Shown: positions 1 to 64,000 of the stretch, piece by piece
Layout of the letters: each line of letters begins with the position of its first letter
Position numbering within the stretch: the stretch's first letter is position 1
NCBI RefSeq assembly: GCF_963675165.1
Contig: NC_087377.1
Coordinates: 12,510,632 to 12,574,631 of the forward strand
Length of the DNA stretch: 64,000 bases
Direction: 5' to 3'
From: Halichondria panicea
Lineage: Eukaryota; Porifera; Demospongiae; Suberitida; Halichondriidae
Made by a program: the position numbers and the translations under genes
Notes under the pieces: model-generated
Told to the model about the DNA's origin: nothing
Seen by the model: only the letters and a program-made list of their open reading frames with translations
The model's database searches: none

Positions 1-414
1 GCAAGTACTTAGGTGCAGTTTTAATGATGCTGCGGTGGACTTGTACCAGCATAAGCTCTTCTCGACGCTGTTCTAGAGTAGTCCATCGCTACGCAGCGGT
101 GAACTTGGAATGACCCTCATGCCATAATTCTGGATGCTCTCAACTTGATCTTTGAGCTTGCTGCTTGCTTGCTTCCCAGCTCCTCCCCTTCTCTGCAGCA
201 AGCTGAGCTCTGTGGTTAGAGGCGCGGTTAATATTAACTCATAGTTAGTACGGGAACATCAGAAGGAATGCTGATAAGGCTGAAACCCGTCCCCCCCTTT
301 TTATGGCTGGGGACGGGCACGCCCATCTAGATTAAAGTATAGTACAAGTCAAGTCTGAGTGTATTTATACAAAATACCTTCAAGTTACAGTGTAACTTCG
401 CAAGAGGAGATCTC
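1..414. other. Upstream flank of R1, no gene seen
   Basis: No coding exon or recognisable repeat is visible here. The stretch ends directly at the start codon of the first receptor gene, so it should contain that gene's promoter and 5' leader, but I see no convincing TATA box or other motif. Confidence 0.5.
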
Positions 415-2049
415 ATGGCTGTTAAGATATGGCATTCTTTTGTCTTCAAAATATTGGTGTATGCTGGTAAGCTAATCTAGTCTCTCTAGACAGTGAATTA
501 ATAAGTATTCCACTCTCACAGTTATAATACAATGGTTGGTTGCAGGTATACGCTTGGTGCTTGGTGGTCTGACTCGTGACTACACTGAAACCCCCTGTGC
601 TGGTGATATGATCTCCCTCACTTGTACAGTGCCTGGGGCTTTACTGGAATGGGACGTGCCTGAACCAACGAGGGACATACAACTTGATGCTGGATCTGTA
701 GTCCCATTCCAACGAAATCAGTACACAATTAACACAGCTGTGTTGACGTTGAATTCCACCAGTTCAATGTTCTCCTCCAGTTTGAGTTTCCCTGCAACGG
801 ACGGGATCACTATTGGTTGTTTTCCTCTAACAGAGCCAATGATGAGGAACGAACTCACCATACTGACAGCAAGTAAGGTTCTGGGTTCTGTAGAGACATT
901 ATGACAGGACTATGAACCTTTTCTCTACAGCTGCTCCTTTACAACCGAATGGATTCAGTAACTCAATTTTGAGTACTTTAGCAAACAAAGTTAATGTTTC
1001 TGTTCGTTGGGATCCTCCTAATGGCAGAAATGATATCACCTACACAGTGACTATCTCACCTCCGGCCCAGCTCTCTGCAACTGTCACCTCTGTCACTGTG
1101 ACTGCTCAGTATAATGTGGACTACACTGTCAGTGTTGTGGCTACCAATTGTGCTGGGAACAGTACGGCAGCTGAGTACAACTTTAGGATTGGTGAGTTTT
1201 ATTTTTGACACACAGTGTCAACTCCTCCTCAGGCAATTACTGTCCTGTGTTGACCAACCCCATGAATGGAGTGTTTGGACCAACCACCAACAGTTTGCCA
1301 GGATCCACGATAACCATCCAGTGTGATGCTGGGTATGTGTCTACTGTTACAATGGTGACATGTGAGGGTACACTCATGTGGAGTCCAGACCCTGAGGCTA
1401 TTGAGTGTACATCACTAACCACACATACTCCCACAACTCGTGAGTTAAGCTTGTGGCTGTGTATGGATATATTAATTTTATTTTGTGTTAATTTTTCACA
1501 CAGTCCCCCCTCAAATGAATTGCACAGCTTCACTACCCCCACCACGAAATGGCACCATCAGTGGTCATTCAGTACCAGCTATTCCTGGTACACGAGTGGC
1601 CTTTCAGTGTGACGATGGACTGTTCCCTGAGGGAATAATGACTGTCACCTGTCTAGCTACAGGAGAGTGGGACAGGAACACGGGGGAAATTGTCTGCAGA
1701 GGCAAGCGTATTTATTACTTGCATACACTTGTAATCATAATTATTCTCTCCTGAACCAACTACAGCTGCTCTTTGTAATTGCGCCAGCCTATCTGATAGG
1801 AGTCAATTTGATGCAGCTGTCTCCATCAGTGTGGTTGTCACGGCAGCTCTATTCACAGTCATTGGATTGTTGATGGGACTCTTGATAATGTATTTGCTCA
1901 TGCGTAAGAAGGCAGCGTACTCCCCGTCAGCTGAAGGTCAAGCTAATGTAGGACACACTGTACCAGCTGGTCCTGTTTATGAGGAGGTGTCACCCAAAGA
2001 GGAGATTGAACTGAACACTAACCAGGCGTATGGACCATTAGGACAGTGA
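415..2049 (+). CDS. R1: Ig-FN3-CCP-CCP single-pass receptor with tyrosine tail
   Basis: Predicted six-exon gene, 442 residues. Exons: 415-466 signal peptide, 546-872 Ig-like, 931-1191 FN3, 1233-1439 CCP, 1504-1701 CCP, 1766-2049 membrane segment and tail. Every internal boundary is phase 1 and the spliced length is divisible by three. The Ig exon shows the Cys pair around LTC and IGC; the FN3 exon has VRWDPP and a YNVDYTVSV strand; each CCP has four Cys and a Trp. The last exon has a hydrophobic helix (about VVVTAALFTVIGLLMGLL), then MRKK, then a cytoplasmic tail with VYEEVSP and NQAYGP. The fifth intron uses a GC donor (AG|GCAAGC). The domains indicate a cell-surface recognition or adhesion receptor; the ligand is unknown. 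The Ig exon is more diverged from the 34-54 kb copies than the rest of the gene. Confidence 0.82.
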
Positions 2050-2255
2050 AACTTCTGTTAATGTGCATGCATGCTCATGCACAATTTTGACCACTTAAGA
2101 ACAAATGTATACAGCAAAATTTGTTCATTAAAAGCCACTATATCTTTTATACTACTAAAAACGAAGCTATATTAAACGAGTGGTGCAAGCTGCGCTGTGC
2201 TAATGCCTCTCGCCATGTTTTGCTCCGCTTAAAGTGTTATATGTCACATTCAAAT

Positions 2256-2306
2256 ACTAATACCTCTTCTATAATTATATAATATGATTATAGAAGAGGT
2301 ATTAGT
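2256..2306. repeat. Short hairpin, 20-bp arms
   Basis: The arm ACTAATACCTCTTCTATAAT is followed after 11 bases by its exact reverse complement. It looks like a miniature inverted-repeat element or a fold-back remnant. No target-site duplication is clear. Confidence 0.7.
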
Positions 2307-2329
2307 TTTCTTTGTATACTGTTAAGTTA

Positions 2330-2374
2330 TTATTATGCTTTGGTGCGTATGCGCAAGCGAGGTATATATACGGT

Positions 2375-2418
<44 letters not shown>

Positions 2419-2760
2419 TAGACTGCTACAGCTGCTCAAGGATGAATCAAGTGCAAGTAAGAGTTTCTATAGGCTTCTAGCAACGTTTTCTTGGATTCTG
2501 ATTCGTGGATTTGCAAAATAATGCTTCATTCTCGAGTTATACCTAGTTTTGCTTACTTGGAAGGCCATTGAGAAGAGTGCGTAGCAAAAGAGTGTTACTA
2601 CTCTACTTAGTAGTTAGCGCTGCACTAAAATGCTAGCTATTGGTAGCTGTAACAGTGATAAGAGAGCTGCAAGGCTATTAATTTTAGACTTTGTATTTTT
2701 GGCACCATCCTCAATCATGATCGATCATTTCCCACTCCCTGAGCTTCCCTGTGTAGCAGC
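2330..2760 (+). repeat. Dispersed repeat family A, copy 1
   Basis: A block of about 430 bp, starting with GCGCAAGCGAGGTATA-type sequence and a GT run, then a stretch reading CTCAAGGATGAATCAAGTGC and CTCGAGTTATACC. It recurs at 7212-7640 in the same orientation and, inverted, at 27940-28376 and 48890-49320. It has no open reading frame; probably a non-autonomous mobile element. Confidence 0.7.
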
Positions 2761-2972
2761 CATATGTAAAAATGTTCATCATGGTAATCATATCTGTGTA
2801 TCATAGGGTCACCACCAGAGGACGTTTGACATACATGCATGAATAATTACAAGTGCTAGTGTATATTTGGCATGGACGTTATCAAGCAAGGACATCAATG
2901 CACTGAACTTATATAGTGATTCGTGCACACATGTCGATTACATAATGAGTATCCATTTATCAGCCATCTCAC

Positions 2973-3114
2973 CAGTTTGAGCAGTGTCTCCAGGAGGTTG
3001 ATGTGTTGAGGGTAGTGTCTGTGTTGTAGTGTCTCAGCACAGAGGGGGAGGAGGGAGAACACTCTGTCACCACACCCACTCACACTGCTTAGCTCTCCAA
3101 GCAGGAGATTGAAA
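2973..3114 (-). pseudogene. Orphan exon B1, helical-repeat-like protein fragment
   Basis: On the minus strand an open exon sits between a plausible AG acceptor and a GTGAGA donor, reading FNLLLGELSS...SLLPLCAETLQHR...HINLLETLLKL. It is leucine-rich and amphipathic, like a HEAT/ARM-type solenoid, but I do not recognise the family. A close copy lies at 56289-56436. Exon A1 lies upstream on the same strand at 4061-4163. The gene would extend left beyond the window, so it is either the 3' part of a real minus-strand gene or a duplicated fragment. Confidence 0.45.
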
Positions 3115-3145
3115 CTGGAGGGGGTGTACAAGACTAGAAAACTGC

Positions 3146-3393
3146 TATTACGTATAACTCTACAATTAGTGCCTCTATTTACATAACACAACACATAAGC
3201 TCATTTGAGGGATCTCTTGTGTACACTGGCTCACCCTTATCACAAACACCTTGTACATAAGCTAGCATACCTTTATCCCATACCCCATAAAGCTATAAAG
3301 CTCCATACATCGTCACGGAAACACTACAACAGTATGCTCACCAATCGTCCCACATATGGTTTCAGACAATCCTTGTTCACCTGTGTGTGTGTG

Positions 3394-3425
<32 letters not shown>

Positions 3426-4060
3426 TGTGTGTGTGCTTCTACGATTGCAATTAGGCCTCTATACGACTTTCAGGCAAACGTAGGGGGTGGGCGGTTATTT
3501 GATATGGGAAGTTCGACAGTTAACTACGGTACTAGAATTGTTCCATTTAAAAACTATGAAAATTGAAAATTATGAGCTAACCTACTACTAATTAAATGAT
3601 TGTACTTTCAAGAATCGATCCTAAAATACAACATTTGACCCGCCTAAGAGTTGAGAGCTATTTGACAAAACTGTGGAACTAGGTAAGTTTCCCTCAACAT
3701 GCTGAACAATGCTGCACAATGTAATTGCACAGCTATTGTATAATAATTATTGTACCAGGTGTCATACAGTACACAGGGGAGCATCTGTACAATGTAATTG
3801 CACATTAACTAAACACACCGTCCATGGAAACACTCTACCGTATAGCCGGTAATTTACGGGGTTCAAAACATTCGTAGCTGAGCAATATTAACAATTCGTG
3901 GGATGCATTTTTGTGGCTCTGGGATATGTAAGTCTACCTGCACAGACTCATCAATATCATGCACAACAAGATACCTTAATTCAGTTATTATAGAGCTAAT
4001 TTAATAAATTTTTGCTGCAGAAATACATCGTCCACATTTGTGTTCTAATCAACCACTCAC
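3146..4060. other. No gene; GT microsatellite and repeat fragment
   Basis: Contains a GT/GCGT microsatellite (about 3381-3440) and, at 3717-3810, an inverted copy of the 8.1-8.4 kb tandem unit (AATGTAATTGCACAGCTATTG, GTGTCATACAGTACACAGG). No coding exon is seen. Confidence 0.5.
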
Positions 4061-4163
4061 CACTTTATCGATGTGCTGCTCTATCAGCTGCACTCCCCTG
4101 GTCTGTGTGACCACCCTCCAGGTCTCCTGAGAGTAGAGCCTCACACCCACAGCCACATAGTAC
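4061..4163 (-). pseudogene. Orphan exon A1, helical-repeat-like fragment
   Basis: A minus-strand exon of 103 bp between CTCAG and GTGAGT splice sites, reading YYVAVGVRLYSQETWRVV followed by TQTRGVQLIEQHIDKV. An identical-length copy with intact splice sites lies at 30028-30130. On the minus strand it is followed by exon B1. Family not recognised; the spacing of hydrophobic residues suggests paired helices. Preservation of sequence and splice sites in two places argues that it was recently under selection. Confidence 0.5.
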
Positions 4164-4169
4164 CTGAGG

Positions 4170-5425
4170 GGATCGAGAGATAGTGAAATACAGTGGAATA
4201 ATGAACAAAGACCTTCAGAGAAAAGTAACAATGTAACAGTGCGAATTTCCTACACAAAGTATAATTCTGAGCGAAGCAAGGCTCTAATCAGAGAATTGGC
4301 GGTGGTGGTCGAAGATGACAGCGCGGACACATTCATTAGAACTATGGCTTAGTTTTAGTTGCTGTAAACTGTAACAGTTAATTGACTTCAAAGTTGGAGG
4401 AGGTGCTAGTGATTGTACTTTGTACTAAAGACATCAGCTCAATCAATTCTACAGCTCAGCTGGAGCTACAAAATGGATCTTAAATTGACGATTCAGGACA
4501 TTTACAACACACAACCTTCTGACGCACATCAACATTAGTGTATGTGATGAATACAGGTAGTGAGGTAGCACTACAGTGTATCCCTATAGATACAATCTGC
4601 AGGATAATCTCCACGTATCAAGTGGTGAACAACCTACTGTACACAGGTAAGACCAAGAGGAAGAGTATGCAACACCAATAGTCTGTACACAGGAGGCAAA
4701 CTCACTATTGCATGTAACCACAGTCACTTGAGATACAACAATAACAATAACAATGCTGATAAGGAAGAGCAATGAATAAAATTAGTGGTAATCATCACTA
4801 ACGTTTATTCATCTATTCATGCAAATTAATTTTAAGATTTTACAGTTTATACAACAGCATGTGGTTGTGACGTAGGTTAGACAGAATGCTTACTACGGTT
4901 AGTGAAGTTGCGTACTCTTCCTAATGAACTTTTAGTAAGACATTATAGTCGTTTTTACGCACAATTAAGTTTGCGAGACTATGATAATGCAAATGAGTTC
5001 TTGTTGTGCTATTATAGAGCAGCATCAATATTCGGGCCAATCAATTATCTCGTACAGAGAGCAGATTGAGAAGTTGTCTTCCACTGACAATACTCGTTGT
5101 AAGGGCTAAACAACAAATATAATCCACTACAAGCCTTCCCTTAATTGTCAGAAAAGAGCTGCATATAAAGCTTAATCCGAAACGATATAAAAGTTTAATT
5201 AAACTGCGTTGTCCTATAAATTATTATATCAATAGAACTGTTAGCTTAAGAGGAACAGCTACAGCTGCAAGGCCGGGCAGACAATGTGCCACCAGGTGGC
5301 AGTATAGATTTGCATTAATTAGGAGGGTGTGTGGCAATCAAAAATCGTTTTGCGCACAAGGAAATTTGGGATTTCCGTAGCAGCAATTTTTATCAATTAT
5401 GAACTTACAAAGTGGTAAATATAAA
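4170..5425. other. No gene; segment paralogous to 16.25-16.7 kb
   Basis: No exon is seen. The part around 4720-4890 (CACTTGAGATACAACAATAA, TTTACAGTTTATACAACAGC) matches the plus strand near 16.25-16.68 kb, showing an old segmental duplication. It lacks the inverted-repeat element present in that other copy. Confidence 0.5.
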
Positions 5426-5426
5426 G

Positions 5427-5876
5427 TCCCCGTTCCGTTTACGTAGTACGTGCATAATACACTGATACAGCGCAAATTAAACGCTAAAAAGGACGCTCAA
5501 GATAAGAGCTTTTTTCTGTTGTTAAAATTACTTTGGTCACCCATGCAGCTATAGTTATCATGCAATTTTGCAGCTTGCTAGCTTTGTATTATAGCTACAT
5601 GTAAGATAGCTATAGCAATTATGCTAAGATTAAAATATTGCAGTGAATGGTGCGTTATATTTCTTTGTTAGATCTATGTAGAACTATAGGCTTATAGCTA
5701 AGCAAAATTTAGTTGGATATTATGTTACTAGAGGATTGTCGCTTTGTATTTAAAAACACAGCACACCGCATTTGTAAAGTACAATGGTATATAGCAACGA
5801 TACAGTAAAATCCGCTTTTAATACAGTACTTATCAAAATGGAAACACTTTAAACGTACTACGCAAACGGAATGGGA
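5427..5876. repeat. Inverted-repeat element, about 450 bp
   Basis: The left end (CCCCGTTCCGTTTACGTAGT) and right end (ACGTACTACGCAAACGGAAT) are imperfect reverse complements. There is no coding capacity inside. Related pieces occur near 6455-6515 and 49910-49975. Probably a non-autonomous DNA transposon; the exact ends and target duplication are unclear. Confidence 0.5.
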
Positions 5877-5879
5877 TAT

Positions 5880-7205
5880 TGACCGATGTATACGTATATA
5901 GACAGATAACTAAGTCAGATAAGTATGGTATACTATTGCAATTGTTTTTTTGGGCGAAGCCACTATACCTAAAACATTGTGGCAATACAGCAGCATAATA
6001 ATACATGCCTCCAATTGTGTCAATACTTTACAGTGGTCTGGTCATACAAGGGTGTCCAGTATAATGCTCTCTCCAACACGTGTCACTTTCAACATCATCC
6101 TGCAATACGGTTTTTCACATAAATTCTTACAACAATAATTAATTATATAGTACCTTCAAAAAAGTACGACCACCATTTTGAAAGAACTTTAGACGTGAGA
6201 GGGAATCAGGCGTATTTTTTGCGAATGGCGTGCTTTCCCTCTAGGCAGTTGGCGTCTCACAACTATAATGTATATACATGTGAAAAGCAGTAGATCTAGT
6301 ATGTACAATAATTATAAATCAACATAGCATCAAGTATGTACAGCATATAGCTAAGTAACTAGTCTAGCTACGATACTCGAGGTGACTAGGATTGTCTCTT
6401 TGTTTGTTTTTTTGCAAAATGTATACTTGCAACGTGCAACGGTAAATTGCAACGCTTTTAATACAGTGTAAACGTACTGGCGTACTACATAAACGGAACT
6501 TATATTGACCGCTTACAATAATAGTGCAACATACGCTATGATAAGTACAGTCGAAACGGCAGTGGTTCTTAGTCAGACATGCATGCAATGAAACTAAGTT
6601 TTATGTGTTAACGAATAGCTATAGCGCTCCGGACATTCACCGGGACCAGAGTAGTCTCACAGTAAAGAAGCCAGAACTCAAGTGTGGCTGTATAGTGCGC
6701 ATTTGATGTATCAAGCTTTAAAATGAAACTGTATTTAGCTAGCTTCAATGCATGTGTACAAGGTTTAATTTATACTTTTTAGCTTTTACCCAACTAAGCT
6801 TTTTACCATTTGAAAATCTGTCAAAACAAATCACTTTTTTTGCTGAGGCTATCTATCCTAGCTAGCTGTTAACGCAGTGCCATGGCATCTAAGTGAAAAT
6901 ACACACACAAACAAACACACTTACTATACCGTCTTTCTTCTAATTACAGCGCTGCTGAAGATTTTCAGTGGCGCACAAATAGAACAAGAAAACCATAATT
7001 CCAGTTTGGCACTTATAATATTATTTAGAGTGGTGCTTAGCAACGTAGAGTACTATAGTATAGCTGTTTCCACGAAGCTATCAGATCAGTTGTACATGTA
7101 GCCTCGAATTAAGGATGCGTTATTTCTAATTATGTAAGCGCTAGCAACTTGGCGCTTAATTGGATAATTTATTTTGTGAATTTGGCCCTTTAATTAGAGT
7201 GGCAC
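5880..7205. other. No gene seen
   Basis: AT-rich non-coding sequence with a fragment of the preceding inverted-repeat family (about 6455-6515). No supported exons. Confidence 0.45.
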
Positions 7206-7211
7206 TGTAAT

Positions 7212-7640
7212 TATGCCTCGCGGTGCACATACGCAAGCGAGGTATACGGTAGTGTGTTTGTGTGTGTGCATGTGTGTGTGTGTGTAGACTATTTCAGCTG
7301 CTCAAGGATCAATGAAGTGCAAGTAAGAGTTTCTATAGGCTTCTAGTCATGTTTTCTTGGCTTGCTATTTGTGGATTTGCAAAATAAAGCTTCGTTCTCG
7401 AGTTATGCCTAGTTTTGCTTACTTGGAATGCCATTGCAGCCTTTTCAGAAGAGTCTGTAGCAAAACTCGTTCACCGAGTGTTGCTACTCTACTTAGTAGT
7501 TAGTTCTGCACTAGAACGCTAGCTGCAACCAAGAGTGAGAAGAGAGCTGCAAGGCTCTGCTGACTTGCAGCCATTAATTTTAGCTTTAGGCATCAATCGT
7601 TTTTAACAACAATCATGTGTCGATCACTACCCACTATTTG
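7212..7640 (+). repeat. Dispersed repeat family A, copy 2
   Basis: Same family as 2330-2760, including the shared words CAAGCGAGGTATACGGTAGT and CTCGAGTTATGCC. It ends near AACAACAATCATG; the inverted copy at 27940-28376 has the same end. Confidence 0.7.
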
Positions 7641-7870
7641 AGTTTCCCTGGGATTGCATGCGCAGCAAAAATAATATAAAAGCTAGCTATTAGTAGTTTT
7701 ATGTTATGTAGCTTTGGCACCTCCACCGAGGCATCAGCACCCGCGGTGCTTTCATTAGAAGAAGTAAATAACTCACTTATTGTGCTATGAAACTTGGGCA
7801 ATATAGGCTTCAATTGGTCTCCACTTTGTTGAGCCCCATTCAACCTTTTACTTGCTTGTCCTTCCTGCAT
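7634..7870 (-). other. Possible coding fragment of unknown nature
   Basis: A minus-strand open stretch of 78 codons containing ISELFTSSNESTAGADASVE. The part ESTAGADASVEVPK is repeated in the other orientation near 27837-27880, beside the inverted copy of repeat family A, so it may belong to a mobile repeat rather than a host gene. No family recognised. Confidence 0.2.
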
Positions 7871-8099
7871 AATTATTATATTGTAGAGTTATTATACAGG
7901 GTGTCATACAGGATTTTAAAGTATAGAGGGGGGAAATATAAGGCATTCTTTTAAAAAAAGTCAACTGCATGTTATTTCAATACCCTGGTTAGTAGCTATG
8001 GATACTCAGTCATACAACATTACTAATACCTGAATGCAAATTTTAGGGGGGGGTTGGAGCCAGGGGGGATACTCCCCCTGTGTACTGTATGACACCCTG

Positions 8100-8392
8100 G
8101 TACAATTGGTACAATAATTATTATACAATAGCTGTGCAATTACATTGTACAGATGCTCCCCTGTGTACTGTATGACACCTGGTACAATACAATATAGCTG
8201 TGCAGTTACATTGTACAGATGCTCCCTTGTGTACTGTACGACACCTGGTACAATACAATAGTTGTGCAATTAGATGCTCCCTTGTGTACTGTACGACACC
8301 TGGTACAATACAATAGCTGTGCAATTACATTGTACAGATGCTTCCTTGTGTACTGTATGAAACCCTGGTACAATAATTATTATACAATAGCT
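8100..8392. repeat. Tandem repeat, about 60-65 bp units
   Basis: Four to five imperfect copies of a unit containing GCTGTGCAATTACATTGTAC, AGATGCTCCCTTGTGTACTG and ACACCTGGTACAATA. One copy is shortened. An isolated inverted copy lies at 3717-3810. Short open frames across it come from the repetition and are not genes. Confidence 0.8.
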
Positions 8393-8414
8393 GTGCTTTT
8401 GGTTGATATCTCAT

Positions 8415-8564
8415 TTAAGCGCATACTCAATTTAGCATTAATTACAAATTCGCTAAAATTTGCTAATTAGTACCCGTACTATATAATATACTATTATAAA
8501 CGGGTACTAATTTTAGCAAATTTTAGCGAATTTGTAATTAATGCTAAATTGAGTATACGCTTAA
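8415..8564. mobile_element. 150-bp fold-back MITE flanked by TTAA
   Basis: Arms of roughly 60 bp are near-perfect reverse complements (GCGCATACTCAATTTAGCAT at the left, its complement at the right) around a short AT centre. TTAA sits exactly at both ends (8415-8418 and 8561-8564), as expected for a piggyBac-type target duplication. It encodes nothing. Confidence 0.75.
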
Positions 8565-8572
8565 AAGACAAA

Positions 8573-8770
8573 TTATAATATACTTTTGTATGGTGTACTT
8601 TTGAGAGATGATAATAAGCAAGCTCTCTTTTTCATCTGTATCTGACTCCAAACTTTCCATTCAGCCTTAAAACTCATGTAACTTGCATGTACATCTTGTG
8701 CTGATGAATTTGCTACAAATCCGCCAAAATCAGTACCCTTAAAACAGTTGATACATGAGACATCAACCAA
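8573..8770 (-). other. Open stretch of unknown nature
   Basis: 65 codons on the minus strand (contains SCINCFKGTDFGGFV and FKAEWKVWSQIQMKK). The composition looks more protein-like than the surroundings, but no family is recognised and no clear splice context supports it. It may be a transposase relic. Confidence 0.15.
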
Positions 8771-9056
8771 AATGATTGACCCTTATAATTATATAGTTGA
8801 TGTGGTGGGTAGGTGAGTAGAGCATTGCGTAGTAAATACTGATGTGTGCAACTGCTTGAGGCTCCAAAAACCCTCGTGTTGATAGGGGGGTAATAGAGGG
8901 ATTTGAAAACAGAATCCTCCTCAAGTCCCCCATGTTAACCCGACCCCTCCTAGAGTAGTGAGGCGACAGATAGGTGCATTAACTTCACACTCATTACCAC
9001 TGACTATAGATCTACCACATGCCAATATCAATTGTACTGACTGCATACTCACCAGC

Positions 9057-9180
9057 ATCACAGGAGTTTCTTTGCTAGTTGCTCCTTTCCAATCTTACTG
9101 AGATGGTCCTCCAGCTCTCTCCATATATATCGGTCGTAGAACAACTCTTCATTCACTCACTTCTTCAATTTTGTCAACAG
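9057..9180 (-). pseudogene. Decayed death-domain second-half exon
   Basis: The minus strand reads WRELEDHLSKIGKEQLAKKL followed by a stop codon where intact copies continue. It matches the second death-domain exon of R2 (WRELADHLSKIGEEQLSKDL). The first part of the exon is not in frame. This is a pseudogenised copy of the death-domain module. Confidence 0.65.
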
Positions 9181-12100
9181 TTGAGATAAACCAGGGTACT
9201 AGGTAAAGGGTCATATCTACAATCATGAGATAACTATATGAAGGAGGGTCACAGTAGAAAAAAGACCATTACATTAGCTTGCAGAGCATCTACTTTTCTT
9301 ACATGAATCAAGTGTGTCACCATCACTCCAGCAAGATATCAGGCTGACAATTATATTATAGAGGTCCTAATGTATCGAGGGTGATAACATACAGTCATGA
9401 GAGTTTATGGGAGTTGTCTTGTTACTAGCTATCACATGCACTATACTCACATGCAGTTACAGCTTATACAGCTGGGATATAATTAATACACAGACACACA
9501 CACACATGCACAGTCAGCTTTACTGTATTCCTCTGTGGCTACGCCCCGAGGCATAATATATAATATTATAGGCATGATCTGCCACCTATTAGTCACTATT
9601 AACACTCTCATTTTGCTCATTTTGCGCACCCATGTATAATAGTCAAAGAAAGTGAGATAGAATATATAGTGGATTTTAATTGTTACGAAATCTGGACAAG
9701 GTATCCACAAAACCAGCATTATAATTATACTTGCAGTTTTGTGGCAGCAGTGCGACTTCCAGAGATTGAATACTTGATTTGGTAAAGAGTGTTAACCAAA
9801 CATATGAAAAACAAACATTGTTCATTAGCTTTTAGACATCAATTTTTTACCAAACACAATTAATCTCTACATGCACTGGTCTCTAGATTTATAGCGTTAT
9901 ACCTACAACCAATTATTTATTATTAGAAAGGAGGAACGAGTTACTCCCCACTCATGACCAATGAAAAAGTGCCTATGCTGACAGCCAGAGGTTAACACCC
10001 GTTAGCTTATTATTAGAATGTGCTGGATCTGAACAATTTACCCGGTTAATTTTCTCTTTCCGTTCTAATACTTGAAAATAAAAATCGGCCTGGGAACGAG
10101 GCTACCACAAACAGACCAGCTGATGTTCAATTTACAAATGCCGCAGCAATCCATATACACATGATTATACAAGTTGTGTATACATGCAACTGTATTATGT
10201 CATTGTGTATATACATTAATTTTTTGTTGTTATTATTATGTGTATGTGTGTGCACTTGACTAATGTGTACATTGTTTACTTAGTTAATTTGTACTATAGC
10301 TATGGTTTCTGTTATAGGTATGTTAAGTAGGTTAATTACTTCCTGTGGAACAGAGCCTCCTTTTGTGTTAACAATAGATTCTTTGTTGTAAAGAGGCCCT
10401 GTGTGTCTCTCTTGTTTTTGGTGCATGTATGATCTCTGTTTTGTCAGTTGTTACTTTTGTCTATCTTGTTTAATGTTAAATCCTTGTCAAATCTTGAGCT
10501 GACTCCGCCGCTTAGCTAGTTCTAGCACTCAACTCTGCCAACATTTTTTACGTACAGCTGAAAGTTAGAGCTATAATTATATAGCTGACTATTTAAGAAT
10601 ACATAGCCTAAACATGATCATACTTGAAAAATAATTTGTATAAATGCTTGTATTATACCTGTTTCAAATAATTATATAGAGATACATGCATAATTATAGA
10701 GAATTAAAGCACCAATGAATTCATTATGATACTATAGCTCTGCGCGTGCATGCAGGGTGATGACCTAATGTAGGAGGGAACAATACAAAGACAATTGGCA
10801 TGATGACTTGATGCAAAGTGTTGTCATGTGTGCTAAAAGTTGTCAGTATAAGCCGTTAAAATACAATCAAAGGCTATATATATAGCATTCCTATTATGAT
10901 TGATACATTATGGTAACAATGTAAGAATCATCCAAAGGACAATGGAGCTCTATATATAACTAACCTCATAGATACCCACAGTGTATACACCATGTCATAT
11001 ACCGTATAGCGCGACAGTGTCAACAGAATTAACATGTATAGGTCCAGCCACAGTGATGAGGGTGGATGGTAGAGTGGCTGAATTAATTGGCAAACATTTC
11101 GTACAAAGGTGACAATTACATTATTTCGTAAACATCATGACAATTAAGGCGCCATGGACTCTAAACTTAGCGCCAACTAATTTTCTTGGTTCTAATTGGG
11201 CGCCAAATGAAGCCATCAAATCTATATTTATCTTGCAATTTCAAAGTGGCTGTCACACAAAATGAGGCTCCAGTTGAGACTCATACATTTTTCTCCATGT
11301 AAAATTAATCTTTTATGGCGCCTAAATAATTTAAGCAGAAAATCAAGTGTGTTTGAGTAATGTTGAACCAACGGAACTTCCCTATTACATAGGGAGTTAC
11401 TCACAAGTAGTGAATACACTTAAGGTGTTTACTGTTGACGCTATTGGTGCTGTTATTGCTCAGGAGTGCATGTTATGATATGAATTTTCGCAAGATAAGG
11501 TAATCCCAATCACTACTTATAATAACTAGCACAATAAACGAGTATTACAATTAATACTAGCTATAGCTATAGTGGCCTAGTTATACTATGCACACACAGT
11601 ATTAAATATAACACATTATGCATTATATATAATTATGCTATGAGTGTTTATAGCAACTAGGAAGCAACAGATATACATGTAGGCCTCCTTCAACAGGCCT
11701 CTTCATGAAGTGCAGTAGGCGTGAGAACGAGGCTAAGCCTAACATGCATGAATATTTCAAGGCAGGAAAAACTGACATGCATTTGCCTCAATATAGTATA
11801 GAGATACATAATTATATAGGAAACTGAGATGACCCAATATTAATAGTAAAATAACAACAGTACTTGGCATCATGTATAAAGTGTGTGGGTTAAAATTAAT
11901 TATCATGTACTCAAAAGCTTTGTCACCTATGTGTAAAATTAGGGGCTATAAATTTCTATCAATGCAGATCTATTGATTCTATTACAGGTACGTTATAAAA
12001 GCCACCCAAGCTTCCCCCAATGCCTAAAAGCCTAAGCACAAATTAAATTAGGCTGGGGTAAGGTGAATTCCAGCTAGACACACCCAACAGTGTCAATTGG

Positions 12101-12848
12101 AATCAACTAGCTGTACATGTTATGATTTGGACTGTACAATGCCACCCACTATAATTAATCATTGTCCTATAATTACACCATCTTGTATACATCTACAAAA
12201 GAACCTTATTACACACACTTTTGCAAACCTAACCAGCACATGTACACCTTTTAATTCTCATACCCATGCATGCACTCCAAAAAAATAACGAGTGCTGCAA
12301 TTAATTAAGCTGCATTGTGCTAATGCCTCTCGCCATGTTTTGCTTTTGCTCAAAAAGAATAATCTTCAAGGATAGAAGCAACTTGTTATTTAAATGGCCT
12401 GTAGCCAAACAGTGGGAGCAACCATCAACCTCTATATATACCACACACATCACACACCCTCACCACTCATTCTTCTCACACGGCTCTCCTGGCTTGTGAT
12501 AGTGTGAGTCCATACATCATCCCCTCCTCATTTTGGGGGTCAGTGAACCACATGCATGAGTATACATCTGCTGGTCTGTGTGGGCCGGGTCGTCATGGAT
12601 ACAATACAGCACCACCCAACATAATTCTATAACTACAGCAAGATATCACATAATCATATATAGGTGATGAAGTCCTAATTACATATATAGGAGATCTATA
12701 TGGAGCTAGTTTGCTCTCATGAACGAAACTGTTATATGTTTCTGGTTTGCTTAATTTGTAACCAAAACATGCAGTGTTGTTATAGAAATGTGTTATGTAA
12801 ATAAACGTTCACTTTCACTTTCAAGAATATACTCAATGGATGCACTTA
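9181..12848. other. Long stretch without a supported gene
   Basis: AT-rich sequence with scattered repeat fragments, such as pieces ending in GAGGCTA near 10108 and 11732. I see no exon with both splice context and family similarity. The short open frames look accidental. Confidence 0.45.
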
Positions 12849-13465
12849 CAGCTGTTTGCATAGACCTTGCAAAAATAATCAGCTCACTGCATTACCACAA
12901 AACCACAAAATCATCATACAATGTTGCTATGCAAACAACATGCAGTCCTGAGCAATGATGGGTTCTAGAAGTTGTATATCGGGTACTTTTTGAGTAGACC
13001 CTTGAAAAGTACCTGCTATAAGGTGGTATCAAGAGTAATGCTTTTATCTACTCTTGGTGTTATGGAAACTCACGTAATTATGGTGAGGTTTGAAGAAGTT
13101 TCAGGCTGAAGAAAGTGTTAGTACGAAGTACCTTAAACACTAACAGATCACAAAATATTGTTTGGTGTTTATCTAGTAGAAAAATATGTTCGGACTTGAT
13201 AGTCAAAACCGGTATACCGCAGTGAGCAAGTTAGTAGGTTCCGTACAGCACAAGTCTCAGCGTAAGGCGTTGGTAAACCATTCTCTACTTAAATCCTCCC
13301 GGTTCTATGAGTCTCCATAGTCTATTTAGAAGACATGCACCATTGGTCACTTTTATTTAGTCATGTGAATGTGAATGTACCCAATACTATTTGTTTGCAT
13401 AGCAACATTGTATGGTGGTTTTGTGGTAAGCAGTGAGTATTTTGCAAGGTCTATGCAAACAGCTG
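12849..13465. mobile_element. 617-bp TIR element flanked by TA
   Basis: About 85-100 bp at each end are inverted copies (CAGCTGTTTGCATAGACCTT at the left; AAGGTCTATGCAAACAGCTG at the right). The ends are bordered by TA on both sides (12847-12848 and 13466-13467), fitting a Tc1/mariner-type target duplication. There is no transposase frame, so it is non-autonomous. Confidence 0.7.
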
Positions 13466-14640
13466 TATTAGTGTTTACAGCCAGATCAGAATAACCCAAC
13501 TAACATAAACAGAGAATCCCGTAGGAAATTTTCGCTATTTGGCTCCAGAGCCCTCAGCAGAAATGTTCGTGGGTTCTAATATTCACGTTTCAATGTCAGG
13601 AAACCACACCCACCAATACCTTTGCATGTGAAATTACCAGTGTGTGAGAGTTTGTCCCGGTTTTAATTTTCGCGTTACTACTCTGCCCTCGAAAAACTCG
13701 AAATGTTGCACCCCACAAAAATTTCCCGCTATACAGTATTTCAAATGAGGTATACGTAAAAAGGGTTGACTAGGTGACTTATGTTGGTGCACGTAATTTA
13801 TATAGAAATATAATTATAACATCTATACAGCTGTTGCTAGCATCCCATGATTTAAATTCAGCAACCAGGAAAATAAACTGATAACAGGAAAATTAACTGA
13901 GTCGTATATAGAGATACATAATTGTGTATAATTATGCTATATACGTACAGCACCAACGCAGTAGCTAAAAATGGACACTATTATATGTATATAGAGTCCA
14001 TATGGATAATGACCTGATGTATAGGGAACAATAGACAGTTGGCATCGTTTAAAACATGTGAAGTGTCATGTGCTTGAAAGCCTTGTTATGTGCGTGATAC
14101 AAATATGTCGTATATATAGAATCCATTGATGCATTATACGGCAACATCATATACAAGTACGCCATAAAAGCCAGGATGTTCAATGACATGCTGTGATATA
14201 ATTTATATGACGTCAAGCTAGAAACACCATCAGTGAGTGTAGACCGCATAATCACAGGGGCTCAGACACACCCAATAATAAGAGGTATATAGTGCATGAT
14301 CTATACACAAATACGTAAGGTGCATGCAAGTTAACAAAGGAAACTTCCTATAGAGCTACAAAACTTCATTATACATTTTTGTGTTAAATATGACATGCAA
14401 TCTAGAGGATGCAATATTTCCTGGATAAGCCATTAAAAATTCATGGATAAAAGTAATAATATTTGAGACAACACCAAATGAATACCTAACTTGAATGATA
14501 AACTTTTTTAACATGTAAGCTGCATGAAAATTAAGTAATTGTGACTAAACTACGGGGATAAACAAACACAGAATAAAATTGAAGTCATGTGTTGAGTTGA
14601 TTCTTGTGCTAAAAGAATTGTTGTATTCTGTACCACACAC
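13466..14640. other. R2 3' flank, no further exon seen
   Basis: Sequence downstream of the R2 stop codon. The part around 14200-14290 (AATCACAGGGGCTCAGACAC, CCCAATAATAAGAGG) recurs near 32225-32310, next to the decayed R2-like copy. No coding exon is seen. Confidence 0.5.
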
Positions 14641-17600
14641 CTAGTGCTTGGCGTATTGCTTCATGGGGTGTGGAAGTGCCGGGGGTTCGTTGTTAGGGGC
14701 TGGTTTAGGGGGGCGGGGTGGAACCATCTCACCAGTTCTGCATGGGGAAGAGAGAAATAATGTATAGCACGAAGTTAAGAGTAGATAAGAGTGATTAGTA
14801 GTTATAGTAGTGTAGTATACAGAAGAACCTCGATTATTCGGACACCTTGGTTCCAAAGGAAGACCAGATAACTGAAAATGCCGGATAATCGAATTGATAA
14901 ACCCACTTAATTGATAAAAATTGATAGTGCATGTGGGCGTCTGCGCATGCGCAGAAGATAAACATGCCTGCCTGAGTCTATGGTAACAGCTGTTAATTGT
15001 GCATGTACAGTAAGGGACACGCACATTTTCCATTGCCATGCAATCGAGGTTCTGGATAATCAGTTGAGATTCTATACTCTAATATTTGAACATTGTGTCA
15101 TCACTGATAGTAATTTGTTATTGCAGACATGCTGATTGCGTAGTTTCACACACAGGTCACTGAGGTCAGTGCTATAGGTCAACAACTCTAATAAACTCAT
15201 AGAATAATGACGTAGACGTAGAGTTCGGCAAATTCATAGAGCAGTGTATAGTCCAGTTGCTCATTACCCCAACCTAGAGATACCACCACCTTTTAATTCG
15301 TTGGCTTATTAATTTTACTTATGACAACTTTAGTTGTGTGCTAAGGAATAAACTAGCTTTCCATACAATTGTAGTGGTAAACATTAAATACAGTTATTAC
15401 GAATTCGAATTAAGAATTACGAGTCTGTGCCAGTAACTTGCACGAGTGCTGCCTGCAGAATCATTCAACTTACGATTTAGGAGGGCGTGAGGGTGTGAGT
15501 GTATTTAGTAGTCCCGGACTGTCATCTGTCACTGTGGGGGATTTAGAGGGGAGGAGTGGGGTTTTGTCGTACTTATACGAAGTATTTGGTGTTGCCAAGC
15601 AAGAGTTCAACTCCACAGGGAGACAACCTGTGTGTATGTGTGGAGCAAAGAATGTGTCATTGGAATGATTCTCGCCATTTTAGTAGCGTAAAAACACAAC
15701 TATGTAGTGCATGTACAGGCACTTAAGCTCTCTAAAATTCAGCAGAATACAACTACTTCTTGTACAATAATATAAAAATAGTGGGTTTGGCCATTTGGCA
15801 AATCAAGGCGGGGTCACCAAAATTAAAAATCACCAGTTTTACTTTCGTACTCAGCCCCAGTACATTGCACAAGATCAGCATGATAATTATGATTGTCAAA
15901 TCAAATAGTTCAATAGCCTCATTGAAGTACATTGTGCTGATGATAGTCCCTACATTGTTCAGCATGTGAACTATAATTATTGTCTACAAATACTATAAGT
16001 GAGGTAACATACGTACTACACAGAAAGCTTGTGTGTCAGCAAATTATGAATTACATAGTGGACACTGTCAGGTAGGTGTACACTATTATAGCATGGCATG
16101 GTTTCCTTAAGGAATACAATAAGGAAGCATAGTACATGAACATGCATGTACATGTACGTTACAACACATACATACCCAATTAGAGTTCATTAGGTGTCTG
16201 ATCTAGGCACAAATACTCAGCATAATTATAACTGCAACCACTTGAGATACAAGACTCTAACAATAACAGCAACTGATAATACGAGGAAAGGCCATGAATA
16301 ACATCAGTGATAATCATCTAATATTTATTCATTGCAAAGTTCCTAAGGTCTGTGTTAGTTGTAAACATGTTTTTGGTCAGAAACTTAGCAAAATAGCATG
16401 AGAGGGAGGTTCTCATTTCCATGATTCAATTATTGATGATGTCATAAAATACAAATTTCCTGTTTGACGTCATTAAATAATGGCTGACACCAGCAATATA
16501 ATGGTAATTTTAAGCTGGCACTAAATGAGTATGCGGGAGGCTCACCAGAAACACGTTTGTAACTAACACAGACCTTAGGAACTTTGCAATAAACAAAATT
16601 TAAGATTTAACAGTTTATACAACAGCATGTATTGTGGTTGTGACCTATGCTGGACAGACCACCTACTACGTTTTAAGTGGAGTTGCGTTCCTAATGAACT
16701 CTTGATATATACGTAGAGCACAAGGGGCTTAATTTTCGCTGTATAGTGAATCAGAATGTGTAATGTGGTGGCTTAGAAGACAATACAATACCGTATAGCG
16801 GGTATATTTCGAGGGTATAACATTTTCGCGGTGTTCGCGGATTGAGCATGTACCGCGAAAATTTATATTGAATAGTAGGCGTGTTTAGTATTATTGACCA
16901 CACCTATTGACAATGAAAAAGGAATCAAGAGACAAGGACGCCGGTATAGCCAGCTAGCTTACTCTACGTCTACTGTATCCCCTGACTATGGCCTGCACAG
17001 CAAACGTTCTGCTAGAGGTGGAGGACATACATTGACTTGTAGTGCCTCACCGATTCTATTATTTTATACAGGCTAGGCCTGGATTCGAGGCTAACGGTGT
17101 GAGGTACAGCTGCATGTTGATGTGCGCATGTGCCAAAAGGCTGGAATTCAGACCACGAAAATAAAATCCGTGAAATCCTTCCATCCGCGATAATTTATAC
17201 CCCTCGAAATATACTCGCTATACGGTATATACATATCACCTATATACACACAGCAACTTGTGATAAGTGGGAAAAATGTACGAGTGCAACACTGATCGAC
17301 GTTTTGTAAAAACATTGTACATGAGGTTTAAGTGAAATAAAAAGGCAAGTTAAGGATGCATCTTAGGCTGTTATAAAACAAAACTACGTATGTGACAATA
17401 TCAATCTTGCTTAAGATAGCATTGGAGTCTCAAATATTAAATTCAAGAAAAAGCAGGCAGTGTATGCACCGACTGTACTCACTAGTCCCGTGAATAGTCA
17501 TGAGATCCTTTGACAGTTGCTCTTCTCCGATCTTACTGAGATGATCAGCCAGCTCCCTCCAGGTTATTGGTTGTTCAGAGCAACTCCATTGGTTAATCAC

Positions 17601-20600
17601 CTCCGTTAAACAGCCAGCACTGTCATTGCAACATGACTCCTCAATCTAAGTTGAGATTAAGGAAACAAGTTACTTCCATTTTGCCAGTAGAAAACAATGG
17701 TAAATCAGGAAATTTACTTTACACTGAAAGAACATGTAGCTCATACCATCAACCTATTAACAAGAGTACATAAGGAGAGAAGAGTGTGTCGAACTACCGA
17801 TACTTCTACACAAAAATTGTGCACAAAGTAACATGACTTCGCACGTGATGAAGTATTGTAAACTTACTAGTAATCTCTTCTTAGTAGATGTTAACCGTGA
17901 CGTTTTAGGGGTGTGGTAAATTAAAAAATTATATGTTAGCTAGCTAGTCGTTCGCGTTTAGCAATCAGAGCTACTCACTGCACACCGATAAAATCATCTA
18001 AATAGAGACAATTTAATCCTCTTCACTTGCACTCTTCACTCACTATTAACAAATTCTGTGCGTTGCGTAATTATGTGCAAACGTCATCAATTGCGAGTTG
18101 CTCACGTGCAATTGACCGGATGTCACGTTACTTTGTGGACAGTTTTTGTGTAGAGGTATTGGTAGTTCAACACTCTCCTCCTTATGTACTCTTGCTATAT
18201 ATCCATCTGTATACTCCTGCTCACACTTGCAATTGATAAGTAACATACCTCTTGATGGAATTATGTACCTGTTCAATCATTGTCTCCGGCAGCCTCACAC
18301 TCTCAGCAAGCTCCCTCCACTTGTGCTTCATTGACCGGATCTGCACCAAGGCCTGGTCAATGTCCAGGAGCTTGTCCACATCTGCCGGGGCTGAGGATGT
18401 TTGTTGGTGAGAGTGCACTGTATATATAGTGGGTAACGAATTATTTATCCCAAGGAAATTACCCGCTATACAGTATATACAAACACCGTAAAGTTGTTTC
18501 CAAGACTGGACAACCAAACAAGCTAATGCATGCATGCATTGCATGCTTATATATAAACCACTAAAGTCTCCCCACTGTCCTATTGAAGTTATAATTACCG
18601 TATAAATTATAGCAGGTTATTTTTATATGGTGAAAATGTTTGTATATTTCGTATTGTAAAGAGCATCATACAAAAATTAAAACTCCGAAATTATTCTACT
18701 GCAAATAGATTCAATGTCACTATCCTGAGCTGTACGAAAATTGAAGTCGTTTGTATGAAAATTTGCAACGAAAATTACCCGCTATACAGTATGTTCTAAT
18801 CAGGTGATGAACTGACAAATATAGAGTCAAATTACCATAACTCAAAACAACCAGGAACAGATAATTCTACATATATACAAAACACTTCTTGTTAATCACA
18901 ATAATGGGAAAATATAAGCCTATACTGAAAGGAGAAGACTATCTTGTATACAACTATCAATACCATTGACAATGATTATTCAAAGCAATGACTAATCCAC
19001 ACAAACAGGCTCACCTGTTGGGCTGGCTGGGAGGGTGGCTGCCTTGGCTGATTGTTTCTTAGTGGCATCAATATCCACAGTGGCGTAGGTCACCTGATGT
19101 TGGTTTGCTGTGGTAGTACTAGTTGTGTTGTTTTTCTGGCTGGAGCTAAGGACAGCATAGACGACTGGCTCCAATGTGGCCTGTGGTGTCAAGAAACAAA
19201 CAGAGTAAAGAATTACATTTCACACTATGGTGCGGTTATATAACCAAAGCAAACACCCTATAAAGTCACAATAATCTCACTATAATGACTGCACACGTAC
19301 ACTCACCACAATACCGAGCTGTCCATAGGAAGGTAGTCTCTGAGCGCTCTGCAGAAAATGGAGTATATTTATACTCCATTTATACTCCATACTTATAGGT
19401 TACTATCTATACCTTTTCACTGTTGACGGTAACCTCATCGTAGGTTAATGAAGCAGGGTTCTATGATAAAAGTACAGACTAAACTCACAATGTGTCAATA
19501 CACCGAATTATGAGTGATTATGTTGTAATCTTCTTCGTCTGCTGCTGGAGGCTGGTACTACATTAAATATTTTGTACAAGTACTTTCTTAGGCATGCATT
19601 GTGTTAATATTATAATTATAGTAAAAACAATGGATCATAATACAATACACCAGACAACTAAAACCTACATTAATTATATCATCCATTTCCGTACTATTAT
19701 TTGATTTGAGTGTACTTTCTGTGAAAAAAGCGGTATTATAATTATAATAAATTATTTTTTTGTGGATTATTTCAACTCACCTTTTCCCATTCTTCTGAAA
19801 ACCACTAACAAAACTATTGCCCCTAAAATGATGAGTAACATGACTACTATACCACCAACAACACCTCCAGCTATAGCAGCAACGTTCCCACGTGTTACTG
19901 CCACACCTATATAATTATAATAGGTCATTATAATTATATATGTGCATGTATATAGGTATGACATACAAAACTTATAGTATGCAAGCATGTAGTAGCTTAC
20001 TGCATGATTCATTTCTGCAGATAATCTCTCCTGTGTTCTTGTCCCGCTCTCCATCTATACCATACAAGTGGCAGTCATTATCCCCTCAGGGTTGAATGCT
20101 GTCAACTATATACCAATCTTAAAGTTGTAGTCAGCGGTTGTACTATTTCCAGCACAGTTGGTAGCCACAACACTGACAGTGTAGTCCACATTGTATTGAG
20201 CAGTCACAGTGACAGAGGTGGATGTGAGGACAGTAGCAGAGAGCGGGGCCGAAGGTAATATGGTCACTGTGTAGGTGAGGTTATCTCTACCAACAGTCTC
20301 AGTAGGAGCGTCCCAACCAATAGTCACACTGACTCCATTGGCTGAGCTGCTCGAAGTGAAGTGTCTTATGGTGGAAAGTGGCCCTGGTGGATCTATAATT
20401 ATATTATGTATATAAGTGTAACTGTTTACATATAGCTTATATAAATAGGACGAGACACTTACTAATCAATTGGATCATTGAAGATCCTATAGTGGTTAGA
20501 GTAGGCTGTGGGTCCACACAAGACACAGTGATCCCATTCTCTGCTGTTCTTGACAGAGTAGATGTTAATGTAGTATCATTGAATGCAATCAGTGTCACAG

Positions 20601-20905
20601 TGTAACCAGAATGCATTAGCAGCATACTGATATTGGAGGTGGAGCGAACAGTGATGCGAGAAACATCTGATGGCTCCCATCTCAAAGAATTTCCAGGAGC
20701 AGTGCAGGTGAAAGTGACTAATTCTGTTGGACATGGTCTCTCATCACTCACTGAATATTGTGCTGTAAAGAAAATAGGCAAGATTTACCTGCATAATCAT
20801 CACAATTCCGAAAAGTAAATATAGTTTGATACCATGTCCAGTGACAGCACTCTTAGAAGCAAAATATAATATGACCACAAGGTCGCAGTATGGCCAATGT
20901 ATCAT
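14641..20905 (-). CDS. R2: Ig-FN3 receptor with ITIM cluster, death domain and proline-rich tail
   Basis: Twelve minus-strand exons join in frame to 536 residues: 20905-20833 signal peptide, 20762-20463 Ig, 20392-20114 FN3, 19906-19781 membrane helix (GGVVGGIVVMLLIILGAIVL), 19544-19504 (DEEDYNII), 19460-19413 (SLTYDEV), 19348-19307 (PSYGQL), 19180-19015 (PVVYAVL and QVTYATV), 18390-18269 and 17645-17483 death domain, 15627-15474, 14737-14641 (VPPRPPKPAP, stop). LTYDEV, VVYAVL and VTYATV fit the ITIM consensus. The death domain has KWRELAESVRLPE in the first half and QW...TWRELADHL in the second. Ectodomain exons closely match R3-R7. Known families suggest SH2-phosphatase docking, death-fold assembly and SH3 binding; the combined role is inference. 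The first exon has a weak donor (GTATCA), so the start is the least certain part. Confidence 0.75.
14820..15058. mobile_element. Probable pogo/Tc1-type MITE in an R2 intron
   Basis: The ends carry AGAACCTCGATT and its complement AATCGAGGTTCT, with CGATTATTCGG and GGATAATC words typical of pogo-like miniature elements. It lies between the last two exons of R2. The boundaries are approximate. Confidence 0.45.
16331..16590. mobile_element. 260-bp inverted-repeat element in R2 intron
   Basis: The left end ATTGCAAAGTTCCTAAGGTC and the right end GACCTTAGGAACTTTGCAAT are exact complements; similarity continues about 40 bp inward. The paralogous segment near 4805-4840 lacks the insert, giving an approximate empty site. 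Non-coding. Confidence 0.75.
16791..17225. mobile_element. 435-bp MITE with CCGTATAGCGGGT ends and TA duplication
   Basis: Terminal inverted repeats of about 33 bp (CCGTATAGCGGGTATATTTC at the left; its near complement ending CGCTATACGG at the right) are flanked by TA on both sides. It lies in an R2 intron. Fragments of the same family (CCCGCTATACAGTA or CTGTATAGCGGGTAA) are scattered at about 3838, 13732, 18470, 18777, 27437, 37523 and 51032. Confidence 0.75.
18595..18793. mobile_element. Short MITE related to the CCGTATAGCGGGT family
   Basis: About 200 bp, with a left end ATTACCGTATAAATTATAGC and a right end ACCCGCTATACAGTA. Its reverse complement matches the sequence directly left of the BEL/Pao element (37518-37679), which makes it useful for reading that insertion site. 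It lies in an R2 intron. Confidence 0.55.
20001..20090 (-). pseudogene. Relic CCP exon inside R2
   Basis: Between the FN3 and membrane exons the minus strand still reads the end of a CCP domain (PEGIMTATC, then in another frame GEIICRNES), followed by GTAAGC. An indel and an in-frame stop make it unusable, and the first half is missing. R2 therefore once had at least one CCP exon like the array genes. Confidence 0.65.
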
Positions 20906-21232
20906 TTCAGTTAGCTATTATAGGACAATGCATGAGCTAGCTGCTATACAAGGTGTTGAGTCTACAGAACACACATCGCATGTTTATATACTGCGTCCTT
21001 GAGTGCATGCATGGGGATTATTTATGCTTGCATGAGATGATGTAATGTTTCTATAGTATAAATTAGCCACTGAAAGTAAGATATCAATAGACTAAGTATA
21101 GCTATAGGGAGGCTTGTTAATACTATAATTATATATCTGCATGACTTAAGAGTGTATTTGCTTGTTTATAAACCAATAGATGGATAGATCTAATTTTGAG
21201 CAAGCTAGATTTATGTGATTCTAGTTACATGC

Positions 21233-22524
21233 ATGCTATATCTATATATATCTATTCACAAAAAAAATTTGAAAGCCTTTTATAGGGCCGGCTATATAGG
21301 CATAGATACTATATACTTGAAGTTGAAAGATCGGATCAAGCATGACGCCAATGTCAATGGTAAAAAATACTCATTAAGATCAAGACATGTTGTAACTTTC
21401 TGTGTTCAGGCAGTATCGGTGCTCTTAGAAGTATGCCTGATTATAAATGTGTCTGGTCTGAGGATGACCTTTACGTCATCTCTGCAATCAACAAACAGAA
21501 CCTACTCTTGTCCTGAGGAGATTGTTACCTATGTCTGCAGTGGAAATGGAAGTGAAATGGATCTATATGCCCCACCACACGTTTCTTCGACCTTTCCTTT
21601 GACGTATGACATTAACGACACTCCAGGGTTAAAACTTGGTGGCTCAGGCCCTATTGTAACGAGTCTTACTTCGACTAATCCTCTCGAAGCAAACTTGTTG
21701 GTGCAAAATTCTTCATTGCCAGAGTTTTCTGTTCATTGTATTGTTCGTGCACATTCATCTTCAAAAAAAGATGAAATCCGGTACATGCCTTCAGGTATAT
21801 ACTGATGGAATCAGCACTTTAATTAATAAAGACTCGCAATCCACTTTATTGCCCGAGAGGGAGTGTAGTGGGAACATGCATTGATTTGTACTATCAGGCA
21901 ACGGTCATTATAATAATCTCTTACTGCAGGTTTTCCTTTAGATGTGATTTCTCCGGTGATATTTTACGAATTTAACACTGCTGGTGTGAGAGTTACTTGG
22001 ATGAATAATGATGGACTCTATGATCCTAGTCACTACACAGTCCAGTTAATTGCAAATAATAATCTAACTGAATCCACCGTTATTTTTGCAGAAAGCAATA
22101 GATTAGTAGCAGTATTTGCTGCGTCTTTCAGTGCCACTGTGAATGTCTATGCAAGGATAACCGTGACGTCCAAGTGTAACCAGACATCTGATGGAGTTTT
22201 CACTGACACCATTCCAATATCTAGTGCCACTGATACCTTTCCGACAACTAGTGCCACTGACATCATTATGATAACTAGTGCAAGTTAGTTGCTAAAACTA
22301 CAATAATTTATGGGTAACTGATTTTTCTGTCATACGTTTTGTTACATTTTTCAAAGCTGCAGGCATATTAACTCCTAAAGTAGCTGTTTAGTCATAATTA
22401 TAGTGACCACTGTTAGTATACTACTTCATTTATTCATGCAGGTATAACAACAGAGTACGTGTTCTGGTTACTTCTTTCAACTGCAACATTCGTCCTATAT
22501 AGCAATATAGTATATATAGTGTAG
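21233..22524 (+). CDS. R11: divergent Ig/FN3-like receptor without cytoplasmic tail
   Basis: Three exons join in frame: the first ends at 21794 (GTATAT donor), then 21930-22283, then 22442-22524. The first exon has a hydrophobic stretch (VQAVSVLLEVCLIINVSG) as a likely signal peptide, then an Ig-like region with VTYVCSG and FSVHC. The second has an FN3-like fold (VRVTWMN, HYTVQLI, VNVYARITV) and a Ser/Thr-rich stalk with SATD repeats. The last exon encodes ITTEY, then a hydrophobic end (VFWLLLSTATFVLY...) and stops at once. That is the layout of a GPI-anchor signal or a tailless membrane protein. The 5' end is uncertain: the first ATG gives about 60 residues before the hydrophobic stretch, so a different first exon is likely. 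It is head to head with R2. Confidence 0.55.
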
Positions 22525-23441
22525 GTGTATGTCTCCGCTTCAAAAACTACAGCCTTATATATGTATGCTTTTATTTTCATGCAGCTATATTTTTCATAGA
22601 TCTAATGTATAGCTATAAACATTACGACCCTTATTTTGTGGTACATATAATCCTGCATTCTGTGTCTGTTAGTGAGTGTGGAGAAATAGTTTCCAACTGC
22701 ATCACTGCTGAAGATTCCTTGTGAGGGAGCCTGCTGCTATCAATTTGATATTGAATTCTGTGGTAGATTGAAAGATTGTCATGAGGGGTCAGTACCACGT
22801 ACCTCCAGCTCTTTTTATTTAATACACATCAATTGAAGATTTCTATACATACAAACAATATTGTTCTACATATACAGTGCATGTTGTAGGAAGGGGGGGG
22901 GCTTTAGGGGCTGGAGCCCCCCCATCTTTCTAGGCTATTATAAACAGTTATGACTTATCAAGCTGCACTATAATATTATGTCTAGATAGCCGTACTTTTT
23001 CCCATAAAAAAACAACTAAGAGCCCCCCCATTGAGGAATTGGTTTCTATGCCACTGATATACATCTATATAGGTGACCGTGGGCAGTCCAATATCCTTGT
23101 GTGTGTGTGTGTGTGTGCACAACCATTGACCCACGCCCATCTTCTAAGCCAAGTGTTCATTGGGGGTCGGCGATCAAATCAAGCTAAGTTGGTGGGTTGG
23201 GCCATAGGTTGGGCCAGCTGACCCCAAATTCAAACTAAAGTGATGACCCTTTTCCCCACGGTTGCGAACGACCTGTAAAGGGTTATAGGTACAAACCTAA
23301 TACTACACCATTAGGCAGAGCTTTATATCACACTTATAAGTCACCACCCATGTATATCTTCCTTGTATATAGGTGTGGTATCCTATACATAACATATCTG
23401 GACCTACAACTGCCAACCCAACACATCATTAGATAGCCATA
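22525..23441. other. R11 3' flank, no gene seen
   Basis: Non-coding sequence with a short G run near 22891 (matched by a C run) and a GT microsatellite at about 23097-23116. Confidence 0.5.
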
Positions 23442-23631
23442 ACATATATACCTGGGAACTATACATGCATAATTATATAACATATATACCTGGGAACTAT
23501 ACATGCATAATTATATAACATATATACCTGGGAACTATACATGCATAATTATATAACATATATACCTGGGAACTATACATGCATAATTATATAACATATA
23601 TACCTGGGAACTATACATGCATAATTATATA
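23442..23631. repeat. Five perfect 38-bp tandem repeats
   Basis: The 38-bp unit contains CATATATACCTGGGAACTAT and ACATGCATAATTATATA and is repeated five times without visible change (starts at 23442, 23480, 23518, 23556, 23594). The identity of the copies points to recent expansion, so the copy number is probably variable between individuals. Confidence 0.92.
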
Positions 23632-23937
23632 CAATTGCCCTTGGGTATACAAATCCGATACACCATTAGATAGCCATAATTATACTTGTATACGAGAACA
23701 CCACAAATGCAGATATTGATTGGAATATTATTAAAGCCAGGCCTTGCCTGAAATTAGCAGTAGCTACTATACTTGTGTGGGGATAGACCCCTATTGACCG
23801 AGTCTGCTAGCCATTCAGTGGTAGTACACTGTAGTATTTGGTGGTTTTCTGTTGCTGTTCATACACACCAGGTATAAGGAATACATACTGCAGGTGGACA
23901 TAGACTCAGCTTTGTGGTTTAGTGGCTTGTCATTGGA

Positions 23938-24477
23938 TAGCCTCCTTCACCGGCCTTCATAGAAAAGAAGGCCTGCTATCGACTGCTTGCGCATGCGCCA
24001 AATTATTGGATATATTTTCCCGTAAAATGTCCTGTAATACTGGATTCATCAGAGAAAATATCCTAAAAGTCATACACAGAGCTATATAGCTAGCTAGCTA
24101 GAGACAGAGCTGTGTAGGTTAGTAGACTTTCACCAAAGTTAGTGTTAAATAGGCGTGGCCTGTCCATATATATGCTCTTGTCAGCTTTCACTCCGTTCAG
24201 ACGATTGCCATCCACACTGTTCAGGCTGTGAGTCTTTTGTTAGCATAGCAGGCTATGGGTAGCTATCAGAGAATGCTATCTGATGGGCTAGAACCTTCAA
24301 TCGAACTACTTTCTTCAATCCACTTCCTTTTGTTGTGATGTCATAGTTTTACTGAGCATATACGATGTTATCCAAAGCCCCCAGATACCGGGGGGATATT
24401 AGCGCATGCGCAAACAGTCGATACCAGGCCCACTTCCCTATAAGTGAAGTGGGAAGTGCGGCCTGGGATCGAGGCTA
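23938..24477. mobile_element. 540-bp TIR element with 9-bp target duplication
   Basis: Ends are TAGCCTC and GAGGCTA. Strongly matched inner inverted segments (GCTATCGACTGCTTGCGCAT; GCGCATGCGCAAACAGTCGA) lie some way in from each end. The 9-mer GTCATTGGA stands on both sides (23929-23937 and 24478-24486), an exact target-site duplication whose length is typical of Mutator-like elements. There is no transposase. Shorter relatives are at about 27058-27129 and 11690-11735. Confidence 0.85.
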
Positions 24478-26317
24478 GTCATTGGAGTACTCATTTCAAC
24501 ATTCAACTTTGAATGATCTTCAACATACTTGTATACTGCAGGTGGACATGGTGGCCATGCATATGGACTTGAAGTTTACCAGCAGTTCAATTATGTGTAC
24601 ACACCTGCACCAGTGTAACATCCAATACACACTGTTAAGATACCCACCATACTGCAGGTGGCTTGTTTAACAAACCACATTTATACAACAATAACTATAG
24701 CCAACACTCTTGATCTCTACAGTCCACTATGGAGGCACACATTCTGGAGGAATTTCAATAACATTAAAGAAAGGCCACAGGAGAGGTGTCACGCCCCATT
24801 AATTTTCACATAGCTAATTAACTAAAGGTCAGAGTGGATTTCAAACAGCAAGTTTGCGGCTAACAAATCCTTAGGGAATTAAAAGCTACAGTTTCCAACA
24901 TCTAGATATGCCCCTGACTAGTTGCCGTCCAAACAGGTATATACTTGATCAATGGTCTCATTCTTGTGTACACTAAGTGGCCGGTTCAAAGGTCGTGCGC
25001 GTATACAATGTTGAGTGCTAGAACAAATTATGCTAATGAAGTCTGGTTACAAGAAGAATAGCCACTTTGTTAAAAGTAGAGGGTAGTTTTGAGGGGTATG
25101 ATGACCAATGGAGGCTAACCATGTATGATAAGATAATTATCATAACTGGGGGATTCTGGGCTAGCTATCTGAGTAATCTCGGATTTGTTAAAATCTTGTT
25201 TTGTGGGTGCACGGGTTTTTTCAATAACACAAAATTATATCTGTAATTATTGTTATATTAGACAATGCCACAGGTGCCAACTGTCCCGGAACACACACTC
25301 AGTACAGTACATAATTATGCTCTCAGTACTTACTGTTGAACACACTCAAGTACAAAATTTAGTGCTTCGAAAATAACCCGCTATTAGTATATATGGTATA
25401 GTTTAGTTACATGTAGATGATAGAGTAAGTCACAGTACACACAAATACAAGTATATTGCCAAGCAGAAGCTTACAAGGTTAGACAAAGAAAATTGAGTTC
25501 TGTGTACACTGTAAAAGTGAAGTACTATGAGATGGAGATAAGACAGGAATGTAGTGGTCACTCACAACTTTCCTGTTACCTAGAACACAAAGGATTCTGA
25601 ATAGATGCTCAAGATATTACCTATTTTTTATGCTCAAGTAAACAGCCTACAAATTGCGTATTATTCTTTTCAAATCGCCTATTACTATTATTATTATTGT
25701 GATTACATGTCTGCATTATTTTAGTCCAGCCCACACATCACAAAAATCAATAAAGGTCAAAGTGAAGTAAAATACTGGCCTTACAGACTACTGCAGACTT
25801 TTCACACAACTCAAGGGGATGCACATTTACTACTCTACTTCACAGCATTTAACTCCTTCTATATAATTATACTCATTTATGTTTGATGCTCTGATGCTCT
25901 TGATTCTCGAGGTCAACAAGCTGCTTTCGGCAATTTTGAGCCTATAATATGCAGCAGCATGCATGGACAGTAAATACTGGCCCTCAGCTCCCTATACATA
26001 CAAGTTTTAGCTCATATCATTTTGCCACAGTAAATCAAGCAACAAGTTAGCTGAGCAATCACTTCAGTCAGACAGAAAGTTGCATTTTGCAGGCCATGGC
26101 AATTCCAATTACTTATGATTGCTTTTGTTGGCTTGTTACTGACAATCATAACAGAAGCCAACCAAAATACTATATTTACTACATTGTGGTTGCAGTGCTC
26201 TTGCAGTATAACCTGCAAAGGTATGGAAAACCACTGTACCGGCACTGCTATTCCTTTGATCTCAGAGGTCAAAAGCAACAAGTATACATACAGGCATCAA
26301 GTAGAATATAAAAATAG
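24478..26317. other. No gene seen
   Basis: AT-rich non-coding sequence. The word ACTGCAGGTGG recurs at 23888, 24535 and 24652. No exon with splice context is seen. Confidence 0.45.
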
Positions 26318-26961
26318 GTGAGTAGTTGTACTTAAATGTATCTCAAATTGGAACATTTCTAAGAAATTGTGCTGATACCATCGTATAGGTGAATGAATAA
26401 GCTACAACATTATTCAAAAATATTTCCCCAAAACTTGTTGTAGTGGGAAATCATTTTAGGTGAAAATGGGGATGATCGTAAAAAAAGGTGTGTAACATCA
26501 ATTATCTCCGAAACTAAAGTATTTCGGGACAAATTTTTATTATCAAAAGTTAGATAATTTATTCAAGCTTACTCGGTGTAATTTTTGGACCTTAGCCGTG
26601 AGATTTTCTTCAAATCTCTCCCTAACCGAAACGGCACTAGCAATTTTGAGCACTGCGGAGGATGTGTAGATAATCGAACCTTTCATAAGATAGCCAAACT
26701 ATCTATACTATCTATAGATGTTATACAAAGTTCCAAACCTTAGCCGGAAACCTTTAGTCTTTTCTCTCCCTAACCATTTCCCACTATAACACTGTTTTAT
26801 TAATCACCACAAACCCACAACCTTATGTTGTCATGGAAACATTTTTTGGATATGTTGTAGCTTATTCATTCACCTACACAATGATATTAGCAGCCCTTCT
26901 TAGAAATGTTCCTATCATAATTATATCATAAAATATTTACATTTAAGTACAACTACTCACA
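26318..26961. mobile_element. Long-TIR element, about 644 bp
   Basis: The left end GTGAGTAGTTGTACTTAAAT and the right end ATTTAAGTACAACTACTCAC are exact complements. Similarity extends about 95 bp inward to AGGTGAATGAATAAGCTACA and its exact complement. No protein is encoded and the target duplication is unclear. Confidence 0.75.
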
Positions 26962-27939
26962 CATTTGTGGCATTCCACTGGATGCACTGTACACACAAAG
27001 TGAGTGTTTTTGAATAAAACATGCACTAAACAGTTACCAGTTTTTCTTACCTGCACTTAGCCTCTTTCAGAGCCCTTCTCTTTCACAGGCCTTCCATTGA
27101 AAAAAGTGCGGCCTGGGATTGAGGCTAACCTGCACTCTTCTGGGAAACAGTTACCACAGGAGGCTAAATGAGAATATGAATTGATTTACATGTTGGTAGA
27201 CAACAGTCACCGTCTCTCACTAGCCAGCTATCGTTATGCCAACAGTAGTCGTCTCACGTAAGGTATCAACAATCCTTGTTCACCTGTGTGTGTGTGTGTG
27301 TGGGGGGGAGGGGGAGGGGGAGGTTGGATTGCTGGGGTATAATGCTACTAAATGATTGTACTATCAGTTAATACAGCTATTTGACCCGCCAAAGATTTTG
27401 GTTCTAAAACACACCGTCCATAGAAACACTCTACTGTATAGCAGGTACTTAATTTACAAGGGTCAAAACATTCGTGGTTAAGCGAGTGGTCAAAGATGGC
27501 GGCTGACACATTCATTAGAACTAGTGTCTTAATTTGGTTACTGCAAACTGTAAACTTCAAAGTTTAGAGGACATGTTAGTGATTGTACTAAGGACACTTC
27601 AGCTCAATTTTTTTTAATGTTCTGGTCATAAGCTATACATAATGGATCTTAAATCGACGATTCATGACATTTAGATCATTACCTAGAATTATTACACATC
27701 ACCCTCTGACACACCTCAACATTATTCAATATATAATTATGATGAGCGAATACGCATAGCGAAGTTGCACTGGAGTTACAATCTGCAAGACAACCTCTCT
27801 ACCATATATATAGTGGTGAAAACCCTCTTGTAATGAAAGCACCGCGGGTGCTGATGCCTCGGTGGAGGTGCCAAAGCTACCTTTTATACACACATTATAA
27901 TTATCACGATGAACATTTTCTGACATGCAGAATCCAGAA
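26962..27939. other. No gene; repeat fragments
   Basis: Holds a 72-bp TAGCCTC...GAGGCTA miniature element (about 27058-27129), a GT/G-rich run (27285-27320), a CCGTATAGCGGGT-family fragment (near 27437) and a piece matching the 7.7 kb sequence (27837-27880, inverted). Confidence 0.5.
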
Positions 27940-28376
27940 TCACGGGTAATGATCAACCATAATTGTTGTTAAAAAAAGATTGATGCCAAAAGTTCAAGTC
28001 TAAAATTAATGGCTGCAAGTCAGCAGAGTCTTGCAGCTCTCTTTTCACTCTTGCAGCTATATACCAATAGCTATAGCGTTCTAGTGCAGAGCTAACTACT
28101 AAGTAGAGTAGCAACACTTAGTGAACAAGTTTTACTACGGACTCTTCTGAAAAGGCTGCAATGGCATTCCAAGTAAGCAAAACTAGGCATAACTCGAGAA
28201 CGAAACATTATTTTACAAATGCACGAATTACAATCCAAGTAAGCATGACTAGAAGCCTATAGAAACTCTTACCTGCACTTTATTGATCCTTGAGCAGCTA
28301 GCTGTAGCAGTCTACACACACACACACACAAACACACTACCGTATACCTCGCTTGCGCATGCGCACCGAGGCATAA
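27940..28376 (-). repeat. Dispersed repeat family A, copy 3 (inverted)
   Basis: Reverse complement of the 7212-7640 copy, including CATAACTCGAGAACGAAAC and, at the end, ACTACCGTATACCTCGCTTG. It preserves the site AACTACTAAG, which is interrupted by a MITE in copy 4. Confidence 0.7.
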
Positions 28377-28529
28377 AAATCAATAAACATAATAAGCAAT
28401 AAAGTAGGATCGAGTCGCCTAATGGCCTAATGGCCTAATGGTCAACCAATAAACACAACACTGCATTATATTTATCCCTAGTTACAATCTGCAAGGACAA
28501 CCTCCCTGTAAAGAATAAACAAAAAAGGC

Positions 28530-29050
28530 AATGAAGTACAAAGGAGTTGCAAATGGTAAGCATCAGTCAACCAACAAACACATTCTAGTACTAGGGTGGG
28601 TAGATTTGGTAAAGACTCAAGAATGGATAAGCAACAATCACACTGAACCGCCAAAACAGACTATACAAGTGAGACAACAATTAAAGGTTGTAGCTCGCGT
28701 TAGGTGGGTGTGTGTGGGGGGTTAGTATTAACTCGATCAGTCAATAGAAAGAACTTAAAATGAAACCAAGGATGGATGATTCATTTATGCAGATCTAGAT
28801 GAACTACTGCAGTTGCTTATATAGATGTACGTACATGTATGATAGAATGACTAGCCTGTATACAGTCCCACTTTATACTCAGAATACCACCACTACTGTT
28901 AGTCTCATGAATCAGCCGCCCTTCTTTTAGGAAGGCCGTCTGTGCACTCTTTACATGAACTCATGGGTCACGGTGGAATTCCAACAATACATGACCAATG
29001 AGATTGCTCACAAGTATTAGGTGACTTGAATAATTAGGTGACTTGAATAG
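28530..29050 (+). repeat. Direct duplicate segment, copy 1
   Basis: Matches 30320-30850 in the same orientation over most of its length (AATGGTAAGCATCAGTCAAC, GGATGGATGATTCATTTATG, ATGAATCAGCCGCCCTTCTT). A partial third copy is at 50288-50400, and an inverted relative is at 36640-36960. Confidence 0.75.
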
Positions 29051-29224
29051 ATGGCTAATCAGCCAGGTTCTTCAGTAAACAGGTAAAAACATAGCAAAAT
29101 GTGACCTTGGTGAAAAATCTAAATTAAATAACCATATAATTATATATTATACGGACAGAGGTACCACAATTCAAGCAATATACCATACAATATTGTTGAC
29201 TGCATATTCGTGTATCGCAGATAA

Positions 29225-29345
29225 TCACGTCCGAGTTCCTTTGACAGCTGCTCTTCTACGATCTTACTAAGATAATCGGCCTGTTTCCTCCAGATTGGTC
29301 ATCCAGAGAAACTCTTCATCCCATTAGTCCAATCACTTCTGTCAA
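29225..29345 (-). pseudogene. Decayed death-domain second-half exon
   Basis: The minus strand contains ADYLSKIVEEQLSKEL with the preceding WRK, matching R2's second death-domain exon, but the upstream half has stop codons and the downstream part diverges. Non-functional copy. Confidence 0.6.
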
Positions 29346-30027
29346 GCACCTAGCACTGAATGTCCATTGCAATATGAATCCTCTAGAACAAGATATTTGA
29401 GAGCACCATAATTACTTTGCCAGTGGAAACAAAATGCAGTGCAAGCTTATATGTTCTGAGCAGCTGTGATTGCATTCATGCTTGCATCATTGATTATTGT
29501 GACACTTAGATCCCTGGCAGTTATCCTACAAGGCGGTCAGAGTACAAAATCATAGTGCTTCCAGAGCCAATCCAGTTTCAAGTGTCAGCTCAGCAAAACT
29601 TCAAAGGATAATCACATTCATGACACTCTCCAATCTACCACACAATCCAATATCAACATTGATCAATATTGACAAGTTGATAGCATGCTCCTTTGTTGTT
29701 GTAATATTTACAACAATTTGACTGGTAAAGGGATACTGCCATAGGGGATATGGTTACACAGGCACAACTATCACATGACCACCCACCCACCTTAGTGCCC
29801 AGCTCTGCAGTACAGATGCAGGCTGCCTCACTGCATGGTTGGACGCCTGGCTCTGGGAGATGTAGAAGTCAACCTGGTTTGGATTACTGAGCTCTGTATA
29901 TATTTTTATATGTGTGCTACTGAAGACCCCCAAAAGTAGTATTTTCCTACACAAACGTGGCTCTCAATTTAGTTATTATAGATTTGGCTAGCTCGCCTAA
30001 TGTTTTGTTCTAAACACAGAAACTCAC

Positions 30028-30130
30028 CACTTTGTGGATGTGCTGCTCGACCAACTGCACTCCCCTGGTCTGTGTGACCACCCTCCAGGTCTCCTGAGAG
30101 TAGAGCCTCACACCTTCAGCCACATAGTAC
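30028..30130 (-). pseudogene. Orphan exon A2, helical-repeat-like fragment
   Basis: A 103-bp minus-strand exon, nearly identical to 4061-4163 (YYVAEGVRLYSQETWRVV, QLVEQHIHKV), with acceptor and GTGAGT donor kept. It lies about 1 kb downstream of a death-domain exon on the same strand (31090-31205), so the two may have belonged to one gene. Family unknown. Confidence 0.45.
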
Positions 30131-30319
30131 CTGAGGGGGAGGGAAAGATAGTGAAATACAGTGGAACAATGAACAAAGAACCTTCCGAGAAAAGGGACAC
30201 TGTAATAATAAGAACAGTACTAGTGCTTCCGTCCCCGAAATTTCCTACTCAAAGTATATCAAATGATAAACCTCTCTATCGTATCAAGTGCCGTAAACAT
30301 CAGTAAACATAATATACAC

Positions 30320-30850
30320 AGTACGAAAAATTTGTAAATGGTAAACATCAGTCAACCAATAAACACATTCTGTACTAGGGTGGGTGGATTTGGTAAAGAC
30401 TTCAGAATGGATAAGCAACAATCACACTGAGCCCAAACAGACGGTTAAAGACCCACTATACAATAAACGTTAAGTGAGACAACAATTTTGGTTGTAGCTT
30501 GCGTGGGTGGGTGTGTGTGGGGGGGTTAGTGTTAACTCGATCAGTCAATAGATGCAATAGTTAAAATGAAACCAAGGATGGATGATTCATATATGCAGAT
30601 CTAGATGAACTACTGCAGTTGCTTATATAGATGTACGTACATGTATGTTAGAATGACTAGTCAGTCTGTATACAGTCCCACTTTATACTCAGAATACCAC
30701 CACTACTCTTAGTCTCATGAATCAGCCGCCCTTCTTTTGGGAAGGCCGTCTGTGCACTCTTTACATAAACTCATGGGCAACGGTGGAATTCTAACAATAC
30801 ATGACCGATGAGATTGCTCATAAGTATTAGGTGACTTGAATAGATGGCAG
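30320..30850 (+). repeat. Direct duplicate segment, copy 2
   Basis: Second copy of 28530-29050. The order exon relic then repeat suggests that a segment of roughly 1.8 kb was duplicated in tandem here. Confidence 0.75.
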
Positions 30851-31089
30851 CAAATAATGAAACTTTACATGCAGTTGAGCGGCAAGCATGCAGTGATGTG
30901 GCTAAGCAGAGATAGCGGATGTGGTTACATTAGCTTGTATAGTGACGTAATTCATTCCACTGTGCTCTAACTTCACGTAAAGAGTGCTCAGAAGTTCCTC
31001 CCTGAGAAGTGCGGCATGAGACTATACTTAACTTGTACTTGCACTAGTCTATGATCTACCACATGCCAATATATATCTAATGCACTGAC

Positions 31090-31205
31090 TGCAGCCTCAC
31101 AGATAGTTAGGAGTTCCTTTGCCAGTTGCTCTTCTGAGATCTCACTGTGATAGTCTCCCAGCTCCCTCCACAGGTTGGTCGTCCAGAGCAACTCTTCATC
31201 ATCCC
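31090..31205 (-). pseudogene. Death-domain second-half exon, orphan copy
   Basis: The minus strand reads LWRELGDYHSEISEEQLAKE followed by LLTI, the same module as R2's exon at 17645-17483. It is open over this part, but the upstream portion of the exon has lost its frame. It could be an exon of a decayed death-domain gene with exon A2 as its next exon. Confidence 0.5.
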
Positions 31206-31209
31206 ACTG

Positions 31210-32934
31210 GCACTATACTTGTACTACTCTGCACTTCAGTCAAGCAGCTGAGAAAAACAGCGGGTAAAGATCCACTACACAATAAACATCAAATAAACAA
31301 GGCTATTAAGTTCTAGCCTCGAGACCAGCATTTGATGGACATAACTTTATGATGATTATTTTTTATCCTAAAGCTATGCAGTGGAACATGGGAATTACAG
31401 GGTCTTTGTAGTAAAATACTAGTTTAGGTATTACCTTATAGCAAAGGCAGAGATCTTATGCAGCACGAGGTAGTGAGCTGAGAGTACATGCGCATATAAG
31501 ATGGGAGAGGTCTCTTGATGTAATGATAATAGGCAGGGCAGCATATGGGAGATACATTGATTAACCTTATTGTTTAACATCATAATTTATAATAAAAGAA
31601 TAATAAGCTGTTAATTAATTAAAGAAATAGCATGCACATGATAGGTAATATCTCGAGCATAATCTACCAACCCCTATATACCGATACACTCTTGTATGTT
31701 AACGAGTGAACATGTACATACTTAAGACAATAATTATTGACTTTGAAGCTGATTAGGTAAAGAGTGTTAACTAAAGATCTTACAATCTGGACAAGGGTGT
31801 CCACATTTATACATCACACACAATTACATTGCTAAACTAGTGATCCTTACAGGCAAATAATGGTCAAATATGCAGCCACATGAGCAGGTAACGTATATTG
31901 GAATTGGTTACAGCCTGAAACATTTAGTACGGGACATCTGCTCCTGAATTACAATCATAATTAAGCACAAAAGAAGTTAGCAGCCAGTGATGGGAGCTAT
32001 TACTAGGAACTAAATCAATTTCTCCTGTAAATGCCTTATACACGGGAGTATACGCGTCCTCAAAGGCCAATAAATACACTTAAAGTGTTTACACAGCCAG
32101 AGGCTTACAACACCTGAATGATGCCAAGTATGCCATGCATGAGCCACACGTGCTGTCCAAAGTCCGAGTACAAGATTTCAATTCAGATACACAAAAAATA
32201 TTCATGATTTGATGATGTCAAGTTTTGCTATGGAAACACCAATCAGTGAGTAGGCCGTAATCACAGGGACTCCCCAGTGAATTCCAGACACACCCAATAA
32301 TAAGAGGAAGTGACATAGGCAGACAGGAAATGACAGGCCAATAAAGCTACTATAATGGATTCCTAGGTGAATTCCAGACACACCCAAACATTCAACAATA
32401 AATCCAGAGAGCACTTCCTATATATAGAGCTATAAACATATTCACCTATTGTGCGTGGTGGCGTATACCCGCCATATAGAGTACAACATGCAATCTTAGT
32501 CTTGATGATGCATCGCTTGCATGCCTTCATAGCTATACAAAAACAAACACATTCCAAGCTCAATAATCTATAGCTAACCGAAGAAATAGTATGGGTACAG
32601 GGTATTTTCCTATAGGCCTCGAGTTTGAGGTATTGTAACAGAAAACAGTTAATTGTTATTAAAACACAGACTGGACAGTGAATGGGATCGGTGTCAAAAG
32701 TGGTTGAAATGAGCTATGTTGACTCCTCAGCATTATTATGTCTATCTACACCAGCAAACACTATTTCATAACTACAAAATAATGTTCTTTGATAAGCAGT
32801 GATCGAAAAATTCTTGGTAAAAGTGATTTCATTGAGACAAAAGCAAATGAAATAGACAAATCCTATTTGAGTAATTTATTCTTGACATGTTAAACATGTA
32901 AGCTGAAATAAAAGTGAGTTCATGTATTTCCACA
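31210..32934. other. No gene; flank duplicated from the R2 region
   Basis: The sequence around 32225-32310 matches that at about 14200-14290, downstream of R2, and sits in the same position relative to the R2-like terminal exon relic. No coding exon is seen. Confidence 0.5.
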
Positions 32935-33021
32935 GACCTAGTGCTTGGCATATCGCTTAAAAAGGGCGTGGAGGTGCCGTTGTTAGGGGCTGGCTGGAAC
33001 CATCGCACCAGGTCTGCATGG
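32935..33021 (-). pseudogene. Decayed copy of R2 terminal proline-rich exon
   Basis: The minus strand keeps the acceptor region CCATGCAG, then MVPASP, and the end KRYAKH with a TAG stop, paralogous to R2's last exon (MVPPRPPKP ... KQYAKH). Deletions shift the frame and remove the polyproline core. Confidence 0.65.
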
Positions 33022-33235
33022 GAGTGTTTTATTAGATGTGGATGTAATTATTATGACAAAATTACAATGCAACTTGCACATTACATGTACACCAGGTAGA
33101 TGGGCATACATGTGGACCCATTATACTACAACACTATATACACCACCAACCTATTATTAGCTTCAGTAAATATAATTATGGCTGCAGACTATATTCCACA
33201 ACAATACAATTGTAATAGCACGTGCATGTATAATT

Positions 33236-33400
33236 ACCCATGCTTTGTGAGAGTTTGTGACACTCAACGTACGGTTTAGGACAGTGTCTTTGATTGTCCT
33301 GGGATGTCATCTGTTACGGTGGGAGATCAAGAGGGGAAGGGGCTCTGTTGTACTTGTGCACGATCTTTGTTTGGTTTATGTTCAACTCCACAGGGAGACG
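33236..33400 (-). pseudogene. Decayed copy of R2 penultimate exon
   Basis: The minus strand reads RLPVELNINQTKIVHKYNRA and then a stop where R2 continues (R2: CLPVELNS ... SYKYDKTP). The acceptor is kept but the reading frame ends early. Confidence 0.65.
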
Positions 33401-33535
33401 ACCTGTTGAGTGTGTAAAGAGAGGGTGAGTGTTGGGTCATACAACACTGCATGTACAATGTTTATACTGGTGAAATTCGCTCCAAATTACTAAGCCCAAA
33501 AGCTGAATAATACTCCAGAAAACTTTGTACTGTAC

Positions 33536-33663
33536 CTGTTCAATCAATGTCTCTGACAGCCTCACAGTCTCAGCCAGCTCCCTCCACTTGTGCTTCATTG
33601 ACCTGATCTGCACCAAGGCCTGGTCAATGTCCAGGAGCTTGTCCACATCAGGCGGGGCTGGGG
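33536..33663 (-). pseudogene. Copy of R2 first death-domain exon
   Basis: A 128-bp minus-strand exon with intact acceptor (CCTCAG) and donor (GTACAG), reading PDVDKLLDIDQALVQIR and KWRELAETVRLSETLIEQ. It differs from R2's exon by a few substitutions and two extra codons. The second-half exon is missing from the expected position between here and the 33.3 kb relic, so this copy of the signalling module cannot make a complete death domain. Confidence 0.65.
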
Positions 33664-33669
33664 CTGAGG

Positions 33670-33673
<4 letters not shown>

Positions 33674-33720
<47 letters not shown>

Positions 33721-33760
33721 TGAGAGTGTGTGTGTGTGTGTGTGTGGGGGGGGGGGGGGT
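33674..33760. repeat. GT/GA microsatellite and G run
   Basis: A GT run, an AG run, a second GT run, then a G run. Open frames across it (SHTHTHT, VCVCV) are products of the repeat. Confidence 0.9.
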
Positions 33761-34210
33761 TGTCAATAGATGCAGAGAATAACAACTTATTATAAAGCAA
33801 AGGAATATTCATGATGCATATGAACTACTGTGATTGCTTAGATGTTGATGTACAATGTAAAAATAAATAGCTGAAAAACAGCTAGTGTGCGACTTAACAG
33901 TTGCACTATAATCTAATCCTCAAAGCTATCTATCTTGCTGGCTATAAAAAGTAAAGATCCACTACACAATAAACATCAACTGAGACAATGAGACTGGTGG
34001 TCTGCATGAGCACAATTACACAGCATAAAAATAGGCGGCAAAACCATGAGAAACAAAATCAAAAATAGGAATTTTTTAGCAAAGCCACTATGCATGTGTT
34101 GTCTGGTTTTGTGTATCAGCAAATATTATTCATACAACAGCAGGAAGTGTAATTATGAGGTAAAAACAGGTTGTCTAGTCAGCAATCACATTGAAATGCA
34201 ACCTTCTGAG
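33761..34210. other. R3 upstream region
   Basis: No gene seen. The part from about 34130 (AGGAAGTGTAATTATGA ... CATTGAAATG) is shared with the upstream regions of R5, R6 and R7 and may hold the common promoter. Confidence 0.45.
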
Positions 34211-36462
34211 ATGACACTAATAGAGATACTAAAGCTCATAGTTCTTCTGCTTTGCTTTCTGGCTGGCTTCAGCACTGGTAAGACTGAATATTCAATAACA
34301 GATTTCCTTACATTGCTGTATGTTTCGTAAAGCACAATATTCAGTGAGTGTGGAGAGACCATGTCCAATGGAAACAGTCACTTTCACCTGCACAGCTCCT
34401 GGAGATACCTTGAGATGGGAGCTATCAGATGTTTCTCGCATCACTATTCGCTCCACCTCTGGTCTCAATGTACCACTAATGCCTCAACCAGGTTACACTG
34501 TGACATTGATTGCATTTGATGACACTACATTAACATCTACTCTGTCAAGAACAGCAGAGAATGGGATCACTGTGTCCTGTGTGGGTACTGTGTCTACCCT
34601 GACCACTATAGGATCTTCAACGATTCATTTGGTTGGTGAGTTGGAGTTAGTGTCTCGTCTATTGTGTCTGCATATACTATAAGTTACATAGATCTACCAG
34701 GACCACCGTCCACAATAAGGCATTCCATTTCAAGCAGCTCAGCCAATGAAGTCAGTGTATCTGTACAGTGGGACCCTCCTACTGAGACTGGTGGTAGAGA
34801 TGACCTCACCAACACAGTGACCATCTCACCTCCGGCCCAGCTCTCTGCTACTGTTCTCACATCCACCTCTGTCACTGTGACTGCTCAATACAATGTGGAC
34901 TACACTGTCAGTGTTGTGGCTACCAACTGTGCTGGGAACAGTACGGCAGCTGAGTACAACTTTAGGATTGGTGAGTTTTATTATTAAAATTTTTTTACAG
35001 TGTCAACTCCAGCCCTCTCACTTCCTCTCAGGCAACTGTCCTGTGTTGACCAACCCCATGAATGGAGCCTTTGGACCTGTCTCAAGCAGATTACCAGGAT
35101 CCACAGTAACCTTCCAGTGTGACGCTGGATATGTATCTGCTGTTACGATGGTGACATGTGAGGGTACACTGATGTGGAGTCCAGACCCTGAGGCTATTGA
35201 GTGTATTTCACTAACCACACCTACTCCCACAACTCGTGAGTTTAAGCTCTTGGCTGTATAATTATAGACAACGTTTATTCTATGTTAATTCTCACATCAC
35301 AGCTCCAGTGAGCTGCACAGCTCCACTATCCTCACCACGGAATGGCACCATCAGTAATCATTCAGTACCAGCTATTCCTGGTACACAAGTGACCTTCCAG
35401 TGTGACGATGCACTGTTCCCTGAGGGGACAATGACTGCCACCTGTCTAGCTACAGGAGAGTGGGACAAAAACCCAGGAGAGATTGTCTGCAGATATGAGT
35501 GTAGTAAGTGACTTCATTAATTATGTGCATCCTCCATCTCGCATACTCAGTTTCGTGTGTCCTGCCTGCCCCTCCACTCAATGGAACATTACTTAACACC
35601 AACTCTCAGAACACTAACCTAGTCGAGGGCTCAGTCATTACCTTCCAATGTGATCCTGGGTTCTCACCGGTGGGTGCAGTGATTGTCACTTGTAACAACT
35701 CTGGTCTCTGGGATCCTGACCTGGCTCTATTGGATTGTGTTTGTACGTACACATGAGTATATAGTAATAAACCAGCTGGTACAACGATATATAATTATAG
35801 CTCAAGGTTCCAATTACTGTTTAGATATTTACGGTATTTGAGGCGATAGAGAGGTTTATCTTTTGTTTGGAGGTTATATATTAGTGAGTAGGAAAGTTCA
35901 GGGACGGAAGTCGATCGATCATGGTGTCGAGGCCAGAAAAAAACACTGACTTCTGAGCAACATTGACAAAGATAAACAATTTTGCTATCCTGAAAATTAA
36001 TTTCATTGCTCTCTAGTATATTATTTGCTGCTATAATTATAGGTTTGATTCCATGCTCATACATCATAGTTATTATACTTGACATAATTTGCAGTGCTCT
36101 GGTAAGCATGTGCAACTGCCTATATACAGGCTTCTGGATCAGCTATGGTGCTCTAGTTGTTATCACAATATTAATTTTATTGCCAATCCTTCACAGCTCC
36201 GACTGCTGCCACTCTATCAAGTGGTGTAACTCTTGCCATCGGTGTTACTACTACTTTCGTTGCCTCTACTCTCCTTGGATTTCTCGCTGGACTCCTGGTG
36301 ATGTACTCGTTCATGCGTAAGAAGGCAGTGTACTTCACAAGAAAAACAACATTATCTGCTGTAGAACCCACTAAACCAGTTGGTCCTGTTTACGAGGAGG
36401 TGTCACCCAAAGAGGAGATTGAACTGAACACAAACCAGGCGTATGGACCATTAGGACTGTGA
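34211..36462 (+). CDS. R3: Ig-FN3-CCP-CCP-CCP receptor with tyrosine tail
   Basis: Seven exons in frame, 503 residues: 34211-34277 signal peptide (MTLIEILKLIVLLLCFLAGF), 34333-34635 Ig (VTFTCTAPGDTLRW ... ITVSC), 34692-34970 FN3 (SVSVQWDPPTETGGRDD, YNVDYTVSVVATN), 35032-35235 CCP, 35303-35503 CCP, 35551-35742 CCP (CVLPAPPLNGTL ... NNSGLWDPD), 36197-36462 membrane segment and tail. The helix (TTTFVASTLLGFLAGLLVMY) is followed by MRKKAVYF, VYEEVSP and NQAYGPLGL. All joints are phase 1. The Ig exon is strikingly close to that of R2 (both contain SDVSRIT and the HSGYT/QPGYT loop). No break is seen, so it is probably functional. Confidence 0.85.
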
Positions 36463-37679
36463 AATTTCATGCTACTAATTTTATACTAACTATTATTACG
36501 CATATGTTTTTTAGCCTGCTATAGATTGACTAACCATTAATTATAAACAGTAATTATGAACAATAGCAATTATATTAATTTTGCCATAATTATTATGGCT
36601 TGTTATAAAATACATTCCATGTACGTCAAGTCAACATGTCTCATGAATCAGCCGCACCTCTCACAGAGGAACGTCAGAGTAAAATTCTCTAAGTAATATC
36701 ATGACAATGGAATGTATTACAATGTACACTGTATAAGCTGACAAAACCATAAAACCATGATTATTATAACAGTGCCACATCCGCTATCTGTTTAGCCACA
36801 ACATTTGCTTACTGCTCAATCGCACGTAACGTTTCATTACTTGCTGCCACCTATTCAAGTCACATGATACTTGTGAGCAATCTCATTGGTCGAGTGCTCA
36901 GACAGTCTCGTTTAGGAAGGGCGACTGATTCATGAGACAAACGTTGCCATTTTTATCCCCATAATAATGTAATAAGTATGGCTTCTTAGCCTTTAAAATT
37001 CATTACAATTATTTTGGTGATCTGGTTCATAGATTTCTGCCATGATTCAGGACTGTACTACCGTATACCCCTTATGATATGGTCTTTCAGGTGACATGTT
37101 TAAATGGGGTGGGCACTCAAGGTTAAAGGGTCAAAGCTCATTGCTGTAACCTTTAATTACTCAAAAATGGCGTCTATAGTTACTATTGTCCGCCTTTTAT
37201 AACTTAATTTCGTGATGGGATCAAAAGATATGGACATTGCAATATAAAAGTGAACTGCAGTTATTGACACGACTGTGGGTCATTCCATAGGAATTGTCTA
37301 TAGCTAAAGGGTGACCTTTCAGAATTCTCTAAAGCATCACGTATAGATAGAGCTAATAATTAACTTATGATCAGAGTGTTTCCAGAGTGTATTCTTGTAG
37401 CTTATGTAACAACTAGGGTTTCACAATGTTGTGTGGCCTCTATTAATCAGATTATGGGATAACGCTAAAAGTTGGTTAAAAATTTGGTTTGAAACAACTA
37501 CTAACTAACTAAATGAAAGGTACTGTATAGCGGGTAATTTTTGTTGGTGTAAATTTTCATACAAACTACCCATTTGTATTCGTACAGGTCAGGATGGTAA
37601 CGTTGAACATAAAAATTATTATGAATAATTTCGCAGTTTTAATTTTTGTAACCACTGATACAAGCATTTTCACCATACG
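36463..37679. other. R3 3' flank with inverted repeats
   Basis: No gene. At 36640-36960 the word CTCATGAATCAGCCGC and its near complement bound an inverted copy of the 28.9/30.7 kb repeat. From 37518 to the BEL element lies the left part of a MITE like 18595-18793. Confidence 0.55.
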
Positions 37680-38074
37680 TGTTGGCATGTGTACTGGCGT
37701 GATTGTTCATGATTTATCCTGTTCTATCCTGTTCTATCCTGTTTTATCCTGATGTACTATTTATCATGTGTCATACCATACATTTATGCTTTTGTGTAAT
37801 TCACAGTTTTTCTTTGTGGTTGTTTATTCTCACATTGATCATGCATCCTTGTTTCTGGATCATTCTAGAATTATTCTCGATCACCCCCCTGGGACCTGAC
37901 TAGTTGTCCATCCATTACCTTTTTAGTCGTTGGTTTTTGAGTTGCAGTCTTTGTATAGTTTGCTGGTACTATTCCCTTATTGTGAATTTACTATATGAAA
38001 GAAAAATGTTTATTGGCAGTCAATCTCAACAATAGTAATAGTCTAATCTGTATGGTTGCAAGAAGAATCCAACA
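37680..38074 (+). repeat. BEL/Pao 5' LTR
   Basis: 395 bp, beginning TGTTGGCATGTG and ending GAATCCAACA (TG...CA with TGTTGG/CCAACA ends). Compared with the 3' LTR it has one more TGTTCTATCC unit and lacks nine bases including TATAAAT. Confidence 0.9.
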
Positions 38075-38078
38075 TTTA

Positions 38079-38096
38079 TGGTCCTTCGAACCGGAT
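38079..38096 (+). other. Primer-binding site
   Basis: TGGTCCTTCGAACCGGAT begins four bases after the LTR. It is complementary to a tRNA 3' end (…GGTTCGAA…CCA), as expected for minus-strand priming. The tRNA identity is not assigned. Confidence 0.75.
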
Positions 38097-38179
38097 ACGC
38101 AGAGAATCAAGCTGTATCACTGGTTCTTCGTTGCAATCTTCTCTATTGACTTCGACGACTCGACCAGCTGCAACCCACT

Positions 38180-38386
38180 GCACAAGGGTGCTCGTCTGTC
38201 TAACTGCACAAAGGTGCATCGATTTGTTTTGATTTGTTCGATTTGTTCGACTAACACAAAGGTGTAATCCACTACACAAAGGTGTTCATCTATCGACTGC
38301 ACAAGGGTGCATTGATTTGTTCGACTAGCACACAGGTGCAAATCCACTGCACAAAGGTGCTCATTTGTCTAGCTGCACAAAGGTGC
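38180..38386 (+). repeat. Eight-copy small hairpin array in BEL leader
   Basis: Eight copies of the 12-mer GCACAAAGGTGC or variants start at 38180, 38206, 38254, 38274, 38299, 38328, 38349 and 38375. Each is a 4-bp stem with a 4-base loop. Two copies read ACACAAAGGTGT, where both stem sides changed together. The spacer GATTTGTTCGACT also recurs. A structured RNA signal, such as for packaging, is a possible role. Confidence 0.8.
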
Positions 38387-38444
38387 ACTACGTTGATACG
38401 AACAGTGATACAAACTCATTCTCAGACTCCAGCCTTTCACTGCA

Positions 38445-41381
38445 ATGGCTGACTTACCAACCCTTCGACGAAGAAGAGGAGTAACAAAATCGTCCATAAC
38501 TAAGCTTGGAAACAAGACCAATGATTTGGAGGCAGCAGAACACGATCATATTGTTGTGAGCCATGCTGCACAACTTTTGAAAAGGCTAGAGACCTACGAT
38601 GCTGACTACAGAAGTCATCACATGGCCATTATCGATGCCTTGGAAAGTGACGAAGCTACAGTACCTGAACAAGAAGAACTGGACCGTCACAATGAAGATG
38701 TAACTGACTTGACTATTAGGCTACAAGTGCTGTCAGCGGCACCAATCTCGACTGTCACTGATGGACGTACTTTCGCTCTACGCCAGTTGGCACAACTGCA
38801 GGCAAAACTCACTGCCATAGGAGACCATATCTCTACACTCGCTGCCGACCCAAATGACGTACCGTTGGTGCACCTCTACCAAGAACAACTCATGGAATTC
38901 AAGCGAGAACTATTTGACATTCGCAACAACGTGATATCGATCACCGTGGACGACTCTGACCCCCTAAATGATACTATCAAGAGGCAGGAGAAATTGATAT
39001 TCGACATGTCTGTCACCGTGAAGAGGCTTCTCTACAGCCCTAGTACAGAAGCTCTCGTCCCTACCACACCAGAAACTCCGACTCGTGGAGTCAATCTTCC
39101 CAAAATTGAAATAGCTACATTCAATGGTGACCTGCTCAGTTGGCAAACATTCTGGGAACAGTTTGATGTGTCCATACACAGCCGCAGGGACGTTAGCAAT
39201 GCTGAGAAACTGGCCTATCTTTGCCATTCCCTGAAGGATGGATCTGCAAAAGCAGTCATAGAAGGATTGTCGCAATCGGATGATCAGTACTTGGAAGCAA
39301 TTGCATTGCTCAAGGCGAGATACGACCGACCAAGGCTAATTCATCAAACCCACGTCCAGAAGATATGTGAAGCCCCAAGTCTTAAAGATGGTTCTGGCAA
39401 AGAATTGAGACGTCTTCACGATACCGTTCAACAACACCTGCGTGCCCTCAAGGCGATGGACCAAGATCCCTCTGGAGCCTTCATCACATCCATGATGGAA
39501 CTAAAGCTCGATCAAACTACCATGTTTGAATGGCAAAAGACTAGCCAAGCCACAAAAAGCGTACCTCATTACCAGGCTATATTGGAATTTCTCAACCTCC
39601 GTGCCCAAGCTGCAGAGACCTGCTCTACCCAAGAAAGAAAACATGTTCGAAATGACTCAAGAAAACCACCCAGATTGATTCCATCTCATATCGGACATGT
39701 GTCTGAGGTGAATGCTACTGTTTGCGTCGTGTGCAAGACTGAGAAACATCCTCTATACACTTGCCCCAAGTTCAAGAACCTACCCCATGACAAAATGCTG
39801 CTAACTATCCGTTCCAACAACTTATGCCTGAACTGCTTTAGAACAGGACACATGGCGAGAAACTGCACAAGTATTCATCGGTGTAAAAGGTGTCAAAAAA
39901 CTCATCATACTTTGTTGCACACTGATGCTAAACCTCCTGATGCTAAACCTCCTGACTCACAGTTAACCACCAAGGACCCTCCAACGATCGAGCAATCTCT
40001 CACAGCCAGCGTTGTATCTACTAATGTTGGACAGGTTGGATCGGGCTCACATACGCTTTTAATGACCTGCCAAGTGTTAATCCATGCTCCCAATGGTTCT
40101 CAGATCAGAGCACTTGGTCTACTGGACACTGGTTCGTCAACCTCGTTTGTGTCGCAACGATTGGTGCAATCTCTCAACTTACAAAGATCATCGAAGAATC
40201 TTGAGATCACTGGAATAGCGGGAATATCTCACAACTCCCCACTGCACTCAGTCTCCACTTTCTATATCTCACCGACCGATTCACCAAATGAAAAGATGCC
40301 AGTCACTGCGATAGTGGTCCCAAGGGTCACCTGTGACTTACCAGTGCAACCCACTCCATTTGATTCGAAATGGGAGCACCTATCCGATTTGAACCTCTCT
40401 GACCCAGACTTTGGCCAACCTGGAAGAATTGACATACTTCTTGGAGTTGATATTTACACTGAGGTGTTACTGCAGGGCCGGCGGAAGGGACCAACTGGAT
40501 CAATATCCCCTGTGGCATTTGAAACGGCATTCGGCTGGGTACTTGCTGGAAAGACAGGAAAACTCTCCACCACTCCTGACAAGATCACTAATTACCATGT
40601 ATCTGTTACCTCTGGCGATGACATCCTGAGAAAGTTCTGGGAAATAGAAGAAAGCACCAAAACTGGATCAAACTTCTCCCCACAAGAACGCACTGTTGTT
40701 CACCATTTTGAAAGAAACCACTCTCGTAGAGAAACTGGTCGATTTATTGTCCCACTTCCCAAGGATCCACATGCCAAATCGATTGGAGAATCCAGAGCAC
40801 AAGCCGTCCGCAGATTTCTATCCCTAGAAAGGACCTTACGCTCCAAGGAACAATTCTCACAATTTGCTGCTGTCATGGAAGAATATATGGACCTGAATCA
40901 TGCTGAAATTGTTCCAGTTGCTGATTTACAGAAACAAAATGAAGATGTGTTTTATTTGCCAATGCATGCTGTTCACAAGGAGCACAGTACGACTACGAAG
41001 ATCAGGGCTGTATTTGACGCGTCAGCCAAGTCTACCATCGGCGTCTCACTGAACGACACACTGTTGGTCGGACCCACCGTACACCCTCCACTGATAGATG
41101 TTCTATTACAATTTCGACTACACAAGATTGCGATCACAGCTGACGTGAGCAAGATGTACAGGGCTGTTGAACTGACTCAACCCGATCGGGATCTCCACAG
41201 ATTTGTGTGGTGCAGCAAGCCCGACAACACTCTAGTCGATTACAGAATGACTAGAATTACATTTGGTGTCTCTGCTTCTGCTTTTGCAGCAAACATGTCA
41301 GTCAAACAAAATGCTATTGATCATGCTACTGAGTTTCCACAAGCTGCAAACGTACTTCATTCTACGTCGATGACCGTCTAA
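38445..41381 (+). CDS. BEL/Pao gag-protease-RT (5' part of polyprotein)
   Basis: 978 codons open from an ATG just after the leader. Residues about 1-220 are coiled-coil-like; about 225-300 match the BEL-type gag domain (PKIEIATFNGDLLSWQTFW). Zinc knuckles follow around 440-480 (CLNCFRTGHMARNC). An aspartic protease lies near 560 (LLDTGSSTSFVS). Reverse transcriptase begins near 830 (KIRAVFDASAKS, ITADVSKMYRAVEL). The frame ends in a stop just before the catalytic YVDD, which is found in another frame at 41363-41374. So protease and gag are intact but the reverse transcriptase is cut through its active site. Confidence 0.88.
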   Translation: MADLPTLRRRRGVTKSSITKLGNKTNDLEAAEHDHIVVSHAAQLLKRLETYDADYRSHHMAIIDALESDEATVPEQEELDRHNEDVTDLTIRLQVLSAAPISTVTDGRTFALRQLAQLQAKLTAIGDHISTLAADPNDVPLVHLYQEQLMEFKRELFDIRNNVISITVDDSDPLNDTIKRQEKLIFDMSVTVKRLLYSPSTEALVPTTPETPTRGVNLPKIEIATFNGDLLSWQTFWEQFDVSIHSRRDVSNAEKLAYLCHSLKDGSAKAVIEGLSQSDDQYLEAIALLKARYDRPRLIHQTHVQKICEAPSLKDGSGKELRRLHDTVQQHLRALKAMDQDPSGAFITSMMELKLDQTTMFEWQKTSQATKSVPHYQAILEFLNLRAQAAETCSTQERKHVRNDSRKPPRLIPSHIGHVSEVNATVCVVCKTEKHPLYTCPKFKNLPHDKMLLTIRSNNLCLNCFRTGHMARNCTSIHRCKRCQKTHHTLLHTDAKPPDAKPPDSQLTTKDPPTIEQSLTASVVSTNVGQVGSGSHTLLMTCQVLIHAPNGSQIRALGLLDTGSSTSFVSQRLVQSLNLQRSSKNLEITGIAGISHNSPLHSVSTFYISPTDSPNEKMPVTAIVVPRVTCDLPVQPTPFDSKWEHLSDLNLSDPDFGQPGRIDILLGVDIYTEVLLQGRRKGPTGSISPVAFETAFGWVLAGKTGKLSTTPDKITNYHVSVTSGDDILRKFWEIEESTKTGSNFSPQERTVVHHFERNHSRRETGRFIVPLPKDPHAKSIGESRAQAVRRFLSLERTLRSKEQFSQFAAVMEEYMDLNHAEIVPVADLQKQNEDVFYLPMHAVHKEHSTTTKIRAVFDASAKSTIGVSLNDTLLVGPTVHPPLIDVLLQFRLHKIAITADVSKMYRAVELTQPDRDLHRFVWCSKPDNTLVDYRMTRITFGVSASAFAANMSVKQNAIDHATEFPQAANVLHSTSMTV

Positions 41382-42144
41382 CAGGTGCTAACTCGATTGA
41401 AGAAGCAGTTGAGCTCCAACGACAACTACATGGTCTTTTTGCAAAGGGAGAATTCTTACTCAGGAAATGGAATTCTAACAACACCACTGTGTTACAAAAC
41501 ATATCTCCCGAGCTCAGAGACAGTCAACCACTACAACTGCTACCCACCAATGATGAATACACCAAGACTCTAGGGATTGAGTGGAGCGCAAAGAAGGATC
41601 ATTTTCGACTCACTGTTGCCAAACCACCTCCACTTGAAACACTGACCAAACGAGCCCTAGTATCAGACATCGCCAAGACATTTGATGTGCTTGGGTGGTT
41701 CTCACCTGCCACCATCAAGGTGAAGATTCTGCTGCAGAAGGTATGGGAGGAGAGAATAGATTGGGACAATCCAGTTCCAATGCATATCAAAGATATCTGG
41801 TCGAAATGGCGGACCGAATTGCCCGAACTATCTCACAAGCTCATTCCCCGTTGCCACTTCGACACAGACACAGAAATTGTATCCACCCAGCTCCATGGTT
41901 TTTCAGATGCTGTATCTTCGTCTCACAGATACTTCTGGTCTCCATCAAATCTCTCTGGTAATGTCCAAGACAAAGGTAGCGCCGATCAAGCGTCTCTCAA
42001 TTCCAAGGCTCGAACTTTGTGGTGCACATCTACTTTCTCAATTGCTACACCACGTCAAACGAGTACTCTGCATATACCATTGTCTAACATACATGCCTGG
42101 ACAGACAGCGGCTGGACGGCAGTCCTAAGCGTTTTAAGAATTAT
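41354..42144 (+). pseudogene. BEL/Pao RT end and RNase H, frameshifted
   Basis: From YVDD onward the coding continues in a second frame (LGIEWSAKKDHFRL, DVLGWFSPATIKVK, LHGFSDA), then switches near 41.9 kb (KVAPIKRLSIPRLELCGA) and again near 42.09 kb (HAWTDSG) before entering the integrase frame. These are typical RNase H-region motifs of BEL elements spread over at least three frames, showing decay. Confidence 0.8.
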
Positions 42145-43908
42145 GTGGGCAACAGGATCTCAGCCATCCTTGATTTGATGCCACCAGACAAATGTAAACA
42201 CGTTAATGGACTCCAGAATCCTGCTGACTGTGCATCCAGGGGCCTCTACCCCTCTGAATTGCTAGATCACCCTCTCTGGTGGAGCGGTCCTGACTGGCTC
42301 AAGCAAGACCAAACCAATTGGCCAACACAAGTCGAACTTACTCCCAACAACCATGATGATGAACGAACAGAGATTTCATTAGTGGTCATACAAACATTCC
42401 CCCAACCTGTGATTCCAGTCAATCGGTTTTCAAAACTCAACCAACTCAAGCGTGTCACCTGTTGGATCATTCGCTTTATCAAAAATAGCAGATTCAAGGA
42501 TCATTCCAAGAGAATTCTTACACCTCTGACCATGTCAGAGCTCCAAGAAGCAGAAAACTAGATTATCCAAGCGGCTCATTTCAAGACAGAAATTGAGCAC
42601 ATACTCAGCAAGCAACCACTATCTAAGTCGAATTCACTCCTCATACTGAACCCAATTGTTGATAATTACAATCTGCTACGTGTTGGTGGGCGAAGGCAAT
42701 TATCTGCAACCCCATACCACTCGAAACACCCTTTGATTCTTCATGCAAAACACAAATTGACCCATTTTATCATACACTTGGAACATCTTCGACTGTTACA
42801 CGCTGGTCCAACGCTCCTCATTGCTTCTCTAAATAGACGTTACCATATTGTTGGTGGATCAAAGACTGTCCGATCTATTGTCAGAAAGTGTGTGGTCTGT
42901 AGGAAATTATCTGCCAAGCCTCATCCATAGATGCTTGGCCAGTTGCCAATTGAAAGAGTCACTCCTGGTTCAGTTTTTGAGAAGGTGGGTATTGACTATG
43001 CTGGCCCAGTATCTATAAAGTATGGCCACGTGAGGAAACCAACCATAGTCAAAGCATACATTTGTGTATTTGTGTCTTTTTCAGTGAAAGCAGTACATTT
43101 GGAACTAGTAACCGACCTAACTTCAGATGCCTTCATTGCCTGTCTTAGAAGGTTCATAGCCAGACGTGATTTGCCCAATTTGATATGGAGCGACAATGGA
43201 ACCAATTTTGTCGGAGCCTGCCGACAACTGCGAGAACTCAGTGAGTACCTCAAGACAAAGGCAGTACAAGATTCCGTCTCTAAGTTTCTCACATCACAGA
43301 ACGTTGAATCGAAATTCATACCGCAACACGCACCTCATTTTGGAGGATTGTGGGAGGCTGCTGTGAAGAGCACTAAAACACACTTGCGTAAGATCCTCGG
43401 TGAAGTCAAGCTCACTTATGAAGAAATGTCCACCGTTCTATCTCAGATTGAAGCCTGTCTCAATAGTAGACCTCTTGTGCCACTGAATAATGAAGATGAT
43501 GGTATTGAGGCACTTACACCTGGACACTTTCTCATTGGCCGACCACTCAAAGCTCTCCCGGACGCATCACTAATTATGACTCAAAAGATGTCCCAACTGA
43601 AACGATGGCACCTATGCCAATCATTGTTATGCCATTTCTGGCAGAGATGGTCCAGGGAATATCTAGTTCACATGGGAAGATTCCACAAGTGGAAACACCC
43701 CACCAGAAATCTCCACATTGGCGATATGGTCGTTATCAAAGAAGATTCCCCTCTACTCAACGAATGGCCACTGGCTAGAGTGATTGAAGTTCACCCCGGA
43801 CACGATGGTTTAGTTCGTGTGGCAACCATCAAGACTTCAAATGGTGTATACAAACGCCCGATTAACAAGCTCGCACTCCTACTATCAAGTGAAGAACAAC
43901 AACATTGA
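42145..43908 (+). pseudogene. BEL/Pao integrase with two in-frame TAG stops
   Basis: One frame holds the region between RNase H and integrase (NPADCASRGLYPSELL), a zinc-binding segment (H...H...CVVC), the catalytic core with GIDYAGP, SDNGTNF and GGLWEAAVKS (the D, D and E of the triad), and the C-terminal domain (HIGDMVVIKEDS). TAG codons at 42559-42561 and 42928-42930 interrupt it. The stretch 42931-43908 alone is open and carries the whole core. Confidence 0.85.
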
Positions 43909-43977
43909 AGATGAACTTATATGCAAGGAAATGTTTTGAAACTATACTTTAAGACCATTCGGTCTTGGCCGGCGGTA

Positions 43978-44378
43978 TGTTGGCATGTGTACTGGCATGA
44001 TTGTTCATGATTTATCCTGTTCTATCCTGTTTTATCCTGATGTACTATTTATCATGTGTCATACCATACATTTACGCTATTGTGTAATTCACAGTTTTTC
44101 TTTGTGGTTGTTTATTCTCACATTGATCATGCATCCTTGTTTCTGGATCATTCTAGAATTATTCTCATCACCCCCCTGGGACCTGACTCCTATAAATAGT
44201 TGTCCATCCATTACCTTTTTAGTTGTTGGTTTTTGAGTTGCTGTCTTTGTATAGTTTGCTGGTACTATTCCCTTATTGTGAATTTACTAGATCTATATGA
44301 AGTATAAAAATGTTTATTGGCAGTCAATCTCAACAATAGTAATAGTCTAGTCTGTATGGTTGCAAGAAGAATCCAACA
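43978..44378 (+). repeat. BEL/Pao 3' LTR
   Basis: 401 bp, same ends as the 5' LTR. It keeps a TATAAAT box (44191-44197) and an eight-base longer segment near 44292. The several indels between the LTRs argue against a very recent insertion. Confidence 0.9.
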
Positions 44379-44510
44379 GGACCATTAGTAATTTCATCAA
44401 CAGTTAATTAATGTAGTGTACATAGCACTATACATCCGTTCATTATCAACAACCTAGCTAAGAACAATGTAAACAATAACATTGTTCATTAAAAAGCCAC
44501 TATACGTATC
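44379..44510 (+). pseudogene. Remnant of a receptor gene 3' end
   Basis: Directly after the 3' LTR, GGACCATTAG and then TAATTTCATCAACAGTTAAT and GTTCATTATCAACAACCTAG match the last codons and 3' untranslated sequence of R6/R7. The rest of that receptor is absent on the other side of the element. Confidence 0.65.
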
Positions 44511-45751
44511 AAAATAAGTAATTCAAAGAAACTATAATAATAATAATATGCAGTTCAATATAATTATGTACCTGCAGCCAATGAAATGATAATAGCATGT
44601 GGCATAAAGTTAAAGCAATTAGGCAGCTGTATATAATAGTATCTACGCGTACGATGGGGTTTTAGAAGCCTTAGAATCGTAAAGGCACTGCTGTATATAG
44701 TATCCTTAGTGCAGTATAAGGGTGGCACAACAAGTGCCTGGGGTGTTTTAAATCCCGTAGACACCAACAAAAGTGTGTCTAACTCATTTAGATACTAGAG
44801 TATGTGCGTGCGCAATCTCTCTACATGGCTTCTATAGAAACCGTGATAAAAGCAAGCATAAGTAAAAGCTGTAAACGCTATGTCAAACATTCAAAGAAAC
44901 TCCCCACACAATCTTAACATGCACAAAAAACCAGCCCCTCCCACTCTCTATATATATAGTACACGATTACCACCTAATAATATAGTAGTATGGTGATGTC
45001 GGTGTGTACACTGTATGGTGATGTTGGTGTGTACACTGTATGGTGATGTCGGTGTGTACACTGTATGGTGATGTTGGTGTGTACACTGTATGGTGATGTT
45101 GATGGTGATGTTGGTGTGTGTGTGCACTGTATATGGTGGTGATGTTGGTGTGTGTATACTGTATGGTATGTATGGTATGTATACTGTATGGTGATGTTAG
45201 TGTGTACACTGTATGATGATGTTGGTGTGTACGTACTGTATGGTGGTGATGTTGGTGTGTGTACACTGTATGGTGATATTGGTGTGTGTACACTGTACAG
45301 TGATGTTGGTGTGTGTACACAAACATGAGCTGTTTAAGCAAACTAGACACTTTCATGGATTGCTTTAACTGCTAATGAGACGATGTTTGAAAAATAACAG
45401 GTTAAAACTTGTAGGCGATCTTCGAAGGCGACAAAAAACACTATTTTCTAATCAATATAATTGTTGCTTTATAGATTCACGATCATTCCTTACAATGATG
45501 TTATAATGAAGTCATTAAAATTACGGTAAAAAGTTATTGTATCCATTTTGCCGCTATGCGCATATGCGTGCAATGAAGCTCAACGCACAGGGTGAATGCT
45601 CTATCAGAATCTTGTTATGATTACATTTTCTACGAAAACTGGAAGTGTAGTTAAAAGAAGCTATGAATAACTTATCATAAAGGAAGTAAACAAGGCAGTT
45701 GTGTAGTAGCAATCACATTGAAACCTTATCACTGTCAAGAAATAATTTGAG
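44511..45751. other. R5 upstream region with minisatellite
   Basis: No gene. Holds the minisatellite listed next. The part from about 45560 (GAAGCTCAACGCACAGGGTG) recurs inside an R7 intron, and 45650-45750 is shared with the upstream regions of R6 and R7. Confidence 0.5.
44990..45325. repeat. Minisatellite, about 25-bp units
   Basis: Repeated TGGTGATGTTGGTGTGTACA CTGTA-type units, with variants carrying extra GTG or TATGGTATG. The reverse strand gives a His/Thr-rich open frame (HHTVYTHQ), which is an artefact of the repeat. Single related units lie at 53340 and 54680. Confidence 0.88.
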
Positions 45752-48560
45752 ATGACACTAATAGAGATAATAAAGCTCATTGGAGTTCTCCTGATTTGCT
45801 TTCTGGCTGGCTTCAGCACTGGTAAGACTGACTATTCAATTATAGATTTCCTTACATTGACACTGCATGTTTCATAAAGCACAATATTCAGTGAGTGTGG
45901 AGAGACCATGTCCAATGGAAACAGTCATTTTCACCTGCACTGCTCCTGGAGATTCCTTGAGATGGGTACCATCAGATGTTTCTGCTCCAATCACTATCCT
46001 CTCTACTGCTGATCTCAATGTGCCACAAGAAACGCAGCCAGGTTACACTTTGACACTGATTGCATTCAGTAGCACTACATTAACATCTACTCTGTCAAGA
46101 ATAGCAGAGAATGGGATCACAGTGTCCTGTGTGGGGTTTGATCCTACTTTAAATACTATAGGATCTGCAACAATCCAATTAGTTGGTGAGTTGCAGTTAG
46201 TGTCTCGTCTATTGTCTGTATACAATAAGTTACATAGATCCACCAGGACCCCTGTCCACCATCAGACACTCCACTCTGAGCAGCTCAGCCAATGCAGTCA
46301 ATGTATCTGTACAGTGGAACCCTCCTACTGAGACTGGTGGTAGAGATGACCTCACCTACACAGTGACCATCTCACCTCCGGCCCAGCTCTCCGCTATTGT
46401 CCTCACATCCACCTCTGTCACTGTGACTGCTCAATACAATGTGGACTACACTGTCAGTGTTGTGGCTACCAACTGTGCTGGGAACAGTACAGCAGCTGCC
46501 TACAATTTTAGAATCGGTTAGTCGAGTCGGACGTATATATAGTCTTTAAACAGCATACTATTAAAAAACACTGACTCCCTCTTGTGCAGGTGGCTGTCCT
46601 GTGTTGAATGGAGCGTTTGGACCAACCACCAGCAGATTGCCAGGATCTACAGTAACCATCCAGTGTGACGCTGGGTATGTGTCTGCTGTTACAATGGTGA
46701 CATGTGAGGATACACTGATGTGGAGTCCAGACCCCGATATTGAGTGTACATTGCAAACCACACCTTCTCCTATACCGTGTAAGTTTTGTTTGCATGTGCA
46801 TGTAGATGAAATTTAATTTTTGATCTTCTATAGTCCCTCCGATGAACTGCACAGCTCCACTATCCCTACCAAGGAATGGCACCATCAGTGATCATTCCAT
46901 ACCAGCTATTCCCGGTACACAAGTGACCTTCCAGTGTGACAATGGACTATTCCCTGAGGCCATAATGAATGTCACTTGTCTAGCTACAGGAGAGTGGGAC
47001 AAGATCCCAGGGGAGATCGTCTGCAGAAATGAGTCTAGTAAGTTTCCTGATTTATGGTTTAGTGTACTCAATTTATTGAGCTCAAAGTCGAATTACTAAA
47101 AATTCAAATGAGCGTATAAATATTTCATTTTTACATCAATCATATTCCTTGTACTCAGTTTCGTGTGTCCTGCCTGCCCCTCCACTCAATGGAGCTTTAC
47201 TCAACACCACATCTCAGAATACTAACCTAATGGAGGGCTCAGTTATTACCTTCCAATGTGATCCTGGGTTCTCACTGGTGGGTGCAACGACTGCCACTTG
47301 TAACAACTCTGGTCTCTGGGATCCTGACCTGGCTCTGTTGGAGTGTTGTACGTACGCATATGAGTAGTCATAAACTAGCTGGTACAACGATATACCGTAA
47401 ATGCGCGAAAATTTCAAGGCATGCACTTACAAATATACCAGAAACACTCCCAGGCCACGCCTTCAATCTTTGCACGTTATAGCAAATAAATTAGCAAAAA
47501 TTAAGCCCCTTGAAAATTTGGCACTGTACTGTATAGCTCAAAGTACATTTATATACAGTATAGACTCTTGCTATTCTGGCTCTCTGAAGTACGGTCACCT
47601 CGATATACCGGCCAGTTAGTTTGGCACAGATTGCACAAAACTCACCCTGAAACGCTGCCACTCGTTATATTCCGTATACTGGCTGCCCCTCACTAGGTTT
47701 TAATGTACGTTTATTACGGCCGGATATGATGTTTTGGGTGTGGTTTGGCAGATAAAATTGGATTACACTTAAATATAAGAGCAGAATGATTCACTATCTT
47801 CATTATCCTCGAGACAGACCCGCAAAATTAGTCATTAGATTCGAGGTAAGGTTGTTTTTAAGCCACAGCTATATTCTGAAATACAGCCACCTCGCTATTC
47901 CGGCCAATCTGCACTGTCCCAAGGGTGACCGGATTAACGAGAGTCTACTGCATAGCATTTACGATTTTTGATATTTACGGCACTTAATATTAAATTGATA
48001 TGATAGAGAGGTTAATCTTTTGTTCGGAGGTTATATTAGTGAGTAGTAAACTTCAGAGACGGAAAAAAAACACTGACTTCTCAGAAAAATTGACGAAAAT
48101 TAAATTTGACTCTTGAAAATTAACATGTTCATACAAAACTGACATAAATACCTCATACAACACAGTACTCTGATTGTGATAATTGCCTATAATTATCAAT
48201 TAGTGCTCTATTTGTTGTCCTAAGAATTATTGCCAATCCTTCACAGCTCTGACTGCTACCACCCTATCAACTGTTGTAACTGTTGCCATCGGTGTTACTA
48301 CTACTTTCATTGTGTCTACTCTATTTCTCGCTGGACTCCTAGTGATGTACTTGTTTATGCGTAAGAAGGCAGTGTACTTCACAAGAAAAATAGTATTATC
48401 TGTTGTAGAACCCACTAAACCAGTTGGTCCTGTTTATGAGGAGGTGTCACCCAAAAAGGATATTGAACTGAACACTAACCAGGCGTACGGACCAGTAGGA
48501 CCACCCAAAGAGGATATTGAACTACATACTAACCAGGCGTATGGACCATTAGGACTGTGA
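45752..48560 (+). CDS. R5: Ig-FN3-CCP×3 receptor with duplicated tail motif
   Basis: Seven exons in frame, 516 residues: 45752-45821 signal peptide, 45880-46185 Ig, 46238-46516 FN3, 46590-46778 CCP, 46834-47037 CCP, 47159-47347 CCP, 48247-48560 membrane segment and tail. The first CCP is five codons shorter than in R3, lacking the residues between PVL and NGAFG, but keeps its four Cys. The tail has VYEEVSPKKD, then NQAYGPVG, then a second NQAYGPLGL after KEDIEL: the distal module is duplicated, giving one more tyrosine than in the sisters. The intron before the last exon is long (900 bp) and contains a MITE. Confidence 0.83.
47556..47950. mobile_element. TIR element in R5 intron
   Basis: The left end CAGTATAGACTCTTGCTATTC and the right end, complement of CAGTAGACTCTCGTTAATCC, are imperfect inverted repeats of the pogo/Tc1-like kind. 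It has no transposase frame. A fragment with the same end word is near 53080-53098. Confidence 0.55.
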
Positions 48561-49682
48561 AACTTTGTGCTACTAACATTTATATCTAGCCAGTAAGTAT
48601 TACAATGTACCATATCATTATCAGGGTTTCATACAAAAGGCCGCGGGGGGGGGCGCCCTGGGATTTCCCACCCCCATGCAGCCAACCCCCCCCCGAAAAT
48701 TAATGATGTCATAAATAAAATCCTCAAAAATCCGGAGAAAATGATAGACTGAAAAAGACCTGTCAGTAGAATAGACTACTGCGCATATACGCGCTCTATT
48801 GCTGAATGAGCAAACTATAGGCCGTCGTGTTCTCGAGGCCAATAATATATCCATAGAGCACGAGCGTAAAAACGGTGCATTAACTGGTTTGTAGTTTGCA
48901 GCTTCTTGCAGCTACTAATACATGCAGCTATCGCTCTAGTATACAGAGCTAACTACAGTGGCACCCTTCTATAACGGACACCTTTGGGGAACAATATTTG
49001 GGCCTTTATACAGAGGTGGCCTTTGTTGAGAGGTTATTTTGTACACAAACTGTTCATTTGGGACCTGGAGCAACTGGCCTTTATTCGGAGGTGGTTGTTA
49101 ACAGAGGTTCCACCGTACTAAGTAAAATAGCAGCCTTCTAAGAACAGATTTTACTATTCCTGATTCTGAAGAGACTGCAATGGCCTTCAATGTAGTAGCT
49201 AGTAAGCAAAACTAGCCTTTACTCGAGAACAAAAGCCTTTGTTTGCAAGATAGCATTGCTAGAAGCTTATATAGAATCACTTAGCTGTACTTGCATGAGC
49301 ATTGCAGCAGTTGTATCTATTATAAAACTCTATGGCTTAAATGAATTATTTTGACCACCAACCGTGCTCTAACCCAGCCTACCCCAGCCGTGCTCTAACT
49401 ACCAAACCGTTCCAAAAATGCCAACCACAGAATAATAGAGCACGGTCTTGGTTACTACAGTTGTAGATCCTAGCATACTTTTTCGTTTGATCTATGTGCA
49501 AAACTACAATGGTGCAGCAGTTTTATAATTTTGTGACTTCTGTCTGCCCTCGAAAAAGTGAAATTTTGCACCTCATGAAAATTTCCCACTGTACGGTATT
49601 GAGCTGAGCCAAAAATTTACAATCTTGACAGCACACCTCAAAATAATTATCAGCACAGTCTATAGTCTGTACAGTGTCTCAC
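48561..49682. other. R5 3' flank, repeat-bearing, no gene
   Basis: Contains inverted copy 4 of repeat family A (about 48890-49320), interrupted by a TA-flanked MITE, and a diverged GTGAAATTTTGCACC repeat near 49560 that is also present at 13705. Confidence 0.5.
48956..49115. mobile_element. 160-bp Tc1/mariner-type MITE with TA duplication
   Basis: Ends CAGTGGCACC and GGTTCCACCG (imperfect inverted repeats), flanked by TA on both sides, inserted into copy 4 of repeat family A. The uninterrupted site AACTACTAAG survives in the copy near 28103, so the insertion and its 2-bp duplication can be read directly. Confidence 0.82.
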
Positions 49683-49798
49683 CATATAAGCCTTGGTGAC
49701 GCTGGTGAGAGCAGCAGCTGCCCCTTGTCTAACTGAGGGTATGCTGTCCTCAAGGTTAGCAAAATGAGAACAGTTCATCCATGCCATGCAGCCACAAT
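49683..49798 (-). pseudogene. Orphan exon D, ARM/HEAT-like fragment
   Basis: A minus-strand exon with acceptor CCTCAG and donor GTGAGA, reading CMAWMNCSHFANLEDSIPSV followed by RQGAAAALTSVTKAY. The PSVRQGAAAAL pattern is characteristic of ARM/HEAT repeats. With exons C (55.7 kb) and B2 (56.4 kb) on the same strand it may be part of one long minus-strand gene or its remains. Confidence 0.45.
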
Positions 49799-49799
49799 C

Positions 49800-51325
49800 T
49801 GAGGAGAGTGGGGGAACACCAACAGCCAGTCAGTCAGTACTAGCTCTATAATGAAGTACAGTACAATTGATCGGAGCACAAAATTAAACAATTTTATGCC
49901 CTCAACTAAAAGTTCCTGTTACGTTTGCGTTGCACGTTTTTATGGAGCCAGAAAAACGCAAACTGAACGGTAGCGTATTATTCATAAATGCAGCGTAATT
50001 ACGTATAATTATTGTTCTATGGAGAAATCGCTGAGGTAGCAATATTATTCTGTATGTAGCTAGCTAGTAACTTTACTAGTGTGTGTCCAGGGGCACATGG
50101 GTACATAAAAAGCAACGGGGAGACTGCAGAATTAACTCAATATATGCAAGGCTGGAAGAAGATGAGAAAGTTGGCAGTAAGGAATCTGCTCAATGTCCTA
50201 CTCAAACTATAATTATAACCTCCGAACAAAAGGAAAATCTCTCTATCATATCCGTAAATATCAATAAACATAATGGTAGTACAAAGGGTTTGAAAATGGT
50301 AAGCATCAGTCAACCAATAAACATAATCTGTACTAGGGTGGGTAGATTTGGTAAAGACTTCAGAATGGATAAGCAACTATCACTCTGATCCAAAACAAAC
50401 GATAAAGGCCCACTACACTAAAAACATTAAGTGAGTTAACATTAATTTTAGTGAGACAAAAATTAGCGACCACGTATAATCGATCACTGCTACCAGCGTT
50501 GTTAAGGACAACTACACACTCTTTTGCCTATCAAAATGTAGCTCTTTCTTAGCTCTATTTATGCTGGGAGTTTGATCAGCTGACTAACTGTCGTCATGTT
50601 ATAAGCGATAGTAGAGTGACTACCGAATTTCATTGAAGTCACTCAGTCACTACTCTATAATGAAATACCAGAGCTCAATGAAATACAATACATACAAACA
50701 AAGGGAATGAGTGTCGTAGTGTTTCTTATCGGGAATTAGAAGTTACTCTCACCGTTCGTCCCATGTATACAGTCTCTGACAATCCTTGTTCACCTTATAT
50801 ATGTGTGTCATGTTGTGTGTGCATGTGTGTGTGGGGGGGGGGGGGAGGGGGGTTGCTGAGCTGTAATGTGTAGACATGCATGCATGCATGAGCACTACTA
50901 AAAAAACAAGCACGACATGAGACCTAAAAAAAGAGGGTTTAGAGGATGTGCAAGCCACTTGATCTAGAGCACTGCATGCATGGCTCTGGGAGAGTAGATA
51001 CATGTATTACGTAATTATTGTGAAGATTGTGAGCAGGTATATTTCGAGGGTATAAGCTTTTGCGGAATGACCGGTTTTCGCGGATTTAATGTCCGTGGAA
51101 TAGCAGCCTTTTACAGCATGCATGCATGCGATATTAAATTCGTGGGCATATATAAATGTTTGCTTAATCAGCGAGAGAATAATTATACCCTTGATTAGTC
51201 TTATGTTCTATAATCTGTCTATATGCGAAAACAGGAAGTGTATTAATATGAATATAAAGGAAGTAAACAATTGCAAAGGAGGTTGTCTAGTCAGCATCAC
51301 ATTAACCTTCTCACTGTCAATAGAG
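49800..51325. other. R6 upstream region, no gene
   Basis: Contains a partial copy of the 28.5/30.3 kb repeat (50288-50400), a G/GT-rich run (50797-50860) and a CCGTATAGCGGGT-family fragment (about 51032). From about 51230 it is similar to the R5 and R7 upstream sequence. Confidence 0.5.
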
Positions 51326-52726
51326 ATGACACTAATAGAGATAATAAAGCTCATTAGAGTTCTTCTGATTTGCTTTCTGGCTGGCTTTAGCACTGGTAAG
51401 ACTGGCTATTCAATTATTGATTTCCTTACATTGACACTGCATGTTTCATAAAGCCCAATATTCAGTGAGTGTGGATAGACCATGTCCAATGGAAACAGTC
51501 ACTTTTACCTGCACTGCTAATGGAGATATCTTGATATGGGACCTGCCTGGAAATCGTATCACTGTTCTCACCACCTCTGATCCACTAGTAATGCAGTCAG
51601 GCTACACTGTGACACTGATTGCATTTGATAACGATACATTAACTTCTACTCTATCAAGAACAGCAGAGAATGGGATCACTGTGTCCTGTTCCGAGATTGT
51701 GTCTACTCTAACCACTATAGGATCTTCAACAATCCGTTTGGTTGGTGAGGTCTTGTCCATTGTCCATTGTCTGTATGTGTAAAAAATGTATATATAGATC
51801 CACCAGGACCACCTTCTGCTGTAAGACATTTTATTTTGAGCAGCTCAGTCAATGAAGTCAGTGTATCTGTACAGTGGAACCCTCCTACTGAGACTGGTGG
51901 TAGAGATGACCCCACTTACACAGTGACCATCTCACCTCCGGCCCAGCTCTTTGCAACTGTCCTCACATCCACCTCTGTCACTGTGACTGCTCAATACAAT
52001 GTGGACTACACTGTCAGTGTTGTGGCTACCAACTGTGCTGGGAACAGTACAACTGCTGACTACAACTTTAGGATCGGTGAGTCGACATCGTTAAAACAGC
52101 AACTATATATATATACTGACTCCCTCTTGTGCAGGTGGCTGTCCTGCATTGACCAACCTCACGAATGGAGCATTTGGACCAGTCTTCAGCAGATTGCCTG
52201 GATCAACAGTAACCATCCAGTGTGATGCTGGGTATGTGTCTGTTGTTGCGATGGTGACATGTGAGGGTACACTGATGTGGAGTCCAGACCCTGAGGCTAT
52301 TGAGTGTACATCACTAATCACACCTACTCCCACAACTCGTTAGTTAAGCTTTTGGTATACATTAATTCTATTACACATGCAGCCCCTCCAATAAACTGCA
52401 CGGCTCCACTATCCCCACCACTTGAACCACCTACAGCTGCTCCTTGTAATTGTAATTGTGCCAGCCTATCTGATGGGAGTCGATTTGATGCAGCTGTCTC
52501 CATCAGTGTGGTTGTCACAGCAATTGTATTCATGATAATAGGATTATTTGTGGGACTCTTGATAATGTATTTGTTCATGCATAAGAAGAATGTGTACTCC
52601 CCGTCACCTAAAGAGCGAGCTAACGTAGGACCCACTGTACCAGCTGGTCCTGTTTATGAGGAGGTGTCACCCAAAGAGGAGATTGAACTAAATACTAACC
52701 AGGCGTATGGACCAGTAGGACTGTGA
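51326..52726 (+). CDS. R6: Ig-FN3-CCP receptor, shortened by exon fusion
   Basis: Five exons in frame, 395 residues: 51326-51395 signal peptide, 51454-51744 Ig, 51798-52076 FN3, 52135-52338 CCP, 52383-52726. The last exon is a fusion: it begins as the second CCP (PINCTAPLSPP) and then runs through what is intron end in R1 (CTTGAACCACCTACAG) into the membrane exon (APCNCNCASLSDGSRFDAAV). The result is one complete CCP plus an 11-residue stub, still in frame. The helix VVVTAIVFMIIGLFVGLL, MHKKNVYSP, VYEEVSP and NQAYGPVGL follow. The Ig exon is four codons shorter than in R3. It may be functional as a short-ectodomain form. Confidence 0.8.
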
Positions 52727-53553
52727 AATTTCTGGTCATTTTCATCAACAGTTAATGTACATGCATGTAAACAATTAACACAATTAATATAGCACGTACT
52801 GCAACTGTTCATTATCAACAACTTAAGAACAATGTAAACAGAGTTGTTGGCATAAGTCATGTAGCTACGTAGCTGTTTCATTTTTCCTGGTCTGAAAGGA
52901 TTGCTTCAGCTGAAAATACGCACCTCGATTAAAGGCCATGTGTATATTCATACATGTACATGTGAAAGTGTCTTGTTAACAATAAATTATTCATAATCGA
53001 TTAATGACATCTGTTAATCCGGAAATTTCATACATTTGGATGGAGTCTGGTCCCGCTCAATTCCGATTAGCGAGGGTCTACTGTAATAATTTAAAAACAG
53101 CCTGTGCGCCTCTCCATGCACTCTCTATAATTATGCAGTAAACGATATTATATTGCCACCTCTAAAGCATTTAGATATAATAATATTAGGTGCCTTACAT
53201 GTGTAATAAATATATAGGTGTCGTACTAAGAGAGAGAATGAACAATATAAGAAGGCTAGGCTTGACAGACTATTTTATTTTATTTTAAGAGGAATATTTG
53301 GGTTCTATAATAACAGGTCTATAAGATGCATAATTTAAGTGTGTACACTGTATGGTGATGATAGTGTGTGTACACAACAAGCTGTTTAAACAAACTAGAC
53401 ACTTTCATGGACTGCTTTAACTGCTATTGAGACAGTGGTTGAAAAATAAACTTGGAAGTGTATAAAAGAAGCTATAATTATGAATAAATTATCATAAAGG
53501 AAGTAAACAATTAATCACATTGAAACCTTCTCATTGTCAAGAAATAATTAGAG
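52727..53553. other. R6 3' flank and R7 upstream region
   Basis: No gene. 52740-52860 is shared with the R7 3' region and with the remnant after the BEL element. 53340-53440 matches the end of the 45-kb minisatellite and its flank (CAAACTAGACACTTTCATGG). Confidence 0.5.
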
Positions 53554-55530
53554 ATGACACTAATAGAGATAAAGCTCATCAGAGTTCTTCTGATTTGCTT
53601 TCTGGCTGGTTTCAGCACTGGTAAGACAGACTATTCAATTATAGATTTCCTTACATTGCTGCATGTTTCATAAAGCCCAACATTCAGTGAGTGTGGAGAG
53701 ACCATGTCCAATGGAAACAGTCACTTTCACCTGCACTGCTCCTGGAGATTCCATGAGATGGGTACCATCAGATGCAACTCCTATCACTATCATCTCTTCT
53801 CCCTCTGGTCTCAATGTACCCAATGTTGTATCAGGTTACACCATAACACTGGTTGCATTCAATGACACTACATTAACATCTACTCTGTCAAGAACAGCAG
53901 AGAATGGGATCACTGTGTCCTGTGTGGACCCACTGCCTACTCTAACTACTATAGGATCTTCAACGATCCGATTGGTTGGTGAGTTGCAGTTAGCTATAGT
54001 GTATCGTCCATTGTCTGACTAAGTTACATAGATCCACCAGGACCACCTTCCACCATCAGACACTCCATTCTAAGCAGCTCATCCAATGAAGCTAGTGTAT
54101 CTGTACAGTGGGACCCTCCTACTGAAACTGGTGGTAGAGATGACCTCACCTACACAGTGACCATCTCACTTCTGGCTCAGCTCTCTACTACTGTCCTCAC
54201 ATCCACCTCTCTACTACTGTCCTCACATCCACCTCTGTCACTGTGACTGCTCAATACAATGTGTACTACACTGTCAGTGTTGTGGCTACCAACTGTGTTG
54301 GGAACAGTACAACAGCTGAGTACAACTTTAGGATCGGTGAGTCGACATTGTCTTTAAACAGCACACTTCACTGACCCCCTCTAGTGCAGGCAACTGTCCT
54401 GTGTTGACCGACCCCATGAATGGAGTGTTTGGACCAACCACCAACAGTTTGCCAGGATCTACAGTAACCATCCAGTGTGACACTGGGTATATGTCTGCTG
54501 TTACGATGGTGACATGTGAGGGTACACTGATGTGGAGTCCAGACCCTGAGGCTATTGAGTGTACATCACTAATTATAACCACACCTACTCCTACAACTCG
54601 TGAGTTTAAGCTCTTGACTATATATTTACCTCGTGTGTGCATGCGCAGCGCACAGCAGAGGATAGAGTGATTGGTGTGTGTGTGTCGGTTTGTGTATGTG
54701 TGTATACACAACAATGAGCTGTTTGAGCGAACTAGACACTTTCATGGACTGCTTTAACTGCTCTACTTATATGCAGTTTAACTTGTAGGTAATCTTCGAA
54801 GATGACAAACTAATCAATCTAATCGTTGCTTTATAGATTCATTATCATATTATATTCCCCTAATGATAAAGTTGTTACGGTAAAAATTATTATATCTGTT
54901 TTGCTGCTGTGCGATGAAGCTCAACGCACGGGGTGAATGCTCTACTGAGCATCTTGTTAAATACTTCCAACAGTATGTTATTATTTACACAGCTGCTCCT
55001 CCAATAAACTGCAAGGCTCCACTATCCCCACCAAGGAATGGCACCATCAGTGATCATTCAGTACCAGCTTTTTCCGGTACACAAGTGAAATTCTAGTGTG
55101 ATGTTGGACTGTTCCCTGAGGGCATAATGACTTCCACCTGTCTAGCTACAGGAAAGTGGGACAAAAACCCAGTGGAGACAGTCTGCAGAGGCAAGTGTAT
55201 TCATTACTTAAGTAATCATGCTTTTATATACCTTGAACCACTTATACAGCTGTTTCTTACAATTGCGCCAGCCTAGATGGGAGTCGATTTGATGCAGCTG
55301 TCTCCATCAGCGTGGTTGTCACGGCAGTTCTATTCACCGTCATTGGATTGTTGATGGGACTTTTGATAATGTATTTGTTCATTCATAAAAAGAATGTGTA
55401 CTCCCCGTCAGCTAAAGAACGAGCTAACGTAAGACCCACTACACCAGCTGGTCCTGTTTATGAGGAGGTGTCACCCAAAGAGGAGATTGAACTGAATACT
55501 AACCAGGCGTATGGACCAGTAGGACTGTGA
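53554..55530 (+). pseudogene. R7: broken Ig-FN3-CCP-CCP receptor
   Basis: Six exons are recognisable: 53554-53620, 53676-53978, 54032-54336, 54390-54599, 54993-55190, 55250-55530. The FN3 exon is 26 bases longer than in all sisters because CTACTACTGTCCTCACATCC... is tandemly duplicated (54185-54210 and 54211-54236), shifting the frame. In the second CCP a CAG codon of the sisters is TAG (55094-55096). The membrane/tail exon is intact (VYEEVSP, NQAYGPVGL). The fifth intron has a GC donor (AG|GCAAGT). The fourth intron contains a copy of the gene family's own upstream sequence (from about 54680). Probably non-functional unless spliced around. Confidence 0.8.
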
Positions 55531-55689
55531 AACTTCTGGTACTTTCATCAATAGATGCATGTACATGTAACAATTACCATAATTTATATAGCTAGCACGT
55601 ACTGCAGCTGTTCATTATCAACAACTTAGAACAATGTAAACAGAGTTGTTGGCATAAGTCATGCAGCTACGTATATATCAAAGACTCAC

Positions 55690-55800
55690 GTTGGATCGTG
55701 TTGTTCTATTCTCCCTCTGAAGATCATTCTCCCCAGCGGCTGATGGAGGAAGGTGAGACAGTCCACTCCAGCAGACTGTATACCAGGCATTGTCACTGCT
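55690..55800 (-). pseudogene. Orphan exon C
   Basis: Minus-strand exon with acceptor CACAG and donor GTGAGT, open frame MPGIQSAGVDCLTFLHQPLG. Lies between exons B2 and D on the same strand. Family not recognised; listed because splice sites and order are consistent with one gene. Confidence 0.35.
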
Positions 55801-56288
55801 CTGTGAGGGTGGAGGGGAGTACTTGTAATAAGTGGAGTATGCAGATCTCATTATCTTGAAATAGCTTTAAATGTAGAAAACAAGGACAGAGAAACATTGA
55901 ACACTCAAAGAAGTTAGATACATGTAGTCATGCACAGTATAATTACACAAAATTAATGAAAATGCTCTGTGGAATCTACTTCGAACGTTTCTTATACAGT
56001 GTCAGGAAACTTAGGTGATCTAGCTGGCTAAGAAATTTCAACCCAACCTATCGATAGTACAACATACATCACAACAGTAACTTTATAGACTTAGAGAGCA
56101 TCCGAGATCCAGAGGACGTCCGACATGTGTGCACAAATAATTAAAAGTGCTAGTGTATTTTTTGGATTACGCAATATGGCATCAATACACAGAACTTATA
56201 TAATTATACTGATTCGTGCACGCATGTCGGACCTCCTCTGGGGTCATACTGAATGACATAAAGAGTATCCTTTTATCAACCATCTCAC

Positions 56289-56436
56289 CAGTTTGAGCAG
56301 TATCTCCAGGAGGTTTATGTGTTGAGGGTAGTATCTATGTCTGTGTTGTAGTGTCTCAGCACAGAGGGGGAGGAGGGAGGACACTCGGTCACCACACCCA
56401 CTCACACCACTCAGCTCTCCAAATAGGAGAATGAAA
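56289..56436 (-). pseudogene. Orphan exon B2, copy of B1
   Basis: Nearly the same as 2973-3114 (LLFGELSGVSGCGDRV, HINLLEILLKL) with a six-base insertion that keeps the frame, and splice sites kept. Shows that a minus-strand segment accompanies the receptor genes in their duplications. Confidence 0.45.
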
Positions 56437-57002
56437 CTGGAGGGGGGGTACAAGATTAGATTTAGTTAAAACTGCTATTACGTATAAATATTATACTTTG
56501 CAGTGCCTCTATTTACATCACAACACACAACACATTCATAAGCTCACTTGAGGATTCTCTTGTGTACACTGGCCCACATTTATCTACCACAACATCTACA
56601 AAAACACACACCCTTAAGGTATTCAATAGCATCTGGTTTTCACTCTGTTCTTTTGATTGTAGATCTATATGTTTTCTTTCACTTTGTTCTTTTCATTGTA
56701 TAATCAGGCTCAGCATGCAGTCAGCACTAATCAACCACAAAATTCATTTAAGAAATATGATTCTTAATACCAATCATTCTTGTGTGGTATAGCTATATAA
56801 ACTGGAATGGATCCATCTAACAGTATACTGTTTTGTTTTCAAGGGATGTATTTAATTTTCAGTCTCAGTCTCTAGTAAGTTCAGAATCTACTGAGTAATG
56901 TATGCTATATAGATCTATGCAGATATGGTGTGTTTAGCTATTGAACAAAGAGGGAAATTAGGCAAGTTTTTTATCACACATGCCGTTATGGTTTATTTTT
57001 GC

Positions 57003-58383
57003 AGCCATTCAGTTGACATCCAGCAGTGGTGATGGTGCGGTATGTCCAAATGACCCTGTTGTCTTCACCTGCTCCGTTAGTGGAACTGTTCTACAATGGA
57101 TAGCTGATCCTCCACCTGGCTATATCGTATCTGGGTAGGTGACACAACTTTTATTCTCTATTTCTGGTACTCTACTGCCTGCTGGAGTTGAAGGATTCAT
57201 GTTTCAAGCTGCTGTAACGAATACAAGTAATGGTACTCTTACCTCCACTCTCACTACCATCACTGAGGTGTCCATGCTGAATGGCAGTGTTGTCACATGT
57301 TCCAGCGGTGGAACAATGGAGTCACGATCAATCACAGTGGCCGGTCAGTGAGCTAAACATATAACACTGTATATATTATTGCATTTCAAACACAGAGCCT
57401 CCATTGTCTCCATCAACTCCAATATTGGCTTCACAACATAATGTAGTCAGTTCCTCTATTATCACTCTGGACTGGGACTCCCCCTCTTCTACTGGTGGTG
57501 TGTCTGTCACTCAACTATGTCCTCATTATCTCCCCAAACCTTTCTCCGGGTCACCAGTCACCGTGGAGACCACCTCAGCACAGATAACTGTCTCCTACAA
57601 CACACTCTACAATGTGACCATCAGAGCTGTTAATTGTGTTGGAATGAGTGATGCCTCAATGTTGGTTACTATACCGTCCATAGGTTAGTATAAGTGCTAA
57701 ATTAATGTTAGTTTACTTCTATTTTCATGCAGTTGCCTGTCCCTCTTCCCTCTCTGCTGCTAGTGGGGTGGTAAACATCCAGATACCCCGTGTATACTAC
57801 TGTGCATGGGCTCCACACTTACCTTCACTTGTTCTGAAGATAATCAGATGAGAACCTCCATCTGTGGCAGTGATGGAAGGTGGAATCCTGACCCAAAGGA
57901 GTTTTTGTGTCCAACAATGTGATATATTTTTTGATTGTTCTCTTACAGAACCCCCAGTGACCTGTCCAGTTCACGGAGCTCCCTCTATGGGTAGTGTGAA
58001 CACTAGTGGTCAGTCTTAATTACACAAAGGGGTGACAGGAGGTCACATATCAGTGCAATGATGAACTGTTCCCCATAGGTATTCTGATTGCCACTTGCGC
58101 AAGAGACGAACAAAATGTAGTGTGGGAGCCTACCCCCAGTACGGTGGTGTGCAGGACAGTTCCAGACCAGTATTTCATTGTTGCTGCAATTCTTGGATTC
58201 CTCACTGGACTCCTAGTGATGCACCTTTGCTCTCATAAGAAGGCAGTGTATACTTCCCAGCAGCTGAAGGACAAGCTAACACTAGGACCCACTACACCAG
58301 CTGTTCCTGTTTATGAAGATGTGTCACCCAAAGAGGAGATTAAACTGAACACTAACCAGGCGTACAGACCAGTAGGACTGTGA
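57003..58383 (+). pseudogene. R8: broken, divergent receptor of the R9 subfamily
   Basis: Parts in order: Ig 57005-57345 with an in-frame TAG near 57136; FN3 57396-57683, open, with compensating indels (VTQLCPHYLPKPFSGS against VSISYVLTISPTPLSGS in R9); CCP from 57733, frameshifted with a TGA; CCP from 57952 with a TAA after GGTCAGTCT; then a direct fusion of that CCP exon (RTVPD) to the middle of the membrane helix (AAILGFLTGLLVMHL), so the third CCP exon and an intron are gone. The tail VYEDVSPKEE and NQAYRPVGL is kept. No signal-peptide exon found. Clearly dead. Confidence 0.8.
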
Positions 58384-58629
58384 AACTGGCATTCAATTAA
58401 TAGACATGCATGGACTACGTATACTATAGACACATTTTTAATTATACTTTTGTATGGTTAACTTATTATAAAATGTATATATTTGGCTGTAAAACCTATT
58501 GTCACATTCTGATGTGGTTTTTCTGACTTCCTCATGATCAATAGAAAGAGGTGTGTTTCATCATAATGGTAATCAATATTAAGGTATCTATACCATGTAC
58601 CAGCTATAATAATATATATAGGTCCTGCA

Positions 58630-60555
58630 ATGCAAGTACAGGCAGTTATTATCAGCATCCAGCTGTTTTATCTTGCTGCAGGTAAGTTACATAGATCATC
58701 TATACTAGCATGTGTTCACTGGAACACATAATTTTTTTAGCCACACTGATATCCACCCCCCCTGTGGCTTGTCCTGATGACACTGTCACCTTCACCTGCT
58801 CTCTGCCTAGTGATGTTGATGGGGCCATTCTCTGGACAGTAACTCCACCGCCAGGGTTGAATACAGTCAGTGTAAATGGAGTAGTGAATAACATTGGTAG
58901 AACATTAACGCTTGGTACTGATGAGATGTTCATGTTCCGAGCTGCTTACTCTGGACTGGATGGAGGCATGGTCACATCCACTCTCACCACCCTCTCTATG
59001 GTGACAGTGCTGGCTGGAGCTATGGTACAGTGTGAAGACTTGGGAGGAGCAGGAGGAGGTCTAATACCCATCCGTGTGGCTGGTATAAGTCTATATAATG
59101 ATGTTGGTCTGAGCATTTTAATAACAATAATTGAACAGATATCCCCTCTCCTCCACTGAACCCAGTACTGTTCTTCAATCAAAACCAACCCAGCTCTTCC
59201 ATTATCACTCTGGACTGGGACTCCCCCTCCTCTACTAGTGGTGTGTCTATCAGCTATGTCCTCACCATCTCTCCAACACCCCTCTCCGGGTCACCAGTCA
59301 CCGTGGAGACCACCTCGACAGAGATCACTGTCTCCTACAACACACCCTACAATGTGACCATCAGAGCTGTCAACTGTGCTGGAATGAGCAATGCCTCAAT
59401 ATTGGCGATACTCTCAATAGGTTACTTACAAATCTCAATAGGTTACTTACAATTTGTTTGATGTAAATGAATCACACTTAATTCTCTCCCTATGTGCATG
59501 CAGTTACCTGTTCCTCTTCCCCCTCTACTGCCAGTGGAGTCGTGAATGATCAAATACCCAGTGTGCCTACTGTCGGCTCAAAACTAAACTTTGGTTGCTC
59601 TGGAGAAAATCAGATGAGAACCTCTACCTGTGGTAGTGATGGACGATGGAATCCTGACCCTGAGGATTTCATGTGTCCAATAGTGGGTGAGTTGATGTGC
59701 GCTATACACATGCAGCTGTCGCTTACAACTTTATGTTTATAACATCACCGTATAGAACCTCCAGTGACATGTCCAGTTCCCGGGGTCCCCTCCATGGGTA
59801 GTGTGAGCACTGTTGGTCAATCTTACACAGAGGGGTCACAGGTCACATATCAGTGCAATGAGGGACTGTTCCCCATGGGTGTCCTGACTTCCACTTGCGC
59901 AAGAAACGGACAAAATGTAGTGTGGGAGCCTGACCCCAGTACGGTGGTGTGTAGGACAGTTCCAGGTAATTTAATTCAGTTTCTTCTGTTTATTAACTTT
60001 TGTGGGTCAACACAGTCAACTGCACTCTTCCTACCGAGCCATCCAACGGTGCTATAGTGGACTATGAGAGGTTGAACGAGACAGTGTTGGAGGGAACAGT
60101 GCTGACTTACCAGTGTGACAATGGACTCTCACTGACTGGACCCAACAACATCACTTGCACTAATGCTGGAGTCTGGAGCACTGAGCCTAAGGCAATCATG
60201 TGTGTATCACCAACTGAAGGTGAAGGCCATCATGTGTGTACTTGAATGTGAGTTATAGTTCGTAATCCCATAATACCTCGATTTCACAGGTCCTACTGCC
60301 ACCTCCCTATCCATTGGTGCAGTTGTTGCTATCAGCGTAATTATTACTTTCTTTGTGGCTGCCATTCTTGGATTCCTCACTGGACTCCTAGTGATGCATC
60401 TTTCCTCTCGTAAGAAGGCAGTATACTCTCTAGCACCTGAAGGACAAGCTAACGTAGGACCCACACCACCAGCTGGTCCGGTTTATGAGGAGGTGTCACC
60501 TAAAGAAGAGATGGAACTGTACACTAACCAGGCGTATGGACCAGTAGGACTGTGA
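58630..60555 (+). CDS. R9: divergent Ig-FN3-CCP×3 receptor with tyrosine tail
   Basis: Seven exons in frame, 512 residues: 58630-58681 signal peptide (MQVQAVIISIQLFYLAA), 58741-59082 Ig (VTFTCSLPSDVDGAILW ... AMVQC), 59139-59420 FN3 (ITLDWDSPSS, YNVTIRAVNCAGMS), 59504-59686 CCP, 59756-59965 CCP, 60016-60219 CCP, 60290-60555 membrane segment and tail. All joints are phase 1. The ectodomain differs much from R3-R7, but the helix (FFVAAILGFLTGLLVMHL), SRKKAVYS, VYEEVSP and NQAYGPVGL are shared; the tail adds a tyrosine (MELYTNQAY). It appears intact and represents a second subfamily with R8 and R10. Confidence 0.85.
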
Positions 60556-61965
60556 ACCGTGCATTTTGTATTCCACCCAATGTACATTGTCAGAATACAT
60601 GTATAATATCTATAGCTATAACTATATACCTGTAAGTTTGAGACCATATAGATTACGTATTAATAGCACAAATACTTCTGTTCATTAAAACCATCACATG
60701 TTTTGTATATCAACAAAATAAGCAACAATTATTACAAACTTGTCCTAAAGGAAATGCATCACAGCATATACACAAATATTGGTACTGAAACAGCATAATT
60801 ATCATGAAGTTAGGATAAGATGTGACTGTATATACAGTTAAACCTCCAGGTTTCAGTATTATAGTCATCTACACGTAGATATGCTTTATGAGTCAAGTTT
60901 TAACCACATCACCAATACACCTCCTGTCATAATTCGTGGATCCATGCTCACCATCAGTCACTTGCCATGGAGACAGGAATGAAGAACCTCGGCAGTAGCG
61001 AGCGGGTGATCCTATATATCACTGGGACTTTTGATTCACTGCTACATGATCATCTCTAGGTGGCAGTGCTGCTACCTTTGGAGGTGTTGCTGGAGGTGTT
61101 GTTGGCGGTCTGTGTGTGCATGGTGGTACTGCACTATTATTGTAGAGCTCTGCATAGTTTCACCAAGAAAAGAGTTTATAGGTACATTTCGTGGTGTTCT
61201 CTGACTCCAGTCAACCTTTCATTTGTCATTATGACAAGTGAGGCAATGATCTGTCAAAAGTGATTGAGATTGTGTAATGACTATCTTGTCTTAGAGGCCA
61301 CACTGAGTTGGAGTCGAATCAGGTTTAAAAGAATCAAAACGGGTATCGGCATATAATTATATTATGTATAATTATGCGGAGTAGCTATAGCTACTTAATT
61401 GCACTGAATTGTTTGTTTGCATTCATCTCTATTGTCAATAGTTTGCTTTCAAAAGAATGTATCCCTTATGATCACAGCAGCTGGCTAAACAAACACCAAC
61501 AGATTACATTCTCCTCAGCCCATAAAGTAAGCAATTTAGCATATATTTCATTAACGATCTTTACTTTGACATGGTCAGAGCTATAAAACCACTGTCCTGG
61601 TAGGTCCCATCTACATGGTAGATCTAGGTCCCATCTGCATGGAGAGGTATCAGACTAGATCTATTATAATTATCAAGAGTTTGTATGTCACATTTTGCTT
61701 TTGCTAATTATTTGCCCTGTTAAATATTGTGAACTTTTTGGTGAGCATCTTCTGTTTATAGTAGTGATGGTTGCATGTCTCTCAGGTAGGAGGTATGAAT
61801 GCATGACAAGATTGTACTTGTGTGATTGAACCTGTTCCCTTTGCATTGATATTGAGAGTTTAATAGTAGAGATCCTCAGCATAGTCTGGGTTAATGTCAG
61901 TACAAAGTACAATCCGCGGCTTCCGGTTCTGAAGTTGGTAGAAGGGACACATTTAATTGGACCTG
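60556..61965. other. R9 3' flank, possible membrane-exon relic
   Basis: Near 61058-61170, after CTCTAG, one frame reads GGVAGGVVGGL, like the membrane helix of R2 (AGGVVGGIV), then a stop. This may be a relic of an R2-type membrane exon. Nothing else coding is seen. Confidence 0.3.
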
Positions 61966-63097
61966 GAGTGATCATGTTTGAGGCTGATGGTGGAATTAAC
62001 TCTGACGTCCACTCTCATCAACTTCAGTGAGATGAAGTCAGTGTCTGTACGTACTACATGCATGCATAATTATATAATAGCAATGTTACCTGTACGGCTG
62101 TACTGCTACCAATTATTACAGTTGCATGCAATACAGCAGACAATCTCTGTTGCTGGTGAGTATATTAACACACAGATTTTTGTTGCACATGCTGCTGATT
62201 GCATGTATAGGTAATTCAACCTCTCCATTAAACCCAAGAATATCATATCCCCCACTCAAAACCAGCTCAGCTCCCTCCTCTACTGGTGGTGTGTCTGTTG
62301 TCATTTCTCCAACACCTCTCTCCGGATCACTATAGTCACCGTGGAGACCACCTCGGCACAGTTCAATATCTCCAACATTCCCTGTTGGACATGACCATCA
62401 GACATGACCATCAGAGCAGTTAACTGTGCAATAGCCGTGACAACATGCATGATGATGATCCGTTCTATTGATCTATTCTGACCTCACCACTTACGTCTGA
62501 ATCTCAAGTATAAGGTTCAATCACTGTCACTGTAATTACTAGTAATTACTAGTCCCCTCGTCTCAGATCTCACCTGTGGCTCTCCTGCTGCATCGTCTAG
62601 AGGTAGTGTGGACGTCCGTGTTGGGACACCACCCTTCTCACTGGGTTCACAGGTCACCTACCACTGTGACAAGGGACTGTTCTTCCCTGATGTAAGGACC
62701 AGCACATGCACTGATGTGGGGGTAGGGGAGAGTGGGTGGAGAATCTTGAGAGCTTGGGTGTGCAGGGAGAGGCCAGGTGAATGTATATTATAGCTGTGTT
62801 GAGTCAGTGCATTTTGCAAATGTATATGCATTAATTTATGAAGTACACCTTTTGACAGCATACACAATTACCGTCGCATGCATTATCAATAATGTTTGAG
62901 TGCAAACATGTACACAATTGAATCACTGCTTTGACTGTCAATAATAGTCAACTTTCTGCTTCTTCTTGCTGAGCACTGCAATGGTTGAACGAGACAGTGT
63001 TGGAGGGAACAGTGCTGACTTACCAGTGTGACAATGGACTCTCACTGACTGGACCCAACGCCATCACTTGCACTAATGCTGGAGTCTGGACTTCAAA
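61966..63097 (+). pseudogene. R10: receptor relic of the R9 subfamily
   Basis: Fragments in the expected order: Ig end at about 61970-62055 (LTSTLINFSEMKSVSV in one frame), FN3 at 62220-62460 (broken by a stop and a small duplication of CAGACATGACCAT), an intact CCP exon at 62567-62776 (LTCGSPAAS, QVTYHCDKGLF, RTSTC, AWVC, GTGAAT donor), and part of a third CCP at 62985-63095 nearly identical to R9 (VLEGTVLTYQCDNGLSLTGP). It then stops at the LINE. No tail exon remains in the window. Confidence 0.7.
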
Positions 63098-64000
63098 CTA
63101 ATTATACACACACCATTGCCTCAGGAGGTAATTAGTTTGAACTATAGTAATAAGTCAATACTAGAGGAACATCTGATACAACATTGCCCAATCTCAACAA
63201 GGCAGTGGGGATTTATGCGTGCACGCTCAACTGTCTCTGCACTAATACAAGTTGTGGATGATTGGAGCAAAGCTATTGACAACAAAAGTGAGGTTGCTGT
63301 TGTTTTTCTGGACATACGTAAGGCATTTGATACAGTACCACATTTACCACTACTTCAAATAAACAGCTACCTCTTAAAGTGGCTTAAAAGTTACCTATTG
63401 AAGAGAAAGCAATTTGTAGTTGTGAATAGGCAAGCGTCTACCACTCTCCATGCTATGTCAGGTGTGCCTCAAGGATCAGTCTTAGGCCCATTGCTCTTTA
63501 TCATGTACATTAATAATGTCTCTGATGTAGTCTCAAGCGACACCCATCTAAATATGTTTGCAGATGACATGGCTATTTATAGAGTCATTAAATCCATTAA
63601 AGACTACGATACACTTCAGGAATATAGAGTCATTAAATCCATTAAAGACTACGATACAAATCAGGAATACATAAACAGTGTTGCTGCTTTCATGTCTGGC
63701 AAACACCTTCATTTCAACGCATCAAAATGTAAAGTGATGTTAATATCAAACAAGAGAAGTAGGTCCATCGAGCCACCCACATTTACAGTTAATGGCTTTT
63801 CCCTGGAGCGTGTGGAGACATTCAAGTATCTAGGAATCCAATTTTCATCGGATCTTTCTTGGCATTCCCACACTAAGGCACTTTGTAAGAAATCGAGAAA
63901 ACTTGTTGGACTGCTACACAGCAACTCATTCTCCCCCTACTGTTATGCTGAAACTATACAAATCTTTCATTAGACCAAATCTAGAGTATGCTTCAATTGT
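63098..64000 (+). mobile_element. 5'-truncated non-LTR retrotransposon
   Basis: Reverse-transcriptase coding sequence starting in mid-domain and running off the window. The insertion joins directly to the CCP relic. Motifs: QWGFMRARSTVSAL, VVFLDIRKAFDTV, MSGVPQGSVLGPLLFI, MFADDMAIY, KCKVMLIS. This is the layout of CR1/jockey-like LINE reverse transcriptases; missing endonuclease and 5' part fit the usual 5' truncation. Confidence 0.85.
63116..63973 (+). pseudogene. LINE reverse transcriptase fragment, frameshifted
   Basis: The frame holds RT motifs A (LDIRKAFDTV), B (GVPQGSVLGP) and C (FADD). After FADD the segment RVIKSIKDYDT.QEY is repeated in tandem (51 bp, about 63580-63680), which inserts 17 residues. 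The frame ends at 63973, but the usual continuation (KSFIRPNLEYASI) appears in another frame in the last 50 bases, showing a frameshift. Not functional. Confidence 0.82.

Follow-up and report, generated by a model that had tools for sequence, protein, structure and literature searches.

A clustered sponge receptor gene predicted to join V-like Ig and FN3 domains, ITIMs and a death domain

Introduction

Several receptor families combine an extracellular recognition part with a death domain or with inhibitory tyrosine motifs. Fas carries TNFR repeats outside, and the UNC5 netrin receptors have Ig domains outside and a C-terminal death domain, together with TSP, ZU5 and UPA domains. To our knowledge no ITIM-bearing receptor of the Ig superfamily has a death domain, and the receptors that serve self-recognition in sponges are not settled.

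Control of a death domain by tyrosine phosphorylation is described for Fas (CD95): Src kinases phosphorylate Y232 and Y291, both of which lie in its death domain, and SHP-1 removes these phosphates; an association of SHP-1 with YxxL phosphopeptides from death receptors has been reported as well (PMC4778973). Vertebrate paired receptors are described as having similar ectodomains and opposite signalling (PMC3533184). In invertebrates, the fester co-receptors (FcoR) of Botryllus are reported to combine a sushi domain with an Ig of the variable type (PMC12065747, PMC11999971), and ITIMs are already present in the cnidarian (Alr) and tunicate (FcoR) loci according to one of these accounts (PMC12065747).

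Here we describe a gene in a window of 64,000 nucleotides of the sponge Halichondria panicea (contig NC_087377.1, positions 12,510,632 to 12,574,631). All positions below are those of the window. Among the titles and beginnings of abstracts listed from a library of open-access papers we found no description of an Ig receptor with both ITIMs and a death domain.

Results

The gene lies on the minus strand, with its ATG at 20905 and its stop codon ending at 14641, as the earlier note had placed it, and the spliced product is a membrane protein of 566 residues. In-frame splicing had also been claimed, for twelve exons; the frame holds, but the number of exons is 13. In this model all introns are GT..AG and the phases all agree.

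The least secure piece is exon 1 (20833..20905), which holds the start codon and a signal-peptide-like hydrophobic stretch. The model requires a donor after 20833 (CATG/GTATCA), and the same donor context is found in two paralogues, L021 and L023. An alternative donor after 20789 breaks the frame.

Exon 2 (20463..20762) is predicted to encode a V-like Ig domain. Pfam gives no Ig match for it, in the full protein either, and a match to DUF7234 is below the cut-off of that family. The extracellular Ig fold is therefore assigned by fold only. The AlphaFold2 model of the exon has a pLDDT of 78.4 (other models go down to 45.3), and among the 50 Foldseek matches listed its neighbours are mostly T-cell-receptor and antibody complex entries with some MHC class II, at TM up to 0.64 and a best E of 7.7e-3, none reaching E <= 0.001. 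The modelled domain would thus agree with the extracellular Ig fold of ITIM-bearing inhibitory Ig receptors.

For exon 3 (20114..20392) the best Pfam match is FN3, at a borderline score: 25.6 bits in an Ig-FN3-helix fragment (cut-off 25) and 21.8 for the exon alone. The domain is missing from the Pfam list of the full-length scan, and in the family two of five FN3 exons are over the cut-off. Ig and FN3 together contain only four cysteines. Compared with a phage collection, the ectodomain gave no match, as expected. Exon 4 (19781..19906) encodes, as judged by eye, the transmembrane helix followed by RRMGK, and exon 5 (19669..19718) of the splice model is juxtamembrane.

The tail has five tyrosine motifs: EDYNII, next to YQPP, in exon 6 (19504..19557), LTYDEV in exon 7 (19413..19460), PSYGQL in exon 8 (19307..19348), and VVYAVL and VTYATV, spaced by 24 residues, in exon 9 (19015..19180). 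The motif scan bears out the earlier reading that LTYDEV, VVYAVL and VTYATV fit the ITIM consensus [ILVS]xYxx[LVI]; PSYGQL does not. By chance, three or more ITIMs appear in 0.17% of shuffles of exons 5 to 9 and in 0.86% of whole-tail shuffles (20,000 each). ITIMs in the tail are a feature of inhibitory Ig receptors, and besides the three of the main gene at least two are found in all 11 loci: 8 of them have three, and the remaining 3 have two. None of exons 6-8 could be located in L025, L027 and L031, and exon 6 could not be located in L033, L035 and L039. The exon-9 pair is kept in 11/11 loci at a spacing of 23-26 residues, and in this exon the conservation is 0.94 for the two ITIM hexamers and 0.77 for the remainder.

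A proline-rich end follows the death domain, with PLLPSK and PSRPPK in exon 12 (15474..15627) and PPRPPK next to the C terminus in exon 13 (14641..14737). Three or more such PxxPx[KR] motifs occur in 0.1% of 20,000 shuffles.

These motifs could be read differently, with the tyrosines as docking or endocytosis motifs (YxxPhi, sites for SH2 adaptors) that tune the trafficking of a death-domain receptor, and the proline motifs binding SH3 adaptors. We consider this unlikely. A tandem-SH2 binding site depends on the spacing of the pair, and exon 9 keeps both the spacing of 23-26 residues and the hydrophobic residue at -2 in all 11 loci, as such a site would. YxxPhi also matches sorting signals, and the motifs are compatible with that use. 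Further, phosphorylation of Fas Y291 is reported to prime clathrin endocytosis (PMC4778973). An inhibitory role of the tandem ITIMs is the reading we continue with. The same genome has an SHP-like gene (L043, SH2-SH2-PTP), whose product we assume to bind these ITIMs.

The death domain is split between exon 10 (18269..18417, first half) and exon 11 (17483..17645, second half). Searched against death-domain profiles, as the earlier note had proposed, it is over the curated Pfam cut-off of 22.6 bits both as a spliced segment (28.3 bits, E 2e-6) and in the full protein (23.6 bits). All 8 aligned members of the family match Death at E <= 0.01. Of 12 PDB matches of the death-domain profile 10 are FADD, though weak (best E 0.024). 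A FADD-like gene (L042, DED-Death) is present in the genome, and binding of its product to this death domain is likewise assumed. Matches to Death and SH2 on C7 had raised a fusion of the two as a candidate, which we rejected: at L041 the Death frame contains a stop, and it is followed by what appears to be a separate SH3-SH2-kinase (CSK-like) gene, with domains recognized by eye.

Behind exons 9, 10 and 11 the introns measure about 0.6, 0.6 and 1.9 kb, more than those that precede them. This would suit two adjacent genes, the first for an Ig/FN3 receptor with ITIMs that stops near exon 9, the second for the death domain and proline-rich part, with its start at exon 10; the earlier note had named such a split as the outcome that would overturn it. 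It is highly improbable, since in the genome each of the 15 ITIM exons with an open frame is followed by both death-domain exons on the same strand and, as judged by eye, frames with tyrosine motifs and death domains alternate in the relatives L008 and L011. The frames can also be joined in the phases of the main gene; the modelling of the paralogues required these phases, so their agreement is partly built in. The core exons (Ig, FN3, helix, exon 9, both death-domain exons, 12 and 13) have the same order in 9 of the 10 fetched loci. From this arrangement the ITIM receptor and the death domain are almost certainly one gene, and the in-frame model supports a single chain that contains Ig and FN3 domains, ITIMs, a death domain and SH3-type ligands.

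Some copies are less complete. Stops are found in 4 of 19 ITIM-exon matches, 4 of 19 matches to the first half of the death domain lack a preceding ITIM exon, and death-domain fragments are numerous. L031/L032 is a tail with no ectodomain within the 20 kb fetched, and L023, with a frame change inside FN3, may from its sequence be a broken gene. The class-2 loci model poorly: exon 1 is missing in three, the FN3 borders failed in L035, and GC donors occur in L033, L035 and L039.

Mean dN/dS, calculated over 21 pairs of 7 genes including L023 with its broken FN3 frame, is 0.21 for the death domain, 0.34 for exons 7-9, 0.50 for the helix, 0.52 for the proline tail, 0.62 for Ig and 0.67 for FN3. 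The order of the regions is unchanged when L023 is removed. dN is above dS in one of 15 pairs for Ig and in one of 15 for FN3; positive selection on the ectodomain was not detected, since its mean dN/dS is below 1. At the sequence level, the predicted protein is shown to be laid out as a V-like Ig domain, FN3, one helix, an ITIM tail, a death domain and SH3-type ligands, parts that stay together in the family and are under purifying selection.

The gene sits in a tandem cluster of receptor genes of about 3.7 Mb. There are at least 150 matches to exons of genes with a short tail, and those listed are all on C1:11.2-14.9 Mb. On these matches the main gene is one member of a large family with two tail types and not a lone gene. 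Within the window, short-tail paralogues lie on the plus strand at 578..2046 (a diverged Ig and two sushi repeats), 34335..36459 (approximate span; Ig, FN3, sushi, a membrane helix and GPVYEEVSPKEEIELNTNQAYGPLG), 45882..48557 (approximate span; sushi repeats), 51456..52723 (approximate span) and 53681..55527, the Ig exon of the last grouping with that of the death-domain-tailed L021. Short-tail genes with class-2 Ig/FN3 ectodomains occupy 57365..60552, also on the plus strand. On the minus strand a second copy of the death domain, a remnant, is found at 33338..33658; none of the gene's upstream exons turned up beside it.

The tyrosine pair of the short tail is YEEV and YGPL, separated by 13 residues. 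The strict ITAM rule is Yxx[IL]x(6-12)Yxx[IL], and the short tail was ruled out as a strict ITAM because it has one V in place and a longer spacer.

The Ig exon of the main gene is 68-78% identical to the Ig exons of four short-tail genes. In a tree of 11 Ig exons, where four of eight inner branches are open, the two tail types interleave: the death-domain-tailed set comes together in 0% of 200 bootstrap trees, and L021 pairs with the short-tailed A53 at 97/95. Class-2 Ig exons are 38-45% identical across tails and 36-43% across classes, so that their link across tails is by FN3 only. Related ectodomains on different tails in one cluster, as in paired receptors, are thus shown in sequence, for class 2 through FN3 only.

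A role of the cluster in cell adhesion or development, and not in immunity or self-recognition, would make its expansion and the variety of its ectodomains by-products of tandem duplication and conversion. Ig and FN3 are adhesion domains as well, and the mean dN/dS of the ectodomain below 1 is in line with such a role. Set against it are the numbers of genes in one region, 15 open loci with death-domain tails and the short-tail matches given above, and the resemblance of the interleaved ectodomains, sushi repeats and ITIMs to the Alr and fuhc loci as these are described (PMC12065747). We regard an adhesive or developmental role as improbable.

Discussion

On balance we lean towards a single type I receptor gene within a clustered, immune-type paralogue family, working by a combined ITIM and death-domain mechanism. 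The ectodomain would bind a partner, which may be self, non-self or microbial, and would thereby cluster the receptor. Src-family kinases would phosphorylate the ITIM pair, to which the SH2-SH2-PTP phosphatase of the genome would be recruited, and the death domain would bring in a FADD-like adaptor of the DED-Death type or some other partner with a death fold. Whether the death domain signals would depend on its state of phosphorylation in the tail, as in Fas. The short-tail receptors, with their related ectodomains, would read the same kind of ligand and give a different, perhaps activating, output.

A further-reaching and rather doubtful idea is that the 3.7 Mb region is the self-recognition and immune receptor complex of this animal, a paired-receptor system. 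A shared and shuffled stock of V-like Ig/FN3 domains would be placed on either an ITAM-like YxxV-x13-YxxL tail or a tail of ITIMs plus death domain, and an absent or wrong ligand would switch one chain between tolerance and rejection of a death-fold (apoptotic or NF-kB) type. Concrete candidates for the receptors of sponge self-recognition are supplied by the cluster, and it is in immune and self-recognition receptors that related ectodomains on different tails are otherwise known. With a sponge as the source, V-like Ig receptors that bear ITIMs and have exchanged their tails would be placed among the earliest-branching animals.

LILRB, KIR and SIRP share with this protein an Ig ectodomain, one helix and ITIMs (for LILRB, PMC11999971), and the partner tail here differs from that of vertebrate paired receptors in not being a strict ITAM. 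Hydractinia Alr and Botryllus FcoR are, like this family, described as clustered Ig receptors with ITIMs or other tyrosine motifs (PMC12065747, PMC11999971). They differ in that FN3 follows Ig here and that a death domain goes unmentioned for them in the portions of these papers drawn upon. The 41 members reported for Alr compare with the 15 open death-domain-tailed loci and at least 150 short-tail exon matches here, whose intactness was checked in part.

Sponge Ig-TIR receptors and a Dysidea Ig/CARD gene are reported to combine an outer Ig part with a domain of the TIR or death-fold type (PMC6208332); going by these descriptions they are set apart by TIR or CARD in the place of ITIMs and death domain. 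UNC5 shares the outer Ig and the C-terminal death domain, and none of ZU5, UPA and TSP is listed in the full-length Pfam scan. That scan, which also missed FN3, lists no TNFR family, whose cysteine-rich repeats are the mark of the TNF-receptor death receptors, and the count of four cysteines in Ig and FN3 points the same way.

The closest parallel in principle is Fas, where tyrosine phosphorylation, Src kinases and SHP-1 are described as setting the output of a death domain in one chain (PMC4778973), as proposed here. The earlier suggestion that it would be unprecedented for a single chain to join phosphotyrosine control to death-fold signalling is therefore not supported. In Fas the tyrosines are inside the death domain, whereas here Ig and FN3 are outside the cell and separate tandem ITIMs precede the domain. 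Since a death domain under phosphotyrosine and SHP-1 control already exists in Fas, novelty does not lie in the principle; the overall architecture does appear to be new. If the proposed mechanism is true, it would be a second arrangement, besides Fas, of a death domain under phosphotyrosine control.

Gene structure and domains

The main gene is read on the minus strand from 20905 to 14641, in one open frame of 13 exons with GT..AG introns and a predicted product of 566 residues. The window corresponds to C1:12510632-12574631 of a genome whose gene content marks it as that of an animal. The earlier note had proposed a 12-exon Ig/FN3 receptor with ITIMs and a death domain; its ends and motifs were correct, its exon number was not. 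The protein starts with a signal-like N terminus, a V-like Ig exon, an FN3 exon and a membrane helix followed by RRMGK. In the tail, four short exons and one longer exon carry five tyrosine motifs; the death domain follows on two exons, and a proline-rich part on the last two.

As that note had claimed, the spliced exons encode a death domain: Pfam Death (cut-off 22.6 bits) scores 28.3 bits on the correctly spliced segment and 23.6 bits within the whole protein. Death matches at E <= 0.01 are found in all eight aligned family members. A PDB search with the family death-domain profile gives weak matches, 10 of 12 to FADD (best E 0.024). Further, scoring 150 of 503 candidates gave at least 148 death-domain matches on many contigs of this genome, some of them in tandem groups (C12, C14 and C15).

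The ectodomain is less readily recognized. Pfam fn3 is borderline, with two of five family FN3 exons scanned passing the cut-off, and FN3 is absent from the matches listed for the full-length main protein. No Pfam Ig match was obtained for the main-gene Ig exon, in exon or full-protein scans, nor for the one short-tail Ig exon scanned; a class-2 Ig exon matches Ig_2 below cut-off. The predicted structure of the main-gene Ig exon is a strand sandwich (pLDDT 78.4). The closest solved structures, in the best 50 matches listed, come for the most part from complexes of TCRs or antibodies, and a few MHC class II entries are among them; none reaches E <= 0.001.

Head-to-head with the main gene, window 21491-22285 (plus strand) holds an Ig-like exon that has diverged to 21% identity and what may be an FN3-like exon, with zero matches in a Pfam scan of these exons. 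This neighbour is perhaps a third receptor class sharing the intergenic region.

Copies of the ITIM and death-domain tail

We searched the single genome of one individual (131.5 Mb, 39 contigs) with the ITIM exon. This gave 19 matches, 15 of them stop-free, and each of the 15 has both death-domain exons less than 7 kb further along its own strand. Four of these loci are known mainly from genome-search matches. Counting against the coupling, four of 19 matches to the first half of the death domain lack a preceding ITIM exon, among them a remnant at window 33.5 kb. A second-half match lies within reach of only one of the four stop-bearing ITIM exons.

The core exons run in order from ectodomain to tail in nine of ten fetched loci; L031/L032 has the tail only. 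Paralogue exons were modelled only under main-gene phases, so the evidence is that open, similar solutions exist. Exon 1 was not found in three class-2 loci, the FN3 borders of L035 were not modelled successfully, and the models of three loci have GC donors. The otherwise complete copy L023 (C1:13.72 Mb) has a frame change within its FN3 exon, which is either decay or an assembly error.

Two relatives, L008 (C1:14.43 Mb) and L011 (14.51 Mb), lie on the contig of the main gene, 1.9-2.0 Mb distant. Read by eye in unspliced frames, both show sushi-like sequence, a membrane helix, a Y-motif frame, a death domain, a second Y-motif frame, a second death domain and an exon-12 relative. Because these frames alternate, the ITIM-death cassette seems to have doubled as one unit. 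The death domains of both loci look intronless, and two in L008 score 25.4 and 30.2 with Pfam Death.

Tyrosine and proline motifs

In 20,000 shuffle trials, the three ITIMs of the main tail were equalled or exceeded in 0.17% when exons 5-9 were shuffled, and three arose in 0.86% for the whole tail; three PxxPx[KR] motifs were reached by 0.1%. More telling against chance than these statistics is conservation of the exon-9 pair. V[VI]YA[VA]L and VTYATV occur in 11 of 11 loci (the main gene and ten fetched), 23-26 residues apart, and the two hexamers have a conservation of 0.94 against 0.77 for the remaining exon 9. Of the 11 loci, 8 also have the third ITIM, that of exon 7; exons 6-8 were searched for and not found in L025, L027 and L031.

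Selection and exon exchange

For seven class-1 genes (21 pairs) mean dN/dS is lowest in the death domain (0.21) and rises through exons 7-9 (0.34), the helix (0.50), the proline tail (0.52) and Ig (0.62) to FN3 (0.67). Without L023 (six genes, 15 pairs) the values are, in this order, 0.21, 0.31, 0.49, 0.57, 0.67 and 0.70. With all means below 1 these genes look constrained, and the most variable part is extracellular. Among the 15 pairs, Ig and FN3 each have a single pair with dN above dS, which does not demonstrate positive selection.

The DD-tail loci L033 and L039 have near-identical ectodomains (dS 0.05 and 0.01) on old tails (death domain dS 0.41), which suggests that the ectodomain exons were converted or exchanged.

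Two tails on related ectodomains

Plus-strand genes of the window combine related ectodomains with sushi repeats (where scanned), a membrane helix and a short tail, GPVYEEVSPKEEIELNTNQAYGPLG or a near variant. At least 150 short-tail matches were found, and all those scored lie at C1:11.2-14.9 Mb. The genome has 172 Ig-FN3 matches; among the matches listed, all but one (on C32) are on C1.

A tree built from 11 class-1 Ig exons does not separate the two tail types but intermingles them. DD-tail exons were kept together in 0% of 200 bootstrap trees, and L021 (DD tail) pairs with A53 (short tail, window 53681..55527) with support 97/95; four of eight inner branches are open. The class-2 ectodomain also occurs on both tails, judged by FN3 (62-69% alike between tails); its Ig exons are 38-45% alike across tails, hardly above the 36-43% across classes. 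Judged from sequence, this is the pattern of paired receptors. The short tail is not a strict ITAM, since its spacer has 13 residues and one motif contains a V.

The short-tail gene at 34.3-36.5 kb is followed downstream by gag-pol-like open frames at window 38409-43905 (plus strand), which look by eye like a BEL/Pao retroelement. A reverse-transcriptase-like open frame of LINE type, also recognized by eye, lies at 63077-63970 (plus strand).

Candidate partners and known systems

The genome contains a gene of SH2-SH2-PTP type (L043) and one of DED-Death type (L042), both read exon by exon and unspliced; thus the partners required by the model exist, and their products are proposed to bind the receptor tail. 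At C7:585.5-593.5 kb (L041) a CSK-like SH3-SH2-kinase gene is, by eye, immediately preceded by a Death frame. A possible receptor-PTP cluster lies at C4:0.04-2.6 Mb, where exons matching tyrosine phosphatases stand in tandem by the dozen.

Among the papers listed in searches of open-access literature, no title or abstract beginning describes an Ig receptor with ITIMs and a death domain. The principle of joining phosphotyrosine control to a death domain in one chain is preceded by Fas, whose death domain is described as controlled by Src and SHP-1 (PMC4778973). In sponges, Ig-TIR receptors are reported, and in Dysidea a gene that combines Ig and CARD domains responded to microbial patterns (PMC6208332). 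Clustered loci of ITIM-bearing Ig receptors are described for Hydractinia and Botryllus, the Botryllus receptors having sushi domains and YxxPhi core motifs besides Ig (PMC12065747).
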